Below, one piece after another: positions 1-64,000 of a stretch of 64,000 bases of DNA (positions are counted from its first letter, which is position 1; every line of letters starts with the position of its first letter). The translations under genes and the position numbers were made by a program. The DNA is taken from positions 121,849,000-121,912,999 of the forward strand of contig CM041776.1 of NCBI GenBank assembly GCA_023374045.1. The letters run 5' to 3'. The stretch comes from Limonium bicolor (taxonomy: Eukaryota; Streptophyta; Magnoliopsida; Caryophyllales; Plumbaginaceae). A model generated the notes under the pieces. The model ran no database searches. It was not told where the DNA came from and worked only from the letters and a program-made list of their open reading frames with translations.

Positions 1-2292
1 AATTGCCTGATGATACCTTGGATTTCTTTAATAAAAGAGGTTGGGAGTTAACCCCATCACATATGAGGGAATATACTGAAGAATGGACTTAATAAGGACT
101 CCACGTCCAACTTGGGAGATAAGTTTATCCCAGCTTTGAATCCTTTGGTAAATCCTATCCCTGACATATCCAAAGATTTGCTTCTTATATCTTCCAACCC
201 TGATGGGAATTCGTAGGTAAACACCCAAATTTGCAACCTTTTTAACCTGGAAAATGGTAGAGATTTGACCCCTTAATTCAATAGGGACATTAGCTGAGAA
301 CATCATCCTAGACTTGTCAGCATTAACGCTTTGCCTAGAGGATCTCTCAAAATTAGTAATAATTCACATAAAGATGCTAGCATTTCTCTGATTGGCACGC
401 CCAAACAAAACGCATTCGTCAGCAAAAAACAAGTTAGTTATGCTTAAACCTAGACCTTGTAGGAAAAACCTTGGATTACTATGTTGCTAACCGCAGATTG
501 AGAGACGAGGATAAGACCTCCATACAGCAAACAAAGAGAAAGGGTGATAAAGGATCCCCTTGTCTGAGCCATCTCTCTAGTTTAGAGTAGGTCTTTCGTT
601 AATCAAGAATGCAAAAGAAGAAGTGGTAATACATTTAGATACCACCCTTGTCCACCTTTCTCGGAAACCCATAGCTTTAAGGATAGCAAGATTAAAGGGC
701 CACTCTACTTTGTCAAACGCCTTTGGCCATATCAAGCTTAAGTGCAAACAGACGCCTAGTAGCAGCTGTGGAGTACCTCATTGAATGGACAAGCTCAAGC
801 TCTATGACTATGTTCTCATTTATAAGTCTACCAGGGACAAAGGCTCCGTGATCCTTTTAGATGACATGCTTCAAAACCGGTCTTACCCTGTTAGTATGAA
901 CCCTAGATATCACTTTGTACACCGTGTTGCAAAGGGATATCGGTCTAAAATCCTTCATCCAACACACTCCCTATTTATTTGGGATTAAAGCTATATGGGT
1001 ATGATTAAGCCCATTCGACATGAAGTTCGTATCTAGGACCTGAAGAGCGAATTAATAAAATCCTCCCAACAATATCACAGAAGGTGTGAAGAAAGACTCC
1101 ATTTATACCATCCGGCTCGGGTGCCTTGTTGAGATTCATATCATGAACGGCCAAAATGACCTTCTACCTCGTGAATTGTTTGCCCAAAATGCTGTTTTGG
1201 TCGCAAGGAACCTTGTTCATAACACCCTCTAAAAGGGAATCCATGATAGGGGGATCAGTGGACTTATAAATCCTAGAGAAGTATTGGTTAGCGGTATTTA
1301 CAATGCCTTGCCAATCAAAAATCCTTCTCCCTTGATCGTCCCTAATTTCGTGGATCACATTCTTCCTCATTCTATAGCTTGCACTCTTTGGAATAAGAAC
1401 CTGGTATTCTTATCTCCTTCCTTTAGCCATTTGTGTCTTGACCTTTGGGCCCATCTTGTTTCCTCCTTGAGAAGAAAGAGGTCCAATTGCTTGTTAAGAT
1501 CCTTCCAGGTAGTGTGACTAGATTGAGAGTGACAAAGATTAGCCACTTTATTGTTCTCCTCTTTTAATTCCAGCATGCGGGTCTTTTCTTTTTTTATTTT
1601 TACCACCCCAAGACCTAAGAGCCCTTCCACAGATGGCCACCTTCTCAATATAATTCGCCTTAAAACTACACCAAATCCTAAGCACAATCTTTGTATTCTG
1701 GCTCCTCAACCCAGCAATTTTCAAATTTGAAGAGTGGCGTACCTTTCCTAGTTATTTCCTCTAGCACCACTTTGATCGATCGGTGATTTGACCACCCCTA
1801 TTCTAAATATGGGTGTACCTCGCATGGGGGAAGAGATATACTTCTTATGTTGTCCTACCCACACCTCATGTTTGAATAAGTAAATATGTCCTTGGTAAAA
1901 CCCAGATCCGCAAGATTAGAAAAACTCAGGCAATTTCAAAAAGCTATCATTTGAAGTGCTCATGCTTATAAAGTACTTCATTCAGTTCTCCAATCACCAA
2001 CCATGGGATTGATGGCGAACTTTTATGCACTCTAATCACTTCCTAGTTTTCCATTTGTCCAGATTATCTGCCCAACCATACCCACCAGTACAGTATCATC
2101 CAGCACTAAGTCCGCTAACAATATAACAGTCAACGTGGTGCATTAAATTTTCCAAAATATGCATAGAAATCGAATTTCGTCAAAGCAGAGCGAGACCACC
2201 TCCTCACCCCGCGCAACCAACAACAAAGCCATTATAATTCGACAGAGCCTGGATAAATTGGCGCATCTCATCCACACTTCTCTTAGTCTCAC
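1..2292 (-). pseudogene. LINE (L1-type) retrotransposon ORF2 remnant: endonuclease end and reverse transcriptase
   Basis: Minus-strand reading shows plant L1-type ORF2 pieces in order. At about 2010-1970 there is an endonuclease motif PWLVIGELNEV. At about 1790-1690 comes the linker FKFENCWVEEPEYKDCA. Around 1420-1380 is KWLKEGDKNTRFL and around 1290 NTANQYFSRIYKS, both typical of the segment just before the RT. Near 230-60 is the RT C-terminal block with VGRYKKQIFGYV and GVLIKSILQYIPSYVM. The frame is broken many times and the expected RT catalytic core (near 450-800) is not open, so this is dead. The LINE runs off the left edge. Its 5' part is found again at 14523-14667, because an Athila element inserted into it with TSD CTCAC (2288-2292 and 14523-14527). 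Confidence 0.85.
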
Positions 2293-3598
2293 TGTTTTAC
2301 AAAATACTATATAACAAGGTATATAAATAAATGCAAGGAATAGGCAAGTGCACCTAATCGGTGTAGTACAACAAGTGTCGTATCCACAAGAAAATTGGTT
2401 TTAACTTCCTAGTCTCGGTACTTAGTAATTGAAATGAAAACAGTAAATTGGGGTTTAGCCGGCGGCAAGCTTGATTGTGTTGGTTGAGTAATAGCAAGAA
2501 CAACAAATAAACTAAAGGTGATAGTTTAATGGATTGGATGGAGAAGTACTTTGGGAATTTGGCAATCACCCAAACTACCTAGATATGCTAGCAACTCTTC
2601 TTATGCCATAGTTGTCTTTTGGAACAATGATAATAACCCTCTAAACCAAAGATGAGTTAATTCTTACTTAGTTAATTTTAGCCTTCAAAATCAATTAGGG
2701 CTAAACTCACTAAGTAGCATTAAGCAAGTTCTAGAATAAAGCCCCAAATTATACTCACTAATCCTAGGAGCACAAATCAAGAGTCCTCTCTCAATTTGGT
2801 CACAAACCCTAACTCAAAACCAATTTGTAGAGAGGGTTCACCACAAATGCACTCAAGAGATCAATTTAAGAGCATTGAATGATAACTAAGAGAGAAACAA
2901 CTATATTAAGGCATAATCAAGATTCACAAGCACATTCTAGGGTTTGGGGTCAAAAACCCATCCCAAAGCACAATAGAGTACTACTCAAGCATGGAGGAAA
3001 GAAAAACTAGAAAAGAGTAAGAAGAAGCCATTGTTGAAGCTTGGAAGCTTTGGAGAAGGTGAGCTCTTCCTTCTTCCTCTTCTTCCTCTTCTTTCTCCTC
3101 CTCTTTCTCCTCCTTGTCGTTTTCTCTCTCCTCTTATGTGTGTAGAAGTGTAGAATGGAAGGAATGTGTAAACCCCCCTCTTTTTCCCGTCTTTAAAACA
3201 ACTTACTGGGAAAAAATCCCGTCCAGACCGCCCCACAGGGGCGGTCCTCCAGGGGTGGTCCATAACAGAGACAATTCCAGCGTCCGGAATCAACCGGACC
3301 ACCCCACAGGGGCGGTCCACAGGGGCGATCCACACCAGAAGTGCTTCTTCTACATCAAAATCGTCCCGTTTGACCCCTCGTCTTTGACACACTCCTCGGG
3401 GCATTAAAGCTCGGCCACAAAGTCTTGAGAGTCTCCCAAAAATCATTGCTCAAGTGAGCTTTTACCTATATTTTAATCAAAACTGTATGAGTTCACCTAT
3501 ATTAGCGAAATGCTCTATAAAGTGGTGAAATAGGTCAAAAGTTGCACGAAATAAAGGTAAATAAAGACCTTATAATTACATCATTTCACCACTTATCA
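2293..3598 (-). repeat. 3' LTR of Athila-like element 1
   Basis: On the plus strand it starts TGTTTTACAAAATAC and ends CACCACTTATCA, giving TG...CA ends. The copy at 13255-14522 is nearly identical but 38 bp shorter. About 27 bp of the difference lies in palindromic units at 3226-3337. The outer side is the TSD CTCAC; the inner side abuts the polypurine tract. Confidence 0.93.
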
Positions 3599-3612
3599 AC
3601 TCCCCCACACTT
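3599..3612 (-). other. Polypurine tract of Athila-like element 1
   Basis: Minus-strand sequence GTGTGGGGGAGT lies immediately before the 3' LTR start TGATAAGTGG. This is the expected position for plus-strand DNA priming. Two further copies of the GTGTGGGGGA motif lie upstream in the element (near 4300-4311 and 4477-4488). Confidence 0.85.
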
Positions 3613-4840
3613 ATCTATTTGTTTGTCCTCAAGCAAAACTAGGAACCACAATAAGGAGGAATATTTAAAGCAAGCAAGTGTTCAAATGAATTCTTGGATT
3701 GTTATGAACAAAAAGGGCGGAAAAATTTCATGAGGAGTGCAACCAACCTAATTATGGTGACATGGGTGTGCTTAGGGCAAATAAAAAGATAGAGTTTCGG
3801 GGTATGATCCGGAGTGCTTCAAAGTTATAAAGATTAGGTGACTTGGAGAGCTTTTACCATGGCCAACTTCTCTCTAGAATGGGCATTAAGGATAAAACAA
3901 ATGGAAAAATAGATGACTGCATTCGTTTCGCATTTGTATAGGAGATGATGAGAAGAATTCGAGCATTTTAGCCTTTGCATTACAGAACACTCAACTCTCA
4001 TTTTGTTGGTTACCAATGGTGTCTCACAAGTCCCTTTTTAGATTTTCACAAAGAAGCACCCCTTAGCAATCCTTAAGAGAGAAGATAGAAGGAACCCCTA
4101 AGCAATAAAAAAATCACCAAGGTAAGGTTATATGGTTGCACCGCATTTGCATGCTCCTCAAGAGAGAATTTTTGAAAAAAAAAATTGTGAAGAAATCCAA
4201 GAGTTCATGAGAAAACTTGCTTCCTAAAATATAACTCCTAAATGGAAGAAAAAGACAAGTATGTGAAGCTGAGCAGTGCACAAAATGAAAAGGTCCGTTC
4301 CCCCACACTGGAATTGGACAATGTCCTCATTGTTCGACTCTAAAATCGGGGAGAAAGAAGGAGGACCTTTTTGAAGCACATAACATAGAGCTAACAAAAG
4401 TGTAATGCATTGTAAAGCGGTTAAAGAGTTAGAGAACTAATACTCCCCTGAGAAGGTTGAGTTGTTGGCTGGTTTTCCCCCACACTTGCTGGTGTCCGGG
4501 GTCTTTGAGGCGCTAGATTCGACAGAGAGAGCCGAAAATCCTAAGAAGAATTCGCAAGAGGTTCTTTTGAATTGTTCCAAACTCAATCTTGGGATGTATT
4601 TGTTCCAGAATAGTATATATCTACAATGCACAATCAAAAACAACTAGGCGCAAAAATGGATTCCGAAGAATACGCAAAAGCCCATGGTAAGATTGCAAAA
4701 GGGGACTCATAAGTGAGTCCAATATCAAGATGGGTTCACAGTGTTATAATGGAAACTAAAAGCGTAGATACGGAAAAGCATTACTAAAGAAAATATAAAA
4801 GACAATAACATAAACAATCTCCAAAAGTACACAACAAGGT
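3613..4840 (-). other. Non-coding 3' region of Athila-like element 1
   Basis: No convincing gene. It aligns by eye with the region upstream of the 3' LTR in element B (about 55,330-56,455, opposite orientation). Shared features include CCCCGGACAC followed by the AAGTGTGGGGGA motif, and the stretch around 3960-4110 corresponding to 55,940-56,080. The short open frames here are not conserved between the two elements, so this looks like conserved non-coding retrotransposon sequence. Confidence 0.7.
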
Positions 4841-6105
4841 TCAAGAAACGAGAGTCCATGCATCCGACACCATGAGCAAACTACGGGGCCGGTAGTCCAC
4901 CTCGCTCGAGCATGCGGCACAGCTCCTCATACTGGGCTGCCAACTCCTCCACGCGTCGTTGGTGGGCCTCGAATTCCTCCCGGGAAACCATGGGAGGTGG
5001 TGGGGCCGGTAGGGCTGGTAGCGGGGCAGCTGCAGTAGAGTGCGTGGAGCAGGAAGAGGAGCCGGATGATGACTCTGCGCTGCCGGCTGGCTGTATCTTC
5101 TCCCAACCTCCTGGAGCGCGGCGAAACCCCATCCGCCGGAGGGCAGCATGTCAATGGAAGCCATGGGAGGCTCAGGGACCACGTCCCCAACGTCAACTGT
5201 CCTCGCACTCAAGGAACTGAGTGTGGAGGAAATTAGGGTAGGCGAGGTACTGGGTATCCCGCTTCGCGACCATGTGGCAGAGGTGCCAAACATCAGCCCT
5301 GAGATGGAGAATGGCTTGTCCGGATTCAGGGCGGTGATGTTGTTGTTGAGGAGGAAACAGTCCATTGCATTTATATCCTTACTGTCCCGGGGCAGAATGT
5401 TGTAGCGGATCAGAGCAAGGATGACGCGCTGACTGGCGTCCTGGATCATATTCGAGGTCATCGTGACCCGGGACACTGTGCCTGACTGGTTCTTCTTGCG
5501 GCGCGTGATCGGGAGAGTAGCGAGGAGCTGCTGGCGATGGCTCTGGAGGTAGCTATCGGGGAGGTAGTCTGTGCTGTCGTAATCCTCTGGAGGTATGTCC
5601 AAGGCCTCGATGAAGATCTGCTGAGTGATCTCGATCTTCCTACCGCCGACATACGAGATGAGCTTGGACGCCCTCCCTAGCCGCGTTCGCATAGAACTGT
5701 CGTACGAGGTCAGGGTAAAACTCACCACCCATCGTTAAGAAGCGACCCCATCCGAAAAAGTCAAAGAGGGACTGAAGGTCAAGGTCCTCGATGATGGATG
5801 GCTCCACTTGACGCTCCTGGACGAACTCTCGGCGGGGCCCATTATGGAACCAATGCTTGGCCTCTTCTGTGATGAAGATGTCGTCTATCAATCGGGTTCC
5901 GAAAGGGAAGATTGGCCATGCCACGACGGAAGTAGGCGCGGTCGACTGGTGGCATTGTCTTAAACCAAAGACAAGAAAAAGAAAAACAAAATACAAACAA
6001 AAAAGGAGAGTTAAAGAACGATAAGAAAAGAGAAATGCAAAGGAAGGTTATAGACATATTCATAAAGTGCAGGTGAGAAAGAAAGATGCAAAAATGACAC
6101 AACAA
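4841..6105 (-). pseudogene. Accessory ORF downstream of pol (Athila ORF / env-like position), frameshifted
   Basis: The coding signal begins near 5950-6000 and runs leftwards. The first piece (5640-5996) holds FFGWGRFLTMGGEFYPDLV and RQFYANAAREG. The frame then shifts near 5690 into 4841-5728, with SYVGGRKIEITQQIFIEALDI. A second shift near 5130 moves to 4881-5132, whose C-terminus has a charged, coiled-coil-like stretch (EEFEAHQRRVEELAAQYEEL). The pattern of a W..F, FY.NL-like helix followed by a V.G..IE.T...I...L.IP block resembles the plant transposon-associated domain found in Athila-type extra ORFs. Its position after integrase is where Athila elements carry an env-like gene. No clear signal peptide or membrane anchor is visible, so an envelope role is not supported. 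At least two frameshifts make it a pseudogene. Confidence 0.65.
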
Positions 6106-7566
6106 TTCACAAAAAATTTCGGCATGATCTCCCCCGTTTTCCTACGTTTGCCCGTTCTAAGAACCTCCACAATCTGTACCCAAAAGGGTACCATTTCACT
6201 CACCAAGCGCGCCACTAACAATCTCAATCAAAATAATAACTCGCCCACCAAGCATAGCACCCATTCAGACAGATTTCACAATTTAGGTGACCACAATGTG
6301 CAACCACAAAAATCAACTAATGAAGGAACGGTTAGGCTTTTAGGCATCCACCAACATTCACAAATGACTTAGCATAAATGGAAACACACGCGAATTGTTG
6401 GTTAACAAACAATTATGCAATTAAAGACATAGATCACAAAATTATGCTAGGAACCATAAAATGGCAACATTTTCAATCTCAAAGCACACACAAATCCCAT
6501 AAATAATCATTTAACACAATCCCAATCCATATTGGCAAAAATATCAATTTTCCACCTAAGTCCCCGTTTGGTTCGACCTAATTCTAGCCCAAATGCAACT
6601 TGCTCAAAAATTTCAAAAGTTGACAAAATAGAGTTAGATTCACATACCTTAATGTTTGGAAAGTGAAAATAAGTGAAAATTGGACAATATGGGGGCTAAA
6701 ATCGGTGGAAACTGATTTGGGGGTAAATTGGGTGTTTTAGGGATTTGAGGGGGGTTAGGGCGTGGGTGCTGGATGGCGCTGGTGGACGACGGGCGTCGGA
6801 GAAGCGCGGCGGTCGCCGGAGTTGGCGGAAGTGATGCGGCAATGGTCAGAGAGCTAGGCTAGGCGGTGGTGGGCGCTGGGTTGTGGCGTCGGGTAGCTTG
6901 GGGGAGGCTGGGCGTATCGGGTGCGACTGGAAAGGGAAAGAAAGGAGGAAAGAAAGAAAGAAAGAAGAATGAAACGCTGTGTTCTGCTCTTTTTTTTCAA
7001 AATTTTCTGACCGGACCGCCCCACAGGGGAGGTCCGCACGGGCGGTCCGCAACAAAGAGCAATTTGTTTCAAAATTCGATTCGACCGCCCCACAGGGGAG
7101 GCCCGTAGGGGCGGTCCGCAACAGAGAGCAAATTATCGGTGAAAATCGACGAGACCGCCCCTGGGACGGTCCATAGGGGCGGTCCGCAACATAGAGCAAA
7201 ATCGCAGTGGAAATTGATGGGACCGCCCCACAGGGGCGGTCCGCAACAGAGAGCAAAATCGTAGTGGAAATTGACGGGACCGCCCCTGTCCGCAACAGAA
7301 ACCCAATTTTTCATGTTTATTTCACCTCAAATCATCCAATTTCACACTCCAAGTCCCAGAATCACAAAACAGCAGTAAAAACTAACACAAGCACCAAAAA
7401 CGCAAGCAAAAGCAATAATGAAAACTAACAAGTTAAAACATTTAAATGGGCAAGGAAAGAAATCCGGGTTGCCTCCCGAAAAGCCGCCCTTCTTTTTAAG
7501 GTCTTTGGCTAGACCATAATAAGGTTTAGATGAAACCTGGTTCCCGAAGGAAGATAGGACGAGCTT
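6106..7566 (-). other. Spacer between integrase and accessory ORF in element 1
   Basis: No gene supported. The distal part (6106-6850) is unremarkable. At 7014-7290 lies an array of palindromic GC-rich units (see separate entry). At 7450-7530 is a short block (GGGTTGCCTCCCGAAAAGC) that aligns with the sequence just after integrase in element B (55,225-55,280). Confidence 0.6.
7014..7290. repeat. Array of about five palindromic GACCGCCCC/GGGGCGGTC units
   Basis: Unit cores start near 7014, 7083, 7153, 7231 and 7279. The best unit (7231-7253) reads ACCGCCCCACAGGGGCGGTC, a 9-bp inverted repeat around a 3-nt loop, followed by CGCAACAGAGAGCAAAATCG. Other units are degenerate or half units. The same core, followed by ATAACAGAGAC, lies in both LTRs (3226-3337 and 14179-14256). 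The repeats sit between pol and the accessory ORF. Confidence 0.85.
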
Positions 7567-8922
7567 CTACCCGTTAATGTCACCTCCCATGTAATGCTTG
7601 AGCCTCGAACCATTAACCATCAAAGTTCCGCCTTTCGTGTTCTTTAACTCCACAGCACCATACGGGGTCACCTTAGTGATAGAGAAAGACCCGGCCCAAT
7701 GAGATTTGAGCTTACCCGGGAATAGCTTTAACCGAGAGTTGTAGAGTAAGACCCGATCTCCCTCATGGAATTCTCTCCTGAGGATCATTTTATCGTGCCA
7801 TCTCTTTGTATGCTCTTTGTAGATCCGGTTGTTCTCATAAGCTTCTTCCCGGATCTCTTCTAACTCCGTCAGCTGAAACTTTCTCTTTTCTCCGGCACTC
7901 TTGAGGTCGTAGTTGAGTGCTTTTACAGCCCAATATGATTTATGTGCAAGTTCAACCGGTAGGTGACAAGCTTTCCCGTAGACAAGACGGTAAGGGGACA
8001 TACCAATGGGTGTCTTGTAGGTTGTTCGGTATGCCCATAGTGCATCGTCGAGCTTTAGAGACCAATCCTTTCTTGAAGAATTTACCGTTTTCTGCAAGAT
8101 CCATTTCAGCTCTCTATTGGTGACCTCGGCTTGTCCGTTAGTTTGGGGGTGGTAAGGTAGAGCGACCTTATGTCTCACTCCGTACTTCTCCATTAAAGCT
8201 TCGAATTGCTTGTTGCAGAAGTGAGAACCCCCGTCACTAAGGATTGCTCTAGGCACTCCAAACCTTGTAAAGATATTCTTTCTCAGGAACTTGGTCACCA
8301 CCTTAGCATCGTTTGTAAGAGAGGCTACGGCTTCCACCCACTTGGTCACGTAGTCCACAACTACAAGGATGAAGAGATTGGAGCAAGAGGAAGGGAAGGG
8401 TCCCATGAAGTCTATGCCCCACAAGTCAAATGGTTCAACCTCTAGCATCACATTAAGAGGCATTTCATGTTTTCGGGAGATGTTGCCCATCATCTGACAG
8501 CGGTCATAGGAAGCAACAAAGTTGTGGCAATCTTTGTGTAAGGTTTTCCAGAAGAAACCTGCTTGTAGAACTTTTGTTGTGGTCCTTGCCGGCCCATGAT
8601 GCCCTCCCACTTCAAGAGAGTGGCAATGGGTGAGAATGTCTTGCACTTCACTCAGGGGCACACATCTCCTTATCACCCCACCAGCACAAGTCTTAAAGAG
8701 GTAAGGATCATCCCAAAAGTAGTACCTCGAATCAGCGATGAATTTCTTCCTTTGTTGGTAGGTCAAGTTATGGGGCACCACTCCTCTTGCCAAGTAGTTT
8801 GCAAGATCAGCATACCAAGGATCATCAGCTTCCTTGATCACGAAAACAGTCTCATCCGGAAAGAACTCATTTATAGGCACACCTTTATCGGGCACTTCCA
8901 TACGGGAGAGGTGGTCGGCCAC
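7567..8922 (-). CDS. Integrase of Athila-like element 1 (open 451-codon segment of pol)
   Basis: This is the 3' part of the polyprotein, in one open frame. It has an HHCC-type N-terminal zinc region: [11 protein letters not shown] near residues 99-109, then SYDRCQ near 138-143. The first expected Cys of the C-x2-C pair is Tyr139 here; element B has CDQC at this place. The catalytic triad is intact: D171 in [10 protein letters not shown]230 in ILSDGGSHF, and E266 in NGQAEVTN, with 35 residues between the second D and the E. The C-terminus has a GPY/F-like module ([12 protein letters not shown]). It would insert reverse-transcribed DNA into the host genome. The loss of a zinc ligand and the upstream frameshifts make function doubtful. 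The start shown is only the first Met after the upstream break; it is not a true initiator. Confidence 0.88.
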
Positions 8923-8928
8923 TACATT

Positions 8929-10476
8929 TTACACCCCCGGTTTGTCTCTGATTTCGATCTCAAACTCTTGTAGCAACAAAATCCATCTCAACAACCTTGG
9001 TTTGGCATCCTCTTTGGTAAACAAATATTTCAAGGCTGAGTGGTCCCTATGCATAATCACCCTACTTCCCAAGAGGTAAGAGCGGAACTTATCTAATGCA
9101 AAGACAACCGCTAGAAGCTCCTTCTCGGTTGTGGCATAGTTTTTCTGAGCATCGTTGAGTGTCTTGCTTGCATAGTAGATAGTTCTCAGAATCTTCTCCC
9201 TTTTCTGACATAGGGCTGCCCCCACGGCATAGTCGCTTGCATCACACATTATTTCAAAAGGGAGGCTCCAATCCGGTGATACAACTATCGGGGCTGAGAT
9301 AAGGCACTCCTTGAGTGTGTAGAAGGCCTTCAGACATTCTTCTGTGAATTCGAATTTTGCATCTTTGGCTAAGAGATCACACAGAGTTTAGAGATTTTTG
9401 AGAAGTCCTTGATGAACCTTCTGTAGAACCCGGCATGGCCAAGAAAGCTTCTAATGTCTTTAACCGAGGTGGGTGGTGGTAGCTTCTCGATGACTTCGAC
9501 CTTGGCCCGGTCAACTTCAATCCCATTGGAGGAGATCTTGTGCCCGAGGATGATCCCTTCTCTCACCATGAAATGACATTTCTCCCAATTGAGTACTAGA
9601 TTGTTTCCTCACATCGGGAGAGAATGGCGTCCAAGTTCTCTAGGCAAGAGTTGAAGTTGAGCCCAAAGACTGAGAAATCATCCATGAAAACTTTCATGCT
9701 TTTTCAATAAAGTCGGAGAAGATGGCCATCATACACCTTTGGAACGTTGTGGGAGCATTGCATAATCCGAAAGGCATTCTTCTATATGTGAACGTTCCAT
9801 AAGGGCATGTGAATGTGGTCTTCTCTTGATCTTCCGGGGCTATGAGGATTTGGAAGTACCCCCCCTAGTAGCCATCAAGAAAGCAATAAAAGTCTTGCCC
9901 GACTAACCTCTTTAGCATTTGGTCGATGAAGGGCAAGGAGAAGTGATATTTCCTTGTAGTCGTGTTCAACTTCCGGTAGTCGATGCACACTCTCCAACCG
10001 GTTGTTGTTCTTTGGGGAACCAGCTCACCCTTTTCATTCGACACCACCGTGATTCCTCCTTTCTTTGGTACCACCTGGGTCGGGCTCACCCATTGACTAT
10101 CGGATATGGGGTAGATGATCCCGGAGTAGAGTGGCTTTAGGACCTCCTTTTTAACTACCTCCTTCATCTTCGGGTTGAGCCGCCTTTGAGGTTGAACGAG
10201 TGGCTTGTAGTTGTCCTCATGAAGATTGATGATTGAGTGAGTACTGTGATGTTGACCCTTTATATCGGAGATTGACCAACCAATTGCCCCCTTGTGGTTT
10301 TGAAGCACCTTCAACAAACTGTCCTCTTGTACACCTGTGAGGGAGGAGGAGATAGTGACAGGTGGATCACAAGGTTCAGTCAGATAAACATATTTTAAAT
10401 GAGAAGGTAAAAGTTTCATCTCCATGGTGGGAGGCTTCTCAACCGAAGGAGGTATTCTTTGCTCGCTTCTCTCCAA
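8929..10476 (-). pseudogene. Reverse transcriptase and RNase H of Athila-like element 1
   Basis: Minus-strand pieces give an RT from VSPTQVVPKKGGITVV (about 10,080) through GWRVCIDYRKLNT. The RT active site FMDDFSVFG is near 9680-9660. The thumb/connection holds LGHAGFYRRFIKDFSK, and RNase H follows with [13 protein letters not shown] and [20 protein letters not shown] (9249-8929). Breaks include an in-frame TAG with extra G residues after FLDGY at about 9866, where element B reads FLDGYSGYFQ, plus frameshifts near 9600, 9370 and 8930. The gene would have copied element RNA into DNA. Confidence 0.87.
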
Positions 10477-10627
10477 TGGTTACGGTGGTGGGTAGTGCGT
10501 TCTGAAGTATCTTGGAGCTCTATCCAAAGCAGCTACCATTGCATTCACCTCCGGATCCATCTCCTGTTCATCATCAGACTCAAGCAAAGCAAAACTCAAA
10601 GCATCATAATTAGAGTGAGGGGATGGA

Positions 10628-11530
10628 TTATTTTGCAAAATGGGAGTTGACAACATCTATTGCAAAAATAGCTTCCATATGCGCGGGTCTTTTCACTATC
10701 TTAGACATGTCAAACTCAAGCTTTTCATCATGAAGACGCAAAATAATCTTCCCTTTTTCCACATCTATCAAGGTCCTAGCAGTTCTTAAAAATGGACGGC
10801 CCAAAATCAAAGGGACCTTGACATCTTCTTCCATATCAATCACTATGAAATCAGCGGGGAAAACAAAGGTTCCCACAGTCACTACCAAATCCTCAACTTT
10901 TCCTTTCGGAAACACTAAAGACCTATCAGCAAGTTGTAATTGCACAGTAGTAGGTGTGCACTCACCAATCCTAAGTTTATTAAAAATTGAAAGTGGCATG
11001 AGATTTATACTAGCTCCTAAATCACATAGACCACTACCGCAATTAAAATCACCAATAGAACAAGGGATGATAGACAAACCAGGGTCTCCAAGTTTCGGAG
11101 AAGGGTGCCTTAGTAGGACCGCTGAAATTTCTTCAGTGAGATGCTCCGTTTCAGCTCCTAGCAAAGATCTCTTGTTTGTGAGAATGTCTTTCATGAACTT
11201 TGCATAGATGGGCATCTGTTTCAAAGCATCAGCAAAAGAAATGTTAATTGTCAATTTCTTGAAAATACTTAAAAACTTCCCAAATTGCTCATCTAAATTC
11301 TTTTCTTTGAGCCTATTCGGGAAAGGAAGCGGAGGGAGATGTTTAGCAAGAGTGTAAGAGATAGGTAATTCAGGAGACTCCTTCTCCTTGGAAATATTTT
11401 TTTGTGGAGATTGAACTTCCTCAAGTATCTCTTGGTCTTCCTCTTCCTCTTGATTTTCTTGATTTTGCTTCTCTTGGTCATCAATTTTATCTTGGGGAAA
11501 GGGTTCTTCTAGGAGCCTACCGCTTCTCAA
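10628..11530 (-). CDS. Gag C-terminus and aspartic protease of Athila-like element 1
   Basis: An open 300-codon segment of the gag-pol polyprotein. The N-terminal half is acidic and Glu/Gln-rich. It then carries LPFPNRLKEKNLDEQFGKFL, followed by the retropepsin-like active site LCDLGASINLMPLSIFNKL. VPLILGRPFLRTARTLIDV is the flap-distal conserved block. The protease would cut the polyprotein inside the virus-like particle. The element B polyprotein is colinear over this stretch. The reading frame breaks on both sides, so the Met used is not a native start. Confidence 0.82.
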   Translation of the reverse strand: MRSGRLLEEPFPQDKIDDQEKQNQENQEEEEDQEILEEVQSPQKNISKEKESPELPISYTLAKHLPPLPFPNRLKEKNLDEQFGKFLSIFKKLTINISFADALKQMPIYAKFMKDILTNKRSLLGAETEHLTEEISAVLLRHPSPKLGDPGLSIIPCSIGDFNCGSGLCDLGASINLMPLSIFNKLRIGECTPTTVQLQLADRSLVFPKGKVEDLVVTVGTFVFPADFIVIDMEEDVKVPLILGRPFLRTARTLIDVEKGKIILRLHDEKLEFDMSKIVKRPAHMEAIFAIDVVNSHFAK

Positions 11531-11596
11531 AGTAACCGCCTTAGCTTGTTCTCATGGGTTAGGCTTCGGTTGACTTGGAAAGGTGTCTGGCTGTCT

Positions 11597-12953
11597 CTAA
11601 GCAAGTTGTTCTGAGATTTGATCAACTTGAGTTTTAAGGCTCTGATTAAATGTCATCTGGTTGGCAATGAAGGCCTCTTGCTCGGTGAACTTAGATTGGG
11701 TGGTAGTCATGAAGTTCATCGTCATATTTTGCATGTTTTGCATCATGGCTTCCATCCTAGCCAAGTTACCATCAGAAGAGGAGGAGAATGGTTTGTTGTT
11801 GTTGTTGTTTGAATCCCGGCGGGCCACCTTGAGGTCTATACCCCATTTGAGAATTGTTTGCTTGGTGTGGCCCTTGAGGTTTATAACCCATCGAGTTGTT
11901 GGAAATATTACTCGGTCCTCCTTGGGTGGAATCATTGTTCCTCCATGAGAAATTAGGATGATTTCTCCATGGGGCATTGTTGTTGTTATAGTTGTAGCCG
12001 GGGCGGTTGCTAACAAAGTTAACATCTTCTTGTTCCTCGTTATGTAATTCTTCTTCCACAAAAATGGGTCTCATGGGGACCTGCACATATAGCACACCCC
12101 TCTGTGGCTGAAGTGGAAGATGATGAAGCTACAGATTTTGCATTCTCTTTTTGGGATGTAGCGAGCTTCTCCACCATCTTTGTGAGTGAGGATATTTAGG
12201 CTGAAAGGTGATCGGATGGTTCGACATGAAGCAGACCGGCCGCTCTTGGAGCTCTTCCCTTATTTCTAGCCCATTGCCTCGTGTTGCTAGTCATTGTCTC
12301 AAGAAGTTCCATTCCTTCTTGAGGGGACTTAGTCATGAAGCTACCTCCCGCGGATGAATTCACAAGCAAACGGTTCCCATCGTCAAGCCCATTAAAGAAA
12401 GATAGGCATAATGATTGATCATCCAACCCATGGTGGGAGCAATTCATTAACATTTCCTTGAACCGTCCCATGCATCGTACAAGATTTCTCTGGGCTCTTG
12501 GTAAATGTATTAATCTCTCCAATTAGTTGCCTCGTCCTACTAGTCAGGTAGTATTTGGCAAGGAACTTTTGAGCCATTTGTGCCCATGTTTGGATCGATC
12601 GGGGCGGTAAAAATCTAAACCATCTCGATGCGGAGTCAGATAAGGAATGGGGGAAGAGCTGCAACCGGATTCTCTCTTTACCGTACCGATTTTTCCAAAG
12701 GAATTGCAAAGTCGAGGAAGAGACTTAGATGGTTCGGAGCGTCATCTGGATTTGCTCCACTGAACTTTCCTAAGTCCCGGACTGCGGTAATGAAATGAGT
12801 CTTGAAGACCCATTGTCTCGCTTCCTCCGGTGTCAACACTGGGAGGACTATAGCCGAAGGCCTCCCTTCGGTATCCGGCTGGTGGTAATCAGAGAGGGCT
12901 CGGTGTTGCTGCTGCCCATTATTCTCAATTTCTGGTTGCTCTAGATCCGCCAT
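11597..12953 (-). pseudogene. gag of Athila-like element 1, frameshifted
   Basis: The start codon at 12951-12953 opens MADLEQPEIENNG. Then come WVFKTHFITAVRDLGKFSG, LFPHSLSDSASRWFRFLPP and AQKFLAKYYLTSRTRQLIGE, the retrotransposon gag domain. LSFFNGLDDGNRLLVNSSAG and a C-terminal NYNNNNAPWRNHPNFSWRN low-complexity region follow. The same blocks occur in elements A (49,061-49,828) and B (50,761 on). The reading frame changes at about 12,700, 12,500, 12,150 and 11,800. Gag would form the particle shell and bind RNA. No CCHC zinc knuckle was seen. Confidence 0.85.
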
Positions 12954-13230
12954 GTTTAAATCTCTTATGCATCTCTCTAAGTGCGCTCAAGTTCGGATCT
13001 CGGAGTAGCAAGCGGGGAGCCACTAGACCGAGTGCTTGGCATACACAGAAGGAACACAAGGTACCTAATCAATCACGAGAACAACCAGCACTACAACTTA
13101 GCAACAGAAAATATATAAACAAGGATAGAATAAAACAACAAAACGAAAACACAATCAAAGAAAAAAAACACTAAACTTAAACAAAAACAAAAACTAAAAT
13201 ACCAAAACTAGGGAAATTGATGGAATCATT

Positions 13231-13248
13231 TCCCCGGCAACGGTGCCA
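13231..13248 (-). other. Primer-binding site (tRNA-Asp type) of element 1
   Basis: The minus strand reads TGGCACCGTTGCCGGGGA, six bases after the 5' LTR end. It matches the 3' end of plant tRNA-Asp(GUC) except A for G at position 5. Element A has the related TGGCGCCGCTGCCGGGCA at the equivalent position. Confidence 0.85.
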
Positions 13249-13254
13249 AAAACT

Positions 13255-14522
13255 TGTTGTGCAAAATACTATATAACAAGGTATATAAATAAATGCAAGG
13301 AATAGGCAAGTGCACCTAATCGGTGTAGTACAACAAGTGTCGTATCCACAAGAAATTGGTCCTAACTTCCTAGTCTCGGTACTTAGTAATTGAAATGAAA
13401 ACAGTAAATTGGGGTTTAGCCGGCGGCAAGCTTGATTGTGTTGGTTGAGTAATAGCAAGAACAACAAATAAACTAAAGGTGATAGTTTAATGGATTGGAT
13501 GGAGAAGTACTTTGGGAATTTGGCAATCACCCAAACTACCTAGATATGCTAGCAACTTTTCTTATGTCATAGTTGTCTTTTGGAACAATGATAATAACCC
13601 TCTAAACCAAAGATGATTAATCCTACTTAGTTAATTTTAGCCTTCAAAATCAATTAGGGCTAAACTCACTAAGTAGCATTAAGCAAGTTCTAGAATAAAG
13701 CCCCAAATTATACTCACTAATCCTAGGAGCACAAATCAAGAGTCCTCTCTCAATTTGGTCACAACCCTAACTCAAAACCAATTTGTAGAGAGGGTTCACC
13801 ACAAATGCACTCAAGAGATCAATTTAAGAGCATTGAATGATAACTAAGAGAGAAACAACTATATTAAGGCATAATCAAGATTCACAAGCACATTCTAGGG
13901 TTTGGGGTCAAAACCCATCCCAAGCACAATAGAGTACTACTCAAGCATGGAGGAAAGAAAAACTAGAAAAGAGTAAGAAGAAGCCATTGTTGAAGCTTGG
14001 AAGCTTTGAAGAAGGTGAGCTCTTTCTTCTTCTCTTCTTCCTCTTCTTTCTCCTCCTCTTTCGTCTCCTTGTCATTTTCTCTCTCCTCTTATGTGTGTAG
14101 AAGTGTAGAATGGAAGGAATGTGTAAACCCCCTCTTTTTCCCGTCTTTAAAACAACTTACTGGGCAAAAATCCCGTCCGGACCGCCCCACAAGGGCGGTC
14201 CATAACAGAGACTATTCCAGCGTCTGAATCAACCGGACCGCCCCACAGGGGCGGTCCACACCAGAAGTGCTTCTTCTACATCGAAATCGTCCCGTTTGAC
14301 CCCTCGTCTTTGACACACTCCTTGGGGCATTAAAGCTCAGCCAAAAGTCTTGAGAGTCTCCCAAAAATCATTGCTCAAGTGAGCTTTTACCTATATTTTA
14401 ATCAAACTGTATGAGTTCACCTATATTAGCGAATGCTCTATAAAGTGGTGAAATAGGTCAAAAGTTGCATGAAATAAAGGTAAATAAAGACCTTATAATT
14501 ACATCATTTCACCACTTATCAC
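13255..14522 (-). repeat. 5' LTR of Athila-like element 1
   Basis: On the plus strand it begins TGTTGTGCAAAATACT and ends CACCACTTATCA, followed by the TSD CTCAC at 14523-14527. It is 1268 bp long and colinear with 2293-3598. It carries two simple palindromic units (14179-14203 and 14232-14256) where the other LTR has expanded versions. Confidence 0.93.
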
Positions 14523-14667
14523 TCACTCAGAAAAATAATGTCCGACAACTCAATTTTGATGACATGCAGCGCCCAGCTTTTGGAGCTATGGCTACCCAAG
14601 CCCCGACAATTTAGCGATAATATGCTCATTTAAGAGATACCAAAAAATAGATCAACCTAAGGGAAGG
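14523..14667 (-). pseudogene. LINE ORF2 start: endonuclease N-terminus (5' part of the split LINE)
   Basis: Minus-strand translation gives an initiator-like Met near 14,617 followed by SILSLNCRGLGSHSSKSWAL and then ELSDIIFLSE. This is the start of an L1-type apurinic endonuclease (NCRGLG, DIIFL.ET). Across the Athila insertion the frame continues at 2292 with ETKRSVDEMRQFIQAL and NYNGFVVGC. Restoring the site needs one copy of CTCAC, which confirms that 1-2292 and this segment were one LINE. Confidence 0.85.
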
Positions 14668-15653
14668 CACTACTAAAAATTGGTGATTACCAACGAGTTA
14701 ATCTGTTAGTAAAATAGGAAAATTCGTCGGTAATTCGTTTTTACTAACGAATTACCTATAAAACACATTCATAAGTGTTTTACTCGTCGCTAAAATTACC
14801 AATGAATAAATAAAAATTCATTACTAATTACCATGGAAAATTACAATCCATTAGTAATTATCATAAGTACAATAAGTGATCATATCCGTTAGTAATTATC
14901 GACGAATGATAATCCATCGGTAATTAGCGATGGTAGAGATATACTAATATGTTAGCAATTAGCAAGGAATTACAAAATACAAAAAATCCATCAGTAATTC
15001 ACAAAGATAATTATTATTCTGCTGTCGATCTTATATTTTATTGTATTAATTCTAGAATCAAAGGAATATACAAACACCAGTAGTGCACCCTAACAAACGC
15101 ATGTATATATAATTATAAGATTTCAAATACATTCATGTAAGTTCTTTATTCTATAAATTTCCTGTAACACTTGTAGTAATCCAATAAAAAAAATTCTTAC
15201 AAACACTAATTTCATTCTTACATCTGAGATACAAATGATATTTCCAATTTATATCAAATGATACAAACAACTACCATTCTCCTTATCTCTTCAACGCTGC
15301 AATCTGGCCCCGAAGAAGGATCCAACAATAGTGCTAATTCCATTTGCTCAACATTGATTAGACTGTGTCAACATGGTACATACAGAAAAATCAAATGAAG
15401 ATTATTATTTGATCTTAGCAACAGAATTGGAAGAAATTTCCATGATACAAAAACCAACAATTCACTTAAGTATGAGCTCACTCATCCATCATCTTTGTCA
15501 TTAAATATGGTCAAATCATCAGACGAAAACTTACAGATTAAGTGATTCCTCTGCTCACATAAGTCAAGCCTAAACAGTTGCAAAATAATACAAATATATA
15601 CACATATAAAGGTGAATGAGGAGCAAATTATGTTTTGTATTGTATATATATAC

Positions 15654-15842
15654 CTTGAAAATGGAGGCAGCAGTGCCAAAAATGAAGTCAACTTCGCCTT
15701 CTATATAACAGTTGCTGTAGAATTGTCTTCCCACTTCGACCAATAATGTGTCCTGATAGGAGAGCATTTTGCACGCGTAGAATGAAACCATGTCACCTTT
15801 TACCCTCAATGCCACCGCCTTGTCACCTCTACCATGCGTATT
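15654..15842 (-). pseudogene. Captured pectin methylesterase exon inside the CACTA element
   Basis: A 189-bp (63-codon) open exon bounded by canonical sites: TGTGTGCAG before it and GTATATA after it on the minus strand. It encodes the core of a plant pectinesterase. GDKAVALRVKGD corresponds to the conserved QAVALR region, with Lys in place of the usual Gln. Then come SYQDTLLVEVGRQFY, with the catalytic-region Gln and Asp, and NCYIEGEVDFIFGTAASIF, with the second Asp. Pectinesterases de-esterify cell-wall pectin. Only this exon of the gene was seen, so it is a captured fragment with an intact frame. Confidence 0.9.
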
Positions 15843-16114
15843 CTGCACACACAAACCATATCCATCGTCACAATCACACTACTAATCGTACATAATACAA
15901 ATTCACTACTTTGGTAGTAGCTAGCCACGGTGCAATATCCTACACCCAGAGATGGTGTTCATTCAAAAAAAGTTTCTTCTCTTTTCCACTAAGCAAACCC
16001 TAGATACTTACTACCTTTAAATTTATTCAGAATGTACAGCAAAAAACATAAACAAGACCATAGATAGTCATAAAAAACAACAGAGCAGACATTATATGAG
16101 AAAAATCTATCTAC

Positions 16115-16208
16115 CTTTCTCCTCTTACTTCTTCTTCTTATCACGTGGAACGAAAGTGCCATCTGCCTTGGCAAGACAGTCTGACTTTTTCTTTGCATAT
16201 TGTATCCG
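16115..16208 (-). pseudogene. Captured U2 snRNP B'' (U2B''/U1A family) exon inside the CACTA element
   Basis: The minus strand shows a CTCTTCAG acceptor, then codons for [27 protein letters not shown], a TAA stop, EEK, then a GTAGAT donor. Plant U2B'' has the closely similar [20 protein letters not shown] and VPKDKKRKQEEK at the end of its first RNA-recognition motif. The Gln codon (CAA) is TAA here, so a single C-to-T change closes the frame. In the parent gene this protein binds U2 snRNA in the spliceosome. The exon lies about 270 bp upstream of the pectinesterase exon on the same strand. Confidence 0.85.
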
Positions 16209-18209
16209 CTGAAGAGCAGGCAACCAACCATACCAAATAAGTTCCCAAGTTTAGAATCGTCAAGGTTGGCAATTATATATTCTTCTCTTCTTTAAATACT
16301 ATCAACGAAATAGAAAGAATATTTAAAGTATTCAATCAGAATGTTTCAATTATCAAGCGAAAGCGAAATGAAGTATCTATAGTTGTATGACTCTTCTTCC
16401 TTTTGACAAAGCCTTTCCTTGATTAGCTTGACAGATGAAGAATGTTTTACTAATATTAGTCATTGATCAGAGGAAAGCTGACATTGGCAATGTCTTCTCT
16501 TTCATGAAGTGTTCAAACCAGTACTGAGTGGGACATTAGTTCAAGTAGGGAAACGATAATAGTAGAAATTATGAAAAATTGGTTCAAGGAGATCATCTAA
16601 ACATAGTAGCAGTATTAGGATAGGATGTGCAACTCTTAGGACAATGATATTGGGAAAAGCTGAAGACACCAATAATTTTTCTCCTTTCTCTATTTCTTTT
16701 AATGTTCAATGAGAAATTCAGTACTTGGACTAAAATTGAAAAGCCATAATGAAAGGTTGTAAGCTAAGAATCAGTAGGAATGAGTAATATTCATTCAGTA
16801 GATGACCATTATTTAATCCAAACTATTGAGAAAGTAACATAATGACTCATCTGTTGGAAGATTTTCTAGCCTCTAGACAATGAAGTATGTCATCAGCTTA
16901 GGCGTCATGCATATGTAAAAGAACCTAAAGTAGTTTGGAAAATTGACCTAAGATTTCAACCATTTAAATCACATAATGACTCATCTAATCCAGAATCAAG
17001 AGCTTCATCAACTGATGCATTAGAATATTAGTTCTGTACTTCTGTTCCTTCCTCATTAAGCTTATCCCAGTCAGCAGCTTGAACACCTGATCAATGATAT
17101 TTTATTAGCAAGTTTCATCCACTAAAGCAAAATAAAGCAAGACACTAGATGAGTGATAGTGGAGACTTCAACTCAAGCACACTAAAGAAGAATTTTGATA
17201 ATAAAAAGCACAACTACGAACATGCAAAATAATTCTTCATCCTTCACTTTGGGTTGGTTCAGGGGAGCAACAAGTAGTTACCTCTTCAAAACGAAGATGC
17301 ACTAAACATATCTTCCCCTACTCTGGAGCTGTTACGAACCATCATTTCAACCATGGGTTCAGCAAGAGTATGTATATGCTCAGAGAACCGCAAGGCTTCA
17401 AAATTAGAAAAGCACCTGAGCTCTTGAAAAATGCAAGTCCAAACGATTTTTACACAGATCGATTCTACAGCCACTGAAGAAAGAAAAAAAATACAGTCAT
17501 CAGTAGATTCTTGTCAAATTCACACCAAATAACACAAAAGAACTCAGGTTAGGTTGGTAAAATCTGGAATATGGAGAGTTTTATATTGAGAAGAAAGAAC
17601 TCACCCATTTAAGAGCAAAATCGACCACGATGTTGGTGGCGAAGGCCACACGAGATACGGAGGCGAAGAACAAGAGAGTTAGGGTTCAAGTGAAAGAGAG
17701 AAATACCATTGATGAGAGAAATGCCGCTGAAGATTCATCAGGAATGAAAATCTGGAGATTAGGTTACTCGATGAATAAGGACATAGAAATAAATCCTAAC
17801 AGCTTCACACTACCTCATCATCATCTTCCTCGCGCGGCTGGTTCCTGTTACTGTCGTTACCAACATCTTCGTCGCCGAAATCAGAGTCAGTGGCTCTAGC
17901 GACAGCTTCAAGCTCCTCCTCATCTTCCTCATCGTTGATTTGCTTGTTGGGCCACTGATAAATCGGGATGTAGAGCTAGAAAAGTGCGGTTGAAGAGAAA
18001 GTGAATTGAGTTACAAATTGAAGGAGATCAGAAATCGATCGTCGGAGTTGAACAAGTGATACGGGGAAAGAGGTGATCGTACGAGGAAAGAGAGAGAGAT
18101 CGTCGGAGTTCAACGTTGGAAACAGAGGCCTACAAAAAGGTTAAGATGAAAAATTCTAGAAATAAAGAAGAAGGAGTACTATTTAAAGTTTAGAAAATTT
18201 TAAATAGGA

Positions 18210-18345
18210 GGGATTAGTGTTGGTAATTACTGATGTAAATTGTATTCGTTGGTAATTGCTGACGTAAGATTATATTTCACGGTAATCGCTGATGTAGGAT
18301 TGTATTTGTTGGTAATTGCTAATAAAAATAAAATCATTAATAATT
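18210..18345. repeat. Right subterminal repeats of the CACTA element
   Basis: About four tandem degenerate units of roughly 33 bp built on TTGGTAATTGCTGATGTA. Related inverted motifs continue to 18,640 and in the left arm (14,680-15,010). Such subterminal arrays are the usual transposase-binding regions of CACTA elements. Confidence 0.75.
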
Positions 18346-18660
18346 AGTGATATAAATATGAAAAAGGATTTATTTAATTTAGTAATGGACTATTAATTCT
18401 TTGGTAACTAGTAATAAAATTTTATTATTTATTAGTAATTTCTTAGGGATTAATTTTATGTTACTAATTACTTAGAGATTATTAATTCCATTGTTAATTT
18501 TGCTAACGGAATATAAATCTATCGGTAATTTTCATAGGTGAATTTAATCTAAATTTATTTATTAGTGTTTCGTTAATATTTCATTACTAATTATTATTTT
18601 ACTAACAGATTTTAATCCGTCATTAATTTTTTGTTAGTAATAATGAGTTTTTTAGTAGTG

Positions 18661-19329
18661 AGGGACAAAGGATGAAAAAGAAGGGGTGACAAGACACTTG
18701 AAGCTAGAAGCTTAAGTACATGATTAATTAGGTTGGGATTAGTCATAGGGTCAATCTGCGTACACTTCCTCCATTCAATACTAAGCAAGTAACTCAAACA
18801 CTCTAACCAGTAAAATGGTTGTCCTGAATGCAACAAATCCGCCTAGAATCCAACTACAAAAGTTGGCTTACCCAAACAACTGGGTTGAAAACAACCCTTC
18901 AATCGAAACCAATCTCTGATTTTGAAATTCGCAAGGCCCCTTCATAACAGAAGGAAAGTAGGTAACTTATTAATTAGACTGGAATTAGTCACAGGGTCAT
19001 CTTGCGTACACTTTCGCCGCCAATACCAAACAGGTGGCTCGAAAAGCAGCCCTTCATTGGAACCCAATTCCTTATTTTAGTAATTCGCAAGACCCCTTCG
19101 TAGCAGAAGGTGAGTAGGTAACTGAGAGTGATCAGAGAAACATGCAATTCGCTAGTCTTGCTGGAATAGGATGACCGGATTGCTAATTGCTTAAGAAATC
19201 GAAGAGGGCGAAAGCTTCCTGGCAAAAATAATTAGAGAGAAAGGCGAAGGTAATGAAGAAAATAGGACAAGCATAGGAAGCTAGAGAGCATCTCCCGCTT
19301 CCCCATTATGATGTATTGAATTTGACTAA
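18661..19329. repeat. Diverged tandem duplication, no gene
   Basis: Two related copies follow one another. Copy 1 (about 18,714-18,965) contains GATTAGTCATAGGGTCAATC, CGCAAGGCCCCTTCATAACA and GAAAGTAGGTAACTT. Copy 2 (about 18,966-19,125) contains GAATTAGTCACAGGGTCATC, CGCAAGACCCCTTCGTAGCA and GTGAGTAGGTAACTG. No protein domain was recognised on either strand. Confidence 0.65.
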
Positions 19330-19757
19330 GGGGGCGTTTATTTCAAACGGGAAACGGAATGGAATCAGGAAAGGGAATGGAGATGAATGGAAAAGAATTC
19401 CTTTTGATTTTCTCAGTTGTTTGTTTTAGCCGGGGGAAATGAAATAATACCTGGTCGACAGTCGCCGGTCAATAGTCAACGGCTTCCGGATGTCGGTCAA
19501 CAGTCATTAATTGTCGGTCAACATTCACCAATCACCAGTCAATGGTCATTAGTCATCGGCCAATAGTCATATTTCACCAATCAAAGTGTACAGGGAAAGA
19601 GAATCTCATTCTCTAGTAGGGGATGGATAATCAAGATAGAGGGCGTTAGGGTAATCGCATTCTCTTTCCCTTTCCTAAAAATAGAAAAATTTGACAAACA
19701 AACAGTATGAAAGGGAATCGAAATGATTTCCTATCCTTATTACCAAAACAACATCCA
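19330..19757. mobile_element. MITE-like element (Tourist-like candidate)
   Basis: Starts GGGGGCGTTTATTTC and ends AAAACAACATCCA, an imperfect terminal inverted repeat, with TAA on both sides (19327-19329, 19758-19760). A TAA duplication suggests PIF/Harbinger-type mobilisation. The interior has many short GGTCAA/CAGTCA/CAATAGTCA repeats and no ORF. A related, truncated copy is at 22095-22340. Confidence 0.6.
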
Positions 19758-20268
19758 TAAGTGTACTTCATTCCCACTAATTTACTAATGCTTGGCCGAA
19801 TAGCAAAAAGAAAAAAAAAAACTTCGGATACTATATACGTAGTAGTACTATATATTAGGTCAAATCTCTGGATGACTTACTCAATAATGTGTACATATAT
19901 GTCGTCATGATGAAGGTCTCATAAAAAAAAAACAGTGTGATTAAGAAGGTCATATCATCCTTAATATAAATGGAAATTATATATTAATTTGGGGGATAGT
20001 ATTTGATTCGAACTTAAATGTCCATAAAAATAATCTGTACTGACTTCATTATGTGTCCTCATATTGCCATTTTGATGTTTTCTCAAGAAAAATATAATAT
20101 TGCTAATGATAATGAACTTATGACAGTTAAGACGCAAAAAAAAGTGTTGTATAATATGCATCTCTCCGAACCTTTCAACTCTAACAACATATTATTTAAG
20201 ATTAATACTATAATCAATCACATATGAAAGTGAACCCCACATTGTTCTAGAGTCATAAGCAAGCTCCC
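19758..20268. other. A+T-rich intergenic sequence upstream of the defensin-like gene
   Basis: No protein domain, RNA gene or clear repeat was seen on either strand. It presumably contains the upstream regulatory region of the gene starting at 20376. Confidence 0.5.
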
Positions 20269-20276
20269 TATAAATA
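20269..20276 (+). promoter_or_regulatory. TATA box of the defensin-like gene
   Basis: TATAAATA in the context CCCTATAAATACCC, 107 bp before the ATG at 20376. This predicts transcription starting near 20,300 and a 5' leader of about 75 nt. Confidence 0.65.
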
Positions 20277-20375
20277 CCCTGACATTCAATACCCATCGCT
20301 CAACAAGAGAAAAGTAAAGCTAAAGTAAGTAACATCTCAAAGATTGACGGTGATCAACAACATAAAGTAATTAAG

Positions 20376-21013
20376 ATGGCTAAGGTCGTGTACGCGGTTG
20401 GAATCACCTTCATGTTCATATTGTTCATCAATTCTGGTAAGTACATTTTTGTTTTGTTTTTCATCTTATACGCTAGTTGATTTTATAAACACCAAAAGGG
20501 TAAGTTTGTAGGCGATTTTAAAATTTATAGTCAATTCGTCTTAAGCCAGCAGCAGAATTCACTACTATCAAATACTTATTGTTTTCTTTAGATATGATAA
20601 GTTAAATATGATATAATGCATATATATATATATATATCATATCTACTTTCATTTTGATTTGTCTTTGTAACAATTTTTATTTTAATATATGCAAAAGGGT
20701 TCATTCTTTTACAACACATATATGATTCTTCTTTGATATTTTGTAGCAATTGCATGCGTCCAATATCAGGAAGGCGCATGTGCAACTTCAACCGAGTGTA
20801 ACACTACCTGCGTAGCACTGAAGTATGAATCTGGAACATGCAACACCAGTAACCAATGCATTTGCAAATGTTGTTTCTACCACTGGGATGTGAACACTTC
20901 TGACTGGAACATGCAACTCTAATGCATGTGATGCCAGTTGTAAAGCGCAACAAAACCCTAAGGGAGAATGCCAACAAGGAGTATGCAAATGTTTGCACTG
21001 TGACGATCATTGA
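20376..21013 (+). pseudogene. Defensin-like (CS-alpha-beta) secreted peptide gene with two cysteine domains, frameshifted between them
   Basis: Exon 1 (20376-20436) encodes 20 residues, MAKVVYAVGITFMFILFINS, a secretion signal. The intron (20437-20746, GTAAGT...TTGTAG) splits the codon after it. Exon 2 gives a first domain with cysteines spaced C-x7-C-x5-C-x3-C-x9-C-x5-C-x-C-x-C, containing CSab-type C-x3-C and C-x-C motifs, and stops at TAA 20920-20922. In the +1 frame from 20906 a second domain follows to TGA 21011-21013: C-x4-C-x3-C-x9-C-x4-C-x-C-x2-C. The second domain lacks its own signal peptide or intron, so the ancestral product was probably a two-domain peptide. As it stands only the one-domain form could be made. 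AATAAA lies at about 21,070. Such peptides are secreted and act in defence or reproduction; which applies here cannot be told. The alternative is a live one-domain gene with a decayed tail. Confidence 0.72.
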
Positions 21014-22094
21014 TGACTATATATATCAAGTGAAAGTTATGATATTAACTAATTATACCAACTATTAAGAATAAAAGTTTGTTATTGCACGAACAGTGTT
21101 ATCGTGTTATTCCTCTTTAAAATTGGTTTCTACGAGTTATATATTTCATCTGGTTGTGGGGTATCTAGTTTTTATCAACACACATACGTGAGTGAGGGTT
21201 TACATATTCTATTGTTTTGATCCTATGTTTATATTTGTATAATTCAAAAATATATATAATATAAGAATTTTGTGTGATATACATTGCTTCTTCTTCCTTT
21301 GATTATATGTTAGTATTAATCCAATAGACTTCAGAAGTTAAAATGTTACATGATATGTGCATTTTCTTTTATCATTGGTACCCAAGACTAACAATATAAT
21401 AGAAAGAATGAACAAGTCTAACACATAGAATACAAAACAAAAGAAATGCTATTGCATCTTCTCCGCCTACCCTGTCACCGTATTTCGCAGCACCACATGT
21501 ATTTCAAAATCCTCATACTTTTTTTCCTTTTTGTTGATCTTATCGTGAAGATCAAGTTAGGATTCAATTACCTTCAAAAACATGGAATATAATAGATTGA
21601 AGTTATCATGAGATACAAGGAATCGAAGGAAGTGTGATGTACGATGATATGAAGGTTGCTTTGGTTTAAGAATTTATGAATCTGATACAATATACAGTAT
21701 TCAGTGATATCCAAAGAGCTTAGTGTAAATGGTGTAGGGATAATAGGTATTTGGTAGACACGCTGCAGTCTTGTATCTACCGAATACCAATTATTGCAAA
21801 CTTTTACATTAAGTTCTTTTGATTTCACTCCATACTACATGCAACTAGATATTAACAGTTAATTCATCACAGAGTTGACCTACCTCTGAAACTCATATGC
21901 ATCTTTTTGGTGTCATTAGAAAGATGACTCTCAATTCTTAGTAACTGGTTCAATGTTCCAACACGTAAAATGCCATTAGCAAGATTACCTGCAATACTAT
22001 AAGATATAGGCTCGACTACTTGTGGTTTTACTAAATTTAGATCATGTCGTGTCTTTGTTATTACGAGTGTTAATAAGGTGTCAATTAATCTTTA
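21014..22094. other. Gene-free interval
   Basis: A+T-rich. Apart from the 3' end of the defensin-like transcript (poly(A) signal AATAAA near 21,070) I see no protein similarity, tRNA or terminal repeat. Confidence 0.5.
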
Positions 22095-22340
22095 GGGGGC
22101 GGTTTTGTTTTTAGTAAAGGAAATATAATGGAATTAGGAATATGAATGGAGATGGATGTAAAGAAATCATTTGATTTTCATGATTCATTGATCAACAGCC
22201 ATGCCAGTCACAGCCACTTTATTGTCAACTAATATCCAACGGTCTCAGTCAATGGTCGTCATCACCAGCTAATAGCCACTGGTCACCAGTCCAATAGTAC
22301 GAGAGGAAATCTCATATCCTAGTAGCAGGTGGGAAAACAC
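22095..22340. mobile_element. Truncated second copy of the 19330-19757 MITE
   Basis: Begins GGGGGCGGTTTTGTTTTTAG after TTA and shares order and motifs with the first copy: GGAATATGAATGGAGATGGA, TTTGATTTTCATGATTC, then CAATGGTC/CACCAG/CCAATAG repeats and GAGAGGAAATCTCAT. The right terminus was not found. Confidence 0.55.
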
Positions 22341-22587
22341 ATTACAGTTAGGATTAGAGATTGTGCTCAAGACCAAAGTTAGACAACTAAATGTAGGAAT
22401 AATAATCCTCAATAATAATACATACTAATAAACAAAAGAACCTTCCGCCGACCTACCCTAAACTCCTCTTAGTTAGAGCTTCTCCTGTTTGTTGTTTCAA
22501 ATCTTCAAAAGATTAAATGCCAAGTCATACTAGCAATAATCAGCATGGTACAAAGCAAATGCGCCTTTTCACTTCTTACAGATACCG

Positions 22588-25285
22588 CTAAACTTTCATC
22601 CTTCTGCATCGAAGGAAAACGCCACAGTAAAGCACATTATCTGGAGGAGGATACTCTTACTCTTGTCTTCAGGGTTGACGAGCCTCACGTATGTCTCTTG
22701 CCCAAGGGTACCACCTATCAAGATTTTCTGTCCTGATGTTCCAAGCACCTTCATTGTCAAGATAAACAAAGATGACGTCCAACCACCAGGGAAAACCTGC
22801 ACACTGCATCGGGAGATTGCATCCCACCTGTTGTACTGGTTCCTGCTATCGTTAGTCCACACCCCGTAACCCATCCTGCATAAATAACATGATAATCATA
22901 ACTCCATGTTATCAGAACAATGTATGATAAGTTAAATAAACACGGATGTACATTCCTGGATGAGGAACAATACATACCCAACAACATGGATGAAATCCAT
23001 CCATGTGAACTGTTTGCATCACTGTGTCATTGTTCTGAAATACTAACTCCGCAAAGCTCTTGTATGTCCCATCAATAACAGATGTGTCCAGACGATGAGC
23101 ACGCCCGTCAGAGGGTGTCCAGGAAATCCAACTTGTAATCCCCTTCACTCCATGCATATCAGCAAGTCTGATTGGGGTTTTAGGGCTCACGAAAGAGATC
23201 CCATTCAGGGTGGCTTTGAGCTTTCCATTGATGCTTATAGGTGGCAACATCTGGATAAGGTATCTGTTGGTCACATAATCTCACCGTAATGGAAAGACCC
23301 TTGTGGGTTTGGGCGAGCTCCACTTGCGGAACATTTTTGCCTGTCCAGTTTCAAGTTTTTTATTATTAACAAAACAGGCCACCATGAATATATGAGTTGC
23401 CATAAAAAAGGGGTAGTATATACTAGTAGATTACCTGACTGAGTTGGCCTGGTTAAGGGACCAAGATTTATCATAAATATCATTGGGAGGATCGGGGAGA
23501 GGACCAGCAGCCTTACCCTTGGAATTGGAAATAGTGCAGTATAGCAACCCCAGTTACTCTCTGCCCAACAGACTCATTCACGAATCTGGCACTAGCAACT
23601 ATATAGTAATCTGAACTTGCATTTTGATCCATAGAGACAAGGAATGAATTGACTGGCCACATGGATGTCAAAACTTGAATAGTTTTGCTGTATTGTATAG
23701 TGCCCTTCGGTTTCCACCACAACAAAGGTTATGGCTCTGAATCCTCAAGTTCAAACTGGTCGAGATTCCCCCATTGTGCACACGATGCGATAGGTCTTCC
23801 CTACATACCATCAAGTCATATAAAACGCTAATGAAACCTTAACAAACAAATATCACCAGATGCATTAGGAAATACATCATCAAAAACATTGATATCCACT
23901 TACTTCTATTTGGTTAGTTTAATCAGTTTAGGCGGGCTTCAAGGAAGGAAAGGGAACACTTTTACATTACACAGATTCCATACCTGGTTCAAAACTGTCA
24001 CAGACTCATAATCATACCACTAGGGACAAGGGATGAATTATACTGGTAAGGTCCCTTGCCATTAATAAGAACTCATCTGGCATACCCAAATCCTCCCGGC
24101 ATCAAGGGAAAACGAAGCTTCTGATAACAGCCAACAAATGAAACCCAACCTTGAGAAATCCAACATGTAAACGCAGCGAAAGGATTGACTCCATTGAAGC
24201 TAGCTATGAATATTGGCACGCACATACCTATGATCTCGGTTGTACCAATCCCCTATCATGAGAATAATGTCTCCATCAGGCTGGTTGAAAGGAATTGGGA
24301 TGATGACCCTGTTGTTGATGATAAAGGTCCATATTTCCACAGCAGCCCTCTGAAAGTTCAGAGAGGGGGAAGTAGAAAAAGCTTCCAATCTGATCCTTAA
24401 CCTGAAAATCATATGTGAAATTCCTTTTCACACGAATGGGACAATTGGTGCCAAGAACGCCATCTTGCCAAGACTCGTGCCATCTGAACCCCTGCCCTGT
24501 TGCATGTAAGACAAATCAAAAGCAGTTTAGATACTTCCTTATAGATGCGCACACTAACAAGTTCAGGACTATTCCAGAAGCCATAAGATTATTCATGAAA
24601 GCTTATTGTACGCCAATACACACGCTTGAATTGCAGTCGTCAATGTTGGGAGGATTTGAGGGGTTCCGCTGGCAACTGCTAATTGCAAGTATAGGATAAA
24701 GAGTGAAAATAAAAGTCACAATTTCAAAAATAATGGGGGAGCCATTCTACCATGCACGAGGAGCTCCTCATCCAATTTGTTGTGCACGTTTATGAGAACA
24801 TAGTATTTGGTGGTGACGTTAATTAAGGGTCAGGAAACTGGTCGTTCACCGCAATTACCTGCATTTATAAGCACACTCATCAATAAGAAGCTCTCAAGTC
24901 ATCTTCCCCTACACTAAGAAGCACGTTTATGAGAACATGTAATTTGTTGTGCCCCAGTTCGAATCTCCACCTCCAGTGTATTACAACAAAAACAAAAATG
25001 CAACAGGCGATAAAGAGATGAAATGGTAATACCCTAATTGAAATTTTATGACCGGCGAATAAGTCCACAGACAAACGAACAGGAGTTGAGCAAAGAGGGA
25101 AGCAGACAGACACTCAAATATAGATAGCGAGAGTGACGAACCTGTTGGGGGACACCCAGGATACACGGTTTTATACGAGAATGTAGCTCGGTATTGAAAG
25201 TAAGATCACCACCAGCGAAGCAGAGACTCCAAAGTAGTGCGGCGAAAACTAGAAACCCCGGAACACCACGAGAAAACAACGGCAT
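22588..25285 (-). pseudogene. SKU5-similar (SKS) multicopper-oxidase-like gene, multi-exon, with single-base frameshifts
   Basis: Minus-strand exons in order. 25285-25142: signal peptide MPLFSRGVPGFLVFAALLW, then LGVPQQ, donor GT. About 24,680-24,600: a degraded QFPGPL-like exon. About 24,495-24,228: SWQDGVLGTNCPI, FQVKDQIGSFFYFP, INNRVIIPIPFNQPDGDI. About 24,155-23,990: LGMPDEVLINGKGPYQYNSS. About 23,800-23,440: DQNASSDYYIVASARFVNES, DIYDKSWSLNQANSVR. About 23,340-22,985: SASGARPNPQGSFHYGEI, TSVIDGTYKSFAELVFQNND. 22876-22588: GYGVWTNDSRNQYNRWDA, SRCSVQVFPGGWTS, LGQETYVRLVNPE. These match the SKU5/SKS family of extracellular, often GPI-anchored cupredoxin proteins involved in directional cell growth. 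At least seven one-base indels break the frame, while almost all amino-acid identity remains. It is therefore a very young pseudogene or a gene with sequence errors. Confidence 0.85.
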
Positions 25286-26148
25286 GTTTGTCTCCGAGGA
25301 AACTCGCCTTCACCTTTCGCTAGGCGCTGTTTGTTACTCTACTCGGGGGAAGGAAAGAGTAAATCGAAAGATGGTCCTACCTCTGCTCTGCTCTTCTCGT
25401 TTGTTTCGACAGAAAAAGACGTGGTCGAATGGTATTTGAATTTTTTTCTCTTCCCGCACTCATATGGCCAAAGAAAATGAGGATGAGTCGTTTTGTCAGT
25501 TCGCGCGACATTTGTTATTTATTTGAAATGTTTAATAAAAATTATAATATACACATCTCATTTAATAATAAATTTGAAATTATCTTGTATCTTACTCATA
25601 TTAAATGTAGCTTATATATATCCGGGTTGTTTCTTCTATTTTTTTTATCTTAAAAATTATTGAACCAATACATTTTCATTTACAATAGTACATTATGGGT
25701 CAGTTCACAAGCTAGATTATGAGGGGTAGAAAGCTACCTCATCCAGCGTTTTATATTTTAACCAGTGATAGTAGTGTAATAAATAAGAGATTAAAGAATC
25801 TACCTCACCTTTTTTTGAGAGCAGACCATATAGTTTTACCAAGTACTGTTGTGTGAGAGTGTTTGTACATTGATACATTAGTACAAATTTTTCATTTATC
25901 ATAATACATCCTTACATTTATGAATAATATATCTCATTGACAAAGTACATTTTATTTCTTCAAAATAAAAGTACATTTTTATATTGAACAAGAGTACATT
26001 TTATATTGAACTAGTACATTTTTTCATTGAATACATTACTCATGTATCAACATAAGTTTTACAAAATTGGAATGACAAATGTACTCTCAATCAAAAGTAA
26101 ATATATTACGGATAACCAAAATATGAAGTACTATAATCTTATACTCGG
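25286..26148. other. A+T-rich intergenic stretch
   Basis: Contains the presumed promoter region of the SKS-like gene (upstream on the minus strand). After about 25,430 it is low-complexity sequence with repeated GTACATTTT words (25,940-26,030). No gene was recognised. Confidence 0.5.
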
Positions 26149-26575
26149 AATCCTGTTTTTCATGAGCGAACCAAACCAAACACATCAAACTTGATTGTCA
26201 TTTTATTTGTGAGAAGATTCAACCAGGTCTCGTCGAGGTTGTGTACACGTCTACTAATACCAGGGGCGGATCTAAAGGGGGGCCGGGGGGGGGGGGCGTG
26301 CCCCCATGAAACTTTTGAAAATTTGTAAAAATACTCTTATAAATTTTTGAAAAATACAAAATAACATAATATTTTAAAGAACAATAGTGTCAAAAAAATT
26401 TTTGCCCCCCCCCCCAAACTAAAGTTCTGGGTCCGCTACTGACTAATACTCAGTTGGCGGATATGATGACTAAAGCTCTTCCTGGTTCTCGGTATAAAGA
26501 CCAGCTTCCGGATATGGGCATCGGGTGCAACGACGAGTCAAGCCTTGGTAATCCTTATCACTTGTGGGGGGCTGT
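26149..26575 (+). pseudogene. Ty1/copia RNase H tail remnant
   Basis: Plus-strand codons read NPVFHERTK, then HIKLDCHFICEKIQPGLVEV, VYTSTNTQLADMMTKALPG and SRYKDQLPDMGI, the standard end of a copia polyprotein. A short insertion follows HERTK, and a hAT MITE (26261-26441) interrupts the frame after TSTNT. The stop comes just before the LTR. The rest of the element upstream is missing. Confidence 0.85.
26261..26441. mobile_element. hAT-type MITE, 181 bp
   Basis: Ends CAGGGGCGGATCTA and, inverted, CAGTAGCGGACCCA. It is flanked by a perfect 8-bp TSD ACTAATAC (26253-26260 and 26442-26449). The interior has a long G run near the left end, a C run near the right end, and an A+T-rich centre. It inserted into the copia RNase H remnant. 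Confidence 0.9.
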
Positions 26576-27025
26576 TGGAATATAGTGAGACGATTATATA
26601 ATCGTCCGGATGAGGGTCCTACCTAACCTAGTTGTCCGAACATGAAAGCTTGTGCTCTGCGGGGATTATCTAGATGTCTGGACGAGTGTCCTGGCCAACC
26701 TAGTTGTCTGGACGTGAAGACTCGTGATCTGCTGAGATTATATAGATGTCCGGGTGACTAGACAGTTGAGGACTCGCCCGGACGTGTCGACAAAAGTACG
26801 AGTCAAGAGGATCGTATAGATGTTCGGGTGGTCGGACGGTTGAGGACACGCCCAGACAGTTAGTCGGACATCTCACAGATATGTCCTTGTTTTTGTCTTC
26901 CTTATGTAATTACGTAGTCTCTTATTTTATAAGATGAAGTGTCGCTCTCTTGTATGTAATACGTAGAAAAACCCTAATACATTCAATCTACTACATTCCT
27001 TTCTTCTTCGATCAATTGTTCAACA
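26573..27025 (+). repeat. 3' LTR of the older copia remnant
   Basis: Begins TGTTGGAATATAGTGAGACG right after the purine-rich CTTGTGGGGGGC and ends TTGTTCAACA, so it has TG...CA ends, 453 bp. Inside, two diverged units of about 75 bp (26,598-26,672 and 26,673-26,746) and a second pair of GTCCGGGTG.../GTTCGGGTG... units (26,740-26,880) repeat in tandem. No partner LTR lies in the window. Confidence 0.75.
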
Positions 27026-27412
27026 AATTCTATTAAATATTCACCTGAATTCTTATTTTTTTATATCAGGGATTGCTTTCCGTAATTGGACTCATAATCT
27101 AAATTGGCCCACTATGGAAAAATTCTGGTCAACAGGCGTTTGACCGACTCATATCCCAATTGAGTGCCTTTTGGTGCATTATTCCCAGACAGATACGTTT
27201 TTATTTTTACTCTGTTAAGGAAACGCACAATAGAAGTTAGCTTACCGGCTGACTGACTTCTATTGTGCGCCTTCTGTACAACAAAAAAAAAGTCTTGCAA
27301 ATGAGGCGCACATGCAGTGTACGCCTCCTCTACAAGTGAGCCAACGGCTCAATTCCCTCATTATCCCTTCCTCTAACCTAAAAACGCACAATTATTATAC
27401 TCATCTTCCTTT
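27026..27412 (+). other. Displaced upstream region of the PMD gene, with a hairpin
   Basis: No coding signal. The sequence just before the copia insertion (TTCCTTTCTTCT) joins naturally to the flank after it (TCTTCTCCTTCTCC at 42,556). This stretch was therefore immediately upstream of the PMD gene before the insertion. A 14-bp perfect inverted repeat, CGCACAATAGAAGT with its complement, lies at 27224-27237 and 27256-27269. Confidence 0.6.
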
Positions 27413-27417
27413 CTTCT

Positions 27418-28043
27418 TGACAGTTCGTAACGTGACTTCCGGTTTACTCAGTCTTGAACCGAGCTCTTGGTGTTAACTAATGTAAAGAATGCAATCTTCG
27501 ATATAGAAGAAAACTCAGCCACTAATATATATTAATAGCGTGAAAAACTCCTCACTTGATCTGTTCAACACCTTGAACAATCACTCACTAATCTATCACT
27601 CTTCGAATGATAGTCACACTCCTCTAATCACGAATAAAGAATCACTCTCATAACACTGAATGGGACTCGCCGTAAAAGGGTATAGATCTGTTCTTCATCC
27701 CCCAAAAGCGCGCCCTAAACTATATCTATACAGGTATATATATACAAAAGGAATAATCAAATACGTAAACAAACTAACCAATAATAACGAGAACTAAGGA
27801 AGATATATCTCCACACCAATAGTACCGAGAATAAAGGGAGATATATCAGAAGGAATCTTAACAACTTATAGCAGCATATAGTGTCACGTGAGCAGCTCCG
27901 CTTTCTGTTGTAGTCAAGACGAATTTTACCAAGATAAATCATATGCTGAGTACAAGACCGGCACTATGATGAGTACAAGACCGGCACTGCATATTTGTCA
28001 CACATCAAAAACTATAAGTATGTGTCGCCCACATACATTTACA
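27418..28043 (-). repeat. 3' LTR of the SIRE-like copia element
   Basis: Plus-strand ends TGACAGTTCGTAACGTG and ACATACATTTACA. Nearly identical to 41926-42550. The inner edge abuts the PPT. TSD CTTCT lies on the outer side. Confidence 0.93.
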
Positions 28044-28059
28044 GTTTCCCCCTTTTTTG
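28044..28059 (-). other. Polypurine tract of the SIRE-like element, with extra copies nearby
   Basis: The minus strand reads CAAAAAAGGGGGAAAC directly before the LTR start TGTAAATG. Further purine runs of the same kind occur inside the element at 28,109-28,118, 28,127-28,136 and 28,181-28,194. Confidence 0.8.
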
Positions 28060-28476
28060 ATGTGTGCAAACTTGGTCATGGTGAAATGAGATACCACGTA
28101 TATCATATTCCCCCTGAAATATAGATTCCCCCTGAAACAGAGCTAACTAAATCAACAGCCAAAATACTTAAATATTCACCATGTTTCCCCCTTTTGCGCA
28201 ATCAAAAATGGTACAGGCCTAGAAACTCACGAAATGTAAAAAAACATACTAAGGAACACGGAATAGCATTTTATACAATGTTAATTGCAGGAAAGAGTTT
28301 CAGAAAGTGGCAAAACAGCAGGAACAACCAAGTAATAGTTCACAAGAAATGAAGGACAGGAATAAAAATAGTCTGATAGAAGCACCAACAAAAGAAGACT
28401 ACACCAACAGCCTAGGTCTGGATGACAACAACATCGCTAAGGAAAGACAAAACAGGACAAGTAACATGTGGAGCGA

Positions 28477-29991
28477 TTAACGTTGCACCCCCAGATGAGC
28501 TTCAATATGTGCCAACCGTGTATTCACATCCTTGACCAAGGACAGAAGTTCTTCCAACTGGTGCGAAACACTGCCAAGATTTTCTGAAACAGCTTTAGGC
28601 GGCTGTTTAACAATCCATATATTCCCAGCCAGGGCAAGCCCCATCTTGGATAAAGTAGTATGTGAAAGCTCATGATTATGATCCAGGACTTTGGCAGAGT
28701 CAGTAGAAAGATCAATAGAGAAGTACTCAAAGATTATCGTCAACCAAGCAGCATAAGACAAGGATGAGGTACACTGAGTAATAGCATGATGGATATGAAA
28801 CATCATAAAGTGAGGCAAGCTTATAGGACACTTCTGAATAAGACACCACATCAAACAGATGTCCAGGAATGTAACTGTCCCACGTTGATCATTCCTGGGA
28901 GCTACGCCTTGATAAACAATGATATGAAGCAATCGTCCAAGCACATCAAGCTGCCTTTGCGGAGCAGACCGAATCTTGCGGGTCTCAGGTTCAATCCCAA
29001 AGAAACCGAAAAGATCCTCATCCTTTTGAGAGGGAGCAAAAGTATTGACCTCACGAGAAAAAGTCTTAATACCTTCAAATGGAACATCCAGAATCATGCC
29101 GATCAAATCAGGAGTTAACTCAATATCCACACCTTTAACCTTGGACCGAATCAGATATTCATCCACAAATTGCAAGTTCTTGTAAAATTCCTTAACTGAC
29201 TCCCAGGAAATTTTCGTACCCAAAGTAAACACTGATGACCAGCCTTGAGCTGAAAGGCAACTAGCAATATTGGACAACTTATTCTTGCGGAGCCAAGCAC
29301 AATCCACACGTTTTTCCACAACAATATGTGCATTACGAATCTCAGATTTAAAGGAAGGAAAACAGGGAAAAGAGTGACCCGACCAGACGGAGTTCGTCGA
29401 GGAGGAACCTGATGAAGCAACCGACATAGGAGCGGAAGAGCTTGGCACCGGAGTTGCACGCCGAGGACGCTTGGAAGAAGACGCAATGGGAGCTTGTGTA
29501 GCAGAACGCTTGTGTTGGCGCAAGACTGATAATGGCACATCATCATCCGAAATAACATCAGGGTGCGACGGGGTAGAGGAGGGCAGAGGAGGCTGAGGAC
29601 GACGCGGTCGAAGAGTTTGGCGACGTCGAAGAACAGCAGTCCGAGAAGAACGGGTCTGGGATCTAGGGTTTCGGCGGGGAGGAGAATGGTTTTGCGGAGA
29701 TAATGGTGGAGATGTGGGCATAGGATCAGAGGCAGGGGAATCGTCAAATGGAACATTGCAAGAAGGAAAATCATCAGCACACTTCTTGGGTGAAGAATCT
29801 GGGGTAGAGAATGGCATAGGTAAAAGGAGAGGAGGGTACTCAACAGCAAGTGGGAGATGATATTCTGGCTGCATGGGGAGCAAACTGGAGTCGATAAAAA
29901 TGCTCGGAGTAGACGAATCAAGAAAATGCAGAACTAAGAAGGAAAGAAGCTGACGGTAGGCAAAGGCAGGGTCATACAGAACGATTTCCAT
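28477..29991 (-). CDS. Intact 504-residue accessory protein of the SIRE-like element
   Basis: A single open frame from ATG at 29991 to a stop at 28477, downstream of pol where SIRE elements carry an env-like ORF. Residues about 60-200 are Pro/Ser-rich with basic clusters (RRRQTLRPRRP, SSKRPRRATP) that could act as nuclear localisation signals. Residues about 210-450 form a folded-looking region with SWESVKEFYKNLQF, KGVDIELTPDLIGMILDVP, LLHIIVYQGVAPRNDQRG and LMWCLIQKCPISLPHFM. This is the pattern of the plant transposon-associated domain also seen in Athila extra ORFs. The C-terminus (HQLEELLSLVKDVNTRLAHI) looks like a coiled coil. No convincing membrane anchor or signal peptide supports an envelope role. 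The function is unknown. It is the only undamaged ORF of this element. Confidence 0.75.
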   Translation of the reverse strand: MEIVLYDPAFAYRQLLSFLVLHFLDSSTPSIFIDSSLLPMQPEYHLPLAVEYPPLLLPMPFSTPDSSPKKCADDFPSCNVPFDDSPASDPMPTSPPLSPQNHSPPRRNPRSQTRSSRTAVLRRRQTLRPRRPQPPLPSSTPSHPDVISDDDVPLSVLRQHKRSATQAPIASSSKRPRRATPVPSSSAPMSVASSGSSSTNSVWSGHSFPCFPSFKSEIRNAHIVVEKRVDCAWLRKNKLSNIASCLSAQGWSSVFTLGTKISWESVKEFYKNLQFVDEYLIRSKVKGVDIELTPDLIGMILDVPFEGIKTFSREVNTFAPSQKDEDLFGFFGIEPETRKIRSAPQRQLDVLGRLLHIIVYQGVAPRNDQRGTVTFLDICLMWCLIQKCPISLPHFMMFHIHHAITQCTSSLSYAAWLTIIFEYFSIDLSTDSAKVLDHNHELSHTTLSKMGLALAGNIWIVKQPPKAVSENLGSVSHQLEELLSLVKDVNTRLAHIEAHLGVQR

Positions 29992-31045
29992 GCCGAAGGT
30001 AAAAGGAGCAAGAAGGAAGATGCAAGCAAGCAGTAAAGATCAGGGATTTTGAAAAAGAGAAGACGCTACGGAAGATGGGTTTAAGACTGACAAGCAAGAA
30101 AAGCTGACAAAACGTGGGGAAATGGGTATGCAGAGTGGACGACGTTTGAGAAGAACGTGAGAAAGTAATTGTGGCATAGCGGTTTTATTGTTGTTTTTTT
30201 TTGTGTTTGTTTGTTTGACGAATGATGGAAAACCATAAAAAATAAAAAAAAGTTAAACTAGTAACATGAAAAACGTTCCTACTGTAGACACCAAAAATTC
30301 TCACCCGTTTATATTGAAACAAAAATACAAAAATAAACATGCTTCTAGAAACAAGGCGGTCGTCCCCGTTTTCAACCAAAGGAATTTCCTTTTCCCGGCT
30401 TTTAAATCTCACGTCCCCATGGGAAAGGAAGCACGAGCCTTTTGTCGTAATCCGTTTTAACCTGCTTCGTTTTGTATACTCATTTTTGTTGCTATTGTTT
30501 TAAAATATTTCACGGTTTTGTTATTACCTAGTATTATTTCATGTACATATGCTATTCTTTTATTTTTATATATCTCATTACGTTTTGAATCTTATTCTTA
30601 ATTGTATTCCATACTTTTATGTCATTAGATTAGCCATCTCATTTTTATTGTATATATTTTCTTTTGGGTGCACAGCTTTTTAGGAGAGTTATCCAGTCGA
30701 AATGAGAGATCTTGTATTATTTCTCCCGCAAACATACTGAAAGTCGATCCAGTGTGACTGGCCAGCATACCCATTAGACAGTCTACTAACCCGGGTTCGA
30801 TTCCTGGTGCAAGCAGGATGGCGTTTCTTTTCCATTTTAACCCAATACGAAGTATTTTATCTGTCTTCTACGCCCATATACTGAGTTCTGCTTTAGTCCA
30901 GCCGGGTAAGGGGCGATGAGTCTTGTTGGGCAACCCGAGTTTGAAACTCGGTAGCAACACTTACCTCGTTTTTTTACCCCCTTTCTCTCTTTCAATCAAC
31001 CCAAACATAGCCCGAAGACCCAAAATCAAGGTCCAGCCCAGAAAC

Positions 31046-31447
31046 AAAACCCATGCAGTAAATAACCCACAAGCCATCAGACATTCCCCTTTGGAAACCC
31101 TATTCCAACCTTATAAAACATTCTAAAAACCTACAGTACCCACACGTTTTGACCCAGCCAGCAGCAATCCCAACCTTCTTCATTCTCTTTGTCTGTTTAT
31201 TCTCCCGTTTTAGAACTGCCTGAATTCAAACATGAGAAAGAAAAAACCCATGCAGTAAATAACCCACAAGCCATCAGACATGCCCCTTTGGAAACCCTAT
31301 TCCAACCTTATAAAACATTCTAAAAACCTACAGTACCCACACGTTTTGACCCAGCCAGCAGCAATCCCAACCTTCTTCATTCTCTTTGTCTGTTTATTCT
31401 CCCGTTTTAGAACTGCCTGAATTCAAACCTGAGAAAGAAAAAACCCA
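31046..31447. repeat. Two-copy 197-bp tandem duplication in the solo-LTR-like insertion
   Basis: The segment from CCCATGCAGTAAATAACCC to TTCAAACATGAGAAAG is repeated with a 197-bp period and only a few substitutions (e.g. ATTCCCC/ATGCCCC, AAACATG/AAACCTG). This indicates a recent duplication. Confidence 0.9.
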
Positions 31448-33639
31448 GAAGAGTTGCCCACCCCATTCGATTTCCTCCATCGTCGACTTCACACCTCCTC
31501 ATCCGAAACCCACCACCGTCGTCCTCCTCACCTCCACCGAAAGACGCCGTCACTAACACCTTCGCCCGCTCTACCCATTCTCACGAGCACCGCGCAACCT
31601 TCCATCCTTCATTCCGGTCGTCCTCAACTGAAGAAAACCACCCAAAAGAAAGAAAGAGCCCAGTCGAAATCCTTCGTACTTTTCGACCCGACCCACAGTG
31701 TAAGCGGTATACTCCTTCCCCTCTTCCCCCTTGGTTGAGAAACTGTAGTTTAATCGAAAACAGAACTTCGAACTCCCTATTTCGAAGGTTTTCTGGTTTC
31801 AGGGGAGGTAACTGTCCCGTTTATCCCCTTTGTTCGACTTGTGCTCTTCTCTTCCCTTTCTTTTTTCCCGTTTTCTGAAAGCGCTGCTCCGGTTTAGTCG
31901 ATCCCTAGCCCATGATGGGTTGTGGGGTCTTCGAAATCTCTCAGAATCGATGAGCAAGCAAATTGGTTTTTCTGGATCCTTAGTTCTTCTTTCCGTCGTA
32001 TCACCTGGTATAGACTTGGAAGTCCACGGACATGGTATACTTAGATGCGGGTTTTGATTGAAGTTTTGATTCATTTACCGTTTCTGTCATTACCAGTACA
32101 TGCATACGCCTCTTCAGTCATGTTGGGTTCCGAGTCCCGTTTGGACTTTCATGCATAGTGATGAATCAGTACACTTCATTTCTCCTTGTATTCGCACTGT
32201 CACAAATGTTTATATTGAGAAACTGGTCCATCTCCAGTTACGTTTTGGTCTGCTTTTATGATATTTTGGGTTCGATCTAGAGCACGGCAAATGTGTTTGT
32301 AGTGGGTTGACTGTTATTCCTTCTGATCTATCTGTTGGACTGATGTTTGGTTTAGTCTCTGGTTTGTCTCGGTTGCACACTCTTTTCGGTATAAAGTTCT
32401 AACCCTCGTTATCTGTTGTCTATCTCCTGATGTGGGTGCCTATAGATTGAATGTCTGCTGGGAATACTTAGTCTATAAGAACCAACTGCTCTCAGTATCT
32501 GGATATTTGCTTGACTGTGTTCTTTGGTCCTGATTCACGACTCCTACTACTGCAACTTATCTGCTGTTTGAATTACTTGCTTCCGAATTTGAGTCCCGAA
32601 ATTTTGGTTCACAGTTCTAGGAGAGTGGAAGAGAATTAATGGGAGATTTTAGGGGTAAAGCCTCCTGTTGTTTGCCTGATAATCGGTAGAATGAGTATCG
32701 ATCTATTACACCTTAAGTTCAAGTGGTATTTCGGAGCATGAATTTATTCACCAACTTCAAAACAGAAAACCGATAGGGGTTTAGTTTATCTGCTCTTAAT
32801 TTGATTACCTCTTCAGTGTGCTTATCTAGACATAGTTTAAATCTGGTTTAAGAAAAGGGTTTTCTCTGATTCCACCAGCAAACCGTGCATATAATCTGTT
32901 GCAATGCTCATAATCCGATATCTTCGTGCTTTTTTTTTTATTTTTTATTTGTTTCTCAGTTGTGATCTGTATTTCACTCATGCCTTAGCCACTCTGTATA
33001 TATCCATGCTTTATGTTCGATTTCCTTTTCTGAAATTTCCATTTCACTGTTTGACTTTGACCACCCTATTTAAGCCCTGGTTATTCCCATTAGGACCTTC
33101 TAGGCTGACAGAAAAGTTTAGGATGATTTGTCGCCCCACACCTAACGGGTCTCTCATTCGTTTCGTGGGACAACAACCTCTTATAACTTCAGAAAATACT
33201 CAAACCACCCTCATATGTATATAAGAACAAAAACATCAAAAAACAAGCCCTTAAGGCCAATCTAGGAGGGTTTAGGATGTGAAACCACCCCATGCCTAAC
33301 GGGTCTCTCATTCGTTTTATGTGGGTGGAATCCTCCTTTACACTCAACACACCTGTAATCAAGATCAATTGATTAATAAACCTTATTATTCCATTTTGAT
33401 CCAAAACCCTCCTCTCTGATCATCATCTCAATTAAAGGAAAAGGCCCAAACTAGGGTTGTCTCTCAGTTTTCCTCGTCACTTTTCAAATTCCAAACCTTC
33501 CTTCTGTTTTAACTAAAAAAAAAAAGATTGTTGCTGGCCCATCTCCAAGGGGCTAAACCGGCCCAAGGTCCCATTCCCAATCAAATCTAAACCCCTTAAT
33601 CCGGTCCAAAGATCAAGTTCCCCAACCCACAAGTAACCC

Positions 33640-34440
33640 AAAAATTTCACCATTACAACCCACGACCCAAAGCTCAAGGCCCAATACCACATCACCAAAG
33701 CTCAAGGCCCAATACCACATCACCAAAGCTCATGGCCCAATACCACATCACCAAAGCTCAAGGCCCAATACCACATCACCAAAACTAAGGCCCAATACCA
33801 CATCATTCAACTCAAGGCCCAATACCACATCATTCAACTCAAGGCCCAATACCACATCACCAAAACTCAAGGCCCAATACCACATCATTAAAATCAAAGC
33901 CCAATACCACATCATCTGACCCGGCCCAATTCCACATAATACTGCCCAAGACAATCTCGGCCCAAGCCTATGTCCAAGTCCGAAATCCAAGGCCCAAACT
34001 AGAAACCCAAAACCCGTGGCCCAAGGCCCAAATCCGAAGCCCAAACCCGAAGCCTACAACCCAACTCCCCAAGGCCCAAATCCGAAATCCAAGGCCCAAA
34101 CTAGAAATCCAAACCCACGGGCCAAACAGGGTCCAAACTCTCGGCCCAAGCCCACGTCCAAACCCATGGCCCAAACAGAGTCCAAGCCCGAAATCCAAGG
34201 CCCAAACTAGAAACCCAAAATCCGTGGCCCATGGCCCAAACCCGAACCCGAAGCCCATGACCCGAAACCCGAAGTCCACAACCCAATTCCCCAAGGCCCA
34301 AACCCACGGCCCAATATCATATGACGTGGCCCAACGACACATTCAATCCGGCCCAAACTCCGAAACTCGGCCCAAAGACACATCCAACCCGGCCAAACCC
34401 AAAAACTTGACCTGAACCCAACTCCCCAATGCCCAACTCC
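33640..34440. repeat. GGCCCAA-rich minisatellite
   Basis: A 28-bp unit CTCAAGGCCCAATACCACAT + CACCAAAG recurs about nine times at 33,665-33,925. It then dissolves into a longer field of AAGGCCCAAA/CCCGAAGCCCA words up to about 34,440. Open frames here are products of the repeat. Confidence 0.85.
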
Positions 34441-34599
34441 GGCCCAAGAATCAAAAGTCTAATCTGGCCCCAAATAAAAAAAAACTCACTTCAACTCAAA
34501 TAGAAAGCCCAAGACCATAAAAAAACCCATGTCTCCAACAAGGCCCGAATCCACAAAGCCTAAGTCCACAAAAAAACCAAACCGAGCCCACAAGAATCA

Positions 34600-34800
34600 A
34601 ACCTTGACCCGAAGGTTGACCTTTGACCTAATTTTTGACCTTTGACCGGAACATTGACCAAACTTTGACCAATCCGAACTTTGACCTCGACCTAGCTTTG
34701 ACCCGATCTAGCTTTGACCAAAAAATGTTGACCTTGACAAAAATGTTGACCCCATCATTGACCAACCCCACTTCAACCCAAACTTTGACCCGGCTCATCT
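34600..34800 (+). repeat. Cluster of TTGACC words (W-box-like)
   Basis: About fifteen TTTGACC/GTTGACC/ATTGACC words in 200 bp, all on the plus strand. TTGAC(C/T) is the core bound by WRKY transcription factors. Whether the array is functional or just a degenerate minisatellite cannot be told from sequence. Confidence 0.7.
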
Positions 34801-35237
34801 TCCAAAACAAGTCAAACCAAAGTTAAATCAAGCCCAACTCATTTTCCAAACCCGATTCCTTTCGACTCACTTTCAACTTGTAAAATCCTTTCAAAACCCC
34901 CAAAAACCAAAAAAGAGTTTCAAACCATCATTTTACTCAAGTCTCATCAAGTTTTTCCAAGAAAACATTTTGTGGAATTTTAAAAGGAAAAACTCTTCTC
35001 ACATCACAGAAAACTCTTCTCTATTGCAGAAAGTTCTTCTCACATATACAGAAAGTTTTCTCCTAAAAACATTTCTCAAAATCAGTGTTTCTTCGTCGAG
35101 AATTCCGAGCAACTTCAAAAAATTTCCATTTCAGTTTTTTAACTCAAATAAATTGTTTTCGGGGAGCAAGAAATGTCTAACCACTTCAAAACATTCCCTC
35201 CACGGTTAGAACATCGCTTGTCTCCCTTCCCAAGATA

Positions 35238-35400
35238 AAAATCCGAGGCGGGGCACTAGGGTCATAACCTCCCTTGTCGCAGTCTGGATCTTTTAGGGGG
35301 GCATTAGGGTGACAAACCTCCCCTAATTGCAGCCTAGATTTTTACAAGGCGGGGTGCTAGGGAAGTAACGACCTTCCTAGTTGCAGCCGGGATTTTAGAA
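35238..35400. repeat. Three diverged tandem units of about 53 bp
   Basis: Each unit has a GGCGGGGCACTAGGG-like start (GGGGGGCATTAGGG, GGCGGGGTGCTAGGG), an AACCTCCC/CCTTCCTA middle, and a TTGCAGCC.GGATTTT end. They lie within the solo-LTR-like insertion. Confidence 0.75.
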
Positions 35401-36824
35401 TCGTCTAACTCCCTTCCGCTCGATTTCAATGTTTTTGGTTTTAATGTTTTAAAAACCCGGGAGTTAGAGACGTTATTAGGGTTCGACCGAGAACATCTCA
35501 TTCATGGTGTTTCTCTCTGAATCCTATTTTTCGACATAAATTCATTGCCCCATCTTTCGAGCCTCGGCACTTACCATTAATTAAGTGTCGTGTTCGAGGG
35601 GGTACATAGGGTAATCCCTCGGGATTATCCGCCCTTTTACAACAAAAAATGATTTTTCGGTTTCAAAAACTTTAAGAGAGACAATTCTGAATAAACCAAT
35701 CCAACATTTCCATTAGAGCTCTAGGACCCATAAGCACTTCTCAACCCTCCTCTGAACCAACTCTAAGTCACATAGGACTTCCAATTCTTGAAGACTCCCA
35801 GAAACCTGAAACATCTTCAAAACCTGAATACTTGCAAACCAAATATCCTCTTCCATACTCAACCATCCTTAAAACCCGAATTTCCCCTCAACACATTCAA
35901 CTTCCCAAGACACCTCAAGAATCCGACCATTTCAAAATCCGAACTTCGCATACACAGAAAACTCCTCAAATCAGCTAAATGATCCAAATACCCCTTGACT
36001 CCACAAAAAATGACCAAAATGCCCCCTTTACTCCTCAAAACTCCCATCATCCTCTTAACCCGGAAAAGCCGAAACAACCTCAAACCACTCAAAAACAATC
36101 AAAATCAACTTCGAGACCAGCCTTTTTTTTCAGATTCCTCGAAATCATCTGCTCCTCAATCCACACTCAATCCCGTCCTTTGGCTTTATTCGAATCTCTT
36201 TAACAAGGTTTTGAAAGAAGGTAATCCCGACAATTGGAGACCGAGGTTTCCTCGGGCACCAATCCAAAGTCGTGGTCGTTGCCACTTCTAAGGGGTGTAA
36301 CCCAGTGCGAACCCAAACAGAATCTTTGGTATGACCAGATAAGCCCAATCTATATGCAAATCTCAGAGTCAATTACGGTTCTTAGAACCCTCTTTCATTT
36401 CCTTCCTAGTATTCTTAGGTCAAACTAGGTGGCGACTCTAGTCAATTCCGCCTTATAGAGGCATAAGTCCGCGTGGGGACCATCGAGAGCGGGTGTAGTG
36501 CTCACTAGCATTCCCCTTATGCTTTCTGGGAAAGACGAACGATTTAATAGGTATTTGAGGGATGCCAGATAACGGGTTTTCACCCTCCACAGAATGGCAT
36601 TTTCTAGGATCTCGGCTTTTTAGTCAGATCATATTTATATAGACCCCCCTCATACCGAAAAATCACCCTCCACACCTACTATAACATTGATCCAGATCAT
36701 CTATAACGTGTTCCATAGCAGTCAACGGAATCCTCACATAGATGGAAATGTAAACTCCACTCATATCTAGTACCATGTTTGTACACAAAAGAAAAGGAAA
36801 CACAGAAAATAAAAGTAATGGACC

Positions 36825-39800
36825 TTAATCAATGTTAACCATGCCCAGTGCTAGACTGAGACGATTGAAGATCTCCCGAGGAAGCGGTTTAGTAAAGATT
36901 TCCGCCAATTGCTGCTCAGTAGAACAATGGAGCAATTCTACAGTCCCTTTCTCGACTTGATCACGAAGAAAGTGGTGACGAATCTCAATATGTTTTGTAC
37001 GAGAGTGTTGAACTGGATTCTTGGACAACGCAATAGTAGATTGATTATCGCAGTAGATAGGAACTGGTGCTTGAGGCATGCCATAGTTTTCTAGTTGATA
37101 TTGTAGCCATAGAACTTGCGCACAACATGCAGCAGCAGCAATATACTCAGCTTCAGTAGTGGAAAAAGCCATAGAGGATTGTTTCTTAGAAAACCAAGAT
37201 ACCAGACTAGTACCAAGGAGCTGGGCACATCCTGATGTACTCTTGCGATCAGTAAGAGATCCTCCAAAATCTGCATCAGTGTATGCCTGGAGTGAAAAAG
37301 AAGATCCTACATGATAAGCCAAACCAAGGTTAGGAGTACCACGCAAGTAACGAAAAATTCGTTTCACTGCTTGAAGATGAGGAACTCGTGGATCGGCCTG
37401 AAACCTGGCACAATAGCAGACACTGTAGAGAATATCAGGTCTGCTAGCAGTGAGGTACATTAAAGAGCCAATCATAGCCCTATATTCAGTGGGATCAGTA
37501 GATTCAGCATGAGTTTCTAAGCCAAGTTTAGCAATACTAGACATTGGAGTTGCCAGGGATTTTGTAGAGTCAAATCCAAACTTGGACAGTAATTCAGTGG
37601 TGTATTTCCCTTGCCAAACAAATGTGTGAGTGGTAGTCTGACGAATTTGCAATCCTAAGAAAAAAGTGAGTTCTCCCATACTGCTCATTAAAAATTCATT
37701 AGTCATCACAGTTTCAAATGATTTAGACAACGCATGACAAGATGATCCAAACACAATGTCATCAACATAGATCTGAATCAACAATATATCAGAGTCTTGG
37801 AATTTGAGGAACAACATACTATCCACTTGACCTCTCGTAAATCCTTGCTGAAGAAATAAGAAGTAAGACGAGCATACTAGACCCGCGGAGCCTACTTCAA
37901 TCCATAAACAGATTTCTTGAGTAGAAAAACATCATCAGGTCTGGACTGATCAATAAATCCAGGGGGTTGAGCCACATAAACCTCTTTATCAATATAGTCA
38001 TTCATAAATGCACATTTAACATCCATTTGGTATAAGGGAAATGCCATATGTGCTGCAAAGGCGATCAACATACGAATAACTTCTAGACGGGCAACAGGTG
38101 CATAAGTTTCGTCATAGTCTATACCCTCTTACTGATTGTACCCCTGGACTACTAGTCGGGCCTTGTTACGAGCAACATGACCATCGGCATCAAGTTTGTT
38201 GCGATAAACCCAGCGTGTACCGATAACCTCCTTATGACTTGGTCGGGGAACTAAGGTCCAAACATCATTCCGTTTGAACTCATTGAGTTCATCATGCATA
38301 GCCTGTATCCAATCAGAATCGGTAAGGGCTTCTTTGACATTACGGGGTTCAATACTTGACAGGAAACCTTCATGGGCACAGAAGTTCCTAAGTGAGTTAC
38401 GAGTCACACGTCCTGAGTTCAAGTCTGAAAGAAGATTATCCAGGTAACGCCAGGAGCCCGACGAGAAGGATGTTAGGGGGAATTGTGGTATCTCAGATTG
38501 AGAGCTGGGTCTCCTTTGATTTGATACAGCGAATTGTCTGTTCTAGAGGTTTCACTTGCTAGCGAGCTATTGGTCTTGGATTATCAGAAGACGGTTGTAA
38601 TGAAGTAGAAGGAACTGAATGAGATTTTGTGTGTGAAGTAATATGAGAGATTTGAACAGATGGAGATGGAGAATCTGAGTCTGAATCATCAGAATCATCG
38701 ACACCTAATTCTGACCCAATATTTTGTGGATTCCGAAAGCCAAAATTCATTTCATCGAATCGTACATATGACGATTCCTCCACGACAAGAGTGCGTTTGT
38801 TGAACACCCGATAAGCCTTACTAGTAGTAGAATATCCCAAAAATACTCCTTCATCTCCTCTGGTGTCAAGCTTCCCAGTGTTAAGTTTACCATTGTGTAA
38901 AATGAAACACCTACACCCAAATACCTTAAAGTATCCAATTGACGGAGGTCTTCCCTTTACCAGCTGATATGGAGTTTGATTGAGTATAGGTCTGATAAGA
39001 GCCCTGTTGAGGATATAGCATGCCGTGTTAACAGCCTCTCCCCAGAAACTAGGTGCTAATCCACTAGCATTAAGCATTGTCTGTGCCATCTCAACTAATG
39101 TACGATTCTTTCGTTCCACAACACCATTCTGCTGAGGTGTGCGCACTGCTGAAAAAGTATGAGTGATACCTTGATCAGTACAAAACTGTCGAAACTGCTG
39201 ATTGATAAATTCTGTACCATTGTCTTACTGTATAGTACGCAGAAGAAACCCCAATTGGCGCTGTATCTGAACACAAAACCCTTTAAACAGATTGAAAGTA
39301 TCGGCTTTAGCATGAAGTAGATAAATCCAAGTGAAGCGAGAATAATCATCAACCAAAACAAAAATGTATTTCTTCCCAGCCCTGGTCATGGTGCGCATAG
39401 GTCCCACCAAATCCATATGCACCAATTCTAGCACCGTAGAGGTAGAAACCACAGACTTAGGAATATGTGCTGAACGAGTCTGCTTATTTAGCTGGCATGC
39501 ACTACAAGGAAAATCTTCCTGAAGAACCGATGATGGTAATCCTTCAACAAGGTGTTGAGTTCGTAATTTATTAAGCAGGCGTATGTGAGCATGACCAAGA
39601 CGTTGATGCCATAAGTTAGCATTTTCTGTGGAAGCAGTGAGACAGATAGCATCCAATCTTTGATCATCAACATCCACTAGATACAGATTACCCCTGCAAT
39701 ATCCTTGTAGAAGAGGTGCGCCTGTCGTCAAATCTGTGACAACGAAGCCATAAGAATCAAAGGTAATAGAGGAAGGACCCTTATCACACACTTGTGACAC

Positions 39801-40174
39801 ACTCAGTAGATTGTGCTCTAATCCATCCACCAAGCACACATCTTCAACACTCCCCTGATGACCTACTGTGCCTATAGCAATGATCTGTCCCTTCCCATTA
39901 TTTCCAAAAGTCACAAATCCTCCATGTAAACCTTCAAGTTCCCGAAACAGTGTATGGTCTCCAGTCATATGCCGAGAACATCCGCTATCCATAAGCCAAA
40001 TGTTTGCTCCGTCAGCATAATCCTGGCACATAAAGGAAAGGAATCAATAACGTTTGGGGACCCATTGCTGTTTGGGTCGACGAGAATACATACTAGCATA
40101 CTTAATGGAATGAGTAACAGAATCTCTAGCGTTTTTCCGCTGCAACTTAAAACATGAATTGATATGATGTCCAA
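36825..40174 (-). pseudogene. pol of the SIRE-like copia element: protease, integrase, RT, RNase H
   Basis: Minus-strand order. Protease with WLMDSGCSRHMTGD (about 40,000). Pre-integrase LWHQRLGHAHIRLLNKL. Integrase with VHMDLVGPM and FVLVDDYSRFTW; an in-frame TAA follows RTIQ at about 39,227, where the next conserved DNGTEF block starts. The integrase resumes with VRTPQQNGVVERKNRTL. RT starts at 38,422 (EALTDSDWIQAMHDEL, GTRWVYRNKLDADG) with a stop after VVQGYNQ at 38,129, and continues to the active site IQIYVDDIVFGSS (about 37,770). RNase H has FSTTEAEYIAAA and HSRTKHIEIRHHFLRD. The last open piece (36825-37826) is 333 codons. Nonsense codons and frameshifts inactivate it. Confidence 0.9.
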
Positions 40175-41872
40175 GAATATGACAATAACTACATTCTATC
40201 ACTGCTGGACCAGACGAAAAATTTCTCTTTGTCGGAATAGCTTTAGTTTATGTATATTACTTCTTCGGTCTTAGATCAGCTTCAACTCCACGGAACCCTA
40301 GTCCACCTCGATTTTTATTTGGTTTTCTAACAATTTCATTACGTTTGATTTTCCCTGTGTGCCACGAAGGATTTTCTAGATTAATGATGTTCAGTCTTCT
40401 ATCAAGAGTATCACATTGTTTCTGGAGATCAGCATTATCCTGACGAATCCATTCATTATCTACCTTAAGTAATTGAATTTCCTTTTCTGCCCATTCTGGT
40501 ATTGAACTCAACTTACTTTTAACTGACGAAGTAAACGTAGATTGTAACACCTTGGACGAACTTTCTACCAGCTTTTCTGCTAACTCCTTATTTTTTCCTT
40601 TCAACTCGTTTATCTCCTGCTCTAGTTGCTTTATTTGAATTTCTCTACTACTAACATCGTCAAGTTTTCCTTTTAAAGCCGCAATTTCTAATAAAGCAAC
40701 CGTCAAAGCATCAAAAATCTGATCTTTCGGAGATTCTCTACCTACATTATTGAAGTTAAGAAAACTTACCTGCTCTCCCACAAGAGAGTGATGCTCCTTG
40801 TCTTTCGCAACCAGACACATCGATTCATCGTATGCTAATTCATCAGTGTGAGTCCGATGGATAGCCGTCATACAATAATGCGCCTCCACCTTTTCAGCCG
40901 GCTCAGACTCTTCTTCTTCTTCACCCCATACCGCAGCAGCCATACGGGAATCTCGATTTCTATACTGCGGGGGTTTGGATGACAAAGGACAATCCTGTAT
41001 CATATGACCTAGCTTGTGACACCGGAAACACTCCACCTTACTTATATCTGAGTCGCGCCGGTTACTACTTGAACCCTGAAATCCACCCCTTTTTCTGCTC
41101 ATAATTCTCTTCAATCCTTGAGCCAGTAAATTTATCTCTGTGTCGAAATCATCATCTAACTCCCAATCAGTGTTTTCCACTATCTTTTTGCCTTCAGAGC
41201 AAGATTTTTTCTTTCAAGAGAAATACCATCCAATGACTGTTCTTTCATCTTGCTTTCATGGACGATTAAATCCGAACACAATTGTTCGAAAGATACCGAC
41301 GATACTTTGTCCATCTTCTCCAGCATAGAGGTGTAATTCAACCAGTCTTTAGTAAGCGATTCCAAAAATCTCTCATTAGTCTGTTCATTCGTAAGCGATG
41401 CACCCACTGTCTTGATTTCGATTAAAATCTGATTGAACCTCTCAATCGCAGCAACCAACGTTTCTTCTTCAGCCATCTTAAAGTTATTGAATTCTCTCTT
41501 ATACTATTTCTCCTTTGCTTTTCGAATAGACTCAGTACCTTGATATGCTATCTTAAGAAAATCCCATACACCTTTTGCTGTTTGAATACTGAGAACTCTT
41601 CCTTGATCTTCATCTGAGAGAGACGATACGAGAATCCGCAGGGCTTGTTTGTTCTTGCTGAGTAATTTCTCATCATCCTCTGTCCACTGCTCTTCAGGCT
41701 TATCCAGAGTATTCCCTTCTACGGTGACAGTGGGTTTGAAATCGCCTTTAGTAACCACCTTCCAAACTTTGTAGTCAACGGACATTAGTTGAGCTTCCAT
41801 CTGCTCGCACCATTTGGAGTAGTTTAGCTTGGTTAACTTGGGAGCCTTGACATTGTACGAACTCATCTTCAC
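40140..41872 (-). pseudogene. gag of the SIRE-like copia element with two CCHC zinc knuckles
   Basis: ATG near 41,872 begins MKMSSYNVKAPKLTKLNYSK, then WCEQMEAQLMSVDYKVW, the copia gag start. A stop at about 41,504 and frame changes near 41,480 and 41,180 break it. The third piece (40257-41180) has the first knuckle CFRCHKLGHMIQDC and a long Glu/Lys-rich coiled-coil-like stretch. A second knuckle, CSYCHILGHHINSC, lies past the 40,257 stop at about 40,195-40,150. Two knuckles separated by a long coiled segment are usual in SIRE gag. Confidence 0.85.
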
Positions 41873-41910
41873 GATCTACCTTGAAGTGTTAGCCTCGAGC
41901 AAAGGTAACC

Positions 41911-41923
41911 TACTCTGATACCA
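41911..41923 (-). other. Primer-binding site (initiator tRNA-Met) of the SIRE-like element
   Basis: The minus strand reads TGGTATCAGAGTA two bases after the 5' LTR end. This is complementary to the 3' end of initiator tRNA-Met, the standard copia primer. Confidence 0.9.
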
Positions 41924-41925
41924 CT

Positions 41926-42550
41926 TGACAATTCGTAACGTGACTTCCGGTTTACTCAGTCTTGTACCGAGCTCTTGGTGTTAACTAATGTAAAGAATGC
42001 AATCTTCGATATAGAAGAAAACTCGGCCACTAATATATATTAATAGCGTGAAAAACTCCTCACCTGATCTGTTCAACACCTTGAACAATCACTCACTAAT
42101 CTATCACTCTTCGAATGATAGTCACACTCCTCTAATCACGAATAAAGAATCACTCTCAAAACACTCAATGAGACTCGCCGTAAAAGGGTATAGATATGTT
42201 CTTCATCCCCCAAAAGCGCGCCCTAAACTATATCTATACAGGTATATATATACAAAAGGAATAATCAAATACGTAAACAAACTAACCAATAATAATGAGA
42301 ACTAAGGAAGATATATCTCCACACCAATAGTACCGAGAATAAAGGGAGATATATCAGAAGGAATCTAACAACTTATAGCAGCATATAGTGTCACGTGAGC
42401 AGCTCCGCTTTCTGTTGTAGTCAAGATGAATTTTACCAAGATAAATAATATGCTGAGTACAAGACCGGCACTATGCTGAGTACAAGACCGGCACTACATA
42501 TTTGTCACACATCAAAAACTATAAGTATGTGTCGCCCAAATACATTTACA
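41926..42550 (-). repeat. 5' LTR of the SIRE-like copia element
   Basis: Plus-strand ends TGACAATTCGTAACGTG and AAATACATTTACA. It matches 27418-28043 with few differences. TSD CTTCT follows at 42551-42555. Confidence 0.93.
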
Positions 42551-42790
42551 CTTCTTCTTCTCCTTCTCCTCCCGTCTGCTTCCTCCCTACCTTCACCACC
42601 GCCCCTGACTAACTCGCCGCACCACTCCCCCTCACCACACTACCCCTCACCAGCTCCCTCCCCCTCATCAGCTCTCTTCCCTTCACCTGCCGCTTCCGTC
42701 CCCCTCATCTACCGCTTTCCTTCTCCTCATCACCAGACTCGCGCCCCCAGCAGAGCCGCTCACTCCAGCCGCCCACCACCACAACCACCA

Positions 42791-45700
42791 ATGGATCCTG
42801 GACAGTTCAATATTTTCGATTCGCAAGGACCGTCTGAGGAACAGCCATTCAGCTTGCAGACGACACACATATTTGCAGCTTATGCATCCAGTTAGTATTT
42901 TTTTTAATTAGTACTAATTATTTTTTGAATTAGTTATTGTTTTAGTAATGCCTATTTAGTATTTTTTATGTGCTATATTTGTAGTAGTTGATCATATGTT
43001 ATAAATTATTGTTGAATTGAGTGAAATTATATGTAGATGATTCACAATGTTGTTGCATTGAAGTTAAATTTATTTGAAGTCCTTTAATATTTATTTAATT
43101 GTTGTAGATAAATTTATTAGACGTCCTTTAATATTTATATAATTGGGCTCAAATTTATAAGTATGAATATATTTTATCTCTTTTTAACTAGTTTGATTGT
43201 TTAAATGTAATTAGCGTTTCGATTAATCATGTTTAACTGAAAATAATCTATCTAACTAATAATGTATGTCGAATAATTTATTATAACTAGTCTGACTAAT
43301 TTATTATAGTTTTTATGATCAAAATTTTGTATTATTAATCCAAACTTAAGATTATGAATATTAACATATGTAGTATATAAAATGAGTAAGTTTACTTGTT
43401 TAATGTTAATTTGTGTTTCAAATAATCACGGTTTATTAGAAATAACCTAATTAATTAACTTATAATTTATGTCGAATAGTTAATTACAACAAGTTTTAGT
43501 AATGTATTATTGTTCATATTAATTCGATTATTGTATAATGAATTTGTTGATTTTTTAATTCAAATTAGATGAATTGAACTTAAATTTATAATTATAGTTA
43601 TAGTTAATTAGAGTTAGTTAAAGTATAGTTAGTCAACCCTATCTACTATATTTGACAAGATTTACTTGTTATAGATTTAAGTCTGTGTTTGTCTCTTATA
43701 ATAGTTTCATAAATATTTATTTTATTGATAGCTTGTTTGGATCATTAACATAATCGAAAATAATTAATCGTAGTTAAGAATAGTTCTCTGGATCTAGTTG
43801 CATTATCTCATTATTACAACTAAATGTTCTTTGATTGCTCAGAGGTACGAACCCTACATATTTCGTACACTAATAACTAGATCAAACTGGAAGGCTCAGG
43901 TGTCTCACCCATCTATAGCCCCATACATTATGAGAGCCGGTTTGTTTAAAGTTTGTGGCTTGGGACTTACCACTAGAGAGGATCATTCAGGATTTCGATA
44001 GAGAGGTGGCGTCCAGAGACACACACTTTCCTTATGCCGTTTGGTGAGGTGACCATCACGCTAGAGGATGTTCATATCCTGTTCGGGCTACCGATTGAGG
44101 GGTACCTCGTATGTTACGACACCGATACACCTGATGTGAATGTAGAGTGTATAGCTCTTCTTGGCGATGCACCACCCACCCGTAGAGGCTACCAGATCCC
44201 TATAAATTGGCTTGCCTCTAGATTTATCGAGACCGACCCATACTTTCATCTTCTTGGCCCTATGATACACCAACAGCATGCGAGGGCGTTCATGCTTCGA
44301 CTGATTGGTGGTCTCTTGTTTCCTAATGCGAATGGGGCATGCATCGATGTTGCATACCAGCGAATCTTTCAGGACTTTGACATTGCTGGTAGGGTGAGCT
44401 GGGGTTGTGCTTTACTTACACATCTGTACAGAGATATGTGTAATGCTACCAAGTATGATTCAACCTGTCTGAATGATTGTAGCAAGTTGTTGACTGTGTG
44501 GGCGTACGAACGCCTACCTCATTTCCGTCCCAAAAACTTGATTGATCCACCTCCTGAACTTTTTCTCACTTACAGGTAACATCATCAAACTAATTTGCCA
44601 TCTGTTAATAATGTTAAAGTCCATTTAAATTTTCTAACTTGTTCTTCATTGCGGATACAATGGGAAGTTGTGCAACATTGACTCATACTTGGCCGTGCCT
44701 ACTTAGACACGCTGCACGTTCCACCTACGCAAAGAGAGGTGAGTACCCTCTTCATTGTATTTAGTTTATTGTTTTATTGATAACAAGTATAAAAAACTGT
44801 GTATATAGTGGATTTGGTAGCCATATGGCATATGGTGAAAGATCACCGAATCCTCAGCAATTTGCACTACGTGTGTTTGTGATCCATTATAATGTGGTGG
44901 AAGGTCATCAGCCTGATCGGGTGCTGCGACAGTTTGGCGTGGACTAGCCAATGCCAAATCCTCCCCTTGATTGCTATTATCTTCACGTTGTTACATGGTC
45001 TAGGCGGACTGATGCTAAGTGGTGGGAGATCTTCAGCGACTACATACATATCTGGAACAACAGACATCAGTTTCAGATAAAACTTGCACAATACAAAGGA
45101 GTGTCCCGCTTGATATGAGGAGTGCATACATGGTCTGGTACTGAGAGCACTCAATCGCCTGGTACATCTAGGAGAGTAAACGGAATGTGATCATTGTAAG
45201 TGTTGTTTATTAAATTGTTCATTATTTTTTGTTTATAGTTTATTCATTGCCTAAACAAGATGACATACATGAATAGCCAGCCACGCTATAGCAGTTGCAG
45301 AGCATTCCTATAGACCAGGGTGTTAGGGATTTTGCATCCCAGACATCTCAGACATTGGATGTCAGACACTACCAAAGAGGAGGCCACTTTGATCAGAATT
45401 TCTCAAGCCAAGCGCCTCAGATGATGGACATCCAATACCCTCATATTGCTATCCACAACAACCTCCTCCACGAGCAGTCAGAAACCAGGCGTATAGTCAA
45501 AGACGAAGAGGGCCGTGTCGTCTGGCAGAACCTATGGAGGCCGAGCATCAGCCACATCAGGCAGAGCAGCCACAACAGGCAAAGCAGCCACAACGGAAGG
45601 AGTAGCCTGATGCTCAACCACTACTACTGACGGGACCTGTGCCTCCTACACCAAACGTGGATGGATATCATCCATTCATAGCTCCTACGCTAGGTACATT

Positions 45701-46108
45701 TACAGTTGGTACATTTACGCACTCTTCATCGTTGGATGATATGGTGGGTCAGTTGCCACCGGATTTCGGGACACAGTTTGATGTGGGGGCGGGGTCATCA
45801 CATACTGCACCCACTACACCCACACCCAGGACCAACCCTACCACATACAACGCTTCTTCTCTTCATCTTGGGCAGATGGACTGGACAAACATGCCCACAC
45901 CAGGGCAGCAGCACGTGGTGCCTACAAATCATTAGTCCTCCGCACCTGCTGCCACCATCAGCTGAGTGGCCCTTCTCCAACACAGCCTGACCAAGCTGGC
46001 ACTCCACCTACCACGGATACGAACCAAATGTGGTTGAGAGGCCAAAATTCTAGGACTAGGAACCCTAGATACTATAACCTTGATTTCACATTCGGCTCTC
46101 CTCCATAG
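42791..46108 (+). pseudogene. Plant mobile domain (PMD / MAIN-like, PP7-long-form-like) gene, decayed
   Basis: Exon 1 (42791-42890) starts MDPGQFNIFDSQG and ends at a GTTAGT donor. Intron 1 (42891-43842) ends TTGCTCAG. Exon 2 (43843-44575) encodes a frameshifted start (HPSIAPYIMRAGLFKVCGLG), then in another frame ERWRPETHTF. It continues PFGEVTITLEDVHILFGLPI and IPINWLASRF to a CAG|GTAACA donor. Later exons are recognisable as LGRAYLDTLHVPPTQRE (about 44,690-44,740) and VEGHQPDRVLRQFGVD, followed by a TAG (about 44,900-44,949). DAKWWEIFSDYIHIWNNRHQ lies near 45,020-45,075. The tail is Gln/Pro/Thr-rich and ends YNLDFTFGSPP at 46,108. PMD proteins include MAIN/MAIL nuclear proteins and many transposon-borne relatives. 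Several frameshifts and stops indicate a pseudogene, probably of transposon origin. Its 5' flank was separated by the copia insertion. Confidence 0.8.
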
Positions 46109-46246
46109 ATCGGTACTTAGTTTATGTTTTATTCCCTGTTAATGTATGTTTTATTTATGTATGAAGTAATGCAAATGAAAACATAGTCATTGTAACCTAT
46201 GGTCTTTACTGCCTTTAGTTTGTTTTTATAGAAGTTATTAAGTTTT

Positions 46247-47289
<1,043 letters not shown>

Positions 47290-47410
47290 ACCATCCTTAT
47301 GCCTTGGGAATCCTTATAATGGGAATCCTTATAATGGGTATCCTTATCATGAGAATCATTATCATGGGAATCATTATCTTGGGAATCCTTATCTTAAATT
47401 GCAAAGTCTA
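47290..47410. repeat. GGGAATCCTTAT minisatellite
   Basis: About seven degenerate units of GGGAATCCTTATAAT / GAGAATCATTATCAT, 15-18 bp apart, immediately after the 190-bp array. Confidence 0.8.
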
Positions 47411-47519
47411 TGCGCAGCCCTTCATTTATTATGCGTCGGGAATCCTTATGTTCAAGGGTAAGAAGGAATAAATAACAAACTTTCGGTGGTGATAAAGCCA
47501 ATGTCCTAACCTCCACCAG

Positions 47520-48913
47520 TGACAAGTGGTGAAACTATGTGAATTTAGGTTCTTTATTCACCTTTATTTTAGTGCATTCATGACCTATTTCACCACTTAA
47601 TAGAGTATTTTTGTGATTAATAGTGAACTTACATATTTTGGTCTCTTGATAGGTAAAAGCTCATTTTGAGTATACTTTTGGATTCTTTTGGAGCTGTTAA
47701 AGTGAATCCTTGGATTCTTCATCTCTCAATCTTTCCAACGCCGCAAATGGGGAGCAATTCTGAGCCACAACGAAGATTCTATGTCCCGCGCAAGTTGGAG
47801 CAGATCTCTGGAGCAGGACCGACCCACAGGACCGACCCAGTTTGGGTCGGTCGGATGATTCCCCCGTGAGCCCAACCTACTGGAATCGACCGACCCATAA
47901 GGTTTGGCTCGGTCATGGGTCGGTCGTACTTAACTTCTCACGTGCCCGCCTCTAACAGAGCCAACTGACCCACGGGACCGACCCAGTCTGGGTATGTCGG
48001 AACCAAATTTTGCCCAGATTTACAGTTTTTAACGAGGATTTTGGGGAAAAGAAGGGCATTCTCATTTGGACACAAAAACGAGGGCTAGAGAGCTCGAAAT
48101 GACGATTTTGTGGGAGAAGAAGAGAAGAGAAAGGAAGAAGCTCCCCACCTTCCCCAAGCTCCTCCTATGGCTATCTCTAATCCTTCCTCTCTTGTCTCCT
48201 TTGTAATGTTTGAGTAGTCCCATATAGTGCTCTAGGTTGGGATGAAACTTGGATACACTTAATTAGCTTGTAAACACTCTTCAATTAATGATTATGGTTT
48301 TATCTCCAATGGTGCTTAATTAATGCTTTGAGCTAGCCACTAATTGCATTGTGTGAGATTTCTAATGGTTCTAGGGTTTAGTGCTAGAAATTGGATAAAT
48401 TGGGAATAAATCCTAACTTTCAATTCTCAACTTTCAATTCTATTGATCAGGAATTGGAATTTTAGGGCTTTGGTGAAGAACTTGTTCTAATGCTATCTAA
48501 TTGCTCTTGCCCCTTTGGATTTAAGTGGTTCGAATTAATTGGGTAAGAATTAGTTTTTCTATGATTTGGAAGACTATGATTTTAGTTCTAAAAGACAATA
48601 GGTGTTGAAGTGTATTTATGAGTGAACTTAAGTGGCCAAGTGGATTTCCACTATCGTAGAGTGCTTTTATCTCCATTCCATACTAATTCAGTTTCACTTG
48701 CAATTTTTACTATTTTAATGCTCTGCTAATCAACAAAGCTTGCCTCTGGCTAAACCCCATTTACTGTTTTTACTCACTTCATTTAATCCCGAGCTTAGGA
48801 CTATTGGATCAATTTCCTTGTGGATACGACACTTGTTGTATTACAACGAATATGTACACTTGCCTGCTCATTGCACATATCTACCCGCTTTAATACTCAG
48901 ATTTTGCACAACA
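47520..48913 (+). repeat. 5' LTR of element A
   Basis: Starts TGACAAGTGGTGAAACTATG and ends TTTTGCACAACA. Like the other Athila LTRs it has a TGA(T/C)AAGTGGTGAAA start and a GCACAACA end. At 47,817-47,995 it carries GACCGACCC/GGGTCGGTC inverted repeats at the same distance from the LTR start as the GACCGCCCC palindromes of element 1. Confidence 0.87.
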
Positions 48914-48919
48914 AGTTTA

Positions 48920-48937
48920 TGGCGCCGCTGCCGGGCA
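48920..48937 (+). other. Primer-binding site (tRNA-Asp type) of element A
   Basis: TGGCGCCGCTGCCGGGCA, six bases after the LTR end. It differs from the complement of plant tRNA-Asp(GUC) at two positions. Confidence 0.82.
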
Positions 48938-49060
48938 AATTGATTATTCAATTTCCCTAGGTTCGGTATTTTAGTTTCTTCTTTCTTTGTGTTTTCGTTT
49001 TTCTTATTCAAGTTTAGTTGTTCTTGTGTTGTTTAGGTACCATCCGCTTTCTCTGTGTAT

Positions 49061-49850
49061 GCCAAGTACTCGAGCTAGAGGCTCCCCCCTTATCAATCCG
49101 AGGTCTGAACTTGAACGCTCTCTACACCGAGCTAAAAGGTTCTTGAACAGCTCAATCATGGCTGAGCTTAGCCCAGACGATGAGCACATTCTCAATGAAC
49201 AGCAACCAGAGCCTCCTCAAACATTGAGCAGCTATTATCAACCGTGTACCGAAGGGAGAGCTCCAGCTATAGTTCTCCCCGAGATTACACCTGCATAGGC
49301 CGGTCAATGGGTTTTCAAAACCCATTTCATCACTGCAATCAGAGACTTGGGGAGATTTAGTGGGCAAAACCCAGATGACGCCCTGAACCACCTCAGTCTT
49401 TTCCTTGAGTTCTGCAACTCATTTAGTAAGACCGGAGCACTTAACTAAAGAATAAGGTTGCAACTCTTTCCTCATTCCTTACAAGATGCAGCTTCAAGGT
49501 GGTATCGCAGTCTGCCCCCAAGGTCTATTCACACTTGGTCTCAAATGGCCCAGAAATTTCTTGCTAAGTACTACCCAACCAGTAGGACGAGGCAATTAAT
49601 TGGTGAGATTAATACTTTCACCCAGGAGCCGGGAGAGACTTTATATGACGCATGGGATAGGTTCAAGGAGATGCTTATGAACTGCTCCCACCACGGTTTG
49701 GACGATCAATCACTGTGTCTATCCTTCTTCAATGGGTTAGATGATTCCAACCGTCTGCTTGTAAACTCCTCAGCAGGAGGAAGCTTCATGAATAAATCAC
49801 CTCAGGAAGCAATGGAACTCCTAGATATCATGAAACCAAGCAGCCCACCC
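49061..49850 (+). pseudogene. gag of element A, with in-frame stops
   Basis: ATG at 49,061 gives MPSTRARGSPLINPRSELER, then MAELSPDDEHILNEQQPEPP. A TAG follows ITPA at about 49,297, and then WVFKTHFITAIRDLGRFSG in the same frame. A TAA follows at about 49,446, and the gag domain resumes with LQLFPHSLQDAASRWYRSL, AQKFLAKYYPTSRTRQLIGE and LSFFNGLDDSNRLLVNSSAG. Similarity to element 1 ends after MELLDIM at 49,830; the last codons belong to the inserted LTR. Confidence 0.87.
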
Positions 49851-50379
49851 TAGGAGGGGTGAGTCAGTTCCCTGGAATGGAACTAATACAACTCTCCAAA
49901 ACAAAAGTTTAAAACAAGTTTCTTAAAATAAACAATAACTTGAAATCAAACACTTAAGAACAAAACAGAGGAACAAGGCACTTTAAAATTACCAAGTCAA
50001 AGATAACAAGTCAAGAATATAGATAAATAATAGGAAGGTAAAGTTAGTCAGTTAAAAGAAACCACACCATAAGTTAGTGAACATCCATTGCTTGTATTAA
50101 ATTCAGTTCCAATTAGGAGTAGAAAGACTCAAGTAGTCACAAGGACTAGGAATGAAAGAAGAGATCCAAGAACCCATAACTCAAGAGTGGAATAACGCCA
50201 ACTGGGAGAGATGGCCCCCACCGCTAGATATAAATGTTCATATGGACGAGGGATATACAATCCTCTGTTGTCATACACGTCCTTTTTGGACAAGGGATAT
50301 ACAACCCTTTGATGTTATTCACGTCCTTTTTGGACAAGGGATATACAGCCCTTTGCTATTATCAGAGAAGACGCGCGCA

Positions 50380-50760
50380 TGATAAGTGGTGAAAATATAT
50401 ACTTTTATGAGTCATCTTTACATGCATTTTATATGGTTTATGACATAATTTCACCACTTTGTAGAGTATTCTATTTATATTAGTGAACTTACATAATTTT
50501 TATTATCTTTATTATCTTTTAGGTGAATGCTCAATTTGATATTAGCTACCCGCTGCAAGCAAGCAGGCTACCTGCTGCCAACAACCATGCACGACTTGAA
50601 ATAATTCTCCCACGCATGTAAACTACATGGGCATGCGCATCAGCATGCATGTATTCTTCAACAGCAGTGTGCACGTGAAAAGCAACAACATTTATATATC
50701 AACATACATATAATATGTGAAGCATGCACATAATATTTCTCTCGGCTGCAGACTGCAGTG
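50380..50760 (+). repeat. Truncated 5' LTR of element B
   Basis: TGATAAGTGGTGAAAATATA to GCTGCAGACTGCAGTG, matching 56456-56843 of the 3' LTR with small differences (e.g. CATCTGAAG missing versus AAGACTTC). The breakpoint lies at the direct repeat CTGCAGACTGCAG. Confidence 0.92.
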
Positions 50761-53700
50761 AACTCATACAACAACAACAATGCCCCATGGAGAAATCACC
50801 CGAATTTTTCATGGAGGAACAATGAGCAAAATCATGGAGGGCCAAGTAATTCTTCAAACTTCTCTCAAGGGTATAGACCCCAAGCGAACTCCAATATGGG
50901 TTATATACCTCAAGGCCCCCCGGGATTCCAACAACAAACTCAACAATCTCAATCTTCTTCTAGCGGTGCTGATGAGGAGCTAAAGAACATGATGTCGGCT
51001 TTCATTGCCTCCTCTAATGCTAAAACCGCAGCACAAGAGGCTCACAATGCCCGCCAGGATGCTAGGAATTTGAGCCAAGATGCTTTCAACAAAGAAATCA
51101 AAACCCATTTGGATCATCTCTCTCAGCAATTTGAGCAGTTTGTACAAAAACCGCCAACCGCTTTCCTAAGTCAGCCGAAGCAAAATCCGAGGGAACATGC
51201 TAAAGCAGTGACTTTGAGAAGTGGGAAGCATTTAGAATCACAATATCCACCAGCTGAAAACGAGGATCAAGAATCTCAAACAGTTCAAGAGGAAGATCAA
51301 AAGACTTTTGAGGAAACCCCTCCTCCTCCGAAAAATACTTCCAAGGAGAAGGAGTCTCCTGAAACTTCTACACCCTCTACTCTCACTAAGATTCTTCCTC
51401 CTCTTCCTTTTCCAAACAGGCTCAAAGATAGATATTTAGATGAACAATTTGGAAAGTTTTTGAGCCACTTTAAGAAACTGACAATTAACATTCCATTTTC
51501 TGATGCATTAAAACAGATGCCAATCTATGCAAAGTTTGTGAAAGACATCATCTCCAACAAACGATCGCTGCAAGAGGTTGAAACCGTGCATCTTACACAA
51601 GAAGTATCAGCTGTGCTGCTAAAGAGCTTCAAGAACCTCCCTCCAAAACTTGGAGACCCTAGTTTGCCAATCATACCTTGCTCTATCGATGATGTTGATT
51701 GTGGTAGTGGACTTTGTGATTTAGGAGCTAGTATTAATCTCATGCCACTGTCAATATTTAATAAGCTTGGAATTGGTGAATGCATGCCTACTTCAATTCA
51801 ATTGCAATTAGCTGATAGGTCCTTAGTGTTCCCGAAAGGGATAGTAGAGGACTTGGTTGTGACTGTTGGAACCTTTGTGTTCCCTGCTGATTTTATTGTG
51901 ATTGACATGGAAGAGGATGCTAGGGTACCATTGATTTTGGGTCGTCCTTTTATGCGGACTGCTAGGGCTCTAATAGATGTTGAGAAAGGAAAAATTATAT
52001 TGAGACTTCATGATGAAACAATAGAGTATGACATGTCTAAGGCAGTAAAGAAACCTGCGCAGGTGGAAGCTGTTTATGCTACAGATATTGTTGACTCTAT
52101 TGTGCAAGATAATTCCTCTTCTCTAATTTGTTATGATGCTCTTAAACTTGCTCTGCTTGAGTTTCGTGATGAGCAGGTGATGGACCAAGAGGTAGTAGAG
52201 ATGGTGGCATCCTTGGACAGTAGGAAATCTTATGTCATGCCACGCTACCCACCACCAGAACCATTAGAGCGGTCTGCCCAAAAGCCTCCACCGTCGGTTG
52301 AGAAACCTCCCATCGTGGAGATGAAACCCTTACCTTCACACTTAAAATATGTTTATTTGACTGACCCCTGTGTTCTACCTGTTATTATCTCCTCCTCTCT
52401 TACAGGTGCACAAGAGGAAAGTCTTTTGAAGGTGCTTCGAAGCCACAAAAGAGCTATTGGCTGGTCCATATCAGACATCAAAGGCATTGACCCTCGCTTC
52501 TGCACTCACCACATATATATGGAGGATGATTACAAACCTTTGGTCCAACCGCAGAGAAGACTAAATCCTAACATGAAAGAGGTGGTGAAAGCTGAAGTCC
52601 TAAAACTGCTAGACTCCGGGATAATCTACTCCATATCTGACAGCAAATGGGTGAGTCCAGTTCAGGTTGTGCCAAAGAAAGGAGGCATCATAGTGGTCCC
52701 CAATGCGAAGGGTGAGTTGGTCCCCCAAAGAACCACAAATGGTTGGAGGGTGTGCATTGACTATAGGAAATTGAATACTGCCACCCGCAAGGACCACTTC
52801 CCTCTGCCCTTCATCGACCAGATGCTTGAGAGACTGGCCGGGCAAGACTACTACTGCTTCCTCGATGGTTACTCAGGCTATTTCCAGATACCCATTGCCC
52901 CAGAGGACCAAGAGAAGACTACTTTTACATGCCCGTATGGGACATTTGCATACAACCGGATGCCGTTTGGTTTATGTAATGCTCTTGCAACTTTCCAGAG
53001 GTGTATGATGTCCATCTTCTCCGATTTTCTAGAGAAGAGCATCGAGGTGTTCATGGACGACTTCTCAGTTTTTGGTCTCACCTTTGAATCTTGCTTAGAT
53101 AATTTGGATGACATTCTTGCTCTGTGTGAGGAAACTAACCTTGTGCCTAACTGGGAAAAATGTCACTTCATGGTCAGAGAAGGGATAGTCCTTGGGCATA
53201 AAATTTCTTCAAAAGGTATTGAGGTTGACCAGGCCAAGGTCGAGATCATTGAAAAATTTCCACCTCCTACCTCAGTCAAGGACATCATAATTTTTCTTGG
53301 TCATGCTGGGTTTTACAGAAGGTTTATTAAGGACTTCTCAAAAATTTTGAAGCCTTTGTGTGACCTCTTGGCCAAGGATACTGAGTTCAACTTCACTGAG
53401 GAGTGTATGCAAGCCTTCAATACCCTTAAGGAGTGTCTCATCTCAGCCCCCATCGTAGTTTCACCAGATTGGAGCCTTCCATTTGAGATTATGTGTGATG
53501 CTAGTGACTATGTAGTGGGGGCAGCCTTGTGTCAGAAGAAGGAGAAAATTATGAGGACCATCTACTATGCTAGCAGAACCCTTAATGAAGCTCAGAAGAA
53601 TTATGCCACTACTGAGAAAGAGCTTCTAGCAGTGGTCTTTGCTTTGGATAAGTTCAGATCTTACCTTCTTGGGAGCAAAGTGATAGTCCACACAGATCAC

Positions 53701-54213
53701 TCTGCTCTCAAATATCTATTCACTAAGGAGGATGCCAAGCCCAGACTTCTCAGATGGATCCTCCTGCTGCAAGAATTTGAGATCGAAGTCAGAGATAAGC
53801 CAGGAGTGCAAAATGTAGTGGCTGACCACTTATCTCATATAGAAGCACCAGAGGATGGAGTGCCCATTAATGAATTCTTCCCGGATGAGTATCTCTTCAT
53901 GCTCGGCCACACAGATGATCCTTGGTATGCAGACATGGCAAACTATTTGGCACAGGGAGTAGTGCCTCGTAAAATGACTTATCAACAAAAGAAGAAATTC
54001 TTTGCAGATGTGAAGCACTACTATTGGGAGGACCCTTTCCTTTTTATGGCCTGTGCAGATGGGATGGTTAGAAGGTGTGTGCCGACAGCCGAAGTACAGA
54101 ATATTCTGATGCATTTCCATTCTCTCGAGGCAGGAGGACACCATGGGCCGGCAAGGACAGCAGCTAAGATACTTCAATCAGGGTTCTTTTGGAAGACCAT
54201 TCACAAGGACTGA
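50761..54213 (+). CDS. gag-pol of element B: gag C-terminus, protease, RT, RNase H, start of integrase
   Basis: An open frame of about 1150 codons; it has no native start because the deletion removed it. In order: NSYNNNNAPWRNHPNFSWRN (gag tail); LCDLGASINLMPLSIFNKLG (retropepsin-like active site, residue about 320); VPLILGRPFMRTARALIDV; RT from about residue 620 with GWRVCIDYRKLNTATRK, FLDGYSGYFQIPIAPEDQEK and active site FMDDFSVFG near residue 765; RNase H with [19 protein letters not shown] near 911 and [20 protein letters not shown]; and the integrase HH zinc region HFHSLEAGGHHG near 1119. A TGA at 54211-54213 replaces the Cys codon found in element 1 (HKDC). RT and RNase H motifs are intact. 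Confidence 0.93.
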   Translation, partial: NSYNNNNAPWRNHPNFSWRNNEQNHGGPSNSSNFSQGYRPQANSNMGYIPQGPPGFQQQTQQSQSSSSGADEELKNMMSAFIASSNAKTAAQEAHNARQDARNLSQDAFNKEIKTHLDHLSQQFEQFVQKPPTAFLSQPKQNPREHAKAVTLRSGKHLESQYPPAENEDQESQTVQEEDQKTFEETPPPPKNTSKEKESPETSTPSTLTKILPPLPFPNRLKDRYLDEQFGKFLSHFKKLTINIPFSDALKQMPIYAKFVKDIISNKRSLQEVETVHLTQEVSAVLLKSFKNLPPKLGDPSLPIIPCSIDDVDCGSGLCDLGASINLMPLSIFNKLGIGECMPTSIQLQLADRSLVFPKGIVEDLVVTVGTFVFPADFIVIDMEEDARVPLILGRPFMRTARALIDVEKGKIILRLHDETIEYDMSKAVKKPAQVEAVYATDIVDSIVQDNSSSLICYDALKLALLEFRDEQVMDQEVVEMVASLDSRKSYVMPRYPPPEPLERSAQKPPPSVEKPPIVEMKPLPSHLKYVYLTDPCVLPVIISSSLTGAQEESLLKVLRSHKRAIGWSISDIKGIDPRFCTHHIYMEDDYKPLVQPQRRLNPNMKEVVKAEVLKLLDSGIIYSISDSKWVSPVQVVPKKGGIIVVPNAKGELVPQRTTNGWRVCIDYRKLNTATRKDHFPLPFIDQMLERLAGQDYYCFLDGYSGYFQIPIAPEDQEKTTFTCPYGTFAYNRMPFGLCNALATFQRCMMSIFSDFLEKSIEVFMDDFSVFGLTFESCLDNLDDILALCEETNLVPNWEKCHFMVREGIVLGHKISSKGIEVDQAKVEIIEKFPPPTSVKDIIIFLGHAGFYRRFIKDFSKILKPLCDLLAKDTEFNFTEECMQAFNTLKECLISAPIVVSPDWSLPFEIMCDASDYVVGAALCQKKEKIMRTIYYASRTLNEAQKNYATTEKELLAVVFALDKFRSYLLGSKVIVHTDHSALKYLFTKEDAKPRLLRWILLLQEFEIEVRDKPGVQNVVADHLSHIEAPEDGVPINEFFPDEYLFMLGHTDDPWYADMANYLAQGVVPRKMTYQQKKKFFADVKHYYWEDPFLFMACADGMVRRCVPTAEVQNILMHFHSLEAGGHHGPARTAAKILQSGFFWKTIHKD

Positions 54214-55212
54214 CATGCTTATGTTGCCTCTTGTGACCAATGCCAGAGACTTGGAAACACCTCCAGAAAACATGAGATGCCTCTGAATGTCATTATTGAG
54301 GTGGAACCCTTTGACCTATGGGGAATTGACTTCATGGACCCTTTTCCTTCATCTTTCTCGAATCTCTACATTTTGGTGGCAGTTGACTATGTCACCAAGT
54401 GGGTAGAAGCCATTGCATCCCCCACTAGTGATGCTAAGGTGGTGATCAAATTCCTTAAAAAGAACATCTTTACAAGGTTTGGAGTGCCACGTGCTATAAT
54501 CAGTGATGGTGGGTCTCACTTCTGCAATAAGCAGTTTGAAGCTTTAATAGGAAAATATGGAGTGAGACACAAGGTAGCTCTAACTTACCATCCCCAAACT
54601 AATGGCCATGCCGAGGTCACCAACCGAGAGCTGAAGTGGATCCTTCAGAAAACAGTCAATTCAGTAAGGAAGGATTGGTCACTAAAGCTTGATGATGCAC
54701 TATGGGCATATAGGACAGCTTATAAGACTCCCATCGGCATGTCTCCATACCGACTTGTCTTTGGAAAAGCTTGTCATCTACCAGTGGAGTTGGTGCACAA
54801 ATCATTCTGGGCTATGAAAGCATTGAACTTTGATCTGATGAGTGCGGTTGACAAAAGAAAATTCCAACTGACTGACTTGGAAGAGTTTTGAGAGGACGCA
54901 TATGAGAACAACCACATCTATAAGGAGAAAGCCAAGAGGTGGCATGATAAGATGATCCTTAGGCGGGAGTTCCATGTGGGAGATTTGGTTCTGCTTTACA
55001 ATTCCAGGCTGAAGTTGTTCCCTGGCAAATTAAAATCTCATTGGGATGGACCTTTCACTGTCTCAAATGTCACTCAATATGGATCAGTTGAGTTGAAGAA
55101 CGCAAAAGGGCATACCTTCATGGTGAATGGATCGAGGCTCAAGCATTATATGGGAGGTAATCTTGAGAAAGTCGAAGCTCGTGCCATCATTCTAAGAGAC
55201 CCTCAGGTTTGA
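54214..55212 (+). pseudogene. Integrase of element B, continued past two nonsense codons
   Basis: The frame continues directly after TGA with [15 protein letters not shown], giving the CC zinc pair, then catalytic D in [14 protein letters not shown] in [13 protein letters not shown] and E in [13 protein letters not shown] second TGA at 54,889-54,891 follows LTDLEEF (an Arg codon in element 1, CGA to TGA). The C-terminal module ([27 protein letters not shown]) is complete to the stop at 55,212. All catalytic residues are retained. Confidence 0.9.
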
Positions 55213-56455
55213 TCTATGCTTACTGTGTCTAGCCAAAGACGTTAAAGAAGGGCAGCTCTCCGGGAGGCAGCCCGGATTCCATTTCATTTCATTTTATCTT
55301 CATGTCTTTTTCGTTAGTTTAAAAAACTGCACAATATTTTGAACTCTTGTGAGTTAATGGTTTTTTGAGCATTCCTCGGAATTTCATTTTGTGCCCAATT
55401 GGTATTGTCTGTGTTGTGAATATTTTGGAAACAGGTGTGCCCCTCTGAAAAAGGGATGGATTTCGGAACAATTTCAAAGGAAACTCTCGCAAAAATTTTC
55501 CAAGGACCTTCATCTCCAATGATCGAAGGCTGCGCCACATCGACCCCGGACACTCTCAAGTGTGGGGGAATCCCGTCTTCAGTCTGCACCTTATCAGGGG
55601 AGTACTAGTTTCACCCTTTATTTTAATTTTGCACAATACATATCATGCACACTTGTTGTTAAACTCTATGCAAGTGCTTCGAAAAGGTCTTTTGTTTATC
55701 CCTTCGTTATTCCTTGAACTATGGGGACATTGTCCCATTTAAGTGTGGGGGAGACGACCTTTTCTTTTTGCGCACTGCTCAATTTCTTTATGCTTATCTA
55801 TTGCTTCCACTTAGGAGTTACATTTAAATGTAAGCAAGTTTTTCTTTGAATTCTTGGGATTTTTCATCAAAAAAAAATTCAAAAATTCTCTCTTGAGGAG
55901 CATGTATATGCGGTGCAACCATAAAACCTTATCTTGGTGAATTTTTATTGCTTAGGGGTTCTTTCTATCTTCTCTCTTAGGGATTGCTAAGGGATGCTTC
56001 TTTGTGAAAATCTAAAAAGGGACTTGTGAGACACCATTGGTAACCAACAAAATGAAAGTTGAGTGTTCTTTAATGCAAAAGCTAAAATGCCTAAATATAT
56101 CTCCTCATCTCTTATGCAAAAGTGAAACAAATGCATACATCTATTTTTCCTTTTGTTTTCTCCTCAATGCCCATTCTTAAGAGAAGTTGGCCATGGTATA
56201 AGTTCTCAAAGTCACCTAATCTTTATAACTTTGAAGTACTCTAGATCATACCCCGAAACTCTATCTTTTTATTTTTACCCAAAGCACACCCATGTCACCA
56301 TGATGAGGTTGGTTCGCAGTCCTCATGAGTTTTCCACCATTTTGTTCACTGAAATCCAAGAATTCATTTAAACACTTGCTTGCTTTAAATATTCCTTCTT
56401 CTTGTGGGTTCCTAGTTTTGCTTGAGGACAAGCAAAAAGATAAGTGTGGGGGAGT
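55213..56455 (+). other. 3' non-coding region and PPT of element B
   Basis: No gene. The accessory ORF and palindrome array of element 1 are absent; similarity passes from the post-integrase block (to about 55,280) directly to the CCCCGGACACTCTCAAGTGT block. AAGTGTGGGGGA occurs three times: at about 55,557, at 55,740 and at 56,443, where it is the PPT next to the LTR. Confidence 0.8.
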
Positions 56456-57886
56456 TGATAAGTGGTGAAAATATATACTTTTATGAGTCATCTTTACATG
56501 CATTTTATATGGTTTATGACATAATTTCACCACTTTGTAGAGTATTCTATTTATATTAGTGAACTTACATAATTTTTATTATCTTTATTATCTTTTAGGT
56601 GAATGCTCAATTTGACATTAGTTACCCGCCGCAAGCAAGCAGGCTACTGCGGCCAACAACCATGCACGACTTGAAATAATTCTCCCACACATGTAAACTA
56701 CATGGGCATGCGCATCAGCATGCATGTATTCTTCAAGACTTCAACAGCAGTGTGCACGTGAAAAGCAGCAACATTTATATATCAACATACATATAATACG
56801 TGAAGCATGCACATAATATTTCTCTGGGCTGCAGACTGCAGTGGGCTGGATCTATTCTCACACGGGCTGCGCATGAATTTGCTCGCGTGGACCTCCGTCG
56901 GTTGCAAGGACTCAAGACGATTTACAAGAACGACAAATATATATATATATATATATATATTCTACATGGATCGAAAAAAAAGAGGACGTACGGGACGGAC
57001 TCGAACAGAAGAGACAAAAAGAGAAGAAAGTCGAGAACAGAAGAAAAAAAAAGACGGGAGTCGAAGACGAAAAAAAAGAGACAACAGGGAACGGAAGAAG
57101 AAAAGGAGAAAGCACCCCATCTCCATTAAACTTCTTCAACAACCCATGACTATCTCTTTTACTCATCTTCTCTTTATCTCTTTAATGTCTGAGTAGTCCT
57201 ATTTTGTACTCTTGGGATAAGGTTTGACCCCAAATCCCCAAACTAGCATGTAAAACCTAATTTGCTTAAATATAGTTGTTTTGTCTCTCTAAATTTAATT
57301 AATGTGCTAGATTGATCACCTTTGTGCATTTGTGGTTTCTTCTAACTTCATACACATGTGATTTAGAGATTTTGGCCAAGAGAGAGACAAACCCTAGATT
57401 TTTCCTTCTTTAATTAGTTGGTGGATTTAGGGCTATTGTTAAGGGCTTGTGTTTAATGCTATCTAGTGATGTTTATCCAACCTAACCGAAGGGTTTATTT
57501 AACTAGATAAGATTTGACTTTCACTAGGATTTTAGAGTTAGTCATAACTTTAGTCCTAATAGACAACTAGAGCAAATTGGGATAAAATGTTATGTTTGGG
57601 AGTGTTTGGGCGATTACACTTTCCCGGGGTACATCTTCGTTTCAATCCATCAAAATACCACTTTAGTTTAATTGTTTTCTATTTTTATTATTAAACCGAA
57701 TCACTACGCTCGCCTCCGGCTAAACCCATATTTTTACCGCTTTTAATTAAATAACTAAATACCGAGACTATGGAGATAGAACCAATTTCCTTGTGGATAC
57801 GACACTTGTTGTACTACATCGAATAGGTGCAGTTGCCTACTCTTTGCACATACTTATATATTCATTTATATAGTATTTGCACAACA
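56456..57886 (+). repeat. 3' LTR of element B
   Basis: Starts TGATAAGTGGTGAAAATATA, ends TTTGCACAACA, 1431 bp, followed by TSD GCGCA. Contains a short (AT)n run at 56,937-56,961 and a purine-rich GA stretch at 56,970-57,110. It has no GACCGCCCC-type palindromes. Confidence 0.92.
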
Positions 57887-57891
57887 GCGCA

Positions 57892-60840
57892 CGTCACAAC
57901 AAAAGACTCATCTCATGGATGAAATGATATCCAGAGTCAAAAGAAGAATTTACCAAGATTAACATTTCCCATATTCCCACTAGATTAATAACTGCACAAG
58001 TGCAATACCAAAACACTCAGTCCTACAGAGTGCAGAGACGTAAACCCTCAGCAGTTAATATCTAATGAGACAACCAGATAAGAGGAACCAATGATCATGT
58101 GAGTTGTACATTCAAGGCTCAGTTAGTCACATCAAGCCGAGTTAGTCACACAAACAGTTTCCTTTTGAAACTCATTTTAGCTCAGTTAGCGTTTTCCAAA
58201 ACATTCCATAAAGTCCGTCCGCAAAAGTATCTGAGTACGAGAAATCGCACCTGATTAACGCCATAGCAGTTCTAGTAGACTCGTGCAAACATTCAACAAC
58301 ACTCTGAGGAACATTAAAGATAGTCTATTATCAATAACTTATATTAAGTTAAACTTAAACAAATTCCTCACTCTTAATTCTAAATCTCAATTATCTTGTA
58401 AGCCCTCGCTTAAATGTTATGTATAACCTTTGACTTATTTAGAATGTTGTATAGCCCAAGGTTATAAGGTCATGGAATGTATTTTATTAACACTTGTTAA
58501 TGGTTCCACTCTTACCCCCTTTACTAATACTTAACCATAATTCTCACATTCAAGACTTTTGAGACCTTTATATCATAATTGCATTTTATATTATTCAGTA
58601 AACCTTAGAATCTCAATAAGAATTCTTAAGCTCCATACCTTTATTCTTACTTTAGGATAAACATCGTATTATGACCTATGATGGGTTTATCTTAGAATAC
58701 TATCCTAATATTTCACAATGTAATGATGATGTATTTTATCAATATCTACTAGATAATCCATTATGATTAAGTTTTCCCCTTAACTTAATTAAGATCTACA
58801 TCTTGTATGTTGGAATCATAGTGTTGTAGATGCATTTTATTATAACTTAATTGAGCTACTAAACTCAATTATCTTATCTTTAGTTCAGAATGAATTTTTA
58901 TTACAACCATCTACTAATCTTGACATAAGATGTTAAATTACTTTTAATCTTGAAATAACTATATTATAATTAACTTAGAATTATCAAACTCTTACATTTA
59001 GTATTCAGAAAGTATATTATTTGCTTTATCATTAACTATATATTAAGGTGTTTTAAGATAACCTTTTACGTATCCTTACTTACATTTAATTTCCTAACTG
59101 TTTTATTTTTACACATTCCCGCGCTGTAGACTATGTATAATCCTTTTATACTAAATTTTAATAAACTTATGTCTTAAATACATCTTTCAGATTGTTTACA
59201 AAACCAAGGTTTCAAAGGAATAACTTAATAAATAAATCTCCTTTATTATGTTTTAGGATGAACATTATATCTTAACATAAGGTAAAATTAAGAATTAAAT
59301 CCTCATTCATAAGTGAAATTGACAATTATTTAATAAGATAATCTTCTCTGAAAAATTCTCGTATTTTATATTCAAATAACATACTAATATTTCCAGTGTC
59401 GTAAAGTATATCAATATAATATCTTATGTTAGTTCCACCTGATTAAAGGTTCAAGGTTTTAAATATCTAGTTTCTATTTACAAACCTTTTTCTTTTTAAG
59501 TTTTTAACTACTAAATACATCACTTAATTATAAACTCACATTCTGAATATTGGTAATAAACGTATTTAATATGGCTTCTCTAATTTTAAGAAAAGAGGAT
59601 TATTATTTAGATTAATTCCTAATCATAGTTTAATATAGTTTTATGTCCTAATCCTTTTAATGATCTTGTCTTAAAACATTAAGTTATTATTCCATACTAT
59701 AAATGTTATGAAATGATTAAATCTAGGCTTATTAATCCACTTCACAATTAGATGTAAAAGTGTTTATTTATTTTATTATTAATTATATAATAAGATCTAT
59801 TTGTGAAACATTTTATGTAATCTAATTACAAATGTTCCTAAGTCTTAACTTATTAATTGCTTAACCCAAGTATACATTTACATTCTGGTCGTTGACAAAT
59901 AATTTTATACATGTAATTTAATATGGTTTATGTAAATCTTATAATTTCAAAGGTAACTCTTTAAGCTTAATTTCATGACCATAATTTAACACCACCTCAT
60001 ATAATATTCTTTTAATAGTATTATGTATAGGTTTAGTTTAACTTACTAATTCCTTCATATTCTATTTTCTATAGGTATTTTATCTCTTTTATTTTTTTGA
60101 TATCTCTCTATATTAAGATTTATTTAAAACATTCTTTACGTAGCTTAATTGTGTTTAACTATTCCTATTAACTTGTACACACACCTACATCAAATTTATG
60201 ATTCATCAGATAAAGTATTTCCCTTAGTTTCAATTTAGTGTATTAGCTTCCATAATATACAGTTAACATAGAAGTAGGTAAATTTTAATTTGTTGATTTA
60301 ACCTAAGATAATCTTTTATTTCTTTATTTCAACTCACAAGTTTAAACCTAAAATATTTAATAACATTCTGTATTAAATGTTAGTTTAGCCTTCTTATATT
60401 ATTTTCAACCTATAAAGTTTATTATTCAACTATACTTTAATTTTTTTGTTACATTAAAAATCATAGATTATAAAATAACTTATGAAAATTCCATAATTAC
60501 AATTTTTAGACCTATTTCCTCTTGTTCAAAAATGCTCAAATTTAATATATAGTAACTATGACATTTTATACATATTATAAAAAATTTATTTCATAAAAAT
60601 CTCTTTGTTAATTATCTAAATAAATCCATAATACTCAGAAACTACAAAAATTATATTTTGCGTTTAAAAACTCAAAACCCATATTAAATTACATAAAAAT
60701 AAAGTAGACTTTATAAGGAATCTATGGTTAAAATTTCGTGTCAAAATACATTAGGGAAGGCCATTAAATAATTCCAACAAGTTAGAGTTTTATTCTGGAA
60801 TTTATAACACTTAATACACTACTAATTACCCACGTTATAA
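57892..60840. other. A+T-rich part of the Tekay/Del-like LTR, no gene
   Basis: Very A+T-rich with many stops in all frames. Short related words recur (e.g. TTTTAGGATGAACATTATAT, TTAGGATAAACATCGTATTA), suggesting old internal duplications. No protein, tRNA or element ends seen. Confidence 0.6.
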
Positions 60841-62366
60841 TCTCGGTCGTCCAATTCTCCTAACTACGATCGGACGACCCAGATTAGTCGAGTTCATCAG
60901 CGAAAGACCAATGAATGTCGAGTACGATTTCGACGATTTCTCAAAATATACAGAACCAAATTGACTGATTCTTGTTTCATTCGTTTTGAATTAAATTACG
61001 ATTCCAGAGGTACCAATTTTACGATCTATGGTGCACGAAATTGAGAAAACGATTCTGGGTTCGAAGAAACTAGGGTTCATGTTGTTTCGAGATGAATTCG
61101 ACAAAATTCTCTCAATATAGTGCATAATAGATTAAATTGATAGGTGGGTTTGACCGGTATTGTAATAACGAATGACAAGAACAGATTAATTTGATCGGAA
61201 ACCTACCGGAGGTGGGCCAACGAGGAAGATCGAATTTGATTTCTGGAAAACTTCGACTTTTACGAGTTGTTGAGGGTCGAACTTTGCTGATCCATAAATT
61301 GCAGCACAGATTGAGTTAGGACAAGTTTTTGGGCTCATTCAAAAGAGGAGATGTAGATCTACAATTTGATAGCAACATCTCGATCTAATACGGAATACAC
61401 AGGAATAAATTCAAGTGGAAAGTCTCGGGTTCATACCTTGCGTTTTTCTGGAAATTCTATGATTTTATGTGCATGATGAAGCGGAAACATTAGACGCTTC
61501 GTTCTTGCACACGATTGGGAATTGGCCTTGGGTGTGAACAGAAAAGTTGTAGAGAGATTAGAGATCTAAAAAACAAGCTAGAGAACGTGAATTTTCATTC
61601 ACGGACGAAGAAGTTATGACAAGTCGACGTTTACCTGATTAACTCGTTTCTCTGGAAATTCTGGGTTGCAGTTTTCGGGGAGGCAACTTCAGATCGATTT
61701 TGTGGTCGATGTAGAAGGAATTAGGTTTTGTATGAGTAATGGTTAGAAAGAGGGTTTGTAGTAGAGGAGAATGAACAAAACGGCATTCGAAAATTCTAAA
61801 AGACGGTTGAGATATCAAAGTCACAAGTTAGGGTAATATTCAGAAGGTTGCTAGAGGACTTAGCCAGATTTTTAGGGAAAGCCTGGCAAGGCTGACGTGG
61901 CGCTACTCCAGAGGCGTGCATGGCTGAGTAAGCAACCCTAGCCACGTCAGAAATCTTCAAAATGTTGGCTGTAAACTTCATTGTATCATAACTTTGGCTA
62001 GGATGATCCGTTATTAACGTTCTTATTATCAATCTTCTTGATTTTCCATAACCTTTTTCTTGGTATAGGTTTCATGGGCTGGTTTGACCATTCTAAAAAA
62101 GTCAACCCTAGCAAGGCTTAAGAAGCTTTAAGGTTTCTATGATTTTATATTGACATTTATGATTCAAATTAATGTTCCAAATATTTCTAAAATCTTTATA
62201 ATATAATTGGAGTGTCTAGAATTTTTCCCAAGATTTATTGACTTATAAATATTATTATTAAATTCATAATACTATATAATAATTAAGTATTTTATAGTAT
62301 TATTTAGGGTTTTAATAGAAGAAATCCCCTAGATTAATTTAAATTAATTTATGGGGTATTTCAGCA

Positions 62367-64000
62367 TACCCCCCTTAAAAGAAATTTCGACTCGAAGTTT
62401 AAAATGAACTAATAGGTGCTCACACCACTTCGGGTGCGCCGACAAGAATTCCAAGATATTTCATAGATAAAAGTCGAGGGTCACACTACGTGTAAACCAA
62501 GTATTTAAACCTCTCCATCACCCTACTAACAAAACAACAGGACATAATCTGGACGAGGTGACGAAGAAAGATTATGCACTACCCCCCTAAAAGAAAACTT
62601 TGCCCCGATGTTTAAGATTATCTACCAACTACTCACACCCCTTCAGGTATGTGGGTAAACTAAACATCAAGTTATATTGCAAACTCTAAAATGTATATCA
62701 AACAGTCAAACCACTCAAAGGTATTCATCCAATAACAATTCCAAACCACAATTTCCGTTTCCTCATTTCCCATCCTTAAATAAGGATTCATTCCACGCAA
62801 GATCAATCATAGACCAAACCAAAATATCTCATAATTAACATCCAGTAGATCCCAGAGGTATATGACATGAACTATCACTCAGAACACATTATCCAACAAG
62901 GTTGTTTCAAAAACCAATCACAACAATATGCATGGACCATGCTAGACTTCCAAACATTTAGTTTCTGTTTCCTTTAATTACTTGATGTTTATTTCAAACG
63001 CCACATTCAAAGAATTCAACACCTTATTATCCAGCTTTGTTGTAAATTTTATTGCACCGTTGATTTTATCTATGATCGATATATATCTATATCTCTTTAT
63101 TGTTATGTATTTGTATGTTCTTGGTTGTTATAAAATTTTATTTTATGATTCTTATCTTTTCATGTTATGACAGGTACGAAAGATATGTCCATTATATGTT
63201 CATTTTATATTGTATGTTTATTTTATGAGGATGTTTATTTTATGAGGATGTCGTACCCCCTTAAAATTAGGGTACGACTCATATCCGTTTCGTAATAATG
63301 AAGTGGAATGTAAACTCACTTTAAGGAGCAAAATATTTTACATCTCCTATGGAGATTCCTCCTTCAAGGATGCAGTTCATTGTCTGCATATGTGTACACA
63401 TGGTCTAACCATCATCCGAAATTTAGTTGGTCACTCTTTTTAAATATGCTTTACGGGTTAGTTGACTAGATAGTCAACGTAGTATTTATTTCAATCATTG
63501 GCGTTTTATTGGACAAAACCTTTCAGGTTTAATTAGCACTCATCATTAAAGGTTTACTGTTTGTTACTCCTAATTCTTTTTATTGAAGGCATTAAGTGAA
63601 GTTTGAATTGTTACTTTTGGTTCATTATCTGATGCACAATATCACTCGTTGTTATTCTGGCTTGATTGTAAATAAATCTTTTAGTGTTCCCTACACATTT
63701 TCCTAACTCACTTTGCCTCTCTTACGGGCGTTGGCAAAAACAAAGTTTAGAATTCATCGTTCATATAGTAGGTTAAGTTTTGAAAAAAAGAACATAGGTT
63801 ATATTTATATATTACTAAAATAACATTTTAGTTCACTCTTTATTCATTTAGGTATTGAATGTAATAAGTATCAAAATCTTAAATCATGTGATTTGGAAAG
63901 TATTAATTCATAAAAGAAAAATTACATTATAATGTAATGTAATTATTCAAATGCTATCTCTAGAAGCATTTTATAACCTAAAGTCTCTTAGTTGTCATGG
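62367..64000 (-). other. 3' untranslated internal region of the Tekay/Del-like element and unresolved A+T-rich sequence
   Basis: Starts with the PPT-like TACCCCCCTTAAAAG. A related block follows about 210 bp later: ACTACCCCCCTAAAAGAAAA, TGCCCCGATGTTTAAGATTA and ACTCACACCCCTTCAGGT, against AATTTCGACTCGAAGTTTAA and GCTCACACCACTTCGGGTG in the first. From 62,700 to the window end I see no polyprotein similarity. The pol gene is either further right or missing. Confidence 0.5.

What the first reader, a model, noticed from the sequence alone, without database searches (positions are those of the whole stretch)
47817..47995. A differently spelled palindrome at the same LTR position in a related element
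Element A's LTR carries GACCGACCC/GGGTCGGTC inverted repeats 300-475 bp from its start. Element 1 has GACCGCCCC/GGGGCGGTC at the matching place. Flanking words align in the sense direction (GGTTGATTCC...CTGGAAT versus GGATGATTCC...CTGGAAT, plus TAACAGAG). Both arms changed together, which suggests selection or gene conversion acting on the fold rather than the sequence.
Basis: partly seen in the sequence, partly recalled or inferred. Interest (0 to 1): 0.78.

Follow-up and report, generated by a model that had tools for sequence, protein, structure and literature searches.

The report
Matching palindromes respelled in retrotransposon LTRs
Plant retrotransposons in this genome carry clusters of short GC-rich mirror-image motifs in their control regions, and related families spell nearly all copies in a cluster the same new way, which looks like copying between motif copies plus upkeep of a control site more than base-by-base repair of a fold.

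Summary
The palindromes are real and sit at the matching LTR place, before a shared CCCAG...TTTT(W)AA stretch. A third spelling (GACCGACCT/AGGTCGGTC) occurs there in related LTRs.

The reading 'covariation keeps a fold rather than a sequence' is mostly not borne out. The A family shows no significant compensatory excess. At position 9, however, paired arms outside the A LTRs agree better (77 of 78 against 41 of 49), so a pairing effect remains possible.

One copy has an exact 9-nt spacer inversion, a trace of template switching. In element 1 and the A family a second cluster, upstream of the post-pol ORF, is spelled like the LTR.

Best reading: a cis-regulatory repeated-motif array, homogenised by template switching and turnover. 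It works like Sirevirus (Ty1/copia) 'RM boxes', which a 2010 paper calls Sirevirus-specific, but here in Athila-like Ty3/gypsy elements and another family. The 9-mers GACCGACCC and GACCGCCCC occur 184,092 and 33,607 times genome-wide, 19 and 21 times their controls. Function is inferred.

The parts
2293..14521 (-). Element 1, an Athila-like Ty3/gypsy retrotransposon with two LTRs and target duplication CTCAC
   Evidence: LTR pair 95.3% identical; TSD read; integrase Pfam hits
3226..3330 (-). Palindrome cluster in the 3' LTR of element 1: two (+,+,-) modules of GACCGCCCC/GGGGCGGTC, some arms decayed
   Evidence: RNA fold z -3.17
14180..14256 (-). Palindrome cluster in the 5' LTR of element 1: two (+,-) modules
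   Evidence: RNA fold z -6.48
7014..7286 (-). Internal cluster of element 1 with the same spelling, modules about 57-70 bp apart, between integrase and the post-pol ORF
   Evidence: CpG o/e 1.05; fold z -5.89 for 7150-7290
7567..8922 (-). Integrase ORF of element 1, directly upstream of the internal cluster in the sense direction
   Evidence: PF00665 E=1.8e-16, PF17921 E=5.2e-11
5640..6047 (-). Stretch with the start of the post-pol ORF (position of the Athila env-like ORF), downstream of the internal cluster
   Evidence: PF20167 fragment E=1.4e-5, 25.5 bits, below the curated cut-off of 45; 50-53% aa identity in four A-type loci
47520..48916 (+). A-type 5' LTR, followed by primer-binding-like TTTATGGCGCCGCTGCCGGG
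   Evidence: 20 of 30 fetched copies (this LTR, L029, included) match from its first base to base 1392 or beyond
47817..47998 (+). Palindrome cluster of the A-type LTR: three modules of GACCGACCC/GGGTCGGTC, the last one imperfect
   Evidence: RNA fold z -4.55 for 47800-47940
48026..48032 (+). TATA-like TTTTTAA 27 bp after the cluster (promoter role inferred)
   Evidence: TTTT(W)AA or TTATTAA found in 17 of the 19 copies (of 30) in which the anchor word was found
3193..3198 (-). TATA-like TTTTAA 27 bp after the cluster of element 1's 3' LTR (promoter role inferred)
50380..57886 (+). Element B, nested insertion (TSD GCGCA); 5' LTR cut short (50380-50760), 3' LTR 56456-57886 without the motif

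Best explanation
The palindromes are units of a repeated-motif (RM) array that serves as an upstream control region (U3) of Athila-like retrotransposons, with a second array upstream of the post-pol ORF. The unit is a composite box, CTG-N5-GACCG(A/C)CC(C/T), followed by an inverted copy, placed just before a TATA-like site (anatomy shown; promoter role inferred). Each cluster is a small array of inverted and direct repeats that turns over. Polymerase or reverse transcriptase switches template between nearby inverted arms and slips between direct arms, so a new spelling in one arm is copied to the others in both orientations (inferred from partnerless arms, arm gain and loss, and one spacer inversion). 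Selection on the element lineage keeps the CCG core readable by a DNA-binding factor (inferred). Joint change of arms therefore reflects concerted evolution of a binding-site array more than base-pair repair. The factor is unknown.
For: At position 6 partnerless arms follow the spelling as well as paired arms: 132 of 136 against 225 of 232 over 46 clusters; outside the A LTRs 48 of 49 against 75 of 78. In 30 A-type LTR copies position 6 is A in 232 of 239 arms, and in four A-type internal clusters in 39 of 39 arms; in element 1 it is C in 10 of 10 LTR arms and 10 of 12 internal arms. A third spelling (A at 6, T at 9) prevails in the clusters of L040 (7 of 9 arms) and L072 (8 of 9), which sit before the same CCCAG...TTTTAA. 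In a tree of LTR 3' parts the C-spelled L009/L010 join the A..T-spelled L072, away from element 1, which suggests more than one switch. L036 has loop AGACTTTAT, the exact reverse complement of ATAAAGTCT found in 7 of 26 H2 modules; spacer inversion is a published trace of template switching (PMC8604942, passages). Arm number varies between A copies. CTG lies exactly 5 nt before the first arm in 65 of 155 modules, about 2.4 expected from 1 in 64, with hits in all ten groups examined. CpG o/e is 0.61-1.05 in the clusters against 0.20-0.28 in the rest of the LTRs. The Sirevirus RM layout is alike (PMC2829016).
Against: No expression, methylation, small-RNA or binding data. At position 9 paired arms outside the A LTRs match their cluster better than partnerless arms (77 of 78 against 41 of 49, p=0.002), which fits copying between hairpin arms but equally selection for pairing. 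Arms are not significantly more conserved than other sites in the A family (mean diversity 0.085 against 0.141 between arms, p=0.08, and 0.147 in flanks, p=0.14, at non-CpG G/C sites; all non-CpG sites p=0.41). One clear spacer inversion was found among 78 A-type modules (26 each of H1, H2, H3); one H3 case, AGACT for AGTCT, needs only one substitution. L027/L063 carry a C-spelled and an A..T-spelled cluster 0.3-0.4 kb apart, so one factor per element is too simple. The window-wide CpG o/e is 0.62, so the clusters stand out mainly against the CpG-poor LTR. Spellings are family-bound, copies are related and independent events are few. RNA folds are strong.
Confidence: 0.54

Rival explanations
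1. Selection on an RNA or DNA hairpin: the fold is needed (for example for packaging, dimerisation or termination) and mutations in one arm are rescued by matching changes in the other.
For: Folds are more stable than shuffles: z -4.55, -3.17, -6.48 and -5.89, against 0.75 for a control stretch. Between families the paired arms match at positions 6 and 9. At position 9 paired arms outside the A LTRs agree better than partnerless arms (77 of 78 against 41 of 49).
Against: No significant compensatory excess within the A family; wobble-keeping and breaking changes are 31 to 32, and 14 to 24 for an alternative pairing; partnerless arms respell equally at position 6; an uncompensated GACCTCCCC arm facing GGGGCGGTC recurs in family C copies; inside the A LTRs paired arms agree no better at position 9.
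Confidence: 0.18
2. Switch in recognition: the change A to C at position 6 retunes the site for a different factor. By recall, ACCGAC is the DRE/CRT core and (A/G)CCGCC resembles the GCC-box core, both bound by AP2/ERF proteins; all arms change because all must bind the same factor.
For: The cluster-wide differences, CCG(A/C)C and the last base, keep an AP2/ERF-like core (sequence plus recall); a composite CTG-N5 box recurs across families that share no long DNA match. PMC2829016 reports mainly stress-related factor sites for Sirevirus RMs.
Against: No binding data; L063 holds both spellings in one LTR; independent selection of each arm needs many parallel changes unless arms are also copied. 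A paper search for retrotransposon, LTR, ACCGAC and GCC box found none.
Confidence: 0.18
3. Host silencing target: palindromes yield small RNAs, and respelling is escape from them, as a tug of war argued for maize Sireviruses.
For: PMC10760457 (passages) reports, citing Bousios 2016, that small RNAs map in excess to palindromic clusters of maize Sirevirus LTRs; strong folds here.
Against: No small-RNA data here; the same paper found no obvious structure peak in maize Ty3/RLG elements; escape does not explain why the core persists.
Confidence: 0.1

Closest known systems
Sirevirus repeated-motif (RM) boxes, Bousios et al. 2010, PMC2829016 (passages and section 9 seen)
   Same: Palindromic CGG-CCG motifs, clustered 200-400 bp into the LTR, CpG-rich against the rest of the LTR, shortly before a TATA-like site, and a second cluster in the linker upstream of the extra ORF; families spell the motif differently.
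   Different: Sireviruses are Ty1/copia; element 1 and A-type elements have Ty3/gypsy pol. The paper calls the RM Sirevirus-specific, having compared Ty1/copia elements. Here two or three spellings are compared on a homologous LTR backbone, and a family without a long DNA match shares the motif.
Maize Sirevirus LTR palindromes, Bousios et al. 2016 (not held; known here only through passages of PMC10760457 and PMC5311732)
   Same: Fast-evolving palindromes in the LTR control region.
   Different: Small-RNA mapping was done there, not here; Ty3/RLG elements showed no obvious structure peak in maize.
Template switching between short inverted repeats (PMC8604942 passages; PMC8794818 abstract and opening text)
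   Same: Arms made identical in one event; spacer inversion; apparent compensatory changes without selection.
   Different: Described there for DNA replication, in yeast genes and in RNA genes; here it would act on a multi-arm array in a retroelement, possibly during reverse transcription.

Membership tests
Sirevirus RM boxes | Palindrome with CGG-CCG core | tested here: met
   GACCG(C/A)CC(C/T)...(G/A)GG(G/T)CGGTC
Sirevirus RM boxes | Cluster starts 200-400 bp into the LTR | tested here: met
   266/269 bp in element 1, 298 bp in A (LTR start 47520)
Sirevirus RM boxes | Extra copies in the linker upstream of the env-position ORF | tested here: met
   Element 1 7014-7286; A-type clusters in 7 of 16 loci examined; downstream ORF recognised in L069, L071, L074, L075. 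Env nature of that ORF was not tested
Sirevirus RM boxes | At least eight copies per element | tested here: inconclusive
   About seven dyads in element 1, some imperfect (two in the 3' LTR, five in the linker, read); more if single arms are counted
Sirevirus RM boxes | Clusters coincide with CpG islands | tested here: inconclusive
   CpG o/e 0.61-1.05 and GC 0.58-0.59, against 0.20-0.28 and 0.37 in the rest of the LTRs, but 0.62 window-wide; no island caller was run
Sirevirus RM boxes | Element is a Ty1/copia Sirevirus | tested here: not met
   RT-RNaseH-integrase order in element B, which is 76% identical to element 1 over 4.2 kb and matches A-type L066 by tblastn; gag and integrase in L066. 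So it works like RM boxes but is not filed as Sirevirus
Athila (Tat/Athila Ty3/gypsy) | Ty3/gypsy pol order with a post-pol ORF | tested here: met
Athila (Tat/Athila Ty3/gypsy) | Reverse-transcriptase phylogeny within the Athila clade | not tested
Template-switch (quasipalindrome) correction | Spacer inversion between otherwise kept arms | tested here: met
   One of 26 H2 modules, L036, with one arm lost beside it; a shuffle of its nine letters equals an inverse of an observed loop in 76 of 200000
Template-switch (quasipalindrome) correction | Observed as a mutation event | not testable with these tools
   Needs new insertions or a reverse-transcription assay

The most novel reading that the evidence does not exclude
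One composite control box, CTG-N5-GACCG(A/C)CC(C/T) plus inverted copy, has been taken up by retrotransposon families of one genome that share no long DNA match (Athila-like elements and a family with repeats of about 3 kb or more, an iMet-type primer site and no recognised pol). It has reached on the order of two hundred thousand 9-mer copies and is respelled cluster-wide when the factor that reads it changes. The same module is duplicated upstream of the post-pol ORF as an internal promoter. RM control would then be a general, convergent design of plant retrotransposons with an extra ORF, not a Sirevirus trait.
Probability: 0.27. Interest if true: 0.75.

Novelty: new variant of a known kind. 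Interest (0 to 1): 0.52.

Why it matters
It shows between-family arm covariation without a significant within-family signal of fold selection, with partnerless arms changing too at the main diagnostic position. That is a warning for covariation tests on repeated palindromes. It also extends a layout described as Sirevirus-specific to Ty3/gypsy elements, with LTR and linker clusters spelled alike, which makes the internal-promoter idea for post-pol ORFs directly testable.

Tried and rejected
Not accepted as the main cause: fold selection, though position 9 keeps it open. Rejected: element-wide spelling as a strict rule, because L027/L063 hold two spellings in one LTR. Rejected: TAACAGAG as a sense-direction anchor. 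My script label 'A pol' is wrong: that ORF (50758-54213) belongs to element B. The TATA count printed (4 of 30) is an error: the anchor search also hit CCCAG inside an arm; one search replaced it.

Led nowhere: Pfam on 10 ORFs of family C gave nothing near a curated cut-off. Of the 30 fetched A copies, five near-identical ones were dropped. Of 12 linker stretches fetched, seven (L068, L070, L073, L076-L079) held no cluster; their distances were guessed, and L077 contains runs of N. Genome-wide joint counts of spellings on the two arms, and counts of GACCGACCT and GACCGTCCC, did not complete. No R-scape. The spelling tree rests on sequences 46-63% identical between families, and the stretch taken from L072 may run past its LTR. 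Paper searches for Athila or gypsy LTR palindromes showed none that by title or abstract start describes this in Athila; subscription journals are mostly not held.

Full report
Where it is. The window is G000:C1:121849000-121912999 of a 2.92-Gb genome. It holds element 1 on the minus strand (2293-14521, LTRs 95.3% identical, target duplication CTCAC) and an A-type 5' LTR on the plus strand (47520-48916) with a primer-binding-like site. The pol and 3' LTR after the A-type LTR are not A's: element B (50380-57886, duplication GCGCA) is inserted there, and its LTRs lack the motif.

The observation. GACCGCCCC occurs 14 times in the window (0.05 expected) and GACCGACCC 7 times, six in this cluster (0.17 expected). 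In sense orientation the element 1 LTRs carry two modules of one or two forward arms and one reverse arm; the A LTR carries three. Both clusters lie about 270-480 bp into the LTR and are followed at nearly the same distance by CCCAG and a TTTT(W)AA, so the place is homologous. TAACAGAG, however, lies on opposite strands relative to the two elements.

Copies. A search with the A cluster scored 40 of 1471 candidate places; 30 were fetched, the window's own included (L029-L058). A search with the element 1 cluster scored 40 of 1101, none of which could be fetched, so element 1-type copies other than L011 are missing from the counts. GACCGACCC occurs 184,092 times genome-wide against 9,924 for the reversed control, and GACCGCCCC 33,607 times against 1,572. 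How many of these lie in clusters was not counted.

Spelling is largely a cluster trait. In the 30 A copies position 6 is A in 232 of 239 arms, G in 6 and C in 1. In element 1 it is C in 10 of 10 LTR arms and 10 of 12 internal arms. A third spelling, GACCGACCT/AGGTCGGTC, prevails in clusters of L040 and L072 (7 and 8 of 9 arms have T at position 9), before CCCAG and TTTTAA again, and in a second cluster of L027/L063. Over 46 clusters, 225 of 232 paired arms and 132 of 136 partnerless arms agree with the majority at position 6 (the 30 A LTRs were pooled as one group there, and one search gives the same numbers cluster by cluster). At position 9 the picture is mixed: outside the A LTRs 77 of 78 paired and 41 of 49 partnerless arms agree (p=0.002); inside them 141 of 154 and 85 of 87 (p=0.09); dropping near-identical rows changes little. 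I chose 16 named clusters plus the 30 A LTRs; most family C copies and three A-type linkers (L065, L072, L074) were left out, and near-identical copies are in the main count.

LTR and linker agree. Element 1 has a second cluster at 7014-7286, downstream of integrase and upstream of the post-pol ORF. A-type loci L065, L066, L069, L071, L072, L074 and L075 have one too, 7 of 16 examined, spelled like A-type LTRs; L065 and L066 are 99% identical to each other, and the L069 and L071 clusters are nearly the same. All 39 arms of four such clusters have A at position 6. In L069, L071, L074 and L075 the post-pol ORF is recognisable at 50-53% amino-acid identity to that of element 1.

No significant covariation inside the family. 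On 25 non-redundant A copies, 3 of 652 pair cells are compensatory, 1.2 expected; 105 of 1000 permutations reach 3. One-sided changes keep a wobble pair 31 times and break the pair 32 times over three hairpins in 30 copies; for an alternative pairing of the middle arm the numbers are 14 and 24. Arms are not significantly less diverse than spacers (p=0.08) or flanks (p=0.14). So old copies appear simply to decay; the joint changes would have happened in the source lineages (inference).

How it may happen. Arm number varies between A copies. In L036 the H2 loop is AGACTTTAT, the exact inverse of the ATAAAGTCT seen in 7 of 26 modules, with one arm lost beside it. Such spacer inversion and arm homogenisation are traces of template switching (PMC8604942 passages; PMC8794818 abstract and opening text). 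That this occurs during reverse transcription is my inference. The spelling does not follow the LTR tree as built: C-spelled L009/L010 group with A..T-spelled L072 (support 0.999) and more weakly L040 (0.66), away from element 1; the alignment is poor.

What is kept. The spelling of whole clusters differs only at positions 6 and 9, though single arms depart elsewhere, such as GACCTCCCC at one arm of family C. The spacers between modules are 44-64% identical in the four comparisons made. CTG stands exactly 5 nt before the first arm in 65 of 155 modules (about 2.4 expected from 1 in 64), and 6 nt before in 19; all ten groups have some at 5 nt, but copies are related, so this is no proper probability. 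Family C (L059-L063) has direct repeats of about 3 kb or more some 9.1-9.9 kb apart, taken as LTRs though their ends were not reached; an iMet-type primer site TGGTATCAGAGC (name recalled; one mismatch in L063); no DNA match of 150 bp or more to the window and no tblastn match to element B's pol (L027 does match element 1 over 114 bp at the motif); and nothing near a Pfam cut-off in the 10 ORFs scanned. Sharing a composite site without a longer alignment points to recognition of sequence.

Comparison. The layout is like the RM boxes of Sireviruses: palindromic CGG-CCG motifs 200-400 bp into the LTR, CpG-rich, before a TATA box, and again upstream of env (PMC2829016). That paper calls the RM Sirevirus-specific. 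The present elements have Ty3/gypsy domain order, so they are not Sireviruses; they work like them. Their CpG content is raised against the rest of the LTR (0.61-1.05 against 0.20-0.28) but the window average is 0.62. In maize, small RNAs concentrate on Sirevirus palindromes and Ty3/RLG elements showed no obvious structure peak (PMC10760457 passages). The folds here are strong (z -3.2 to -6.5, control 0.75), so silencing and fold roles stay open.

Verdict. The inference from matched arms to fold selection is weakened by partnerless arms at position 6 and by within-family counts, and kept alive by position 9. Concerted evolution of a sequence-recognised control array is the best account, at 0.54.

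Noticed in passing
window 50380-57886: Element B is a nested insertion with target duplication GCGCA; its 5' LTR is cut to 381 bp and joined to internal sequence, and its LTRs lack the palindromes, although its pol region is 76% identical to that of element 1.
   Followed up: partly
L059-L063 (G000:C1): A family with direct repeats of about 3 kb or more, 97-99% identical in four pairs (96% in a fifth), iMet-type primer site and no long ORF shares the GACCGCCCC palindromes: possibly a non-autonomous family using the same box.
   Followed up: partly
L027/L063 (C1:13387200-13387950): One repeat unit holds two palindrome clusters 0.3-0.4 kb apart with different spellings (GACCGCCCC and GACCGACCT).
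   Followed up: partly
G000:C1:1423693-1465789: GACCGACCC clusters recur five times at a period of about 10.46 kb, which suggests tandem LTR-internal-LTR units.
   Followed up: no
window 46237-47290: Array of diverged tandem repeats (for example at a 191-bp offset) directly upstream of the A-type LTR.
   Followed up: no
window 44034-44579: ORF with a plant mobile domain (PF10536, E=2e-33); the lone GACCGACCC at 44231 lies inside it and is not part of a cluster.
   Followed up: no
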